This document shows positions 1 to 64,000 of a stretch of 64,000 bases of DNA, piece after piece; position 1 is the stretch's first letter; each line of letters starts with the position of its first letter. The stretch covers positions 243,191 to 307,190 of the forward strand of contig SKCR01033454.1 of the NCBI GenBank assembly GCA_019454045.1. The letters run 5' to 3'. This DNA is from Zanthoxylum bungeanum. Taxonomy: Eukaryota > Streptophyta > Magnoliopsida > Sapindales > Rutaceae. Both the position numbers and the translations under genes were made by a program. The notes below the pieces were generated by a model. The model worked only from the letters and a program-made list of their open reading frames with translations. It did no database searches and was not told the origin of the DNA.

Positions 1-543
1 CTTCCTTTTCTTTCGTCTCTTTTTCGTCATTTGTTTTATACACCTACCCTTTAAGGTAGCATTTCTCCCCATGGTGGTCGTAATACTCGCCCATGGGTAG
101 CTTCACGCTTATCGGTTATAGGTGGTTTATATTTTCTTCTTGAGAGACTTTTCTTTGGTTTCCAACCATACCACATATCGTAACACAAGTAAGTCAGGAT
201 GGACATCTAAGCGAACGGTCATTCATCGATCTACAATCTCTTCAACTAGTCACATTGCCGATTACTCAGGCTTTCACTGCTAAAATCCTATAATTAAGTG
301 CTCGCGAGTCTAGTGAAGATCAACTACTCAAAATATCGGATAAGAGTACCTCTCGCACTTATCGTTTCTAAGGTTTCACCCTAAATGAAACAATTTCATC
401 ATCAGACTCATGCTTAACTATTGAGGAAAAGACTTGAACAAGTAGGCAATATCAATGTCCTTATTATTAATAAATGTAGGATTACAATCAAATAAATCAG
501 GGAAAACATCTTCATCGTCTGTAGCATTGCCTTCTTCCTTGGC
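1..543 (-). other. Decayed Ty3 retroelement sequence downstream of gag
   Basis: Read on the minus strand this follows directly from the gag remnant at 544-1883. A short stretch after gag stays open and acidic, ending in a Phe-Pro-Gln followed by a stop, and then no frame persists. No protease or reverse transcriptase motif is visible before the window edge. I treat it as the interior of the same old element, by position only. Confidence 0.35.
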
Positions 544-1883
544 CTATGGTTCTTCACTGCTGCCATCCCCTATCCCCATGCAAGAAGCTTGGTGGTTGAG
601 AGTTTGGAGGACAAAGCTTTCGGGTAGGCCGGAGTTGATCATGTAGGTGGGTGGTGGAACAGAGTGGTAGTTAGGTAGATGATTTCTGTGTGTGTTGGGT
701 TGTTCTTTTTCTGGATCGGGTATTTTATGAGCATTAATGAGGTTTTGGATCTCATGCCTAAGGCGGGTGCAATTGTCGGTGTCATGGCCTTTCTGCTGGT
801 GGAAGTGGCAGTATTGGTTTAAGTAGAAGTAGTGTGGCACAAGGTCTGGAATTGGTCTAGGTTCTAAAGGTTTCAGGAGTCCTTGTCCTTTGAACTTCTC
901 AAGCACATTTGACAGGGGCTTACCAAGGTTGGACAATCGCCTATTTTTGACGGCAGCGATCTCAGCAGTAGCGGGCTTGGTCTCAGAAGGCCCCCTCAAT
1001 AGCCCTTCTATTCTGGCCATAGAACTTCTTACTCTCAGCTTCTTCCTCCTCAATGTCCATAACAGTCTCCATCAACTGTCGAAAATCGCCAATCATAGAG
1101 ATCATCCTCCTCAGTTTGTTATAAATAGATGGCTTGGTGACCTTAATGATCATCTTGATCTGGTCCTTCTCCGAGGGCCGAGTCTGCATTTTCAAGAGCT
1201 GGCTTCTCTAGTGATCTACATAATCCTTGAAGCTCTCATCCGGCTTCTGCTTGGTATTCTCCAAGTCGCGGAGCGACAAGTCGATCTCCAAATCCGTGAC
1301 ATACTAATTCAGAAAGGCCTCCGCCAATGCCCTCCAATCCTCATTGACCTTTCTCTCTAGGCTGTGATACCACACCACGGGTGCCCCCTCAAGCGACATC
1401 CCGAACATCTTCTGAATCTGGCGCTTCGGCAGACCCACTGAACTCATCACAGAAACATACTGTCAGATATGCACCCTCGGATCCCCGTTCCCGTTGAACT
1501 TGGCTATGTCGGGCATCTTGAACTGGGAAGGCAACTGCTCCTCAAAAGTCATCGCCTCTTAGTCTAGTAAATCCTCATGCTTACCTCTCATCTTGCGGGT
1601 AACTAACTCTACCTGATCCCTGAGTTTCTGTAATTATGACTGAGACCCGGCTACCCTTCCCGCGGCATACTCAGCCATATCCTCATCAAAAAAAAGGGAT
1701 CTCATCACTCATCCAGTTCGGAGGCTTTTCACGCCTGACATTCTCAGAGCTTTCTGCCCTTCCTGCACGGGGCACTGCCATATTGGCCACAGAGGCGGTC
1801 AAAGCTTGCAACTGCTCGGTAATCTTAGTGAGATTAGTCTCCAATTGATCCATGCGAGAACCCTCGTTATCTGACTCACTCAT
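544..1883 (-). pseudogene. Broken gag of a Ty3-type (Tat/Ogre-like) retrotransposon
   Basis: Three minus-strand frames in series rebuild the order of a plant Ty3 gag. An N-terminal part starts at 1883 (MSESDNEGSRMDQLE, with a coiled-coil-like LETNLTKITEQL). A central capsid-like core is readable around 1220-1420, with the usual GAPVVWYHSL, then W-x-L-x-x-F and DESFKDYV. A C-terminal part from 1053 carries a Cys/His cluster (YCHFHQQKGHDTDNC) followed by RHEIQNLI. Stops and frame changes lie between the pieces, so no full Gag can be made. Gag would form the virus-like particle. The CHFHxxxGHDTxxC cluster is typical of Tat/Ogre-type Gag, and the lineage call is inference. The orientation matches the primer site at 12166-12183, so gag and that LTR may be one element split by the Athila-like insertion between them. 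Confidence 0.75.
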
Positions 1884-2941
1884 GTTCGCTAACGGTATTT
1901 TGACGAGTCTTCATTCCTCTCTAACCCAACGGAAATCTATGGCGGCTTTTAAAACTACGAGTTAGCATGGTACATGTATCCGTGCAATGCATGAAATATA
2001 TAAAACGTGTGAGGTAATCAAACAGAATATATCTTTCCGACCTTATTTCTCCCGCATTCGTGATAAGCCTATTTTTGGTTCTAAGTATGGCTTATTCTAT
2101 GCACCGATGCAAGGTACACAAAATCGCTCTCTCATATGCTACGGGGTGAACCTCGGCTACCTTGGTCCATTTCCATCGGTAAAAGACAAAGACCGCCCAT
2201 TACCAACATGGACTAAGCCTATTATGAGATCACGTCATTGTCTAGAAACGACGAATTGGGCTTTCGGCAACCGTGGTCATGGGGATGAATTTGGAAGCAT
2301 CCAAAACTATACAAATATGTCATAACAAGGCGTATCCTTTCTGGATGAAAGCCAGTGCAGATATAAGACTCATGCTTCTGGCATATTTGGATCATGTTTG
2401 GATTTTCTAAACCCATCAAGATTCTCATACAAGTTGGCCTATTATCATTTTAACGCATTCAATCATATTATTGCGAGGTGTAAACTTGTCACAGTTGAAA
2501 AAGGGCCAACAGTTTTACACTTTTGCAATAACGTGGCTAAACAACTTCAAATGATAGGGGCCCAAACACAAAGTGGCCCATCGACATTTTAGAAGCTTTT
2601 GGCCCAATTTTCATAAGACACAAACACATCCCAGTTTAAATGGCCCAACAAGTTCACATCTCATGACAAGAAGTCCAAATGAATCCAAATGATGATGGTC
2701 CCAAACACAAGCATAAATGATGGCTTCTATAGGTCATGCAACTATGGTTCATATGCAGGTTTATAGGAGTATAGATAAGGCTCCTGCCGGCGAAGGATTT
2801 CCCACAACTAGGTCTCCCCACTCAAGGTTTCGAGCAACTAAGTGAGCACACCTTTTTTTATACCCCAAGGTACGTGGCAACCAGTGATGATACGATATAA
2901 CGATCCGCCGCTTTGAGCGAAAACGACTTCACGATACATGA
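1884..2941 (-). other. Noncoding leader-like sequence upstream of the Ty3 gag
   Basis: About 1 kb without a credible gene lies between the gag start at 1883 and the abrupt start of Athila-like sequence at 2942. By position it could be the 5' leader of the gag-bearing element, whose other part would be 11991-12165. I find no primer site or LTR end in it. The short plus-strand open frames at 1987-2325 and 2398-2592 have no recognisable domain. Confidence 0.35.
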
Positions 2942-3483
2942 TTCTTGATTCTCCTCAGCCTCCTCTTTTATTAAGGTGTCATCGTGAAATGTTGGTACTC
3001 TGAGGCTTCATCTGAAAATGATTCTTGAGGTATATAGCTCTGGTTTTCTATTAATTGTCTGATCTGATCTGTCATTTTCTGTATGGATCCTGCGTTACTC
3101 TGAATTTGTGCATCAAATTGAACTGCTTGTTCTTTGAACATGTGAATCAATTGATCTTCCTCGGATGGATCTGGTTCTTGATAAGAATCAAAGGAAGATG
3201 GTGGATAAGATGAAAAATGTGATGATTCTTCGTACCTTGGTTGATTCCAAAAATTCTGCCACTCTGAAAGGTAAATACATTGATCGCTCGGGTGGTTACC
3301 ATCACAAATTACACATCTCCCTTTTCATTCTGTTGAGCAAATGTAGAATTGCTTGATTCTGAATTCCAGTGATAATTGTTGGGCTGAACAACAGGCCTCA
3401 GAAAACTGGACTGTTGCTCCCAGATTTGGGGTGTATCTTCTTGTAAAGCTTGTAACTTCTCAATCTCCCAGTAGTGTTCCATT
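2942..3483 (-). pseudogene. Truncated second copy of the Athila-like gag
   Basis: This is a near-exact copy of 9214-9756, the N-terminal part of the gag-like ORF. It starts abruptly at 2942 (matching 9214) and runs to the start codon region at 3483. Two single-base losses relative to the other copy break the frame: a G-T-run loss near 2992 (gaaatgttgg against gaaatgtttgg) and a C-run loss near 3317 (catctccctttt against catctcccctttt). The remaining internal part is missing. It lies outside the left LTR, so the locus has the order LTR, interior, LTR, truncated interior when read on the minus strand. Confidence 0.85.
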
Positions 3484-3591
3484 TTTTAATCACCTGAAAA
3501 CAAAAAGAAATTAAAATTACAAAAAAAAAGAAAGAAAATTAGATATAAGTAATTTAGATAGTTTCAAAATTAACAACTCAAGAAAAATAAG

Positions 3592-3609
3592 TCCCCGGCA
3601 ACGGCGCCA
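3592..3609 (-). other. Primer binding site, tRNA-Asp type (left copy)
   Basis: Read on the minus strand the site is TGGCGCCGTTGCCGGGGA. It is the complement of the 3' end of plant tRNA-Asp(GUC), including the CCA tail, and is the usual primer site of Athila-type Ty3 elements. It sits six bases from the inner end of the LTR at 3616. Here it belongs to the truncated extra interior on the left. Confidence 0.9.
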
Positions 3610-4513
3610 AAAACTTGACCGGCGTAAACACACACGTATAACGCAAGCGCACGTATCGTTCAAGTAGTATAAAAATATCGATCCCACGAGGACTTAATTC
3701 CTACTGTTGTTATTAATTGTTGAATCTATTAATTACAAATATCTAATTAAATGGAGATGAGAGAGATTGTTTGATTGATTGGTTGATTGTGGTGTTGCTA
3801 AATAAATAAATAAATAAAAAGACAAAAGAAAATACTAAGGAAAATAAAAGACTCAAAGATCTAGGGTTGTGAATCTTTCTAATATCATTTAAAAGATGAA
3901 GTAGTTATATTATAGTTGGGTAAATTATTGAATTATTAATCTGGAACACTAAATTATGTAAAAGCCTCTTCCGAATGATCATTTACAAATACCTAGTATA
4001 ATCCAATTGAACCATATGTCTATGTCAATTAAATTACCTAGATTCATTAAGATTGAGTTCCAATTATGACTACCCCCGCCCGACAGGTATATTCCTATCC
4101 TGTAAGGAAATCTATTAAAGGGTTATCTATCCTTAAGGAAGATCGTGGGTTGTTGAGACTAAGGTCTTAAACTTAAAATCCCTATGTCTAGTTCATTTTA
4201 AGTTTACCTAATCAATTTTATTAGTGATCGGTTAATAAAAAGCATTAAGATTATGACTCAACAAATAACTCTTTTAATTACCTCAACTATAATCTAACCC
4301 TTTTTTAATACGGTGATATTAGAAATCATCACAACCCTAGAATACTAACTTAGTTACAACACATAGTTAGGACTAGTAAAACAAAGATAAAAATTACTAA
4401 AAAAAGTAAATGCAGAAAAATAAAATAAAATGCTAAGGAAAAGGAATTAACTTCTACTAAATACTAATTAGAAATCTCCCATAAAATATAATATATACTT
4501 GTGATATTTTTAT

Positions 4514-4619
4514 CAACCAGCCAAAAGGCGGTAATATTTGTTATTAAACCAGCCATAAAGGCGGAACCAAAATAACCAGCCATAAAGGCGGAACCAAAAT
4601 AACCAGCCATAAAGGCGGA
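4514..4619 (-). repeat. Minisatellite in the LTR R/U5 part
   Basis: Four units of the type AACCAGCCATAAAGGCGGAA lie head to tail with 7-15 bp spacers, and a fifth diverged unit (ACCGACCAATATGGCGGTA) follows near 4639. The same array is present in the other LTR at about 10790-10893. It lies downstream of the TATA box in the sense direction and so would be in the transcript. Confidence 0.75.
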
Positions 4620-4963
4620 ATAGTAATTTTATTATCACCGACCAATATGGCGGTATCATTTATTAGTCAGGTTTTAAATAGTAAATATATTATTTTTAGG
4701 GAGATTAATCTAAATAGCAATAGTAAAAGAATTACCTTTTTTACCTTAGCGGTGAAAAGTTACCTACACATAGTAATTAGTAAAAAGTAAAAAATAAAGT
4801 AAAAAAAAACTGTAAAAAGTAAGAAAGTGAAATTACTATTACTATTAAAAAGTAATTAAAAATATTTATAAAACTTAAACTAAAATATTCTAGAGAGAGA
4901 AGCTCTCAATTTAGAACTAAAAAAAGAGAGAGAAAGGTACAATGAAAACTGAAAATTCGATCT

Positions 4964-4973
4964 CTATTTATAG
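4964..4973 (-). promoter_or_regulatory. LTR TATA box (left copy)
   Basis: CTATAAATAG on the minus strand is a textbook plant TATA box, between the ACGT-motif array on its upstream side and the AT-rich R/U5 on its downstream side. Transcription would be expected to start some 30 bp further on, near 4930-4940. Confidence 0.75.
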
Positions 4974-5041
4974 GCTCGGATAAGGCTCCGGCGTCGCGAC
5001 GCCCAAATTGCACTAGCGTCGCGACGCTGGGTACAGTAGGA

Positions 5042-5408
5042 CACGTGTCATGCGCTGGTTGGCTGGCTCAGAATCTTATCCGATGACGTGGCACTATTCA
5101 TGACGTCATTGCTTGCGTCACGATGACGTGTCAACTGTTCATGACGTCATTGCTTGCGTCACTCTGATGATGTGGAAGGCGACGTGGCGACACGTGGGGC
5201 GGTGGCCGTCAGACGAATGAGAGGTTGACACGTGTCGCACTGTGATTGGCTGATGCTGACGTGGCATGTTGACTCGGTTGACTTGCTGACGTGGCTGCTG
5301 ATGTGGACGACACGTAGGATGACACGTGGGGCGGTGGCCGTCCAAGCAATGAGATTTCGACACGTGGCACGGCGCATTTTAGCATCTCCGTTGTGATGGT
5401 GACACGTG
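5042..5408 (-). promoter_or_regulatory. Dense ACGT-core (G-box/ABRE and C-box) array in U3, left copy
   Basis: Perfect CACGTG occurs at 5042, 5191, 5229, 5323, 5361 and 5403. TGACGTCA occurs at 5101 and 5142. TGACGTG occurs near 5083, 5123, 5257 and 5287. Most CACGTG sites are in the form GACACGTGG or GACACGTGTC, the classic G-box/ABRE context bound by plant bZIP factors (established knowledge). The array ends 70-440 bp upstream of the TATA box in the sense direction. The motifs are read directly. Control by ABA, light or stress is inference. Confidence 0.8.
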
Positions 5409-5716
5409 GCACGGCGCATGTTAGCAAAGTCAACTTTTCTCAGATTCTGATTTTGTGGACCCGGCGCATGTTAGCAGATTCGGCGCACGCTGGGCGTCGC
5501 GACGCGGAAGGTCCGGGCGGCGCGACGCTGAAATGACGATTTTGCCCTTTTTGTCCAATTTTGTCCAATTTGCCCCAAAACAGCTCCAGAATGTCCTGAA
5601 ACTTTATTTATCTGCAAAATAACACAAAATATATCAAAACGTTCATAAAACTCAAGAAACTATACAAAATATTAAGTTAAATGAGTGGGAAATAGTGATA
5701 GAAATACCACTCATCA

Positions 5717-5755
5717 CACCCCCAAACCTAACATTTTGCTAGTCCTCGAGCAAAA
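5717..5755 (-). other. Polypurine tract and 3' motif next to the 3' LTR
   Basis: On the minus strand the sequence runs CTCGAGGACTAGCAAAAT, then TTAGGTTTGGGGGTG, and then directly the LTR start TGATGAG. A G-rich tract touching the 3' LTR is the expected plus-strand primer of a Ty3 element. The GAGGAC-AGCAAA motif before it is common at the 3' end of Athila/Tat-type interiors. Confidence 0.75.
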
Positions 5756-7262
5756 TACAGAATAAAATAATGAATAAAATTAACTAAGCCATTTTCGTAG
5801 GGATCACGGTTGCATTTAGCGTATGCAACAAGCCTTTAAACCCCTAGGTGTCCCTAGTGGACGAGTTGTAGTCTCGTGAGGGTTTACAGCAATGATACCC
5901 ACAAACATTTTACAAAAGTAAAAAGGTATTAAAACTAATGCACACAAAAGCAAAAAGACAAGCGAAAAGAGAATAAAGATGTTAGTGACTAATCAGATGA
6001 AATTTCTAATCCAAGTTACTAGATGTTTTGTTTCATTCTAAATTACTGAATAAGTAAATTCTCCGATTATTTTTACCATTCTTCATATACACAGCCAACA
6101 TAATATTAAACAACTCATTTTTGCCCACAACAGTCATAAGTGCAGTTGATAAGAAAGTAATATTTTTGTCCTAAAGTTCTATTAGATTTCACATCTTTTT
6201 GTAGCAATGGAAATAAATTTTCTGATTTTTCTGATTTTTTCTTTGATTTTCTGAATTTTGACTATTTTTTTATTTATATACAATATCTTCCGTCTATGTA
6301 GCGAGCTTGGGTCGGTGACTCCCAAACCAGTTGGCTTTAGGGCATCAGGTGTTAAGACACCCCTAAGGACTTAATTACTCAGACTTCAGATATATATACA
6401 TATATATAAATTTTTCATCATTTTTGATCCATGTAACAAGCTTTGGGCCAATGACTCCCAAACCAGTTGGTTTTAGGGCACTAGGTATTAAAATACCCTT
6501 ACAGACTTAATAACTCGGATCTCAGATGTTTTTTTTTTTTTTTTTTATTCCATCACTAATTATAGATGCTTCTCCAATTAAACTAGAGCACGGAATATTA
6601 CAAACTTTTCAATTACAGCTCATGTCCGTATGTTACTATGTATGTTGATAATATCTGCTAACTAAGTATATGAAGATTCATTTTAGTCAGTTTTATGGAG
6701 AATTTACAGATTTAATAATTCAAAAGTGAATAAACAAAAATTAACTTGTTTTGAATTAGGTTTGAAATACGTCTCAGGAGTGGGAATTCCTTACACAGCT
6801 ATTTCTTACCAATTTCATCTTTTTAGTCAACATAACATCAAAACATTTCTACTAGTCATAAAATTATAATTTACATTTTTTTAGAAGTTTAATCAAAGGC
6901 TCAGTTTATGGTGTGTGATTAACTGTCGAATGGACTTCCCGTTGTAGATTCCCCAGAGGGAAGGTGGAGCGAGGCTCACTTAAGTACCCTAGCCCCTTAG
7001 GCTCTTATCGCTTGTTGTCAGGAATAACACACGAGTCCTCCAAACTAGTCTGTCACAACACACTACAAGTGAATGATTATCTAGGTGCCTCCACAGCTTT
7101 TCCTTATAAAAAGGTAGTGAGTGAAGGAAGACACCAAACCATTACCTAGCTTTAAATATGCCCTTTGTTTTTATTAATTTTTTAATTTTTTTGTATTTTT
7201 CGAAAAATTTTGGACTAAAAATAAAAACACTATACAAACAAACAAGTACTATTAACTATACC
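5756..7262 (-). other. Noncoding 3' region of the LOG element with an internal tandem repeat
   Basis: No gene is seen here. A unit of about 95 bp occurs twice in direct orientation, at about 6294-6390 and 6418-6530. Both units share AAGCTTGGG-like, GACTCCCAAACCAGTTGG and TTAGGGCA blocks and end in TCAGATnT. A patch at 7072-7150 resembles 11986-12075 just outside the other LTR, sharing TAGTGAGTGAAGGAAGACAC. This suggests a mosaic of several element 3' ends. Confidence 0.6.
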
Positions 7263-7310
7263 TCACCCCCAAACCTAAATGAGACATTGTCCCCAATGTC
7301 TTAAACAATA
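7263..7310 (-). other. Second polypurine-like 3'-end module, just downstream of LOG
   Basis: On the minus strand the sequence reads GACATTGGGGACAATGTC followed by TAGGTTTGGGGGTGAG. It resembles the module touching the 3' LTR at 5717-5755 but lies 1.5 kb inside the element. The GACATTGGGGACAATGTC part is itself palindromic. It could be an older element end left internal by recombination, or a central-type plus-strand primer. Confidence 0.6.
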
Positions 7311-7360
7311 GAAGAAGAGTTTAGAAGATAGTACCTGGTTAGTAGAAATTCTACATGAAA

Positions 7361-8014
7361 TTAAAGGTTAAGATCCAGATTAATTCGACGCTTCTTACCA
7401 CGATCATCCTCGGACCATTTTATCTTTGAAATGATAGGGTCAACTTGTGGTTCAAAGGCTACGAGTTGATCAATTAAATCCGGTGCAGTTCTGGCAGTAA
7501 AGAGGAGTTCTTTCATAGGCTTTGACACGAACCCATTTCTCCGAGCATCATCAAGAAACACACAAAGAAAATCGTAAAACCCATCAACGTTGAGTAGTCC
7601 AAGCGGTTTCTGGTGTATGTTCAGGTTCGCCCAAGATAGTACAATAAAAATTTCCTCCAATGTGCCTAAGCCACCTGGCAAAGCAATAAAAGCATCAGAA
7701 CGGGTAATCATTTCTACCAGTCGTTCAGACATACCTGGCACAATTAGTTCTTCTCCGTTTGATGATCCAATAAGATTTGCCTCTGCCAAGGGTTTTGGGA
7801 CGATTCCCAAAACATGACTGCCTCCTTCCTGTACGGCCTTTGAAACGATCCCCATTAGTCCAAGATTTCCTCCGCCATATATTAAGTGCATATTCCTTGC
7901 TGCTAAGACTCGACCCAATTCCTGTGCTGCCTCTATGTATTGTGGTTTAGTACCAATAGTACTACCGCAAAACACACAGATGTTCTCAACTCGTCTTCTT
8001 GAAGTGGCTTCCAT
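7361..8014 (-). CDS. LOG: LOG-family cytokinin riboside 5'-monophosphate phosphoribohydrolase, intronless
   Basis: LOG enzymes release active cytokinin bases from their riboside monophosphates in one step, in cytosol and nucleus. The 217-residue ORF has the normal plant length and runs uninterrupted. Visible family features are the Rossmann start ICVFCGSTIG (residues 12-21), YGGGNLGLMG (about 45-54), the arginine in GMSERLVEM that matches the catalytic Arg region, and the signature PGGLGTLEE (about 113-121) with its glutamate. WANLNIHQKPLGLLNVDG follows. The usual Lys after that Arg is Leu, and the signature has Leu where plant LOGs mostly have Tyr. The tail is basic (GKKRR) and ends in LDLNL, an EAR-like motif. 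The start at 8014 follows an A-rich leader and gives a strong context (AAAATGG). Plant LOG genes normally have several introns and this one has none. It lies in sense orientation inside an LTR element, in the env-like ORF position, so it is probably a retro-captured copy. Activity is inferred. Confidence 0.92.
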   Translation of the reverse strand: MEATSRRRVENICVFCGSTIGTKPQYIEAAQELGRVLAARNMHLIYGGGNLGLMGIVSKAVQEGGSHVLGIVPKPLAEANLIGSSNGEELIVPGMSERLVEMITRSDAFIALPGGLGTLEEIFIVLSWANLNIHQKPLGLLNVDGFYDFLCVFLDDARRNGFVSKPMKELLFTARTAPDLIDQLVAFEPQVDPIISKIKWSEDDRGKKRRINLDLNL

Positions 8015-8880
8015 TTTTTTTTATGTATTTCTTTCTTAACTCTGGATGCCTTCAAAAGTGCAATGACGGGCTGAATTTATAGTACCTGAAAAGGGTGAGT
8101 AATAATAGCACTAGTATCTTCCAGAGGAAGATTATAGCTAAACAACAAAAGAGATCGTGAAAGGTCAAAAAATCTGGATCCTGTCTACGAAAATAAAGAT
8201 AATTACAACAGAAAAGCAAATCAAAGCAATAATTAAGGCAACGGAATTGTGTATGCAATACGCCACTCGTTTGGTATATAAATCCATTAAGATGCGTCTT
8301 TAAGATTTCATTCCTTATTCAGCCATCGTTAATGAATTGTTCCAAACACAATTTCTTTTGTCTTAAAATTCTCAGTTTGTGCTTTTCCCTACAAAAATAA
8401 CACACAAAATTAAAAAGTTCACACTAAATACATAAAATATGAAAACAGAAATTACAACAAATTGCATAGGTTGCCTCCCTGCCAGCGCTAAATTTTTCGT
8501 CTTCAGCCAGACGTGACTGAAATTCATCTGTTAAGGAGGTTTCAGTGTCGTTTTGGATGTCCTATCAAAGACAATCCCGTGAGCGTTGCTTTTGAAGGGT
8601 CTCTTCCAACGGTAAAGTGGCAAAAAGAATTTTGTCTCATTCAGTGCTCGTGCCACCTTTTTGATCTTTGTTGCTCCAATGGTTCCTGTAAAGAAAGAAA
8701 GAAAATCAGGAGGTCTTGTATGGTGCTTGACTTGGAATGGAAGTTCCATTCTGTCAAGCTTTTGTTGATATCTTTGGTTTGTACTCCCCAAAACAACGAT
8801 GTTTTTCCTGAATGCTCTGGATCTTTAATAAAGTCAGACATTTGCTCCTCCATTTGCTCTGCTTCTTGTTCCCTTTTTCT
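8015..8880 (-). other. Region between gag and LOG with Athila post-pol motif
   Basis: Sense-strand order after the gag stop is a partly open stretch (8531-8853, no domain recognised), then GCGCTGGCAGGGAGGCAACC at about 8470-8489, a motif known from the post-pol region of Athila/Tat elements, then an AT-rich stretch up to the LOG start. Pol is missing between gag and this motif. A pyrimidine-rich acceptor-like site, CTCACCCTTTTCAG, lies near 8086-8099, about 70 bases before the LOG ATG. It could let a spliced RNA present LOG as its first ORF. The open frames 8531-8791 and 8641-8853 overlap in different frames and look like remnants. Confidence 0.6.
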
Positions 8881-9756
8881 TCACAGATGTATTTGAAAAT
8901 TTCTGCATTCATTCAACTCTTCATCTGTCATCTGTGAAATACATGTTTCAAAATTTTCAACCTGAGGATGAAAAGAAATGTCAGATTTTAGGTCTTCATC
9001 CTCTGATCTGGTTGAAATGATTGGCTCAGGTAGATCTTCTTCAAACATTTGTGCAATGGAATCTCCTAGATCTTCATTTTGAGGATACAGAATTCCATCC
9101 TCAATTTTTGATGCAGTTGGCACAAACAGCTCAGTTTCATCCTCGTCAGAATCTGAAAAATAGAAATCTAATCGAGACTTTGCCGGTTCGGGTTCCTGAA
9201 CTGATACCTCTGGTTCTTGATTCTCCTCAGCCTCCTCTTTTATTAAGGTGTCATCGTGAAATGTTTGGTACTCTGAGGCTTCATCTGAAAATGATTCTTG
9301 AGGTATATAGCTCTGGTTTTCTATTAATTGTCTGATCTGATCTGTCATTTTCTGTATGGATCCTGCGTTACTCTGAATTTGTGCATCAAATTGAACTGCT
9401 TGTTCTTTGAACATGTGAATCAATTGATCTTCCTCGGATGGATCTGGTTCTTGATAAGAATCAAAGGAAGATGGTGGATAAGATGAAAAATGTGATGATT
9501 CTTCGTACCTTGGTTGATTCCAAAAATTCTGCCACTCTGAAAGGTAAATACATTGATCGCTCGGGTGGTTACCATCACAAATTACACATCTCCCCTTTTC
9601 ATTCTGTTGAGCAAATGTAGAATTGCTTGATTCTGAATTCCAGTGATAATTGTTGGGCTGAACAACAGGCCTCAGAAAACTGGACTGTTGCTCCCAGATT
9701 TGGGGTGTATCTTCTTGTAAAGCTTGTAACTTCTCAATCTCCCAGTAGTGTTCCAT
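8881..9756 (-). CDS. Athila-like Gag-related protein with a zinc knuckle
   Basis: A single open frame of 291 residues starts at ATG 9756, about 108 bp downstream of the primer site, the normal position of gag. Near residue 57 it has a knuckle CVICDGNHPSDQC (spacing C-x2-C-x3-H-x4-C) followed by a Trp/Tyr/Pro/Ser-rich stretch, as in Athila-type Gag after the capsid part. The second half is very acidic, with a possible coiled segment (AQIQSNAGSIQKMTDQIRQL) and repeated Glu/Asp runs. A capsid core upstream of the knuckle is absent, so the protein is a shortened Gag that may bind nucleic acid but may not assemble particles alone. The stop is followed by sequence from the 3' side of pol, so a gag-pol junction has been deleted. 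A broken duplicate lies at 2942-3483. Confidence 0.75.
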   Translation of the reverse strand: MEHYWEIEKLQALQEDTPQIWEQQSSFLRPVVQPNNYHWNSESSNSTFAQQNEKGRCVICDGNHPSDQCIYLSEWQNFWNQPRYEESSHFSSYPPSSFDSYQEPDPSEEDQLIHMFKEQAVQFDAQIQSNAGSIQKMTDQIRQLIENQSYIPQESFSDEASEYQTFHDDTLIKEEAEENQEPEVSVQEPEPAKSRLDFYFSDSDEDETELFVPTASKIEDGILYPQNEDLGDSIAQMFEEDLPEPIISTRSEDEDLKSDISFHPQVENFETCISQMTDEELNECRNFQIHL

Positions 9757-9863
9757 TTTTTAATCACCTGAAAACAAAAGAAATAAAAATTACAAAAAAA
9801 AGAAAGAAAATTAGATATAAGTAATTTAGATAGTTTCAAAATTAACAACTCAAGAAAAATAAG

Positions 9864-9881
9864 TCCCCGGCAACGGCGCCA
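9864..9881 (-). other. Primer binding site, tRNA-Asp type (functional copy)
   Basis: TGGCGCCGTTGCCGGGGA on the minus strand is an exact complement of the tRNA-Asp 3' end. It is placed six bases inside the 5' LTR (9888-11990) and upstream of gag, as needed for minus-strand priming. Confidence 0.92.
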
Positions 9882-11237
9882 AAAACTTGACCGGCGTAAA
9901 CACACACGTATAACGCAAGCGCACGTATCGTTCAAGTAGTATAAAAATATCGATCCCACGAGGACTTAATTCCTACTGTTGTTATTAATTGTTGAATCTA
10001 TTTAATTACAAATATCTAATTAAATGGAGATGAGAGAGATTGTTTGATTGATTGGTTGATTGTGGTGTTGCTAAATAAATAAATAAATAAAAAGACAAAA
10101 GAAAATACTAAGGAAAATAAAAGACTCAAAGATCTAGGGTTGTGAATCTTTCTAATATCATTTAAAAGATGAAGTAGTTATATTAAGTTGGGTAAATTAT
10201 TGAATTATTAATCTGGAACACTAAATTATGTAAAAGCCTCTTCCGAATGATCATTTACAAATACCTAGTATAATCCAATTGAACCATATGTCTATGTCAA
10301 TTAAATTACCTAGATTCATTAAGATTGAGTTCCAATTATGACTACCCCCGCCCGACAGGTATATTCCTATCCTGTAAGGAAATCTATTAAAGGGTTATCT
10401 ATCCTTAAGGAAGATCGTGGGTTGTTGAGACTAAGGTCTTAAACTTAAAATCCCTATGTCTAGTTCATTTTAAGTTTACCTAATCAATTTTATTAGTGAT
10501 CGGTTAATAAAAAGCATTAAGATTATGACTCAACAAATAACTCTTTTAATTACCTCAACTATAATCTAACCCTTTTTTAATACGGTGATATTAGAAATCA
10601 TCACAACCCTAGAATACTAACTTAGTTACAACACATAGTTAGGACTAGTAAAACAAAGATAAAAATTACTAAAAAAAAGTAAATGCAGAAAAATAAAATA
10701 AAATGCTAAGGAAAAAGGAATTAACTTCTACTAAATACTAATTAGAAATCTCCCATAAAATATAATATATACTTGTGATAATTTTATCAACCAGCCATAA
10801 AGGCGGTAATATTTGTTATTAAACCAGCCATAAAGGCGGAACCAAAATAACCAGCCATAAAGGCGGAACCAAAATAACCAGCCATAAAGGCGGAATAGTA
10901 ATTTTATTATCACCGACCAATATGGCGGTATCATTTATTAGTCAGGTTTTAAATAGTAAATATATTATTTTTAAGGGAGATTAATCTAAATAGCAATAGT
11001 AAAAGAATTACCTTTTTACCTTAGCGGTGAAAAGTTACCTACACATAGTAATTAGTAAAAAGTAAAAAGTAAAAAGTAAAAACTGTAAAAAGTAAGAAAG
11101 TGAAATTACTATTACTATTAAAAAGTAATTAAAAATATTTACAAAACTTAAACTAAAAATATTCTAGAGAGAGAAGCTCTCAATTTAGAACTAAAAAAAG
11201 AGAGAGAAAGGTACAATGAAAACTGAAAATTCGATCT

Positions 11238-11247
11238 CTATTTATAG
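11238..11247 (-). promoter_or_regulatory. LTR TATA box (5' LTR, driving gag and LOG)
   Basis: CTATAAATAG on the minus strand is identical to the left copy. It lies about 70 bp downstream, in the sense direction, of the nearest CACGTG. Confidence 0.75.
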
Positions 11248-11315
11248 GCTCGGATAAGGCTCCGGCGTCGCGACGCCCAAATTGCACTAGCGTCGCGACG
11301 CTGGGTACAGTAGGA

Positions 11316-11685
11316 CACGTGTCATGCGCTGGTTGTTGGCTGGCTCAGAATCTTATCCGATGACGTGGCACTGTTCATGACGTCATTGCTTGCGTCACGA
11401 TGACGTGTCAACTGTTCATGACGTCATTGCTTGCGTCACTCTGATGATGTGGAAGGCGACGTGGCGACACGTGGGGCGGTGGCCGTCAGACGAATGAGAG
11501 GTTGACACGTGTCGCGATGTGATTGGCTGATGCTGACATGGCATGTTGACTCGGTTGACTTGCTGACGTGGCTGCTGATGTGGACGACACGTAGGATGAC
11601 ACGTGGGGCGGTGGCCGTCCAAGCAATAGGATTTTGACACGTGGCACGGCTCATTTTAGCATGTCCGTTGTGATGGTGACACGTG
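11316..11685 (-). promoter_or_regulatory. ACGT-core motif array in U3 of the 5' LTR
   Basis: The array seen in the left LTR is preserved here. CACGTG sites occur from 11316 to 11680, two TGACGTCA sites lie near 11379 and 11419, and there are further TGACGTG cores. Because this copy is upstream of the LOG ORF, it is the one that would regulate it. Preservation in both LTRs follows from copying at the last transposition and is not by itself evidence of selection. Confidence 0.78.
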
Positions 11686-11990
11686 GCACGGCGCATGTTA
11701 GCAAAGTCAACTTTTCTCAGATTCTGATTTTGTGGACCCGGCGCATGTTAGCAGATTCGGCGCACGCTGGGCGTCGCGACGCGGAAGGTCCGGCGGCGCG
11801 ACGCTGAAATGACGATTTTGCCCTTTTTGTCCAATTTTGTCCAATTTGCCCCAAAACACTCCAGAATGTCCTGAAACTTTATTTATCTGCAAAATAAAAC
11901 AAATATATCAAAACGTTCATAAAACTCAAGAAACTATACAAAATATTAAGTTAAATGAGTGGGAAATAGTGATAGAAATACCACTCATCA

Positions 11991-12165
11991 ATTATCTAGA
12001 TGTATTCACAACTTTTCCTTTGGCTATAAAAATGTAGTGAGTGAAGGAAGACACCAAATCATTATCTAACTCCAATATTACCTTAGGTTAAATCAACTCT
12101 AGACAAGGTTAACTAAAGCACACATCACAAACATTACAAGACATTATTTCGGGGCAGATTCTCTA
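11991..12165 (-). other. Leader fragment between the LOG element and the tRNA-Arg primer site
   Basis: Short noncoding stretch. Its left part (11991-12075) resembles 7072-7150 inside the LOG element. Its right part leads into the primer site at 12166. ATTAT at 11991-11995 is the expected position of a target duplication, but the partner site cannot be located because the far end of the tandem is truncated. Confidence 0.5.
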
Positions 12166-12183
12166 TCCCCAGTGGAGTCGCCA
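12166..12183 (-). other. Primer binding site, tRNA-Arg type (Ogre/Tat-like)
   Basis: On the minus strand the site is TGGCGACTCCACTGGGGA, complementary to a tRNA 3' end TCCCCAGTGGAGTCGCCA. A tRNA-Arg primer of this form is typical of Ogre/Tat Ty3 elements. It lies against the LTR that extends to 15441, and the interior would run to the left, towards the gag remnant at 544-1883. Confidence 0.75.
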
Positions 12184-12769
12184 GACTATAGGCGAGGTAC
12201 AGAAGTGGACAACGCTGCCCGGGCTCGCGACCCCCGGTCGGGAGTACGGAATAGCCCGCGGGGACTAAATCGGAGAAATAAAATGAAGTCGCCACCCAGT
12301 GTGAACTGGGAAATGATTTAAGGCCGCACTCACCCCTCGCAAGGGAAGACCTCAAACCGTTGGGTCAGAATGGTCCCTTACTTATGCCATTGTAATGAAA
12401 AGATTATGCAATATGTACAACCAAGTCTCATGCAACACATACAGATAATTTAAGCAACATGCAAGTTTGCACATCCATAATCGTAAATAAAAAATGAAGG
12501 CAAAATACATAATTCATGAACGTATTAAACAATAAAGTGCAATAATGTAACTAATAACAACTATAAAGGCATTAATAATAAAAGCGAGCACACAATCTCA
12601 TGAGCATATCAAATAAATAAATGCGGAAATATAATAATTAATAACAGTAAAAGCGTCAATAATGAAATGATATGATTAGTTATGTAATGTAAAAGAAATG
12701 ACCAAAGAAGCAAACATGCATGAAATGTGACGAAAAGAAATCTATTCACTGTACGTGCATTCGTGAAGC

Positions 12770-13115
12770 ATTTGAAAACGCGTTCGAACGGTAAACAGAA
12801 TACATGCGTTTGTGTAGCATTGAGAAATGCGTTCGAACAAAAGTGAGACAGAATGTGCACATTCGTGTAGCGTCCGGAAACACGTTCGAACGGTAAACAG
12901 AATGTATACGTTCGTGTAGCATTCAGAAACAAATTCGAAGGATAATGAGACAGAATGTTCGCGTTCGTTTAGCATTCAGGAACGCGTTCGAACGGGACAA
13001 GACCTGATGCATATGGTAAAATAGAATGCATGCGCGTTCGAGTAGCGTTTATAAACACGTTCGAACGGACTGAGGTAGAATGCATATGTTCGTGTAGCGT
13101 TCGGAAACGCTTTCG
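12770..13115 (-). repeat. Array of TTCGAA-centred palindromes in the Ogre-like LTR
   Basis: About seven units of roughly 50 bp each carry a core GCGTTCGAACGG, spaced by GTAAACAGAATGTnnnC and CGTTCGTGTAGC. The 10 bp CGTTCGAACG core is a perfect palindrome. Several units show decay of CG to TG or CA. Confidence 0.75.
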
Positions 13116-13257
13116 AACGAGATTACCCAAAATGGTATCTGAAATGACACAAACACATGTGTGGATAAACAAATACATAATGTAGGACCTCGTATGCCCG
13201 ATTGAACATATTTCACATTCAATCGAGTGTACTTCATCCTACGCGGAAAAACATCAT

Positions 13258-13860
13258 GGTAAAGGTAGCCTTTTAGGCTTTTTCTCCCTCAAATAGAGGA
13301 CCTTTAACCAACATGATTAGCCCATGCGCATCAAACAACAATGCATGAACAAACAAAGAAGTAATATGCGAAAAGTAAATAACGGGCTAAAAGGCGCGGC
13401 AAAATATTACGGTAATGGTATCCTTTTAGGCTTTTTCTCCCTCAAATAGAGGACCTTTAAACCAACGTAATTAGCCCATGCGCATCAAGTAACAATGCAT
13501 AGAAAATAAATAAAGAAATAATATGCGAAAAGTAATAACGAAATAATAAAAATGTGCGGCAAAATATTGTGGTAAAGGTAGCCTTTGAGGCTTTTTCCCC
13601 CTCAAATAGAGGACCTTTAAACCAACGTAATTAGCCCATGCGCATCAAGTAACAATGCATAAATAAATGAAAGAGATGCGACCAAGGCCGACATCTATAT
13701 GAGACTTCGTATGCTCGACTGAACGTATTTCACATTCAATCAAGCATACTTCGTCCGGCGTGGCAAAACATCGTGGTAAAGGTAGCCTTTTGGCTTTTCC
13801 CTCGAATAGAGGACCTTTACCCCACATGATTAGCCCATGCGCATCAAGATTAACAATGCA
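13258..13860 (-). repeat. Four-unit direct repeat in the Ogre-like LTR
   Basis: Units near 13258, 13420, 13568 and 13775 share GTAGCCTTTTAGGCTTTTTC (or close), CCTCAAATAGAGGACCTTTA and TTAGCCCATGCGCATCAA followed by AACAATGCATAA. The solo LTR at 57300-59982 holds two inverted units of this kind (58738-59040), so unit number varies within the family. Confidence 0.75.
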
Positions 13861-15441
13861 TAAACAAAGAAACAATACATATAAAATAAATAGCGGAACA
13901 ATAAACACGAAATTAAATACCAAAATGTAAAACGTGCTTGAAAGTTCCTCAAGCGGTACGTGGAGTTGTATCCCAAGTACAGACTGCACTACCGTCCATT
14001 CGAATCCGGTTACGGAATTTACGTATGCGTTTCCATCCGATATACCGCAAGAGATAATACACAATCATCAACCCAACACAAACAAAACTATACATAAAAC
14101 ATAACGATGCATGCGAGTGATTGACAAAGAATAACTAAAAGATAAATGATAAAAAAAGGGGGCCCTCAGGTCTTACCTTTTAAGTTGCTTTTCGGAAGTG
14201 TGTTACGTCGTCGCCGGAAGGGTTAATGCTCCGTTATTTTTCTGGTTTCCCGCTGTTTTGGACTGCCATTATCGCTGTTTTCTTCTCTGTTTTTCCTTGC
14301 TATTTTGCTCGTTGTTTGGTTGGTGAATTTTGGTGATATAGGGGACTGGTTTTGGGTGATTTTTCCTCAATGTTTTGGGTTATTTTCAGGGTCTATTTTG
14401 GGTGTTTCGCTGCTGTTTTGGGGTTGGTTCGGGGACTGTTTTGGACTATTTTAGGGTCAGTTTTTGAGGTTATTTGTGGCTGTCGGTGGGCTTAGGTTTT
14501 GGTCAGTCATGGGGCTTACTACTTCTTTTGTTTGTTTGTGTCTTGTTTGGTGGTATTCAGCTAGAGGGGGGCTGCGTGAAGGGTTAGTAAGCAGTGTGTG
14601 TGGTGAGTGGCTTGCAAGGTGGCAATGCAATGTTTATGCGCTGGTCTTTTGTGGGTTTGTTGTAAGTGGCGTCTGTGTGTGTAGAGAGAAGGTGTAAGTG
14701 CCGTGAGTGTTGGCAAGAGAGAGAGGCCTAGGCTTTATTGCTTACTCGGTGGATTTTGTCTTCACGTGGAGGGGTCTTTGTGCTTTTGGTTTGTGAGGCC
14801 GAGAGTTGTAAGTTGAATCAGGGTTGTGAAGAGTGGTGATAGAATTGGCTGCTTTGTGGCTCTTCACGGTTTTAGAGAGAGTGCTTTCGTAGGGTTTATT
14901 TGTTTTGGTTTGAGAGAGAGAGACGAAAGAGAGAGGTGGTTGCCGTGAGTTGTGTGTGCATGGGAGAGGAGTGTCTAGGGTTTACTAGTGTTATGTTTTA
15001 TAGTTACCAGCTAGGGTTAGGATTGTGCATGAGTTTTGAATAAGGAAATAAATCAAATAAAAAAAGGATGTGCTAAGTTATTAAGGGAAATAAATCATGT
15101 AATTTTGGTGGGGGTATATTTAATCAAAATATTTAGGAAATAATTTGTGTATTTTTGGTGGGGAATATATTTGATTTGGTGAGTGATTTATTTAAATTAG
15201 GAAGGGATTTATTTAATTTAATTTGATTTGATTTAATTTAATTTGAAACATGTGTTTTAAATGTTTTAATTATTTTTGGATTGGGCTTGGACGAAATGGG
15301 CTTTGGATGGGTGCGGGGGTTTTGGACCGAGGCTTATATTTTAAAACAGAGATTAATCGGGCGAACCCGAGGCCAATTAGCGAGTTAAATTTGTTGATGC
15401 ATAATTGAGCTTTCATGCAAAAAAAAATGCAAGTGTCTACA

Positions 15442-15684
15442 CTATGTATGCTAGATGTTACTTCAATAATTTTAGATATTTATATAAATAATAAAATATT
15501 ATTATAATAATAAAATATTATTACTATATATATATATATATATATTTTAAAAAAATTATGTCCAAAAATTTATAAATTTTTTCACACCTTTTGGTCTCAC
15601 AACACATGCATATCAATTTTCCACGCAAATTTCCTTGTTTTATAACACCAAATATAATGAAATAAATGCAGTAATAAATCCAAC
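15442..15684. other. AT-rich spacer with a TA microsatellite
   Basis: No gene is seen. A (TA)n run lies at about 15525-15545. The last eight bases, AATCCAAC at 15677-15684, are the left target duplication of the following hAT element. Confidence 0.6.
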
Positions 15685-18629
15685 TAGACCCGGCCGGCGG
15701 TTCGGTTCGGTTCCGAACGGGAACCGAACTGAACGATTCCCGGTTCCACGAGTGTGGAACTGTAACCGGAATTGAAACCGGAACCGAACCGTTTGGTTCC
15801 GGTTCCATTCAGATTTTTTTACTTTATTGAAAATAAAAAAATTGAGATTAATAAAATAAAATAATTTAAAATTATGAATTTGAATTTCTATAATAAACTT
15901 ACATTACATAATTACATTAAATTACAAATCAAATTCTTATATAAAAAAATAAAAAAAATTAAATTAAATTAAAGAGCTTGAAGTTAAATTTTTAAAAACT
16001 TAAGTTGCCTACGTATCCTCCAGGGGTGAGAGGAATCAAAGCTCACATATTTCCATTATATTTTAAAGATATTTCCCCCAATTGTAATTTTACAATTATT
16101 TAAATATTTAATTATCAATCATCATCAGTGCCTGTTGATCCTTCAGCTCCAGTTCCGCTTGCACTTGCAGTCGCAGATGCATTATCGAACAAGTCTTCAA
16201 ATTCATCAGGAGCATTTTCTTGTTGCCTCAGATCAGCTCGGGTCCAATAATCCACACATGTTGTTGCTTCTAGAGTGCTTGGATGTAATGAAGACCGTCT
16301 GACTTCCAATATATTGCCTCATATGCTAAAGGCTTTCTCAACCGCAACGGTGGAAACATGTGTTGCCAATATCTTTTAGCAATAATTGATAATACAAGAT
16401 ATACATTTTGATGTCGGTTCCACTATTCAAGGATTTGAAAATTTTTACTAACTAAACTTTCAGTTGAAAACTCAAAATTTGTAGATAAATAATTATCTAT
16501 TTCCGGGTTATTAGTCATGTTATCCCTATGTATTTTATTTCGTTGTAATAACCAACGATCACCTGCGCTAAGTCTAGATTGCATTACGGTCGTTTCGCTA
16601 CTATTAGATTGTCCTACTGATTGCAAGTTATATCTTCTAACATAATCATTAAATAACTCTATTAAATCAATTTTTATTTTAGCTATTATTATTGTAATAT
16701 CAATTTCATCTGATATTCCTAAATATCCATAATAAGCGGGTAAAACACTATTCAAACCTTCTAATTTAAATCTAAGATAAAAAACAGCAGCAATAAGATA
16801 AAGTAAATGAATATCTATAAAATAATGCAACTATTTTCGTTTCATAACATTAATAGCTTCAAACAAAACAATATCATTAGGATCACGACTATCAACATGC
16901 TCATCGAGAGTACCAACAATATTCAAACTTTCAAGAATAAATAAATGTGTTGTAGGATGATAAACTCCGCTAAAAATTTGTGTAGCATCATTAAACACTT
17001 TTAAAATCTCTAAATTTTTTTCACAAATTTCCCATTGATTAGGAAAAAATGTGATATGTTGAATATTTTGAGAAAAAAACTACATAATGCATCTTTGTAT
17101 TGCAAAGCTTGACATAAAAGAAAATAAGTTGAATTCCAACGTGTTGGAACATCTCGTAAAATTTTATCGGTTTAATACCATTAAATTTACAAAACTTGGC
17201 CCATTCTCTCATAATTTGAGAATATGATCAAATACAATTAATTGCTTCTTTAATAGGCTCAATGAAAGGTGATAATTTTTCCAAACCATATTGAACACAT
17301 AAATTATGGACATGACATGTGCAACGAACATGAAAAAAACGACCCCCTAAATTTGGTTCTCATATTTCTATTAAATCAGTGATTGATGCAGTATTTGCAG
17401 ATGCATTATCAAATCCAACTGTTAAAATTTTACCTAATAAACCATATTCATCAAAAATTACTTTCATCATTTTATAAATATTTTGTGCATTATGTTGTTC
17501 ATCAAAAACTCTAAATGCAATAAGTCATTTTTGCATGTTCCATGATGCATCAATCCAATGACAAGTCACACTCATGTATGAGTGTGTTCGCCAATGGTCA
17601 TTCCAAATATCAGAACAAATAGATAGACGCCCTTTAATATCTCTAAATGTTTCATTTAAAATAATTTTACCATCTTTGTATAATTTAAAAATTTGACGTT
17701 TTGTTGTATTTCTAGTCATTCTACATGCAGCATGATTTAAAGCATTTTGAACGTAATTAGTAAAAATAATTTGTTCACCAAAACTCAAAGAAAGATGTGT
17801 CATACAAGTTAATTTAGCAAATTCTTCTCTATTTTTAGCATTAAAATATTTAAATAAATATAAAGCACTCGTACCTCTACTAGATGATGCGTACCTGACC
17901 ATTTGAGTTTGCGTCGTATCAAGTCCAAGTTCAACCGAATGATGTCTTTCCAGGTGCTTGATCATATTGCCGTATCCACCAGAAAATTTGTAAGAAATCC
18001 CACAATGGTTGCATACTGCTCTTGAACCTTCATCAATATCGTCTAAATGAAAATGAATTTTGAAAACATCTGAGGAACGAGACTTAACTTCTCTTCTCCG
18101 TGAACCGATACTAGGGCCGCTCTCTTGGGTTGACACATTTGACATTGTGTTCTCAGATGAGCTTGTCATTTGTTGTTGTTTAAGAATTAGAGAATTGAGA
18201 ATGATAAATTGTAATTTGTAATTGTAAATGAGAGAATTGAGAATAAAAGGATTGTAAGAATTGAGAGAATTGAGAATTGAGAAATTGGTGTGTTGAAATA
18301 ATGAAAAATCACCCATATTTATACATTTTAAGAATATTTTTATGATACCTAAAATGCCTATAAAATTAGCCATTTTATTACTGTTATTAGGGGTAATTTG
18401 GGAAATCCCCAAATTTATTTATTTATTTTTTGGACGTTGGGGGCAGGGAGCAACGACTCCCCGCCCCCCAGCCCAACGGCTAGTAGCCGTTGGGGGGAAT
18501 AGTTGGAACCGAACAGTTCCAGCGGTTCAAACCGGTTCGGTTAGGATAAGAACCATAACTGAACCGGTCAGGTTCCGGTTCTGATTCCGGAACCGAAATC
18601 AGTTGGAACCGGACTCTTGACGGGGTCTA
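15685..18629 (-). mobile_element. hAT DNA transposon with BED-type transposase remnant
   Basis: The element starts TAGACCCGGCC and ends GACGGGGTCTA, giving short terminal inverted repeats. It is flanked by AATCCAAC (15677-15684) and AATCCAAT (18630-18637), an 8 bp target duplication with one mismatch, as expected of hAT elements. Both subterminal regions are packed with GGTTCCGGTTC/GGTTCGGTTC motifs, a likely transposase-binding zone. The transposase is on the minus strand. A deleted relative lies at 37940-38594. Confidence 0.88.
16115..18169 (-). pseudogene. hAT transposase (RICESLEEPER-like), interrupted by stops
   Basis: The enzyme would cut and paste the hAT element. The likely start is MTSSSENTMSN near 18169. 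The open frame extends further upstream to 18412, but that part is low-complexity leader. A BED zinc finger follows (CNHCGISYKFSGGYGNMIKHL, then H-x4-H type ending ERHHS). The first half of the RNase H-like fold reads CSDIWNDHWRTHSYM with its aspartate, then HWIDASWNMQ. Beyond a stop near 17524 the frame continues with VGFDNASANTASI, which holds the second aspartate. Later pieces (16423-16830) and the C-terminal dimerisation segment RRSSLHPSTLEATTC (16115-16309) are also readable. Only a handful of stops separate them, so decay is recent. The short terminal acidic/Ser-Thr-Gly tail is shared with the copy at 38021-38272. Confidence 0.82.
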
Positions 18630-18637
18630 AATCCAAT

Positions 18638-21496
18638 CGTCACTTTCAACTCACATGCACCCACTTTATTTTTAATTCTCTCACTCCCTCTTCTTCATTT
18701 TTCTTTTTTGTTTTGTTTTGTTTTTTTTTTCCTTTTTCTTTTTTGCGATCAAACTGCATCCTAACAACTATAAATCATTGCTTTCATTTTAAACTTATAT
18801 ACGTGATACAAGAAAAATAATAATAATAATTTACAATTGTATTTACTATTACAGTAAATAAACATATATATACAATCATGATTTGTCATGTTATAGCAAT
18901 CATTAATTAATGAATATTCTATCATATATTTATTTTTTTCTCAATATCAATTGATCACCATGATAGCCAAAAAATATTTTAAAATCAATGGCTCCGATAA
19001 ATTCATGCATAGTTTTCTTGTTGAATATGAATCAATTCAATTCTCGTTTGTTTGAACATAATACAGACAGTTTTTTTTTTTTTTTTTTTTTTTAATTCAC
19101 TTTTATCATGCATAAATTCAAGGAAACTAATATGCAATCCTAGAATCAATACACACTCAAGGATTTAGAAAAACTTGTAAGGGCCACTTACCTGCAACGT
19201 CTAGCCTTCCTTCTAGTTCGACCCTTTACCGATACTCGTACTATCTCTCTCTGGAATTTCTCCAAAAGCACAAACTTACTCCAAGTCTTACTGTACTCTA
19301 TTCGTTACCTATTTATGTATAGTTTCGTCTTATTCTTCTTCTTAGTTTCCCATTTGGCTCGACAGAAAGGTCTCAAAAAATTGCATATCAAGCCGAGTTT
19401 TACTCCATCCTTAAGAATTTATTATCCCCGGCACGATACACTACAGATCTCTTGGCTAATGTTCTCTGAGGATAATTGGTTGCTTCTTGATTAAAGGACA
19501 CTCATTTATTCATGAACACAAATTAGGACAAAATAGTGAAAACTCTCTCAAGTATTTAGATTTTCTAATATGGCTAAAACTTAAAAAAGAATTGAATATA
19601 TTTTAAATTGAATGTCTAAATGAGAAATCAAGGAGACCTATTTATAGAGATGGAAAATTGTCATTAATGAGGTACTCTTAGTGTTAAGGATGTAATCCTT
19701 TAAAATGTTATAACTCTTTAATGTACCTTTCCAACTCAAAGATTATATCATTTCCCTCTAAAAGATATATCCATTCATTTGGAATCTTTCCTAAATGCCA
19801 CATATTAAAGACATGTCTTGTCAAAAGACCCCTTATAAATACACCATATATTTAGCAAATTTCATACAAAATAATGTAAGTTTATAACGAATGCATAAAC
19901 CCCAACTGAAACCCATGTTACCAAGCTATAAAAATGGTGGTATAGCTAGAGATAGATATTTTATTATTTGACAAAATTGAGGAGCTAAAATAAGTTGCTA
20001 ATATTAACAAATCAACCTTTTAACTATAAATTTTACTTGACTAAGAATGATACTGTTCCTTTTCCAATTGAAGCAATGTAACTAAAGAGAGAGTAATAAC
20101 CCCAAAAGTTTATACATGTATTTCAAAAACTCAATCATGTCCTTTCCCAAAAAGAAAAAGCTCAAACATGTAAAATAGAGAATGGTCAGCTGACTCTCTT
20201 CTTCACCACCCCAAATAAACTCAATCATGTCCTTGAAGTTGCAATACAATTTAGTTATCAAATCATATACCATACACTATATCTATAAGAAACATTAAAT
20301 GTAACCCGTATGAATCATACACCTAATCACAGACATCGTCATTAATCAACAGACTTCCAATCTTAATCCTCAAGCCCTAAAACTCCATGAATCTTGTAAC
20401 CTAACAAGATGTACTATGGATGAACCTTGTAAAGCTTTATTGAGAATCGAGGCTCACAGTTACAAAAATACATTCTAATATATAAGTCCCACACCCAGTG
20501 TTTGTTTGTTTTTTTTTTTTTTTTTTTTGAAGGGGAAAGACTGAAATTCCAACAACAAAGAGTATGAATATTTGAAAGTCAACTCAATGCATACTCCTAC
20601 TGTTGGGATTAGAATTTTGAACAGAATCGAATGTTCATAACAGCAGGAAATTCAAGCAGCAAAACATCTCATATTTGAACTAAAGAATAAATTTTGTTCC
20701 ATGGTAAAAAGCTACAACTAAAATGAAAGTTCTAGCAACCATATGTCATACTTGGAGTCACTGAACTCCATATCCTCCACCAAACAAGGATATCCTTCAA
20801 AGCATCTTTTAAGAACATATCAACTGGGTAAAACCAAAAGGCAATATTTTCACAAAAATATACAAATTCCCAACCCTCCAAAGCTCAGTAAGATTTCTAC
20901 CAAACATCATAAATATCAAGAGTCACTCAGAAACCATTACCCCGCATTACTTCGTGGCCATTTTCGAATACTAATACAAGCAAAGTTGCTAGCATTGATC
21001 AGAGACCACAATAAGGTATAACATATCTATTCATCATACTAAAAAGTACTTGTACCACGGATACCACAATTTTCCACATAAAAATTGATTTTTGATCATT
21101 TCAAAGTGCAGGAAATCCAAGAGTTTATTACAGCCCCAAATATCCATAACAAAAGGCTAAAACTAAATTGTATTTATAGCAGAACAAGTTTTCTCCACCA
21201 CCTGTGAAAATGTAATAAACACAGAAATTGAGTACAAGCAACGCGATATAAGTTATAATTTAAGAAAATTCAAGTCCTTTGTTCTTTTCACACGCCTCTC
21301 ATTTGATAGCAACATTTACAAAACAAACCCTAACTATCCATTGCCAAGACTGTTTAATTTGTTCCCAATCCAACAACTGCTAATCAAATATTTAAACCCC
21401 CTAAACCACAGAACAAATGTACAAAAAGACAAGTAACAATTGAATCTCTAAACCCCCTAAAAACGACACCTTTCTATCTAATTTTACTTTCTTACC
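18638..21496. other. Intergenic DNA and presumed 3' flank of the VQ gene
   Basis: No convincing gene. It contains poly-T tracts near 18720, 19070 and 20510, and an AT-rich low-complexity background. The stretch near 19180-19500 is richer in C and T and looks like the edge of an old retroelement, but I could not assign it. The 3' UTR of the minus-strand VQ gene probably occupies about 21150-21496. The 92-residue plus-strand frame at 20743-21021 has no recognisable motif. Confidence 0.5.
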
Positions 21497-22387
21497 TCAA
21501 AGGCCTCTCCATCTAGGGCTGGGCATCGGCACCGGCACCGTTGGTGAAAGCGGAAAATTTAACTGACCAGAAGTTGGCGAAAACAACAAACTCGGAGAGA
21601 GTAAAGGGTACGGTGACCGCGGTGAATTCAAGCAACCGAACGGCAGCGGTGATGATGGAAATGGAAACTGTGATTGCGGCTGTTGCTGTGACTGTGAGGA
21701 CGGTGGGGCCATTACTCCCTGCTTCTGAGATGTATCGGTGGAGTTGTTCCACCGAGGCGGAGCCAGCGGAGAGAACCCCGAGAATTGCGGCGTCTTCGAG
21801 TTCGGATCAGCAGACAAGGAAGAGTTCTGAAGGTACCGCATGTAAGCCGAAACCGGAGACTCAGCCGCCGCGTGTACCGCCGGTAAAGGCGGGAGTGGCG
21901 ACAGCGGAGCGGCCGGCCGATGGATGAAGTTGCCGCTGTTGTGGCTTGTGTAGGCGGAAGCGGGAGGGTTAGGGGGAGGAATAGGAGGGGGGGCGCATGA
22001 TAGCACGGGAGAGGGACGGTTGCTAACGTGAGAGAGGGGAGGAGGGCGGATGCGCTGGAGGCGGGAGCTGGGAGGCTTGGGCTGTTGTATAGGCGGAGGA
22101 GTGGAGAACCGGTCGTGAGCGGGCGAACCGGTAAGCTTCTGGACCACATCTCGAAAATCGTTCTTGTTGATGTTGTAGACCGGAGGCTGAGGCTGAGGCT
22201 GAGGCTGAGGGTCAAAGGCGTTGTTAGGTTTGTTGATGATAGGATTACTAGTAGTAGTAGTAGGTGGTTTAGAGATCTTGTGAGAAAGCTTGTTGATTTG
22301 TTTGAGGTATTGATCTCTATTGCTACCAGTAGTAGATTCACCTTCACCACCTCCTGAATTACAACAGCTTTTATTATCCATCATCAT
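21497..22387 (-). CDS. VQ9: VQ-motif protein, VQ9/HAIKU1-like
   Basis: VQ proteins are nuclear cofactors that bind WRKY transcription factors through a short FxxxVQxLTG motif and tune stress and growth responses. Here the motif is FRDVVQKLTG near residues 81-90, inside a longer conserved block NINKNDFRDVVQKLTG then SPAHDRFSTPPP. The region SSRLQRIRPPPL, the block AAPLSPLPPLPAVHAAAESP with AYMRYLQNS, and the C-terminal run LLSPSLLFSP, GQLNFPLSPT and PSPRWRG match the VQ9/HAIKU1 branch as I know it. The N-terminal block NRDQYLKQINKLSHKISKP fits too. It is a single exon of 296 residues, as is usual for VQ genes, with low-complexity Pro, Ser and Gln stretches (a PQPQPQPQ run). Three ATG codons open the frame, and the first is used here. 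The most host-like gene in the window. HAIKU1 and VQ9 cannot be told apart with certainty without alignment. Confidence 0.92.
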   Translation of the reverse strand: MMMDNKSCCNSGGGEGESTTGSNRDQYLKQINKLSHKISKPPTTTTSNPIINKPNNAFDPQPQPQPQPPVYNINKNDFRDVVQKLTGSPAHDRFSTPPPIQQPKPPSSRLQRIRPPPLSHVSNRPSPVLSCAPPPIPPPNPPASAYTSHNSGNFIHRPAAPLSPLPPLPAVHAAAESPVSAYMRYLQNSSLSADPNSKTPQFSGFSPLAPPRWNNSTDTSQKQGVMAPPSSQSQQQPQSQFPFPSSPLPFGCLNSPRSPYPLLSPSLLFSPTSGQLNFPLSPTVPVPMPSPRWRGL

Positions 22388-22410
22388 TATTATTATTAAA
22401 TCAAATACTA

Positions 22411-22414
22411 ATAC

Positions 22415-22445
<31 letters not shown>

Positions 22446-22470
22446 TAATAATAATAACAATAATAATAAT
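22411..22470. repeat. AAT microsatellite upstream of the VQ start
   Basis: A near-perfect (AAT)n tract begins about 25 bp upstream of the VQ start codon, in the expected 5' leader. Length variation there could change the leader. Confidence 0.85.
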
Positions 22471-22578
22471 ACCCCTCCTTTTAGATCTCACCACCACCGG
22501 ATTACAAGAAGGGGCTATTTAAAGTTTTATCAAATACAAATTAATACTGCCATTTCATTGTTGTCTTTTCTTCAGAAA

Positions 22579-22608
22579 CAACTCAACTCAACTCAACTCA
22601 ACTCAACT
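22579..22608. repeat. ACTCA microsatellite in the VQ 5' region
   Basis: About six head-to-tail ACTCA units (GAGTT on the gene strand) about 190-220 bp upstream of the VQ start, probably in the promoter or leader. Confidence 0.85.
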
Positions 22609-22639
22609 CTCTCCTCTCTTCTCATTCTTATCTTCCAAT

Positions 22640-24654
22640 TTATGTGGTGATGTGTCACTGCCGTGATTGTTGGGTCACGGGGTCACCTTATACTTTTCTA
22701 ATTTTTGCTTTTCTTTCATTTGGATTATTCATTACTGTTTTAAATCTAACTATCAGACGCTATTTAATATCCGAAATTTAATAAATTTTGAATATACTTT
22801 ATATATAAAATTATGCATTCAAAATAAATATTAATCTGTTATGATTTCAGTATTTTGGATATCCGATATTCAATATCCGACCGAAAAAATAAATAAAAAA
22901 TTATAATAATATTAATTATAAAATCAAACTTAAATAAAAAATTATAATAATATTAATTATAAAACTAAAATTAATCTTTTAGATATAATTAAAAATTTTA
23001 AAAATTCAAGTAATGGAAAAATCCCACAAATCTCACAAAAATTCCATAAACCCATGAAGCTTCTAGGTTGAAATCTTAATCCACATTTAAAATCCATAAA
23101 AAAACAAATAAATAACAAATCTATAAAACATAGCAAGACCCCAAAGATAAATACGTTTTCGGACACGTGAAACGCCAAGAAAAATACGTATATGTGCTTC
23201 TTAGATATTAGATATAGGATTTTATCTCAATTTTATCTAAAATGATCAGATATCCTACCATTACTGTACCACGCACCACAAGTTGAATGAAATTTTGCTT
23301 CTTTCTTTGGAAGCCAATCTAAGGCTGCCAAAAGGGTTTTGTTTTGCTTATCACCAGCCCCTCTGTTCAGGCTTTCTCAGCTCTCCATATCTCCTTTTTC
23401 TTCTCTTTTTTTTTTTTTTTTGTTATTTAATTCAAAATTAAAGATTTTATAATTACTTTTTTAAAATTTTATGAAGTGGAAATAAAAGCAGTGGAAGTTT
23501 CTAAGTAGAAAATATATCATATTTCAGATATATATATCATCTCTCTCACAGATATTCATAATATAATTTTTCATTTCTAAGAGGGAAGAAATCTGGCGGG
23601 TAGATTCTGGCATCTGGGTTACTATTTCAGTCAAAAAAGACTGAAAGACTGTAATTGGAGAGAGCTGTTATTGCCCGTTATCGTTAACATCACTTAATTA
23701 TTCCACAAAGCGATTTGTACGAAAAGAGTGACAAGAATCTATGAAGCAATTATCATGTTGTGGGTCACTTTTTATATTTAAAATGTTTTTTTTTTTTCCT
23801 ATTCTCTTTTTTTTTTATTATTTTATTAATTTTTATGTTTTTATAGGAATTTGTTGAAAAAAGGAAGTTAGTTTGCAAGTCCCGGAGTTCTTTTAGGAGG
23901 CATGTCGTAGTCTTTTCTTCTTAAAAAGCACTGAATAGTTGAATGGTTCTCATTGATTTTGACTCAAGTGTCCTTTCAATTTGAAATGAAAATAAACTTC
24001 ACTGCTAAGCTAATTTTACTTAGTTTTCAACTTTTGTCATAATTATGCTAAGGAACTTGTAATAAAATCTTTTTTTTTAAAGATGAAATTAATTCATATA
24101 TAAAAATATCATAATGATGTAATTACACGGTCATAAAAGCTCGAATATAAATTTAGGAAATCTCAAGACTCAAGCTATCTTAGGATAACACCTAACAATA
24201 TAAAATAATATATGTACTAATTATTTCCCGTAACTAATAAAGATACATACTTAAAACTACTTAGGAACATGAGGAATTACAGGACCGGCCTGGTCTCCCT
24301 ACCTCAGCCTTAGTGCAAAATCTGTGACTACAAATTCCTAAATAGAAGTGAAACAATATAATACACATTGAACATAAGACTTTTACAATAATATACAATA
24401 AACATCTTAGTATATCCAGATATAATCGTATATTGAGTTGAATTAAAAATTAAAAATTAAAATATATACACACACATGAGTGAGCTTCCAATAAGGTCGG
24501 CCAGATTTGTCCGGTTGTATGCATCCAAATTTTAAAAAAATTTACACGGTAAAATACTAATATTTTGCGTGAAATCGGATGAAAATATTCGTCCGGTCGA
24601 TCGTTTTGGAAAATTATTATATATATGTATATATAAATATATAGAGAGATGGTA
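22640..24654. other. AT-rich intergenic DNA upstream of the VQ gene
   Basis: No gene recognised. The proximal part is the presumed VQ promoter. There are several A/T runs (for example near 23408 and 23790) and a short direct duplication of AAAAATTATAATAATATTAATTATAAAA at about 22896-22965. Nothing else stands out up to the foldback at 24655. Confidence 0.5.
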
Positions 24655-25316
24655 ATTTGGAAAAACTAGTCAAAAAAAACTTTGTAATTTGTTAAAATGA
24701 GTCATAACGTTTATGTTTTGGTAAAATGACCATTTTTTTCGAAGTAGACTTCGAAAAATCCAAATTCTCTGAAATCTACACCAGAGTTTTTTTTTTTAAT
24801 TTTTTTTATTAAACTTCAGATATCCGAAATTATGACATTGGATTTCGAAATTCTTCGGAGATCCGAAGTTATTATTTCGGATCTCCGAAATTTTTAAAAA
24901 CTATATAAGATAGAAGTCTTCGAAATGAATATAATACGACAAAAACTATCTAAATTATCCATCAAGACTTTGGATGTCTGAACTTGGTTTTGAAGTTACT
25001 TAGAAACAAGTTCAGATATCCTAAGTAACTTCAAAGCCAAGTTCAGATATCTCAAGTCTTGACGGATAATTCAGATATTTTTTGTCATATTATGTTCACT
25101 TCGGAGATCTCGGCCTTATATAGTTTTTAAGAAATTCCGAGATCCGAAGTTTCAAATAAAAAATTAAAAAAAAGAATTTCGGTGTAGATTTTGGATAATT
25201 TGGATTCTTCGAAGTCTACTTCGGAGAAGATGGTCATGTTGGCAAAACCAAAACGTTGTGGCTCATTTTAGTAAATTACAAAGATTTTTTTTGATAGTTT
25301 TGCTAAATTCTCTATT
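24655..25316. mobile_element. Long foldback (inverted-repeat) element
   Basis: Two arms of roughly 300-350 bp (24655-25003 and 25021-25316) are reverse complements of each other with scattered mismatches and small gaps, separated by a 17 bp loop. Outer arm ends pair AAAACTAGTCAAAAAAAACT with AATCTTTTTTTGATAGTTTT read inverted, and the inner stem pairs CTTGGTTTTGAAGTTACTTAG with CTAAGTAACTTCAAAGCCAAG. Within each arm are shorter palindromic pieces around TTCGGAGATCCGAA and CTTCGAAGTCTACTTCGGAG. It carries no gene. It fits a Mutator-like or foldback MITE, but I could not fix the target duplication. Confidence 0.8.
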
Positions 25317-25561
25317 TATAGTTATCATGAATTTTTATAAGTTGGAACAAAAACACTTAATGAGAAAAAAATTATGAGTCTTGTAGAAAAAACAACAGAG
25401 TGACATAATAAAATTATAATAATAAAAAATAAGATAATAGATAATAAATATATAATTCAAATATCAAAACATTACTGAAATTATACTTTTTGCGATTTCA
25501 TATAATAAAACTCATCAATTACGAAATCTTAATCAATAGTATCCGTAATTTTAATTATTTT

Positions 25562-28090
25562 TTTTGGGGTTGGTGTTCGGAGTGCCAATCCAGATCGTAT
25601 TTATGTTCGATTATGAATACGAACAATGCCTTTTTCCATAATAGTACTTATTTTAATGTAGCACCTCTTGTCTTTTATATACATATTCGATCTAATTACG
25701 ATTAGATATCTAATTATGATTAGATTGAAACTAAATCTGATTTAGTGATACATGTATATTAGACAAAGACCCTATGATTTACAACGTAGTGCACAATTAC
25801 AACGTAGTTTGTAATTGACATTGGGAAGCGTCACTATAAGTTGTATATCCTTAAATAAAGTTTTAGGTCAAGATTTACTAACACGGGTCGGTTAGTAAAA
25901 TCCGCTGAGACCAATACATGTTGTATATCGTGACTTGGTCCGATGGTTTATCCCAATGGACCATGAGTCTCGGGAGACTCGTATAGACATGTAGGTGTTT
26001 ATTTGATAGACACTGAACGACTCACTGAAGATTTCCTAATAGATGGTACACCAACGTCAATAGGAATCTTCTCGAGTTAAGCGAGCATAGTGGTCATTCG
26101 ACTTGAGATACCACAGTGGATATATGAGTTATCCTCAATACTTTGATGGCAGTCACGTCACCGATCTATTTAGATCAGACCTCCGCCTGTTTGTTGGGTG
26201 TGGACTGATGCTAATGATATCCAGTGCGTATCAAGATGGAATCTGTCAGTCCTGTGTACATGGTATATGTATCTTACACGTGTTTGCGATCTAGTAAATC
26301 CATGGCCGTGGTATAACATCAGAATCAAGTTCTGAGTGTTATTTAGAGATCGTAAATTTGAAAGTCGACAAGGATTTGACGTTCTTATCTATATCCTAGG
26401 TATAATGTGGATAGCCTGTGACGAAAGGATTATACATATGAAATGACCTCGACTTGCATAGTTTAGCGAGATTATCCGTGGTCGTTATAATTCATGAGTT
26501 AGTGGATTATGAACACGAAATTGGTTTCCGTGACGGATAAACCTAAACTTAGAGAGTCTCACTATATGAAGTGTACTCGTTGAGCATTTGGGTAACACTT
26601 TATGAATAATACAGATTATTCATAATACTTCACCGGATTAAATGAGTTAATTCAAATCATTTAAACGGTTAAACGAAAACACATCCATATGGGCATTTTT
26701 GGTCAATCTTAATTATTGTGTATTGGTATTTGATACATAATTTGATTAGATACACATTAATTATTTTTCAAATGAGATTTTGACACATACCATTAATATA
26801 TGTATTTGTTATTTAATGTAAATAAAAATACATATATATAATAATTATAATAATTAATTATTTAGATATTTAAATGTTAAATATTTGAATAATTAAATAA
26901 TATTCTTTTTCATAAATGTTATGAAAAATATTTAATTATTATTGGTTACATATGGCATGATTTAATTAAGCTTAATGTGTGCAAATTTGATTTGCTAACA
27001 TAAAGTTTGTTTTAATTTAATGAAATTAAATTGTAAAATTGACAAAAATGCCCTCCTAAAGTCGGTTAGCCTTTTTTAAAAACAAAATTGGAAAATTTTG
27101 TTTTCTTATTATTCATTCCTCCATGGTCGAAACTTCAAAAAAAAAAAAAAAGCTCTCAAATTCACTTGATGATTCAAGAAGGAAAATGAAGAAAATCAAG
27201 AAAAGGCTTAAGGAATTAGGAGGATTAAAGGTAATTCTACATATCCATAAGCTTAGAAAACATGTTTCTTATTTCTTGATGATCTAGTGAGATCCTAGGG
27301 TTTCTTCTTTTCTTAAGAATTTGGGTTTTTTTTTTTGATTTGGAGGATGAAATTGAAGGCTTGGTGCATGTGTGAAGTTGATTTGAATGATATTAATGTA
27401 ATATTTGTTCAATTTGATCATTTGATGATATGTTGTCATTCTAGAGTGTTATGACCACTCTTGTAATTCCTAGAATTGTTCTTGGGTGCTTCATTGGTGG
27501 TGACTTGGATTGGTGTTGTGATTAATTTGATTAATGTTGAAAAAGTTGGATTAAAGAATGAAAAATTGATATTTTTGGTTTCTGGATCAGATCTGGAAAT
27601 TATGGGGTTGTGATGATGAAAATGATGTCATATGAATGTATTGGATGTGTTTTGGGTGTTGGAATAATTGCCGGAAATTATTTCGGAGTTGAATTATGTG
27701 AAAATGGCGAAAAATGACGTTACCGAGTGACTTTTGAGCCAACCGGGTGACGACTACCCAAATAGTGAATTTGTCCCTGTTCGGGCAGCCCATGAACCAC
27801 CCTAATACTATTGGGGCTGACCTGAGCTGCCCTCATGTGTATTGGGTAGTCGGTTCGGTCAAAAACGTATTTTATACCATTTTGCGGAAAAATATTTTTC
27901 GTAAAAGTTTCGCGACGTTTCTTAATTATTTATGTCATTATTTGATATCGAATAAATATGTTTAGGTGAAATATGAATAAATTATTCATATTGGATATTG
28001 AATAATTTATTCGGTAATTTTAAAAAGTTTTAAAATTACGATTTCACCCGAACTGCGAGCTTCCGCTGTGCCCGCACTAAAACCCCAATA
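25562..28090 (+). repeat. Left LTR of the copia element
   Basis: Matches 32388-34887 from GGTTGGTGnTCGGAGTGCCA to the block CACCCGAACnGCGAGCTTCCG. The first bases are altered (a T run instead of TGTTA), and the end is CCCCAATA before the primer site. The 63-residue frame at 26103-26294 recurs in the other LTR at 32931-33122 but reflects sequence copying only. Confidence 0.85.
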
Positions 28091-28095
28091 AAAAA

Positions 28096-28107
28096 TGGCA
28101 TCAAAGC
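28096..28107 (+). other. Primer binding site, initiator tRNA-Met type (altered)
   Basis: TGGCATCAAAGC resembles the standard copia site TGGTATCAGAGC with two transitions, consistent with decay by cytosine deamination. It follows the left LTR by five bases. Confidence 0.75.
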
Positions 28108-31100
28108 AGGTCTGATCCCTCATCCATTACATTTGTCATGCTTGATATATGATATATAATTTAATTTTGATGTTTGCACATGCATGTAATTTATATATTT
28201 CTTGACTTTTTGGTTCTACGCTAACGGGAAACGTAACAGAAATTTAATAGTTAAGTTTAATTATGTTTTCTAAGGTAGAATTGAATTGTTTAGAAGTTGA
28301 TCTAGATTATATTCTGCATTTTATATGGAGCAAAGTTTTCTTGAGGAATATCCCCGCTTAAATAAGGGTGTAAAGTGACATGTATTGGATGCATGTTTCT
28401 TGGTCTGTCTTGTCAATACGGTTTATGGGTATCTTTCTATGGCTGCATCCGAGAAAGTGCCAAAGCAGTGAGGGTGTAATTGATAGAATATTATCCATGC
28501 CAGATGTATATTTGATTCTAGATAAATTCAAGTGAAAGTGGAAATCCTGAACGTGACAAAGCTGTCAGAACTATATCGGTAGCTTGAGTTTGCATTGGCA
28601 AGTGAAGCCTTGATATGCCTCATTGTGAACGTGCCAAAGCTGTCATAACGAGAAACGGTCAGGACCAAAATCTGGAGTCACAGTGAGTGTGATTGACAAT
28701 GAGTTGTCTACCTAATGAATATACGTAGGCGAGATCGTGCCAAAGCTGTGAATTGAAATATATTCATGGGGTCTACCTCTCACTATGGAATTCGATTTAA
28801 TTATTGAATTCCCATTTTCCGTTGGGGATTACGGTATTACGTAAAGTAGTGGGAGACATTGCTGGGTTAAAAATCCATAACTTAGGCAGTGCGTAATATT
28901 ATGGAAATTGTTGCTTTTGTTTTCCTTTATTCTATATTGTTAATAGAAGTATACTTCTAATCCACTGCATGCATATTATTTGAATATGTTTTCTGACTTC
29001 TCTTTTGGTTGTGTTTTTCTAGAATAGGTTCTAGAATGCTAGTAGACTTGGATATTGTTAGATTAGTCAAAACCATCGGGAACTGTTGTTCCGATTTTGT
29101 TGAAAATCAAGATGGTTAGTGACTTAGTTACTAAGTCACGATAAGTAATCTAAATAGATATCTGTTTTAGGATATAATTGTCTAGAGAGAATAGTTTCTT
29201 GTGCTGTAAGAATTGACGTGAATTAGTTCATGTCTCAAGATTCTTGACTGACATTAATAAAACTCCATTAGGTATTTTGTTTATCTTATATTGACGTTTC
29301 TTGGCTTTAGTGACTTTTAGAAGTCACGTATTTGACACAGTTTGCTAATCAATTATTTACAATTGTTGCGAATAATTGAAGGCAAATTATAAAGCTAAAG
29401 AAAAGGATATGTGTATAGTTGTGTGTAGAGAATACGATCCTCACAATACGACAACTGAGGTATTGGATACCGGATCTCCCATCTAGTTATTTAAAATAAT
29501 ATTTAATAATTGTTTTTGATATTTGATATCAGAACTTTCGACTATTGGATATTTACTTGTTCTTTATAAACAGTTGTTACATATTTTAATACGACTAGTA
29601 GTGTCATTGATATAGAGATAAACATTAAGAAAAATATTCGGTTAACTAAATAACTTAGAACAGTGCTTTATGAGATTTTATCACATAAGCATTAGAAGCT
29701 TATTCCGTATGGTAAAGGATGGTCTGATACAAGATCACACCATGTATCCTTATCCAGTTAATGAATATTGTATTCAGGAGGTGATTAAATATCATTTAAC
29801 CAATGATCGTCATTGGACCACATATTTATTAAACTAATACATTGGATGTATGTAGTTTAATGAATTAGGAATGACCTTGGATAGTTTTCTTTACTTCATA
29901 ACTTAGTTAATGAATTGTCATGACTTGGTTACATGTTTCTAAAAGAATATATATATTGAACGTCTTGAATGGTTCGAGAACTTTCAATATGTTTATGATG
30001 AAACACGGATAAAATATTTTGAATAGTTCAAAGATATTCTATTTGAAGTGTTGAAAACTATATTTTAAAATTCATCGTGAGTCTTTGAATTGTTCAAAGA
30101 TGTTTGATATGATCAGACATATGAATTTATGGCAATTTGTTCTAAAATTATTTAATGAATTTGATTCTTACTCAAGATGATTATACTACGATTCCATCGT
30201 GATGGAATTGGTTAGTGGGATAAATCAAGTCTTATATGATTTGATTCTTTCGATATTGAGTGTTACCGAATTAGTTTTCAATACTCTTGGGGATATACTC
30301 CAGTAACACTAATTCAACTTTTTAATTAAGGTTCCATTAGTTTCTACAGTTACATATATGATATGTATAAGTAGAAAATTCGAATCTTAAAAGGTTTGAG
30401 ATTTGAATATTTCTTTTGTATAATAATTATATAATTGAAAAGTACTTGCGCCTTGGAGGTACAAGTAAAAGTTTATCATTTATTCTATTTAATAGAATAT
30501 TATATTCTATTTGATAGAATATTATATTCTATTTGATAGAATATCTTTTCTACGATCCCGAGTAATAAAATTATTTTATTACTTGGCATGTAACATCAGA
30601 TGTCGACAATTGTAGAAAAGACTTGAAAAGTCAAATGTGAGAGTGATAAACTATAAATGGAACTATATAATTAATAAGATGAAAAGACCATTAGATATCT
30701 TCCGTATAAGTTTAATAGGATGTCAGAATCATTCACAAAGTATTCGATACTTAATGGTTCTGTTGTTTTCTTATCGAAGAAAATTATCCTATAACATATA
30801 GTGGGAGCGATATTTGATATCGATTTTGGAAGTTAACATTGAACCATAGATCTAAGATTGTTCGTAGCTTACTATAATCAAGTTTTGAACTTGATTAAGC
30901 TTTCGTTATGAATCGTTCATAAAATATGCAAATTGTTTGTGCAACAAAAGTAAAGTGAGCTTGTTAAAGTTTTGACCTTTATAGTATGACAGTGAGAAAG
31001 GTTATACTCAGCAATCTATTGTAGATTCTGAGAAAACTTGTCTCAAGTCGTACTAATTGAACAATTAAAGATTTGTTGGTTAATATTGATATTAAACAAT

Positions 31101-32387
31101 GTATTTTGGCTAAATAATGCAAAGTGGCATTCCTGAATATTTTCTTCGAATGAGAGATCCGTTGGGGGGTTTCTTTGTTTGAAGAATTTATTCTAGAATG
31201 GCCCTAGAGTTGGTATTCTGCTAAGATCACAGTTTGATATACTAGCTTATAGAGCCTATTGTAGACTCATAAAAGCTTTCCAGAAATCTGTGTTTTCTAA
31301 TTTTGATAACTACACATATGAATAGTAGGGTCAGTGAGAGCGTATAAATTTCTTTCTAGTGTTGTATATCCTAACGACATTATCATTATTAATGTAATAA
31401 TCAGATGTTTGTAAGGTAAAAAGGTTTACCTAAGTCTTCTTTTCTCCATGAAAGCAGTGCAGTAGTCTCTGTTATATTTGATATAAACTTTTATATACGA
31501 TATAAAGCTAAGAGACTTGTGAGATACTCCTATTAGTCGTGCATTAGATATGATCTAATAAAGGACACAACAAGACTATCTATATGACAGTTAGTATAAT
31601 TTTTTGACAGTTAGTGTGTCTCTTGTATATAATATTTATCTTTCGTAAATGATGATTCCTTTGTCGAAAGAGAAATTGATTAGAATGTCTAGTCAATCTG
31701 ATGCATCATATGATGATGGCATAATGAATATTGTATTATGTATGATTATAGATATCAATTTAATTGTAATTGTTACGAGTTATTTTGATATGTTGTAGAC
31801 CATAGGATGTGTCTTGAAACATGTTCTTTACTATCCTTGAGATATTACGAACGAGTTTCTTATTCATGGAGAATATAATCCGCAACCATTAAGGTCAGAT
31901 TAGTTTTGAGTCTAATTATGACATTAAATGGTCTATGTCATATAAAGTCAGAAAAGATGCAGTGGGAGTGTCACGATTGATTCTACTGTATTAGTGGAAT
32001 TTGTTGCAACTTTTGAAGTATTGACTTATAAAGTTGCATAGTGACCTTATAGATTAGAAGTTTTGATATTAGTATTATGTTTGCGGTTGTCTACATAGTA
32101 TTTTGGATTTGATCCTAAATACATAGATAACTCAGTAGCTGTAGCACAATATTGATATCGCATCTGAGTCACATTGATGTAGAACTTGGGTTCTACAAAA
32201 TATTAATGATGATGGTTAAAGGAAACAATTGGGTTTTTTTTAGATAAACTCAATATGTTATAGCAGACCTAATTCCTGTTGCCTACCTTTTGAGTGCTAG
32301 CTGAGCTCTTGAGGGCCATGAGTATGTGATACACATTGAGATGTGTATATGATACCGTGGATTGGCACTAGAGCAAGTGGGAGAAAT
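28108..32387 (+). pseudogene. Decayed interior of the copia element
   Basis: The first 800 bp are a noncoding leader with repeated TGCCAAAGC-type motifs (28458, 28557, 28635 and 28738) and a block ending ACGTAAAGTAGTGGGAGACAT near 28836. Beyond this only scraps of pol can be read. One is near 29665-29775, where a plus-strand frame gives an RSLFRMVKDGLIQDHTMYPYP-like stretch, the segment before integrase in copia Pol. A few RNase H-like words lie near 31960-32030. No frame longer than 60 codons survives. There is no reverse transcriptase motif, so the element is dead or long non-autonomous. Confidence 0.65.
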
Positions 32388-34887
32388 TGTTAGGGTTGGT
32401 GCTCGGAGTGCCAATCCAGATCGTATTTATGTCGGATTTATGAATACGAACAATGTTTTTTTTTCCATAATAGTACTTATTTAATGGTAGCACCTCTTGT
32501 CTTTTATATACATATTCGATCTAATTACGATTAGATATCTAATTATGATTAGTTTGAAACTAAATCTGATTTAGTGATACGTGTATATTAGACAAAGACC
32601 CTAAGATTTACGTCGTAGTGCGCAGTTACAATGTAGTTTGTAATTGACATTGGGAAGCGTCACTATAAGTTGTATATCCTTAAATAAAGTTCATGGTCAA
32701 GATTTACTAACACAGGTCGGTTAGTAAAATCCGCTGAGACCAGTACATGTCGTATATCGTGACTTGGTCCGATGGTTTATCCCAATGAACCACGAGTCTC
32801 GAGAGACTCATATAGACATATAGTGTTTATTTGATAGACACTGAACGACTCACTGAAGATTTCCTAATAGATGGTACACAAACGTCAATAGGAATCTTCT
32901 CGAGTTGAGCGAGCATAGTGGTCCTTCGACTTGAGATACCACAGTGGATATATGAGTTATCCTCCACACTTTGATGGCAGTCACGTCACCGATCTATTTA
33001 GATCAGACCTCCGTCTGTTTGTTGGGTGTGGACTGATGCTCATGATATCCAGTGCGTATCAAGATAGAATCCGTCAGTCCTCTGTACAGGGCATATGTAT
33101 CCTACACGTGTTTGCGATCTAGTAAATCCATGGCAGTGGTATAACTTCGGAATAAAGTTCCGAGTGTTATTTAGAGATCGTAAATTTGAAAGTCGACAAG
33201 GATTTGACGTTCTTATCTATATTCTAGGTATAATGTGGATAGCCTGTTACGGAAGGATTATACATATGAAATGACCTCGACTTGCATAGTTTAGCGAGAT
33301 TATCCGTGGTCGTCATAATTCATGAGTTGGTGGATTATAAACACGAAATGGATTCTGTGACGGATAAACCTAAACTTAGAGAGTCCCACTATATGAAGTG
33401 TACTCGTTGAGCATTTGGGCAACACTTTATGAATAATATAGATTATTCATAATACTTCACCGGATTAAATGAGTTAATTCGAATCGTTTAAATGGTTAAA
33501 CGAAAACACATGCATATGGGCATTTTTGGTCAATCTTAATTATTGTGTATTGGTATTTGATACATAATTTGATTAGATACACATTAATTATTTTTCAAAT
33601 GAGATTTTGACACAAGCCATTAATATATGTGTTTGTTATTTAATGTAAATAAAAATACATATATATAATAATTATATTAATTAATTATTTAGATATTTAA
33701 ATGTTAAATATTTGAATAATTAAATAATATTCTTTTTCATAAATGTTATGAAAAATATTTAATTATAATTGGTTACATATGGCATGATTTAATTAAGCTT
33801 AATGTGTGCAAATTTGATTTGCTAACATAAAGTTTGTTTTAATTTAATGAAATTAAATTGTAAAATTGACAAAAATGCCCTCCTAAAGTCGGTTAGCCTT
33901 TTTTTAAAAAAACAAAATTGGAAAATTTTGTTTTCTTATTATTCATTCCTCTATGGCCGAAATTTTAAATAAAAAATAGCTCTCAAATTCACTTGGTGAT
34001 TCAAGAAGGAAAAAGAAGAAAATCAAGAAAAGGTTTAAAGAATTAGGACGATTAAAGGTAATTCTAAATATCCCTAAGCTTAGAAAATATATTTCTTGTT
34101 TCTTGATGATCTATTGAGATCCTAGGGTTTCTTCTTTTCTTAAGAATTTGGGGTTTTTTGATTTGCAGGATGGAATTGAAGGCTTGGTGCATGTGTGAAG
34201 TTGATTTGAATGATTTTAGTGTAATATTTGTTCAATTTGATCATTTGATGATATGTTTCCATTCTAGAGTGTTATGACCACTCTTGTAATGCCTAGAATT
34301 GTTCTTGGGTGCTTCATTGGTGGTGACTTGGATTGGTGTTGTGATTAATTTGATTAATGTTGAAAAAGTTAGATTAAAGCATGAATAATTGACATTTTTA
34401 GTTTCCAGATTAGATCTGGAAATTCTGGATTTATGATGATGAAAATGATGTCATATGAATGTATTAGATGTGTTTTGGGTGTTGGAACAATTGTCGGAAA
34501 TTGTTTCGGAGTTGAAATATTCAAACATGGTGAAAAACGGCATTACCGGGTGACTTTTAAGCCAACCGGGTGACGGTTGCCCAAACAGTGAATTTGTCAC
34601 TGTTCAGGCAGCCCATGAACTGCCCTAATACTATTGGGGCTGACCTGGGCAGTCCTCATGTGTATTGGGTAGTCGGTTCGGTCAAAAACGCGTTTTATGC
34701 CATTTTGCGGAAAAACATTTTTCGTAAAAGTTCGCGACATTTCTTAATTATTTATGTCGTTATTTGATATCGAATAAATATGTTTATGTGAAATATGAAT
34801 AAATTATTCATATTGGATATTGAATAATTTATTCGATAATTTTAAAAAGTTTTAAAATTACGATTTCACCCGAACCGCGAGCTTCCG
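32388..34887 (+). repeat. Right LTR of the copia element (3' end truncated)
   Basis: Starts TGTTAGGGTTGG directly after the polypurine tract at 32374-32387. Compared with the left LTR it stops at GAGCTTCCG, where the sequence turns into a TA repeat. This suggests a deletion or a slippage event at the end. Confidence 0.85.
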
Positions 34888-35718
34888 GTATATATATATA
34901 TATTGTGTTCATTTAGCCAATGTAGTCTATAAATTATGTAAATACCACTTATAATAATCTTGAAATTTATCTCACTACTTTGTATATGACCTTTATCTTC
35001 ATTCATCTTCATCATTCTTATCGGCCGCCAACTACACAGATACCGGTAAAAGTACACTTAAATATGCGTTTTTCATTTTGATTATGTTGTGATTTTATGA
35101 TTTTATCGGATCGTCTTTTTATAGGGTGTGAGTGTCGTATTCCAATCATATTTAGGAAAAAGGTAGTAGAGTATAGACTGAATTAGGAGTGGCTAGATGA
35201 TGAACACTAAAAAGTGCACATTTATTAAAAGAAAAATTAATCATTTTACACTTGTAATTTCATTAATCTCCTTAATTTAACATATTTATAAAATAATTAT
35301 AAAATTTATGTTTTATATATTTTTATTGTGATTTTTATTTCTTATGTAGGTGAAATAATACTTTGGATGCATAACTATAAAAATGGACATGACATTTGAA
35401 TTTTAGAAGCCAAAACCTTGAAAGGGTGTTCTAACAGTGTACAAATTCAGAAATTTCAACATTGCACAATTTTCATATTTTGGCCATAACCTTTTACTCC
35501 GATATCGGATTGAAGTGATTCTAGTTTCAGATTAAAGAAGATTCAAAGATGTACAACTTTTCTATTCACAAGATTTTCAAATTCTGAAGTTTTCAAGATC
35601 GAAATTGATGAAATATCAAAAGTATACCATGTGTAATTATTATTATAAAAAACAAACAGAAGAAAAAAAATTAATTGTATGTGGTGAAAGGTTGCCATCC
35701 ACCTTTCGGTGGATGGAC
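34888..35718. other. Noncoding AT-rich spacer
   Basis: No gene recognised. It begins with a short TA run, and the part near 35480-35610 (CCGATATCGGATTGAAGTGATTC and following) has the look of a Ty3 LTR remnant, without enough landmarks to assign. Confidence 0.4.
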
Positions 35719-35726
35719 CCTCAATC

Positions 35727-36109
35727 TAGGGGTGGCAGAAAAGCCTGAAGCCCGGCCCGGGGTGGAAAAAGCCCGGGCCGGGCTTTCCAATTTTGGCCCG
35801 GGCCAAAGAAAAAAACATATATATATATATATATTAATATGTTTGTATCATTTTTATTTATTTTTAGCATTTAAATTGTTAATTTATCAATGAAACTTGT
35901 GATTTATTTATAATTGTCTTTGTATATAGTGTAAATGTATTTTATATTTATATATTTTTATTGTTTTTTTTTAAATTCGGGCAAAAAAAAAGCCTCGGCC
36001 CGAGTCGGCCCGACCCTGGAAACTCCCGGGCCGGGCTTTTTTTTTTGTTGGCCGGGCTCGGGCCGGGCTTGTCAAATCCCGGGCCCGGCCCGGTCCGTTG
36101 CCACCCTTA
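35727..36109. mobile_element. hAT-type MITE with perfect 8 bp target duplication
   Basis: The ends TAGGGGTGGCA and TGCCACCCTTA are inverted repeats of the hAT type. The element is flanked on both sides by CCTCAATC (35719-35726 and 36110-36117). The 383 bp body has subterminal GGCCCGGGC/GCCCGGGCC clusters and an AT-rich middle with a TA run, no transposase. The GC-rich ends and AT-rich core explain the odd 72- to 100-residue frames across it, which are not genes. Confidence 0.88.
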
Positions 36110-36236
36110 CCTCAATCACATGCAAATGCTTAGCAATTGTTGCAAGCCCGGGCCCGGCCCGGCCCGTTGCCACCCTTACCTCAATCACATGCAAATGCTT
36201 AGCAATTTCAACAATTGCTAAGTATTTGCAAATGTG
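36110..36236. repeat. Tandem copy of the MITE right end plus flank, with a palindromic flank
   Basis: The right MITE end together with about 30 bp of flank (GCCCGGGCCCGGCCCGG... to CAAATGCTTAGCAATT) is present a second time at about 36147-36207. The flank after the second copy, ACATGCAAATGCTTAGCAATT, is followed two bases later by its own inverted copy (AACAATTGCTAAG...GCAAATGTG). Confidence 0.8.
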
Positions 36237-36546
36237 AAAAGGTGCTGAGCACCTTATTTCTTAAGCCTGTTCCATGATTTTCCTCTGAAAATTTGTGGAG
36301 TTCTAATTCTTGTGTGTTTTATTTTTCTAAAGCTTTCTTATAATTTTTTTTCTTTTAGTAATAAAATTATGAGTGTTTTTATTCAAATTATGAGTAGCTA
36401 TTTTCGCCATGTTGGGATAATGGGTGAAGCTTTTAATATGAAAATTTAGATTAACCTTATTTATATTATAATATATAAATTATAATCTAATGATTAATAT
36501 TTAATTTAAATCTGGATTAATTATTGACAAACTTTGTTACCGCCTA
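36237..36546. other. Short AT-rich spacer
   Basis: No gene or recognisable repeat. It abuts the LTR start TGTAGCATCCC at 36547. Confidence 0.5.
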
Positions 36547-36874
36547 TGTAGCATCCCTGATCCGGAGATGTTACAGGCGGGAAATAGGCCGTACTATTCC
36601 CCTGAGCCTTTGACATACTAATTGTTTACTTTGCTACTGTCTTAACTTAACTATGACCTGAACATTGGACCAATGCCAAAACTTATTGACAAAACGGACT
36701 TGATTTGGTTGTTCCGGAAAGTTCCAGGATTTTATCGTAGTTTAGTCTAGAACTCCGTAAGTCGTGATTCTAACGACACTTCGTAATTTATTTTGACAGA
36801 TGTGACTATGACCCGGAGTGCTTGCGAAGCCAGGTAAGTAACCCATGCGATGAGTGCTTGAATGTTGATTTATG

Positions 36875-36878
<4 letters not shown>

Positions 36879-36952
<74 letters not shown>
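36879..36952. repeat. AT dinucleotide microsatellite
   Basis: Perfect (AT)n of about 37 units inside the Ty3-type LTR. It produces a false 68-residue Ile-Tyr frame on the minus strand. Confidence 0.95.
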
Positions 36953-36955
<3 letters not shown>

Positions 36956-37939
36956 TGAAGTGTTTAGGTTAAGACATGAATATATAAGAGGTAATATCGA
37001 GAAAGAAGTCACATGTAAGGATTTTCGTTATTGCTATGATATGAAGTGAGTAGTTTGATAATGATGTGTGTATGTAATGTATGTATTGATGCATGTAACT
37101 ACATGGACTCGTAATGGTTTGTATATGTATGGATGTATGTGATGGTATGAACCTGTATCGATATAAACGCATATATATAAATGAATATGGAAAGGTCTAA
37201 GTATATGAACATGTACTCGTATATGCATATGATGTTAAGATATGAAGATTGGTAAAGGCTATGATACGTGAAATCGAAGTAATACATATATTCATATGTT
37301 TGGAATATGTGTATGTACTTGAGTGTTGAATGAAGTTTTAGAGTGTTTGTTTTGGATGTGCTAATGTATGAAAATTGTGCGATGAGTTTGGTGTGTCGTG
37401 ATATGTATGCATGAATGTAGGTTTAATTGGTTGATGATTTCGTGGTATAGGAGTCGAGCTGGTTAGGAATTCGTTCGGACGGAATTCATCTCATATATAT
37501 TCTAAAATATGTAATGAGTCTCGTACGAGCGTTATGTGTTTAAACCAGCCGAATTGTATGTATTGTTGGATGTTGCGATCTTTGATGTATCGATTGTTAT
37601 GTGTGCTTCTTAGTTGGTTGCGTGATGACTGTAAAGATGCCTGAGTGTGTGTATGTATGATGGAACTCGTGATATGTATGGATTATGTATGCTTATGTGA
37701 GATGAATGGTTGATTTGAAGTTGATGTGAATATCAGAGGTTATAAAACGTTTTTGCCAAGTTGTAATGGTATGTACGTATATGTATAAGAATTAAGATAT
37801 TGTATTTGCATGTATATACAAGAAATGTGCTACGGTATGTGTGAATTTATACGAAACCCAAGTGTTAAGCTATTGTTAGGTTATCATAGATTAAAGAAGG
37901 TTATGGAAATATTGTTTTGATATTGAAGAAGAGGTTAAT

Positions 37940-38594
37940 ACCAAAAATTTTAAAATCCTTGACTGGTCGAACCGACATCAAAATATATATCATGTTTTAT
38001 CAATTATTGCTAAAGAGATAGTGGCAGCACTTATTTCCACCGTTGCGGTTGAGCAAGCCTTCAGCTTGGGAGGAAATATATTGGAAGCTAGACGATCTTC
38101 ATTACATCCAAGCACTCTAGAAGCAACAGCTTGTGTGGATGATTGGACTCGTGCTGATATGAGACAACAAGAAGATGCCCCCGATGATTTTGAAGATTTT
38201 TTCGATAATGCATCTGCAACAACAAGTGCAAGCGGAACCGGAGCTGAAGGATCAACTGATAATGCTGATTGATAATTATAAAATTGTAAATTTACAAAAG
38301 GGAAATATCTTAAAATTGTAATGGAACTACATGAGCTTTGATTCCTCTCACCCTTGGAGGATACGTAGGCAGCTTAAATTTTTAAAAATTTAAGCTCAAG
38401 CTCTTCAATGTAAAAATTTTATTTATTTATTAAATTAATCTCATTTATTTTAATTTTTTTCGAAAATTTTTTTTTTTTAAAAAAAATTTCTAACCGAATC
38501 GGACAGTTCCGGTTCGGTTCAAGGTTCCGGTTCCACACTTGTGGAACCGGAAACCGGCCGGTTCGGTTCGGTTCCGAACCGCCGGTCGGGTCTA
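37940..38594 (+). mobile_element. 5'-truncated hAT fragment, same family as 15685-18629
   Basis: It matches the inverted 3' portion of the larger hAT element. It begins at AAATCCTTGACTGGTCGAACC, includes the transposase C-terminus and ends with the subterminal GGTTCCGG repeats and GGTCGGGTCTA. The left terminal repeat is absent. The 83-codon frame at 38021-38272 encodes the hAT dimerisation segment (STVAVEQAFSLGGNILEARR, then RSSLHPSTLEATACVDDWTR) and the same acidic tail. Without the left end it cannot move on its own. It lies inside the LTR at 36547-39496. Confidence 0.85.
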
Positions 38595-39154
38595 TTGGTA
38601 TTAAAGATAACCTATAACTGAACAGAAGAAAGTTTGTTAAATTTACCGATTTGATAATATTTCAAAGATATTCAACTGTGATAAGTATTAATGTATGACT
38701 TCATGTTTAACATTGAAATGGTTTTAATGTTATGTGACGTACTTTGTGGTTTCGAATCTATGTTTCGTGTGCTTTGAATGTCTAGTTACTATACTGACAA
38801 TATGTAAATATGTAAATATGAAAATTTGATATAGGTAAAATATAAAGGATAATATGAAGCTGATAAACCTAAGACTCGTAATAACTTGTAAATTCTGAAA
38901 AACTTCTAATGTAAATGACTTGTATGTTTTGTTTGTAGTGCTAGCATGGTCACTTACTGAGTTCTTATAACTCACACCAAAATAGTTTGCTAGTTTTACA
39001 GGTCGACTACTTGATCGGTCAACCATTTCAACGATGGAAGTCATGTTCGAGGCGCGGATCACCCAACGGAAGTCACCCTCGCAAGTGTCATGGGATAAGC
39101 TATAGAAAGTAGAGGATTTGAGATTAATATTTTATTGTCGTGCTAAACACGCTG

Positions 39155-39160
<6 letters not shown>

Positions 39161-39209
<49 letters not shown>
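39161..39209. repeat. TA dinucleotide microsatellite
   Basis: Perfect (TA)n of about 24 units within the Ty3-type LTR. Confidence 0.95.
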
Positions 39210-39212
<3 letters not shown>

Positions 39213-39496
39213 TAAATGTTTTTTATTATTTATGCTGTGGTGGGCACAAAGCCCTTGAGTGTTGATAAATGTTATGGGCGGAGCCCCTAGGATATGATTT
39301 TGATGAGATTTGTGTGGACCTGAGATCATTTTATTTGTTTGATGTTTTCTTAGTTTTCCTTTAGTGCTGGACTGCGATCCAGGTTGTCCAGTTTTTAGGA
39401 TACATCATTCCAAATTTTCGGTAAATTCAGAGGCTTATGGAGATGGGTCAATCCTATCTCATGCCGGTAGTATCCTGCCTCTGGCGGGGTGTTACA

Positions 39497-41641
39497 TGTT
39501 ATCTATTTTAAAAAAATTAATTAATTTAAAAAACCCTTAAACACATTTTAAAATCACCCAAAATAATTTTAATTTCAAAATCCAACACAACACATGCTAT
39601 ACGACAAACATATATATATATATGTAATTTTTAAATCAAAATACAAACCAAAACAGAATCCCATAATGAAATGACTCATCAACTATTCTAGGTCACCCAA
39701 AGGTGGTCAAGTGATTCTAAAATGGTAGCCTTAACTCAAAGCTATTATCTAGAGTTCTAAACTCGAATTTTATATCTATGTCTAACATAAAACATTTTGA
39801 CCCAATAACAAGCATATTGTGTTTATACTTCTAAAGTATCATTATACAATTATTTATCATTGTTTCAACATCAAGCTATGTTATTATGTATCTAATACAT
39901 AATTCATCACAATATGTTTCACTAATGAAAAACATAGCTTTTGAAGAAGATCAAACTTACCTAGTAAGATTGATTTAAAGATCCAATCTACTTCTCTTTG
40001 TGGAAATGTTATGGAGAAAATCCAAAGTTAGCAAGCTTGACTCCAAAATCCAATCTTGATTCATCCTAGTTGAAATATTATTGAGATCTTCCAAAGCTTC
40101 TTTAAACTCTTTCTTAGGCTAATATTTCTAACTCTTGCTAGTTTTTGCTTTCTTAAACTTAATTAAAATATTTGCTCAAGCTTGCTATTTATAGCAAAAC
40201 TTAGGTAATTTTTAATTAATAAAAGTTCTAATCAATTTTTATGTCAACTTAATCTAATTTGCCCAAATATATATAATTAGGTGTGACTAATCACCTTTAT
40301 CTACCACTTTGATTTAATCCAATTAAATCAAGATAAAGTTTAATTAATAGATTAGTTACGTGTCTACCACTTTGATTTAATCCAATTAAATCAAGCCAAA
40401 TACACCTATAATTACATATTTGTAATTACCAAAATAACCTTAAATGGTAGAGATATTTATGAATTTACAACAAAGTCCTTGTGTAAATTTGGATTAATTT
40501 AATTAATCCAATTGGGTCAAAGTAAATAATCAATGTTATCCAATAACACTTAATTATCTTAGTTGATAATTATAATATCAAATATTATTTATTATCAAAA
40601 ATAATCGGCTACCTAAGTGCTCAACAAGTACACTTCATATTGTGGGACTATCTAAGTCTAGACAAATTCGTAATATAAGTTATATGTACATAATTCGGCC
40701 ACCTCCGAATTCGTAAGAACACAAACGATCTTTCTGAACTATACAAGTCGAGGTCATCACATATGTTTATTAATCCATCTGTTGTAGGCTATCCAAGTTG
40801 TGATTAGGAAACATAGAATACATAGTCAAGTTTCCGAGCCGCACATCTCATGCCGACATGTCCACGATTCTTTACAACTAATTAGAAACCATTTCTGATA
40901 TATACGATCCACCCTAGGTGATCGACTTTGGCCAAAGTTTTAAGAATCGCGACTTACTTACATGGATACCTAAACCCTTTATGGTACACATACGGGCCGA
41001 CGAATCCTATCTTGATACACACTTGATTAAAGAGTGCATCGGTCCACACCCAATAAACATCTAGAGGCCAGACCATGAAAGGTTTATGACATACATGGAA
41101 TCTAAGTGTGTAGGATCTCACATAAAATCAAAGCTATCCTATAGTCAGAGGATCACATATGCTACTCGACTAAAGGATATTCCTATTGACGGCAGTGGTG
41201 TACTTCCAACTATTAGGAATCACATGTGAGTCATTCAGTATTCTCTCCAACGAATACCCACACATCTATACAAGCTTCCAACGCTCATAGTACATCGGGT
41301 TAAACCATTGGAACTCCAATTCCAATATAAAACATGTGCCAGTCTTTTAGGTTATAGGAATTCGACCGTATTCCAAAACCAACGACTAGGAATATTTATT
41401 TTAAGAATAGTTTATAATAGTAATACTATCTCAATGTCGGACTACCCAGTGTCCAGTATTACTAAATGATTATTCTAAGGTCGATGTCATTGTTAGCATA
41501 TTTATACATCAATCTAATATTCATAATGACATTACCATTAATAAGGTTTGAAATGAAAATGTAGTTATTTTATTAATAAATAATAAAATATAATGTACAA
41601 TATATTTATTCGGATTAGCGCTCCAAGCACCAAGTCCAACA
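39497..41641 (-). repeat. 3' LTR of the minus-strand copia element (truncated)
   Basis: Sense start TGTTGGACTTGGTGCTTGG at 41641. It corresponds to the LTR beginning at 62799, matching from GTTATCTATTT (39508) against GTTGTCTATTT (63086) onwards. The segment equivalent to 62799-63085 is missing at its left. Confidence 0.82.
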
Positions 41642-41699
41642 AATGAGTCTTCAAGAGAAAGATTGGAAAGAATGGTAAAGTAGAGACTTAGAACGATAG

Positions 41700-44600
41700 A
41701 CTTATAAGTCTCTAATCATGCGATATTTTCTTTCCACGTGTTTAGACTTGGAATGCGCCCTCGGCTCCTTAGCCTGTACAATGGCTCTGCTATTATCACA
41801 ATACAGTGGGATCGAATCCACATTACTAGACACAATGCCAAGTTCTATGATAAAATTTCTAATCCAGATAGCTTCTTTAGCAACCTCTAAAGCCGCTATA
41901 AATTCCGCCTCAATGGTGGAATCAGCTGTTGAGCATTTCTTTGAACATTGCCAACTAATCGCACCACCATTAAGGGTAAATATGTATCTGGATGTAGAAT
42001 TTCTATCATTTGGATCTCCCTGGAAGTCGGAGTCTGTATAACCTTTAACTTGTAGCCCATCTTCTCCATATATGAGAAAATTATCATTAGTACCTTAAGA
42101 TATTTCAGGATATGTTTCACGACTGTCCAATGATCATTACTTGGATCAGATTGATATCGGCTTGTCACACTGACGTCGTAACTGATGTTAGGTCTCGTAC
42201 ATAGCATAGCATATATAATGTTTCCAATACAAGAAGCATATGGCAAGTTAAACATTCTAACTATCTTATCCTCAGTCTGGGGTGCTATTTTCTTCGAAAT
42301 ATGTATGTCATATAGGAAATGTACATTTATGCCTTGTAGTTGGTAAAACTGGTGCAAAACCACTGGTGAAAAAGTTTCCTCATGGTCAATCCCAGGATGT
42401 TGAGTGTAACCTTTCGTTACCAGTCGGGCCTTAAAGGTTTCCATCTTTCCATCAGGCCCTCTCTTGTAAACCCAATTAGAACCAATAAGTTTAACTGAAT
42501 CAGGAAGTTCAACTAAGTCCTAGACTTGATTGTCATGCATAGAATCCATCTCGGATTTCATGACTTCCGTGCATTTTCCCGAATGGATATCCAATATCGC
42601 TTGTTTATACGTATTCAGATCTGTTTCCTCCAAGAGGAGAATATAAAGGACCACTTCAGACATTAAAAGTAATCTATCAGGAGGCTTTGATATTCTATTC
42701 GACTTATGTAAAACTTGTGTTGTAGATCTTTCGCCTAGTTGGGTTTTTGGTTCAATCTTAGGTTCCTTAATGTTGGAATCAAACTCATCGAGTTCAATCT
42801 TTTAAAAATTCTCACTTTCTCTCAAAAATTCATTTTCAAGAAAAATGGTAAAGTGAACAACAAAAACATTTCGTTGTTCAAAATCGTAGAATTGATATCC
42901 CAAATAATTTTCAGGATATCCAATGAACCTATATTTATACCCTATCGGTGCTAGTTTATCCCGTTGCGCAACTCTGACATATGCAGGACAACCCTAAATA
43001 TTTAAACATTTAAGACTTGGATTTCTACTAGACCATATTTGATACGGGGTCGTAGAAACAGCTTTCGATGGAACCCTATTAAGTATGTGGGCAACTGTAA
43101 GTAAAGTATAACCCCAAAGGTAATATGGACAATCTTTATAGCTCATCATGGAACGTACCATATCCAATAAAGTATGATTTCTTCGCTCACACACACCAGT
43201 GTGTTGAGGTATTCCTGGTGGGCTATATTGGGCGAGAATCCCATTCTATTTTGAATGATTTCTGAATTCGTCACTCATGTATTCACTTCCTCGATCTGAT
43301 CGAAGACACTTGATGAATTTATCAGTTTGTTTTTCTACTTTGTTTTGGAATATTTTGAACTTGTCAAATGTTTCCAATTTATGTCTCATCAAATAGACAT
43401 ATCCATATCTTGACTTATCATCCGTGAAAGTCATGAAGTATGTTGAACCATTATGAGTGGCATGATTTAATGGACCACACACATCGCTGTGTATTAGCTC
43501 CAATAAATATTTAGCACGTTATCCAACATCAAGAAATAGGGTTTTTATCGTTTTCCCTTGGATACATGACTCATAAATCGGATAAGGATCTAATGTAAGA
43601 TCTTCAATCAAACCATCTTTAACCAATTTTGATATACGTCTAAGACCTATGTGGCCCAATCGCATATGCCATAATTCAGTATTATTTAATTCAGATCTTC
43701 TACTTGTATTTTCCTCTACATTAAAGATATTTTTATATGTTTCAAAAACATAGTGACCATTAGATAAAGAACATTCACATATCAAAAAGTTATATTTATC
43801 ATATAAACATAAAGCTCCATTTTTAATATTTATTTTATATCCCTCTTTATCCAATAGTGGTAATGAGATTATTTATCTGATAAAGGAGGGTACATAATAA
43901 TAGTCATGTAAATCTAATTTACATCTATTACGAAAATCTAGAACAATTGTTCATATGATATTGACATCCAATGTCTCACCATTGCCAACTCTAAGCTGGA
44001 TCTCCCATTTGTTCATCCTTCTTTTAACCCTCATGACCTGCATGGAGTTCAAATATGAGTAGTATTGCCGGTGTCTAACACCCATATGTTATTTATATAT
44101 AAGGCTAATGAGATGTCAATAATGGGAAAAACACAAAGTGTACCTGAGGGTCCTGCATTTCCTTTCAGCTCTGGACAATCTTTCTTCTAGTGTGCAGACT
44201 TCTTATAGTGTAGATATTAATCACGAGCTACGTGCGGTCTTGCAGCTTTGCGCTTCTTGCAATTTTTCTTTGAAATTTTCTTCTTTCCCATTTTGATTTT
44301 CTTAGACTTCCTAGAAGTCTTTGAAGAGCTTGCTCCACTATGGAGGTATAAAGTGGGATTGCCTTTCTTCAAATCATGTTCTGCTGTACGTAACATGTTA
44401 TAAAGTTCTTCATAAAGGGCTTGCATTGAATGCATATGAAAATTTAACACAAAACCAGCATAAGTACCAGGCAAAAAAGACAAAATCAAATTATGGTCTA
44501 GTCGTTCATCAATCATAATGGCCTGTCGTTCAAAATATTGGATCTGATCGATCATGTTCAAAATATGAATGCTGACTTCTTCTCCATCCTTGAGTGTAGC

Positions 44601-44721
44601 ATGGAACAATTCCTTAGGCCTCCGATATATTTCAATTTCTTGATTTGCCTCGAACAACTCATTGAGTGATCTCATAATGCTCCAAGCATCAGATACCTCT
44701 ATGTATTGTCTGAGCAAATCA
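41700..44721 (-). pseudogene. Copia gag-pol remnant with internal deletions
   Basis: Minus-strand order is: Gag C-terminal half (44217-44717, UBN2-like, ending Lys/Arg-rich), pre-integrase segment with ELWHMRLGHIGLRRISKLVK (43519-43854), integrase core (HSDVCGPLNHATHNGSTYF, FTDDKSRYGYVYLM, LRSDRGSEYMSDEF; 43246-43503), ERRNHTLLDMVRSMM (42994-43194), then the reverse transcriptase start [20 protein letters not shown] joined almost at once to the late segment [20 protein letters not shown] (41896-42444). The catalytic YVDD part of reverse transcriptase has been deleted between them. RNase H words ([14 protein letters not shown], then KHVERKYRMI) follow at 41700-41900. The end of pol and a normal polypurine tract are missing next to the LTR. 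Gag would package RNA, Pol would copy and integrate it. This copy can do neither. Confidence 0.85.
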
Positions 44722-46245
44722 GGAACTGTAACATCCCTTGTCTGGGAGACGCTACCGGCAGAAAATAAGCCATATTATACCCCTAAGCCTCTGCCTTTCT
44801 AACTTCAAATAATACTAACATTCTTCTCAAATACCATTTCATATATGGGATGATTGTCCAAATCCACAACGTAATATGTATAATAACATACATATGACTG
44901 AACAGACAATATCATATATCTTAATAGCTCTATACACAAATACTTATATGCAACTTAGTTATACAAAATATCTGAAACTGAACTTTACTTGACTTGACTA
45001 AACTCTATTTCTGATTTGACTTGACTCAATTCTGGTGAACCCAAACACGCTAGTGACTGCTATCAGTATCCATCCTCCCGAGCTTGTTCTCCGAGTAAAC
45101 CTGCAAAACAAGAAACGGGGAGGGGGGGTTAGATCGTTTGAACGATATAAGTGAGTAGATGATTAAAATAAAAACTGATGCGCTATAATGAAAACTCATG
45201 GTTATAAAACCGAAATTGTCATCAGAAAATAATCTTTTTCTGAAAACTCTTTCCTTATCTGAAAAATACACTTTTTCTGTAAAACTTTTCTGAAAAAGCT
45301 TTTCTGCCAGTAAATTGAGTCATTCTATAAACTAACTTTTCTTTCTAAACTCTTTTAGAAAACTATTATTTCTGAAAATTATATTTCTCAAAACCTTTTC
45401 TCTATAAATCTGTCACTGAAAAGAAAACCTGACGTATAGGGGCGTTACGTATCGCCGTCCCCCCATACTGTTGGACAATTATGACCCATAACATCACTAT
45501 TTGTACAGAACATTGTGTTGTTGTACAAATTAACTATTAGACAAAGAAAATTGCTCTTTTATCATTTGTAATTGGATTACCGTGATATATAAATGATAAA
45601 AGTTCATATGATTAGTACCAGATTAATAAGATATGAGACAATATTAATCCACTAAGGTTTAATCATTAAATATCCCTAGTCGTAGTATTATCGAAACTGG
45701 ACATTGATAATGCCGAATAGACTAGTATTGCACTTGTGCGCTTTGTGGGAGCATAACGGCATAGTTCTAATATATTTAAGTATTGGATACTAATACAAGT
45801 GTGATAAGAGGTTCTGTTTACCGATGGTACGGAAACAGCTTCGCTCTGGATAGACCCCTCAGAATCCCATTAGTAGTATGACTATGTGTCTATGGGAATC
45901 CGAATCAGCGTAGGTGTATTTGGTCTTAACCTGAGACTTGCATCGCTAATACTTGCGACAATCAATATACTTTGGTTTTGGTCGTCTGGGGTTTTAACAG
46001 GTTCTTTGTACGCCTCTTCTGGGTATATGAGAATCGTAGTGTATTGGGTGTGATGTCAAGATGGAAGTATCACTTCAGTCATATGGAGATGATGATCACG
46101 TAGGATACATAACTAGTACTATAATGTACTGCAGTCATCGGGATAATATGACTAGGTCATATTTATCCGATTATAGAGACTAGTTACCAGAGATCCGATA
46201 TATGCTTCGTATGAGGCATACACAATTTCAGCCCCAGGCCTAGTA

Positions 46246-48196
46246 TGTTGGACAATTATGACCCATAGCATCACTATTTGTACAGAACATGGTGTTGTTG
46301 TACAAATTAACTATGTGACAAAGGAAATTGCTCTTTTATCATTTGTAATTGGATTACCGGGATATATAAATGATAAAAGTCCATATGATTAGTTCCGGAT
46401 TAATAAGATATGAGACGGTATTAATCTATTAAGGTTTAATCATTAAAACATCCATAGTCGTAGTATTATCGATATTGGACATCGATAATGCGGAATAGAC
46501 TAGTATTGCACTTGTGCGCGTTGTGGGAGCATAACGGCATAGTTCTCATATATTTAAGTATTGGATACTTATGCAAGTGTAATAGGAGGTTGTGTTTACC
46601 GATGATACGGAAACAGCATCGCTCTAGATAGACCCCTCGGAATTCCATTGGTAGTATGACTATGTGTCTATGGAAGTCCGAATCAGGGTAGGTGTATTTG
46701 GTCTTAACCTGAGACTTGCACCGCTAATACTTGCGACAATCAATATACTTTGGTTTTGGTCGTCCAGGGATTTAACAGGTTCTGTGTACGCCTCTTTTGG
46801 GCATATTGAGAATCGTAGTGTATTGGGTGTGATGTCAAGATGGAAGTATCACTTCAGTCATATGGAGATGATGGTCACGTAGGATACGGAACTGGTACTC
46901 TTATATGCTGCAGCTATCGGGATAATATGACTAGGTCATGTTTATCCGATTACAGAGACTAGTTACCAGAGATCCGATATGTGCTTCGTACGGGGCAGAC
47001 ACAATTCCAGCCCCAGGCCTAGCATGTGACATCCGATACTGGATCGCAATACGCAATACTACGTATACTACGCCTGATATAGATTACATATTCCTTTAAG
47101 AATATTTCTGGAGAATTGGGTAGGCACGGTGCTTTGCTAGAAGCCAACCATGTCTTGTGAATCGGTAAAAACGTAATACTAGGTACATACGTGTTCAGAT
47201 AGTCCGACGACCGATTTACTGCCAACATATCCAGGGATCTCATGGGTCGCTTCCCGAAGATTCACCGATGACATATGACTCGGACATAATTAATCTAGGA
47301 TTAATTATAAGAGAGAGAAAATTAATCTAGGATTAATTACAGAGATATTTTGTCTGGGATAAAATTCTATTTGAAGAGAGAGAACGATTAATTTGAAATT
47401 AATCGGTAAAATAATTTATTCGATATATTATACGAAATTAGATTTTGACGAGGAATTAAAATTAGATTTTAATTCGGGCGAACGAGTTAATTTAGAATTA
47501 ATTCGCTAGCGATGTGAATAGTAATTTTGCTAGGCATAATTATTTTATTAAATTTGATTTAATTACGTCGCAACGGAAAATTCGTTAATTCGGAATTAGC
47601 GAACCCGAGCCCGGGATGTGTTGCGGGCCCACTCGGATTTTGAATCAAGTGGGGCCCACATGTCACATCACCTAGTCATTTAATTCACTTTATGTTGATG
47701 GGTTTTGGTGGGTTGGTGATAACTTGTCCAACACACCAAAGATGTGTAAGAATTGAATGACTTATACCAAATATTTGGTATATCATTTAATTTGGTTTTT
47801 GAAATCAAATAACAAAATTTTTCTTCTCTCTCTCTCTTCCATATCTCACGCCCAAAGTGCATTTTTTTTCCGCTCAAAATTTTCTAGGCTTGGCCGAATT
47901 TCAAGAGGGAATATTGGAAGATTTATTGCAAAGTTTTCACAAGTGCTAGCACACAAAGAGTCTTACAAAGGTGATAGGGGAAACCAACTCTTGAGCATGG
48001 AATCATTCACAAAGCTTGAAGACCAATTGCAAGGGCTTGGGCGAATCACACCAAAGAAGGAAAGGCTTGGAGTAGAATTTTTATGTTCGTCGCATCGCAA
48101 AGCCGATCAAAGTGAGTATTTCCGCTACTTTACTTTGATATATTCACACATTTATATGTTTAATTTGATCTTGGTTTGACCTATAAAAACCCAACA
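46246..48196 (+). repeat. Solo LTR of the same copia family inserted in the left LTR
   Basis: Starts TGTTGGACAATTATG and ends CCCAACA, 1951 bp. It interrupts the left LTR after GGCCTAGTA, and the LTR resumes at TAGCATGTGACATCC. The flanks TAGTA (46241-46245) and TAGCA (48197-48201) are a 5 bp target duplication with one transition. The right LTR reads CCTAGCATGTGACATCC at 56107, so TAGCA was the original. Confidence 0.9.
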
Positions 48197-49356
48197 TAGC
48201 ATGTGACATCCGATATTGGATCACTATATGCAATACTACGTATACTACGCCTGACATAGATTACATATTCCTTAAAAGAATATTTCTGGAGAATTGGGTA
48301 GGCACGGTGCTTTGCTAGAAGCCAACCATGTCTCGTAAATCGGTAAAAACGTGGTACGAAGTACGCACTTGTTCGGATAGTCCGACGATCGAATTTACTG
48401 CCAACATATCCAGAGATCGCATGGGTCGCTTCCCGAAGATTCACTGATGACGTTTGACTCGCACATAATTAATATGGGATTAATTATGAGAGAGAGAAAA
48501 TTAATCTGAGATTAATTACGGCAAGAATTTATATGGGATAAAATTCAATTAATAGAGAGAGAACGATTAATTTGGAATTAATCGATAAAATAATATATTC
48601 GATATATTAAATGAAATTAGATTTCATAACGGAATTAAAATTAGATTTTAATTCAGGCGAACGAATTAATTTAGAATTAATTCGCGAGGGACTTTAATAG
48701 TAATTTTGCTAGTCATAATTATTTAATTAAATTTGATTTAATTAAGTCGCAATGGAAAATTCGTTAATTCAAAATTAACGAACCCGAGCCCGGAATGTGT
48801 TTGCGGGCCCACTCGAATTTTGAATTAAAGTGGGGCCGACACAAGTCACATCACCTAGTCAACTTTATCTAACTTTTTGGTTGATGTAAGTTGTTGGAGA
48901 TGGCTTGTTTCTTACACAAGCTTGACTTGTGAAAGACATTTACCAATTTTGGAAGTTTGGTAATTGATAATATTGATTTTGAAAAATCAAAAACACATTA
49001 CACACATTTTCTTCTCTCCTTGGCCGAAACTTGGCATTTCTTTTCCTCTCAAATGGCGTGAAGCTAGGCTTCACTTCTTCTTGATTTTGCTTCAAAAATC
49101 ACAAGTGCTAGCACACAAAGATCATACAAAGGTGATATGGAAACTAATCTCATGAGTTTGGAATTCAAGAATCAAGCTTGGTAGCTCAACATACATCAAA
49201 GAGGAGAGCTTGGAGGAACTTCCATGGAGGCAAAATTTTTATTATCTCCTACATCCACTCAACCGAGCATTGTAACTATTTTCCGCTACTTTACTTTGCG
49301 TATTCACATGATTTAATGCTTAATTGATCATAGGTTATTCTTAGAGAATCTAACAA

Positions 49357-49368
49357 TGGTATCAATAG
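49357..49368 (+). other. Primer binding site, initiator tRNA-Met type
   Basis: TGGTATCAATAG right after the left LTR end (TAACA at 49355) resembles the copia consensus TGGTATCAGAGC. Confidence 0.8.
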
Positions 49369-51780
49369 CCTAAATTAAGCATGAAATATTTTAGGGTTCT
49401 TAATCTTGAATTTGGGTATTTTTGATTTGAGCATGATTTGATCAAATTGTTTGTTTGAGTATGCTTACATATTGATAACTTAGAGTTATGTACGATCAAT
49501 TTGATGAAAAATTAATTGGATTAATTTTCCCAAAAAATATTCGCTTGGCCGAATACATAAGGACCCTTGTAGGTCATGGTGATTTTCATTTTAAGCCATT
49601 GGATTTGTTTAGAATGTTTGGATATATTGATTTGTGATTTAATTGGATTGAAATCAAAATCGGATATAAAAGTCCATTATTGCTGTGAGCTTAAAGAAGC
49701 ATGTTGGGATTGATTTTGCTTCAATAATGTTGGACATGTATTGATTATGTTAAAGCATGATTAATTAGTGTAATTGGTGTTTTGGAAATATTAATTTAAC
49801 TAATTAATTATGGCTAATACACTTTAGTTAAATAATTGTGATATTTGGAATATTATGATTAAATTAATTGGGCTTAATTTGGAATTAGGCTAAAAATGTT
49901 GTATTTGGGCTTAATGGGCTTGGTTGGGCCAAGTATGGTTTAGGATAATTGGTTGGATCCAATTGGGCCTAAAACCATTTTCATAAAGTCCAAATATGAT
50001 AATTGGGCCTTTAAAAATTTAATTGGGCCTAATGGGCCAAAATTAATTTTGTGGCAAAGGGTGATTCCTTATTGGTTTTTAATTGCCAAAGTCCATGCCT
50101 TATGAATTAATTAAAAGCCCATTGGACTTTAATTAAATTGACATTGGATGTTAATTGGCTTTGAGACCCATTAAGATTAGATTTAGAATCTAAGTCGCAA
50201 AGGCACATTAAAAAGTGTAATTATTTAATTTGGAATTAAATAAAGAATTAGTATTGAATACAAATTAAATTGGATTTAACATTGTAGTTTGATATAATTC
50301 AAGAATTCATACTTTGAGTACTTATTCTTAAACGAGTTGGACTCGCGCAAATCAAATCGTTGTTTGAACATTGGATGGTCATTAATTAAAGATTAATTAA
50401 TTGGATTAGATTGATTGATAACATGCTTTGTGTGAATACATGGATGTCATGTATGAATAATGTATATCGAATGGATATTAGATGGGTGAGGGCAATTTTG
50501 GAAATTATTGTAATAAATTTAGAATTTATTTAATTGGACCTGCGTGTCCAGCCTATTACCTCTTTTCTCATTGTATTTCTCTTCTCACCTATTCCCCTCA
50601 ATGTAAATGAGGTTTCTTTAGAAGTGTTATGTAATTGGGTAGAAGTTAGAATAGTGCTAGCCGGGGAGAGGAAATGGAGTGATTTGTTCTAGGAACAATT
50701 TGTGAGATATCCATCCGCATATCATTATTAATTTATTTATCGCGCCTTATTATGCTTTTAGAATGCATGCTTAAAGGTGTATGATGAGACCTAATCAAAG
50801 ATAATTAATTGGTTGCCAATTACACGAAAAACCCTCAACAAATACTAAACGATTTCCTTCCATTGAGTGATTCTTTCTCAAGATCCAAGATTGGCACTGG
50901 TTTGTTGGCCAAAGTCAAGACCTTTGTCCATCGCGGATGTGTTTGAATCATGTAGGCTTTGTTCCATATCGCATGTCTTGTCCAAGTTGTGATTTGTTGG
51001 CCAAAGTCAAGATCACTTCTTGTCCATCGACATCGATTACGAAGCTTTCCAAAGTCAATGGGTCCCGCTTAACTGGAATTATTAAGCTTGTTGTGCCAAA
51101 GCCAAGACTTAGTTGATTTAGAGGAAAAATGTTAGGAAAATATATTTGATATATTGGCATATATATATTATATATGTTTCGGACTTGGAAGTCCACCTAT
51201 TGGATCTAGGAATTGGATGAGATCTAATTGATCTTAGAGATCTACCTAGTTAAGTTTCATACAACTTGTTGGCCAAAGTCAAGGTTGTGTGCTATTTAAC
51301 GGGATCCTAGCCCACTAGGATACTAGGTTTCCCGAGTACTCCACATAGGGTTAGAGGCTCGTCGAAAAATAGTGGGAGGCAAGTATTAAATTTGCAATTT
51401 CGTTTAGATACTTGCCAATACGCGCTCATTTCATTTTTCGTCATTAATTTATAAATATATTAGTTGGACTAATATTTAATTGTTGTTTTAATTTAACAGT
51501 TGGACTGTATTCAAACTACTTCATTTATAGTTGATTCTATAATTGGATTATAGTAATCAAGATATTTGAATTAACCAATCAAATAGTGGTTGATTATATA
51601 GTTTGACTATAGTAATCATTATATTTGATTGTACCCGAAATCGTTGATTGGATAGTTGGACTATTGGAATCAAGATAACTGAAAGATTAGCGTTTAGAAC
51701 ATAATCCTTGGTGAAAATATCTTTAAACGGCTTTAATTTTTAGATTGGGAATAAAACCTCAGGATAGTCATGGGAACTGA
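49369..51780 (+). other. Noncoding leader of the plus-strand copia element
   Basis: No ORF. At 50900-51290 the words TTGGCCAAAGTCAAG recur four times (near 50908, 50997, 51092 as TGTGCCAAAGCCAAG, and 51270), followed by AAATAGTGGGAGGCAAG near 51368. This layout parallels the leaders of the two other copia elements in the window. The part at 49850-50100 is rich in AATTGGGCCTAA-type repeats. Confidence 0.65.
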
Positions 51781-54700
51781 GAAGTTATTCTATTTAATAG
51801 AGAAATATCTCGGGCCTGAGCCCGGAGTTGAGCAAATAGTGGATCATGAGTTTTGGAAGACTCATGGTGATGATAACTTTAGTGCTCAATCCTTTATGTT
51901 TAATGCAATGACACTTTAAGTTTGTTGTCAAAACTAAGGATTAGATTCTTATACCATGATGTTGAAATTAAAGATCTTCATTGATCTAATCTTAGATCTT
52001 AGAAGTATGAATTGCAAAAGAAGCTCTTTCGCTCGCGTATGTCAGAGGGTACATCTGACGAGCACTAGGTTTCACAGATGATTGCTGACGTCGATCAGCT
52101 AGGTTAGCTGGGCATTACCTACGTGGCCGAGACTACCAAAGATTTGATCTTATAGTCTCTACCCGAATGCTGGGGCATGTTCATTATGAACCAAGAGTAA
52201 ACTCTTGGAGAGTTGATGGCTATGCTCAAGGAGGCAGAGCCAGAGCTTCTAAAAGGGGCAAAGGCAAAATCATCACAGTCTTCTGGGAAGACAAAAGACA
52301 TATCCCAAGATGTCTGCCTAAAATGTGGCAAACAGGTTCACTGAAGCGTGACTACCGTATGGACAAGGCAGACATGAAGGAAGTGAAGGTGGGTCAAAGC
52401 TCCGGCTTCAAGTATGTTTGTCATAAACATGTTCACTACTGGTTTTAAAATTTGATTTTAGATACCGGAAGTGGTACATAAGCATATGTACTGATATGCG
52501 GGACCTGCTGATTAGCAAGAGACTGGCTTCAATTGAGATCGACCTGCGAGTCAGGAACATGATGAAAATCGATGTTTTGGTCGTAGAAACCTAAGTTTTG
52601 GAACTGCCCTTTGGGCATGTACTTAAATTAGGAAACTGTTATAATGTACCTAGTTTGACTAGAAACATTATCTCTATATCTATTATAACTCGTTGCGGGT
52701 ATACCTTTATATTCTAGAACACTAAGAGTTTTATTTTATAAAGATGATATCGAGATAAATACATTAGATGTGAATAACAGTATTTATATTTAGAATATAA
52801 ATTAATCTCATACATATAGCATGACAAACAAATAGCTCAAACTGAATTAATCAGATGAGACTTATTTGTGGCATTGTTGTCTGAGACACATTAACAAGAC
52901 TCGTATATCCACACTTTCAAAGAGTGGGTACTAGGACAGATTTGATTCTAATTCAAATGATATCTACGAATCTAGTTTATTAGGCAAAGTGCCTAAAACA
53001 CCTTTTACTTGGTAAAAGTGCAAGAGCCACCGATATGTTAGCCCTCGTTCATAGTGACGTAAGTGGGCCCATGTCTAGCTAGGCTAGAGGTGGATATGAA
53101 TACTTCGCAACCTTTACGGATGTGGCATCGCATTATGGTTATGTGTTTCTTGTGAAACATAAATCGGAAACTTTTGATAAATTCAAAGAGTTTCGACAAG
53201 AAGTATAAAAACAGATCGGCAAGAGTATTAAAACATTACGGTCGGACCGTGACGGAAAATACTTAAACATATAAGTTTCTTGATTACATGAAAGAGTATG
53301 GTATTATTTCATAGTGGACTCCGCCCGGAAAACCTCAATTTGACGGTGTGTTCGAAAAGAGAAACCAGACTTTGTCGGACATAGTAAGGTTAATAATGAG
53401 TCACTCTGAGCTACCAATTTCCTTCTGATGATACACATTAAACAATGCAATACTTATTTTGAATAAGGTTTGATGAAAATCTGTTAGATAGACATCATAT
53501 TAGATATGAACATGAAATAAACTGGGTTTTCTCATTCCTGAAGATTTGGGAATGCTAGGCATATGTTTGGATGATACCAAACTAGAACCCAAATCGGATA
53601 AGTGCCTATTTGTAGGTTATCCTAGGGAAACCAAAGTATAGTACTTATACAACTCACAAGAGAACAATGTAATTGTTGCTCTCCATGCGGTTTTCCTAAG
53701 AGGAATTCCTAAATGTAGTGGTAAGTGGGAGGAAAGTAAAACTCGATGAAAATCGGAGTAATACTGTTCCAGGCACCGAGTCTTCATGGAACACAAACAG
53801 TTCATCAGGGATGAAACTGTACCACAATATTCAAATACACAAGAACCGCGCAAGTCAGAGAGAGTCAGAAAACAACCTGTGAGGTATGGGTTTCTGATCT
53901 CACCTCATGTAGATGTAAATCTTATTGAGGAAGACAAACCGACTACGTATGAGGAAGTGAGACAAGGTATCGACTTCTTTTATGGCAAAGTGCCATGATG
54001 TCCGAAATGGATTCCATGTATACCAACCAAGTTTGGACACTGGTTATTGTATCGTAGGCATTGTGCCTATTGGTACTAAATAAGTCTTCAATGAAGACAT
54101 ACATGGATGTCAACAAACAAACGTACACAGCTAGGCTTGTACAGAAAGTGTATCGTCAATGACATAATGTCGACTAAGACGAAACTTTTTCACTTGTTGC
54201 CATGATTAAATCCATTTGGATAATGCTTGCTAATGTTGCATATTTCATTTATGAAATATGCACATGGTACGTCAAAATCTATTTCCTTAAACAGAAACCT
54301 TTTGGAGGATGTTTAAACATCCTAACGGTTTTGTCGTACCAAAACATGCAACTAGGTTTGCAAGTTAAATCGATCCATTTATGGATTGAAGAAAACATTG
54401 TGTTTTTGGAACTAACGTTTTGATAAGATCATAATGGTATATGATTTAATTCAAAACGAAGAAAATTCTTGTGTATATAAGAAGGTTAGTGGGAGCGCAC
54501 TGACAATGATTGTCCTATATAGTGATGATATATCATTTCTTGGAAATGACATTCCCATAATACAATCGGTGAAAGCTTGGATTTCATGAAAATTCTCCGT
54601 AGACTACTTGGGAGAGGCAACCTTTATTCTAGGAATAAGGATCTACTGGGATAGATCTAAAAGTTGTTGGCACTCTCCGAGAACTCATACTTTGAAAAGA

Positions 54701-55320
54701 TAAACGTGACCTGATGTCTCATAGGCTTTGAGCATATGGAGTCACAATCAGGCCAATGCAAGTGATAGTCACTGGATTGATGTTAAGAACATCCTTAAGT
54801 ATCTTAGATGATCTAAGGATGCTTTCTCAAGCTATGGAGGAGGAGAACTTGAAGTGACTGGATTCACCGCTGCAAGTTTCCAAACCGACAAAAATGACTA
54901 TAAGTCGTAATAAGGGTACTATATAGTTTCAATAACGGAACAGTGAGCTGGAAATCTTCCAAGCAAGATACTGTTACCGAATAAACAACAAAAGCGGAAT
55001 ATTGTTGTAGCTGAGGCAGCAAAAGAAGAATTTTGGATCTGTAAAATTCCTAATTAGATTAGGAGTAATTCTGTTAGCAGATGAGCTAGGCTACAACACA
55101 TGCTAAAGAATTAATAGTCTCATCAACGATCCAAATATGTACTTCAACTGTTTCATCTGATTCGTCGGATCATACATCTTGGCGATGTGTTGATCCAATA
55201 AATAGCATCAGATGATAACCGCCTACAAATAAGCACTTATCCGACGAAAGCTGTTTCTCAGCAGAAGTTTGAACGACCCGTACATAGTTCAGGTGTAGGA
55301 CACTTGAGTGATTGGCTATA
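51781..55320 (+). pseudogene. Decayed gag-pol of the plus-strand copia element
   Basis: Scattered pieces in the right order on the plus strand. A Gag zinc knuckle CLKCGKQVH at about 52312 is broken by a one-base loss. A protease active site LDTGSGT lies near 52456. An integrase core with HSDVSGPM (near 53050), FATFTDVASHYGYVFLVKH, LRSDRDGKY and EKRNQTLSDIV follows. A linker with SERVRKQPVRYGFLI (53786-53998) leads into reverse transcriptase words ending IVLYSDDISF near 54515, where YSDD replaces the usual YVDD. RNase H scraps are at 54960-55130. Many stops and frame changes lie between them, so no product is possible. Confidence 0.8.
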
Positions 55321-55335
55321 GGCCAAGTGGGAGAT

Positions 55336-57267
55336 TGTTGGACAATTATGACCCATAGCATCACTATTTGTACAGAACATGGTGTTGTTGTATAAATTAA
55401 CTATGTGACAAAGGAAATTTCTCTTTTATCATTTGTAATTGGATTATCGGGATATATAAATGTTAAAAGTCCATATGATTAGTAATAGATTAATAAGATA
55501 TGAGACATTATTAATCCACTAAGGTTTAATCATTAAATATCCATAGTCGTAGTATTATCGAGACTGGACATCGATAATGCAGAATAGACTAGTATTGTAC
55601 TTGTGCGCGTTGTGGGAGCATAACGTCATAGTTCTCATATATTTAAGTATTGGATACTTATGCAAGTGTGATAGGAGGTTCTGTTTACCGATGGTACGGA
55701 AACAGCTTCGCTCTGGATAGACCTATCGGAATCCCATTGGTAGTATGACTATGTGTCTATGGGAATCCGAATCAGGGTAGATGTATTTGGTCTTAACCTG
55801 AGACTTGCATCGCTAATACTTGCGACAATCAATATACTTTGGTTTTGGTCGTCCGGGGCTTTAACAGGTTTTGTGTACGCCTCTTCTAGGTATATTGAGA
55901 ATCGTAGTGTATTGGGTGTGATGTCAAGATGTAAGTATCAATTCAGTCATATAGAGATGATAATCACGTAGGATACGAAACTAGTACTCTTATGTACTAC
56001 AGTCATCGGGATAATATGACTAGGTCATGTTTATCCGATTATAGAGACTAGTTACCAGAGATCTGATATATGCTTCGTACAGGGCAGACACAATTCCAGC
56101 CACAGTCCTAGCATGTGACATCCAATACTGGATCGTTAGACGCAATACTATGTATACTACGCCTGACATAGATTACATATTCTTTATAAGAATATTTCTG
56201 GAGAATTGGGTAGGCACGATGCTTTGCTAAAAGCCAACCATGTCTCGTAAATCGGTAAAAACGTGGTACGAGGCACGCACGTGTTCGGATAGTCTGACGA
56301 CCGAATTTACTGCCAACATATCTAGAGATCTCATGGGTCACTTCCCGAAGATTCACCGATGTTGTATCACTCGCACAGAATTAATCTGGGAATAATTATG
56401 AGAGAGAGAAAATTAATCTAGGATTAATTACGACGAGAATTTTATCTTGGATAAAATTCAATTAATAGAGAGAGAAAGATCAATTTGGAATTAATCGATA
56501 AAATAATATATTCGATATATTAAATGAAATTAGATTTCATAACGGAATTAAAATTAGATTTTAATTCGGGCGAACAAATTAATTTAGAATTAATTTGCGA
56601 GGGACTTTAATAGTAATTTTGCTAGGCATAATTATTTAATTAAATTTGATTTAATTAAGTCGCAATGGAAAATTCGTTAATTCAAAATTAACGAACCCGA
56701 GCCCGGAATGTGTTTGCGGGCCCACTCGAATTTTGAATTAAAGTGGGGCCGACACAAGTCACATCACCTAGTCAACTTTATCTAACTTTTTGGTTGATGT
56801 AAGTTGTTGGAGATGGCTTGTTTCTTACACAAGCTTGACTTGTGAAAGACATTTACCAACTTTGGAAGTTTGGTAATTGAGAATATTGATTTTGAAAAAT
56901 CAAAAAACATTACACGCATTTTCTTCTCTCTTTGGCCGAAACTTGGCTTTCATTTTCCTCTCAAATGACGTGAAGCTAGGCTTCACTTCTTCTTGATTTT
57001 GCTTCAAAAATCACAAGTGCTAGCACACAAAGATCATACAAATGTGATAGAGAAACTACTCCCATGAGTTTTGAATTCAAGAATCAAGCTTAATAGCTCA
57101 ACATACATCAAAGAGGAGAGCTTGGAGCAACTTCCATGGAGGTAAAATTTTTGTTATCTCATACATCCTCTCAACTGAGCATTGTAAGTATTTTCCGCTA
57201 CTTTACTTTGCGTATTCACATGATTTAATGCTTAATTGATCCTAGGTTGTTCTTAGAGAACCCAACA
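55336..57267 (+). repeat. Right LTR of the plus-strand copia element
   Basis: Starts directly after the polypurine tract GGCCAAGTGGGAGAT (55321-55335) and ends CCCAACA before CATAC. It is uninterrupted and so shows the complete LTR. Confidence 0.9.
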
Positions 57268-58737
57268 CATACGCCTAACTAGTGGTATTGGGGCATTACT
57301 GTAGGCATTGTATTTTTGCATGTGAAACCCGATTATGAGTCTCAGTTGGAGGCACTACCTTTTTTAAGTTAATGATATTGCGGGAAACGGACGTCGGAAG
57401 GGGAAATTCAGAATAAGTATGTCATCAAGTTCATTTCACAAGTTCACTGTTTTTGTTCGTGCTGCGTTCGTTACTACGTTCGAACGTCAAACAGATTGCG
57501 GGCGTTCGTGCAGCGTTCGAAGAGGCATTCGAACGGTGTCGGTATTTCTGGTTTTGCTGCTAGCCTCACACCCAAGCCCAATTAGCCCACTTAAGACACA
57601 TCAATTAATTAAATATATATTTAACACATGTGTAATTAAATAAAACAAATAAAATCTAAATAATCACCTACCAATATAATAAAAATACTTTCACAAATTA
57701 AAGAAATTGCATGCCTAATTAAGACAAATCAAATATATTATATACCCAACTTAAGAAATATCATGCCTAAACCATGCAAATCAAATATTCAACCTTCCTA
57801 ATTCACCAAAATTTTGTCCCCCTCAATCTTGTATTTACTTTACTTGAAATCAAATCATATCCCTTTTCAATTAACCAAATCCCTTTCCTTGTCAACCCTA
57901 GCCCTTTGCCTATAAAAAGAACCCAATTCCAGCCCTTCAACCCTAGCGGATTCACACAAGAAAAGACCATAATTGATTCACACAAGAAATACCCAAGCTT
58001 ATTGACACAACTCTCCATCACTCTCAATAATCGAAGATCACAACCCAAAGAACCCCCATTGCCTTGACCAAAACACATCCCGAACAACCCCTTTACCTTA
58101 TCAAAACAGCCCCCGAACCACATCAAAACAATCCCTAATCATCACCAAAATTACCCCAAAAACAGCAGCTACATACACCGAAAATTACCCAAAAAAACAG
58201 CAGCCATTCACGTCAAAATAGTGACCTGAACAGTGAGCAGAAAATACAGAGGAAACAACAGTAAAACGGAGGTCAAACAGTGAGCTAAGACGCTAAACCA
58301 GTGAACCAGAGAAGTTTAGGAGCTTTACCCTTCCGATCTCCGTGAAACGCAAGTCCGAAAGTCGGCAAAAAAGGTTAGACCTGAGGGTATTTTCCACATT
58401 CGTTTTCTTTTTTTCTTTTTTTAATATTTATTGAATATTGTTCACATGATTGTTATGTTGAAATGCATGTTGTGGCCCTTGAGTAGATAAATATGCATGT
58501 ATTACGAAATATTGTATGTTGTGGCCTTGGAATAAAATGAAAGATATGTCAACTCTCGCGGTATATCGGATGGAAACCCGGATATAAATTTCATAGCCGA
58601 TTCCGAATGGACGGTAGTATGATCTGTGCTCGGGATACAACTCCACGTACCGCTTGAGTAAACGGCACCTTCTTTTGTTTTATATTGCTTTGATTTATTT
58701 ATTTTTCGTCATTTGAATTCCGCATGTTACTTTTTAT

Positions 58738-59040
58738 ATGCATGACGCCATCGAGTGCATGGGCTTAGTAAGTCGGATTAAAGGTCCCCTATTTGGAGGG
58801 GTTAAAATCCTTTACCACGATGCTTTGCCGCGCCGGTTGATGTGTGTTTGGTTGGATGTAAGATATGTTCAATCGGGCATACTAAGTTTGATATTATTGT
58901 CTTTATTCTTTGTATGCATGATGCGATCGAGCGCTTGGGCTTAGTAAGTCGGATTAAAGGTCCCCTATTTGGAGGGGTTAAAATCCTTTACCACGATGCT
59001 TTGCCGCGCCGGTTGGTGTATTTTCGATTGGATGTGAGAT
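58738..59040 (+). repeat. Two-unit direct repeat in the solo LTR
   Basis: Two units of about 180 bp share GGGCTTAGTAAGTCGGATTA, AAGGTCCCCTATTTGGAGGG and TTACCACGATGCTTTGCCGC. They correspond to the four inverted units at 13258-13860. Confidence 0.85.
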
Positions 59041-59104
59041 GAGTTCAATCAGATACATGAGGTCCCACATCGTGGATTTGTTTGTCTATGAATGTGTTGC
59101 ATGC

Positions 59105-59455
59105 ATCAGGTCTGGTTCCGTTCGAACGCGTTCTCGAACGCCACACGAAAGTGAACCTTCTGTTTACCGTTCGAACGCATTCTCAAACGCTACGCGAACG
59201 CGCACACATTTTCTTATTTCCATCATGCATCAGGTCTGGTTCCCTTTCGAACGCGTTCTCGAACGCTATACGAACGCGAACCTTCTGTTTACCGTTCGAA
59301 CGCGTTATCAAACGTTACGCGAATACGCACGCATCTTCTTAGTGTTTCATGCACCAGGTCTGGCTCCGTTCGAATGCGTTCTCGAACGCTATACGAACGC
59401 GAACCTTCTGTTTACCGTTCGAACACGTTCTCGAACGCTACGCGAACGCGCACCC
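59105..59455 (+). repeat. TTCGAA-centred palindrome array in the solo LTR
   Basis: Repeated CCGTTCGAACGCGTTCTCGA, ACGCTAnnCGAACGCG and CTTCTGTTTACCGTTCGAAC in six or so units, better preserved than the array at 12770-13115. A single further unit lies near 57470-57535. Confidence 0.85.
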
Positions 59456-60649
59456 ACTGAACTGAGTTATTTTCAAATTTCGTACATAATTGTCCCTAGT
59501 AGCTATTCCTTCGTATGATGAACCTGATTGTTCTATGCATTATGTAAGATTGTGTAGGTGTCGTTCATCTGTATTCCCCACATGTATGAGTGTAATGTGT
59601 TTATTAACGTGTATGCTTGCCGTATGTTAATCCTTATGTATGCAAATTCGGATATGTGTTACATGTAAATTTAGATGAACTTGTTGATGTATGCATGTGA
59701 ACTTAGAAGCATGACACTCTTGGAAATAAATGTTACTTAAGCTTGATTAAATTATTACACAAATCCTTTCATTACAAGTGAAATAAGTAAGGGACCATTC
59801 CGAACCCAACGGTTTGAGGTCTTCCATTGCGAGGGGTGAATGCGGCCTTAAATCTCATTTTCCCGGTTCACACCGGGTGGTGACTCCATTATTCTCCGGT
59901 TTAGTCCCCTGTGGCTACTCTGTACTCCCGACTAGGCCGCGAGCCTAGAACAGCATGCGTCGTCCAGTTTCTGTGTCCCACAATTACGTATCTTCATCCC
60001 CCAAGCCACTGAACTAGAGCCAATAGTGCAGATCTATGCTACTACCTGACCCTGAACTAGGATCTAAGGACACCTGTCATCCCTAGTCCTGAACTAGGAT
60101 CTGGGGGCATTACGTATCGCCGTCCCCCCAGTCCTCTACATGTGCACATGTCTATCCATTAATTCCGTAAGTCAGAGCTGAGGTAGATTTTTCCCTTATG
60201 CCTCCCAAAATAAAAAATCATGCTTTTGAATCACTTTTTCTAAAACATCACTTAAAACATGATCTTTTATGAGATAACTGTAATAAAATCAACTAACGCC
60301 CTAGGTGCGTAAAAATAAGTCTTATATGAAAATAACATAATGAAAGTCAACTTAAGGGAAAAGTGTCCACTCACTGATTTGGAATCTGTCTGGCATTACT
60401 CACTTGTTGAAGAAAACTCTGATTCCTACGATGATCTATAATTGCTAACTTTGATTAGAAAGTGGGCTGGGGAACATTTTCTGAATTAAACTAAATTTAT
60501 CCACTCAAGCACTTTTATTATTATTTCAAGGCATATCGTACTTATATCATGATGTAATGTGTATACACGAACTGATATGAGGCCCTTAGGGTGGCCTCTA
60601 ACACCCTAGGGTGAAGCTAGAATGATTTAAAACTGATTCTGGGGAATTT

Positions 60650-60850
60650 CTGCTCACCCGTCGTGACGCTGCACCTTGGGCGTCGTGACGCTACGAGCTG
60701 AGCATTGCGACGTTCCCGAGACAGTGAGTTTCCTCTGCTTTATGCGTCGCGATGCAAGTCTTTGGGCATTGTGACGCTCAATTCCAGAACCGAATCTGGG
60801 AAAATTTCCCAGCACGCGTCGCGACGCAATGTCTCACATCGCGACACTCA
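60650..60850 (+). repeat. Cluster of GCGTCGCGACGC-type palindromes in the Ty3-type LTR
   Basis: About seven sites such as GCGTCGTGACGCT, GCGTCGCGATGCA and CGCGTCGCGACGCAATG within 200 bp. Most differ from the perfect palindrome by one C to T or G to A change, as expected from loss of methylated cytosines. Confidence 0.8.
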
Positions 60851-61776
60851 CCTGAATTCAGGACCCAAACTTTAACTTCATCATCATTTTCAACTTCTAT
60901 AACACCACACAAGCAAATAACAATCTCACTAAGTATCCAAAATATTATCAATATCTTCCTCAACATCAACTCATATCCATTCTATAGACTCCACTTAATT
61001 CATACCCAAAAATTTAACAGGTTAGGGGTTTCCCACAATCACCATTTTCTTGACACAATAATCACACAATCATCATCACACTCAAGTCAACAACATACTA
61101 TAATTATCATCAAAACTCAATATATAACAATTTGGGACAAGATTATCCTTACCTTAAATCACATTCTTCATTCACAACTAGAGCCTCCAAACTCTCTTTT
61201 TATCTTCGTAGGCTTGATTTGGGTTGGATTCTATATATTTTCTTTCCAATTTTTTGCAAATCTCCATCTCTTTCCCCTTATTCTTCTTCCTTTCTCCTCT
61301 CTCTCTCTTCACTTTTTCTTCAATCTCTTCTCTAATTTTGGTAAATGTTGAATAGTACCGCCCTTTTATACTAGGGGTTATTTTATATTGGTTAAATTAG
61401 AGAAAATTTTAGAAATTTAGAGAAGTTTGAAGAATTTACTAGAATGACCCTCGGGTACTATTCATCTGAATTTTTTATCTGCATTTTCAATCCATTTCGG
61501 GTTCGAGAAAAATATTCAACGTCAAAATTGTAGGTCTCGATCTTAGATTGAAGGCGATATAAAATTCATAAAAATTAGAGTTCGTATGAGAACGTTATGG
61601 CCCAAATACCATGGGCTTTTCGGAATGGAACATCATACAATTTCGTATCGGAATTTCAAGAAATATAACGATTGTCCCTAAAGTCATTTCATGAGTGTAT
61701 ATATGTCAATACATAATTTATGTTATGTGACATTCATCTCGCAACGTAACAGTAGTCGAGATTACCGGTCGTTACA

Positions 61777-62021
61777 GGAACCGTCGATCCTAAGATGTAG
61801 GATTTCACCTTTAGGTTATCATCCTTCCATTTTTCAAAAGTTTCTCGTTCTTCGGAAGTGGAGTCAGGATCGATTTCAACAGGCAATGGATTGATAGTCA
61901 CATAACTCAACTTTTAGAACTCCAACACAATAAATATATTCATTTCCCATTCAAAATAGTTCTCGGCTCCTTTCAGTTTATTAGAATCCAAAAGTCGCAT
62001 TAATGGATTTGCGGCAGCCAT
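61777..62021 (-). pseudogene. N-terminal part of the split copia gag
   Basis: The start codon at 62021 opens MAAANPLMRLLDSNKLKG, then ENYFEWEMNIFIV, a stop, and TINPLPVEIDPDSTSEERET with FEKWKDDNLKVKSYILGS, a typical copia Gag beginning. It breaks off at the GGAAC duplication and continues across the 17 kb insertion as LLRQYIEVSDAWSIMRSL at 44717, the expected UBN2-type continuation. This confirms that 44727-61776 inserted into gag. Confidence 0.88.
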
Positions 62022-62783
62022 CTACAAGACAATAATTAAACACTACCAGAATATTTTTCAATTCAAAATAAAAAACACTAATCGATTATGGAATTTTAAA
62101 TTTATTAGTGTCTTCCCACTACTTTACGTAATTCTGTAATCTCCCTTAACGGAAAAATAGAAATTTGACTATTAAAACTTCATAGTGGTAAATGAATCCC
62201 ATGACATTTACTCCAGCCTCACACTATCAACGGTCTTGGCCTTTATAAACTCAGTAGGTAGACCTCCAAGGTCAATCACATTCAAGTGACTCCTAGTTTG
62301 GTCCTGGATCGTTTCTTATCATCGCAATAATGACGGTATTAGATTAAGACGTGTTTCATATGTATACTTGTCAATATGCAGTAATGAGCTTCGTATGTAC
62401 ACCCTCACAATAATGATGGTATTGGGTGACTGCGTTAACCCATCACGCTACATCTAATATTTTACCAGAGCGACCTAAGTTCCGAGCACTTATACCCTCA
62501 CACTATCAACGGTCTTGGGCATAAGTAGTAAGAACTCTTTCAACTCCGTATTGACAAGACATACCTTCCTATAGTACTCCAACAATATTAATACTATTAC
62601 TTAACAAAATAATAATCATCTAATCATGGGATATTTATGACAATCAAGTCATTAACATGCTTGGGTCAAAATTTTAATTTTAATTTAAAAACATGCAATG
62701 CATATCCAATATGACTTATGCATAATTAAATTAAAATCATTGTGGCGTAAATTCGAAATACAAGTGTTGTGTGGTTAAGACCT
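62022..62783 (-). other. Noncoding leader of the minus-strand copia element
   Basis: Between primer site and gag. In the sense direction it has two copies of CCAAGACCGTTGATAGTGTG (near 62236 and 62510), two copies of CCGTCATTATTG or CCATCATTATTG, and a closing block TTACGTAAAGTAGTGGGAAG. That block and AGGACCAAAnTnGGAGTCAC are shared with the leader at 28108-28900. Confidence 0.75.
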
Positions 62784-62795
62784 GCTCTGATACCA
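62784..62795 (-). other. Primer binding site, initiator tRNA-Met type
   Basis: TGGTATCAGAGC on the minus strand, an exact match to the copia consensus, three bases inside the LTR that begins at 62799. Confidence 0.9.
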
Positions 62796-62798
62796 TTC

Positions 62799-63208
62799 TG
62801 TTGGGGCGGATGTGGAACCCTTAGGATCATATTGGTACCCCACGCAGTGAAAGTGGGTCTAACCCATGGATATCTGGTATGGGTGTATTTTTAAAATATT
62901 TTAATGAAATAACATATTCCATTACGAATATTTAGGAAAAAACCGGGGTCCGAAAAAACCAAAACGGAAGAAAATCAGAAAGAACGCATATCGCCCGGGA
63001 CTTAGCAGGTTGCTTTCGCAGCCAACATGCTACGCGTGGTACGCTACAACGGAGCACGAACACATCAATGTTGTGTGCTGCTGTTGTCTATTTGTTTTTT
63101 AAATTTTAATTTAAAAACCCGTAAACACAATTTAAAATCACCCAAAATAATTTTAATTTCAAAACCAAATACAACACATGTTATACAACAAACATATATA
63201 TATTCTAA

Positions 63209-63243
<35 letters not shown>

Positions 63244-64000
63244 ATATATATATATGTAATTCTTAAATCAAAATACAAACCAAAACAAAATCCCACAATG
63301 AAATGACTCATGAACAATTCTAGGTCACCCAAAAGTGGTTAAGTGATTCTAGAATGGTAGCCTTAACTCAAAGCTATTATCTAGAGTTCCAAACTCGAAT
63401 TTTATGTCTATTTCTAACGTAAAATATTTTGACCTAATAACAAGCATATTGTGTTTATACTATCAAAGTATCATAATACAATTATTTAGCCTAGTTTCAA
63501 CATTAAGTTATGTTATTATGTATCTAATACATAATTCATCACTATATGTCTCACTAATGAAAAATCACTAATGAAAAACATAGCTTTTGAAGAAGATCAA
63601 ACTTACCTAGTAAGGTTGATTCAAATATCCAATCTACTTCTCCTTTTTAAAATGTTGTGGAGAAAATCCAAAGTTAGCAAGTTTGACTACAAGATCCACT
63701 CTTGATTCCAATGCTAACAAGCTTTACTACAAGATCCAATCTTGATTTCTCCTAGTTGAAGTGTTGTAGAGATCTTCCAAAGCTTCTATAAACATTTCTC
63801 TAACTTAGGCTAATATTTCTAACTCTTATTTGCTTTAGCTTTCTTAAGTTTAATTAAAACATTTGCTCAAGCTTACTATTTATAGCAAAACTTAGACAAT
63901 TTTTAATTAATAAAAGTTCTGATCAACTTTTATGTGGGCTAAATCTAATTTGTCCAAATATGTATAATTAGGTGTGACTAATCACCTTTTTCTACCACTT
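62799..64000 (-). repeat. 5' LTR of the minus-strand copia element (cut by the window edge)
   Basis: From TGTTGGGGCGGATG (sense end CCCCAACA) to the window edge. From 63086 it matches the 3' LTR at 39508 onwards. A TA microsatellite at about 63212-63255 is much longer than its counterpart near 39610, so it has expanded in this copy only. Confidence 0.85.

Follow-up and report, generated by a model that had tools for sequence, protein, structure and literature searches.

A LOG-family gene of a separate lineage inside a young, apparently non-autonomous LTR element of Zanthoxylum bungeanum

The element and its two genes

The window, by which we mean the whole 64,000-nucleotide stretch of Zanthoxylum bungeanum DNA analyzed here, contains on its minus strand an LTR retrotransposon, recognized by a pair of TG...CA LTRs, a primer binding site after the 5' LTR and a polypurine tract before the 3' LTR. 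Between the LTRs lie a Gag-like frame (ORF1) and a LOG-family ORF, both oriented as the element. The features, in element order, are as follows.

11991..12071, minus: diverged related-element fragment adjoining the 5' LTR, sharing 83 % identity with the element's own 7076-7151 across 81 columns
9888..11990, minus: upstream (5') LTR, 2103 bp, TG...CA
11238..11246, minus: TATAAATAG, the likely core promoter of the 5' LTR; second copy at 4964-4972
9864..9881, minus: primer binding site TGGCGCCGTTGCCGGGGA
8881..9756, minus: ORF1, 291 aa, Gag-like, with one CX2CX4HX4C knuckle
8530..8880 (lower limit approximate), minus: decayed 3' part of ORF1, spread over three frames, resembling the C-termini of homologues P0251 and P0252
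8469..8479, minus: element motif GGGAGGCAACC, between ORF1 and LOG
8084..8092, minus: TTTTCAGGT, candidate 3' splice site about 70 nt 5' of the LOG ATG
7361..8014, minus: LOG-family ORF, 217 aa (ORF call, Pfam, alignment)
7283..7300, minus: palindrome-like element motif GACATTGGGGACAATGTC, 60 nt 3' of the LOG stop
7264..7275, minus: polypurine tract GGTTTGGGGGTG, internal copy
5717..5728, minus: polypurine tract GGTTTGGGGGTG immediately 5' of the downstream LTR
3616..5716, minus: downstream (3') LTR, 2101 bp, TG...CA
2939..3615, minus: second internal region, with a primer binding site (3592-3609) and a truncated, frame-broken ORF1; breakpoint at 2939

The sequence-only reading had described an intact, intronless LOG ORF in sense orientation between ORF1 and the 3' LTR of an element with two nearly identical LTRs, and the ORF, profile and LTR evidence bears this out. 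In the ORF listing of the window, the LOG frame runs uninterrupted from ATG to stop over 217 aa with no intron, and minus-strand element motifs flank it on both sides as had been proposed, GGGAGGCAACC at 8469-8479 and GACATTGGGGACAATGTC and GGTTTGGGGGTG at 7283-7300 and 7264-7275. The LTRs differ by 15 substitutions over 2093 aligned sites (K2P 0.0072, computed with LTR ends one base short of CA), which at a rate of 1.3e-8 corresponds to an age of about 0.3 My. The duplicated sequence (2939-5716 against 9211-11990, 98.7 % identity) exceeds the LTR in length because the downstream LTR runs into a second primer binding site and a truncated ORF1, giving the array order LTR-internal-LTR-internal'. 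Since this second internal region follows the downstream LTR, leaving no outer 3' flank, no target duplication can be read.

ORF1 stops early; two of its 12 homologues, P0251 and P0252, are longer at the C-terminus. All 12 lie on contigs of about 2 kb or shorter and are 57-76 % identical to it in the alignment. We take ORF1 to be the C-terminal half of an OTA-type Gag. It matched no Pfam family at E 0.001, including the Athila ORF-1 domain (PF03078), a domain that a survey reports in only 16 % of Athila elements. With LOG and ORF1 set aside, the ORF listing holds no ATG-started ORF of at least 80 aa between the LTRs, a threshold under which shorter pol remnants fall outside its scope. The element, young by its LTRs, is apparently non-autonomous, because the Gag-like ORF1 is frame-broken and there is no pol ORF of at least 80 aa; this copy may even be inert because its ORF1 is broken, a point against the reading we favor below. 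It is probably of the Ogre-Tat-Athila kind. The primer site TGGCGCCGTTGCCGGGGA presumably pairs with the 3' end of a plant tRNA-Asp, and the label "Athila-like" given to the element earlier fits this site, in an element in which no RT for lineage placement was found.

Apart from its copy before LOG, the 9-mer TTTTCAGGT occurs on the minus strand only just before ORF1 (9766-9774) and just before the second copy of ORF1 (3492-3500), and it is absent from the plus strand of the whole window. These positions would suit alternative 3' splice sites producing two messages from one LTR promoter.

Several other features were observed in the window. A 327-aa stop-to-stop frame at 21500-22480 (minus) carries a VQ motif (PF05678, E 1.3e-10) and is probably an ordinary host VQ-protein gene, and a BED zinc finger at 17528-18418 (minus) is perhaps that of a hAT-type transposase. 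Direct repeats of 2.5 kb at 25561-28065 and 32387-34887, 94 % identical, are possibly the LTRs of another element, and fragments of Copia-type RT and gag lie at 41899-42519 (minus) and 44220-44774 (minus). Units of about 780 bp form two satellite-like blocks (45469-49355 and 55336-57267; 88-94 % identity), and an inverted related pair of tandem arrays with 102-176 bp units (12222-14053 and 58553-59945; 66-84 % identity) likely represents two opposite-orientation copies of one repeat family.

A separate LOG lineage with an altered pocket and a new tail

The LOG ORF matches Pfam PF03641 at E 1.2e-34 (119.8 bits against a cut-off of 27), scores 163 bits on the TIGR00730 profile (cut-off 96.35), matches At2g37210 (2a33) at E 2.3e-60 and is 46 % identical to Arabidopsis LOG3. 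Its AF2 model has a pLDDT of 84.5, falling below 50 in the tail (204-217), and the top PDB match of the model is 2a33, Arabidopsis LOG3 (Foldseek E 1.7e-21, 50 % identity over the aligned part). The catalytic residues R98 and E121 are present, as is PGGLGTLEE, corresponding to the PGGxGTxxE motif. Profile scores, modeled fold and motifs thus agree in placing the predicted protein in the LOG family. On the NCBIfam equivalog NF058542 it reaches 114.6 bits, below the cut-off of 300, a cut-off uncalibrated here on ordinary plant LOGs. No second LOG copy was found in the 64-kb window by tblastn.

Relatives of the window LOG were taken as the best 120 of 7803 matches and LOG3-type proteins as the best 120 of 7998. 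A maximum-likelihood tree was built from 62 proteins: 38 of the 120 relatives, 14 of the 120 LOG3-type proteins, 1ydh, 5zbj, seven of 80 GTDB loci and the window LOG. In this tree, the window LOG and the 38 sampled relatives form a clade of 39 rows (support 100/99, stem 0.56), and the LOG3-type and LOG8 proteins, which make up the ordinary plant comparison set, group apart from it (99/96). The tree accordingly disfavors a LOG3- or LOG8-type gene as the source of a recent retrocopy. The earlier proposal of capture from a current host LOG mRNA likewise disagrees with the tree, as far as LOG3- and LOG8-type genes are concerned. The intronless frame and young LTRs (K2P 0.0072) would suit the view that an ordinary host LOG message was passively transduced not long ago, functionless and soon to decay, yet the identity of 46 % to LOG3 and the deep separate clade with its common tail and pocket changes oppose it, and we regard this explanation as very improbable.

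Among the best 120 matches, the nearest full-length relatives are 84-88 % identical to the window LOG, and 20 are named to species (Xanthoceras 7, Populus 6, Diplodiscus 4, Reevesia 3), all 20 annotated as genes. Three annotated Xanthoceras sorbifolium proteins of 290-359 aa (P0008, P0014 and P0030) have two LOG-like stretches per model and are perhaps tandem or mis-joined clade members. A single-protein query found no relative in GTDB or IMG/VR. With an alignment query, GTDB yielded 574 relatives, the best 80 of them all prokaryotic (38-48 %), and IMG/VR one contig at 38 %.

To locate functional residues we used the accessible part of the work on CgLOG (PMC4979012), which proposes Arg99 and Glu122 as catalytic and Met96, His97, Lys100, Glu125 and Trp129 as the prenyl pocket, these five being identical in AtLOG3, OsLOG and CpLOG, and assigns the His-Lys-Glu positions to adenine/prenyl binding. 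In the window LOG, whose numbering is that of CgLOG minus one, M95, R98, E121 and W128 are kept, and S96, L99 and I124 replace the His, Lys and Glu of LOG3-type proteins, three of the five proposed pocket residues. The same positions were counted in proteins of 200-260 aa, 97 of the best 120 relatives (of 7803) and 114 of the best 120 LOG3-type proteins (of 7998). All 114 LOG3-type proteins have the full triad, compared with eight of the 97 relatives; a further 15 relatives keep one of the three residues (His) and 74 none, which means that 89 have lost Lys and Glu and 74 have lost His. The triad is also present in all 69 pattern-fitting loci from the 81 fetched (80 prokaryotic, one IMG/VR), under a pattern in which R, EE and PGGxGT are already required and which 12 of the 81 did not fit.

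The catalytic Arg and Glu are retained in 88 of the same 97 relatives (from the best 120 of 7803). With the His-Lys-Glu triad mostly replaced, the change therefore falls mainly on that side of the pocket which faces the base. One or other catalytic residue is absent in the remaining nine, which counts against the reading favored below. Five proteins (P0009, P0010, P0016, P0022 and P0026) are possibly non-catalytic because Gln replaces the catalytic Arg. In the tree, a single clade (98/91) unites the 34 pocket-changed rows, and all five triad-keeping proteins sampled there, from the eight known, fall outside it.

The C-terminal tail of the window LOG, GKKRRINLDLNL, is a second point of departure. 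A C-terminal LxLxL can act as an EAR motif, and KKRR as a nuclear signal. Among proteins of 200-235 aa (94 of the best 120 relatives of 7803; 96 of the best 120 LOG3-type proteins of 7998), LxLxL occurs in the last ten residues of 77 of 94 relatives compared with none of 96 LOG3-type proteins, a basic pair in the last 18 residues of 90 compared with two, and both together in 76 compared with none. Among 40 representatives below 85 % identity, Leu stands at positions -1, -3 and -5 in 32, 31 and 30, and positions -2 and -4 are variable, their commonest residues reaching 10 and 11. The window LOG and all 29 LxLxL rows lie inside a clade of 35 (100/98). We describe the LxLxL tail as EAR-like and conserved, with TOPLESS binding predicted from the motif. 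Seven of the eight proteins keeping the triad lack LxLxL yet have the basic stretch, a pattern that suggests that the basic stretch would have been acquired before LxLxL and LxLxL before the pocket change.

The sequence-only reading had called the gene cytokinin-activating, a label that sits poorly with the replacement of three of the five proposed prenyl-pocket residues. This role is doubtful for the window LOG because the His-Lys-Glu pocket is replaced and a basic/LxLxL tail gained. We considered a working cytokinin-activating LOG as mobile cargo, whose new insertions could increase cytokinin locally and change growth, for instance through larger germ-line-producing meristems. The intact ORF, the LOG fold and the retention of R98/E121 and PGGxGTxxE are in keeping with it, and in the accessible part of a wheat study LOG activity tracked neither clade nor shared critical or pocket residues (PMC11593424), which also weighs against the reading favored below. 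Against this stands the replacement of pocket Lys and Glu in the window LOG and 89 of 97 relatives, and of His in 74, at positions invariant in 114 of 114 LOG3-type proteins. Moreover, CgLOG alanine mutants at AMP-binding or catalytic residues lost nearly all activity, S19A excepted; the adenine site of CgLOG includes the pocket Lys, and the accessible part of that paper mentions no His or Glu mutants (PMC4979012). We think such a cargo unlikely. Judging from its sequence, we favor interpreting the window LOG as a nucleotide N-glycosidase that the element carries, altered in its base specificity and probably located in the nucleus.

Selection, origin and a possible role

Signs of constraint on the LOG are uneven. 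Of 52 positions at least 95 % conserved in 31 distant members, 51 are also kept in the window LOG. Changes at conserved sites fall below their expected share in 11 of 12 near copies, only slightly so for P0018, P0034, P0021 and P0002, and slightly above it in P0106 (5 against 4.8). In a neutral simulation covering three of the 12, values as low were reached in 0 of 200 runs for P0001, 1 of 200 for P0003 and 67 of 200 for P0002. Changes thus avoid conserved sites in P0001 and P0003 and not in P0002, so purifying selection appears uneven, and some near copies look as if decaying, since several are close to the neutral share. The absence of stops from database proteins is no evidence here, because those proteins are called as open frames.

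The near-neutral look of some copies would also suit a clade of intronless host genes (labeled "LOGL10" in poplar), with the window copy acquired late by the element, or inserted into it, as a passenger. The 20 species-named relatives annotated as genes among the 120 listed (best 120 of 7803), the broken ORF1 and a direct repeat on both sides of LOG point the same way. That repeat, the 10-mer CAGGTACTAT, is the longest flanking LOG, yet 169 of 2000 shuffles gave one at least as long, and no poly(A) follows the LOG stop. A separate LOG insertion with target duplication and poly(A) was rejected on these two grounds, the repeat lying within chance. Further evidence against a passenger comes from LOG domains in Populus and Citrus Gypsy consensuses, given in the accessible part of PMC9289625. 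We consider the passenger explanation doubtful. For the clade as a whole, element-borne status rests on this one element together with those published Citrus and Populus domain matches, which weighs against our own reading.

That reading, to which we assign a probability of roughly 0.5, is of a young non-autonomous LTR element carrying a second gene from an old LOG-fold lineage that has departed from cytokinin chemistry. Transcription would begin in the LTR, and splicing to the acceptor before ORF1 or to that before LOG would give two messages. The LOG protein would form the usual dimer and would still cut the base-ribose bond of a nucleoside 5'-monophosphate, with a different or modified base. 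Its basic tail would bring it into the nucleus, and LxLxL would give TOPLESS-type co-repressors a place to dock. The likeliest gain for the element would be a changed host-cell transcription or nucleotide state that aids its expression or spread.

A broader proposal, which we offer tentatively and think probably goes too far, is that plant LTR elements in several plant orders have long kept a nuclear protein derived from LOG. This protein would be a nucleotide N-glycosidase whose base pocket has been rebuilt and whose C-terminal tail docks co-repressors; a hormone-activating enzyme would thus have become a regulator, encoded by the element, that acts on host chromatin or on a nucleotide signal in the nucleus. 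If the enzyme does act on another nucleotide, that nucleotide would be a substrate important to plant mobile elements, and if TOPLESS does bind the tail, the element would encode a recruiter of host repressors. The automated labels "LOGL10, probable cytokinin riboside 5'-monophosphate phosphoribohydrolase" on genes of the clade may be wrong.

Comparison with known elements and LOG proteins

Extra genes are common in plant LTR elements, and few have a known function. The ancestor of the window cargo is well understood, and three changes from it are clear: the pocket, the basic tail and LxLxL. Steinbauerova et al. 2011 reportedly agrees with the occurrence of a YgdH/LOG domain in plant Gypsy elements. 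In the accessible part of PMC9289625, Gypsy consensuses from Citrus sinensis and C. clementina are reported to carry a YgdH (LOG) domain, as are those from Populus trichocarpa once a frequency filter is dropped. The suggestion that the LOG is a new kind of plant element cargo is thus anticipated by that publication, the accessible part of which does not discuss LOG position, pocket, tail or function. Neither cytokinin nor lysine decarboxylase is mentioned in PMC7264820 or PMC11963269, and PMC6317226 uses "lysine" only as histone lysine. We found no description of this variant's sequence changes in the open-licence PMC literature, a collection that lacks most subscription journals. The kind of cargo is known; what is new is a separate LOG lineage with a changed pocket and a new tail.

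The Citrus and Populus Gypsy elements likewise have a LOG-family domain inside Gypsy-type LTR elements, but their consensuses are built around RT (PMC9289625, accessible part), whereas the window element has no pol ORF and carries LOG between ORF1 and the 3' LTR. As described in the available parts of PMC7264820 and PMC6317226, Athila and other OTA elements resemble it in having an extra sense ORF before the 3' LTR, and non-chromoviruses include tRNA-Asp, the presumed primer here, among their primers. The window element differs from Athila/OTA elements in lacking pol and in that its extra ORF encodes an enzyme-family protein, not an env-like one. Orchid Gypsy elements that encode an RNA demethylase of AlkB type also stably carry a host-related enzyme; they differ in the demethylase itself, in their 25-kb length and in their placement in Tat by RT (PMC9289625, accessible part). 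Finally, plant LOG3 and LOG8 (2a33, 1ydh) share with the window LOG the fold, PGGxGTxxE and the catalytic Arg and Glu, whereas the window LOG, 46 % identical to LOG3, has lost His-Lys-Glu and gained the basic and LxLxL tail.
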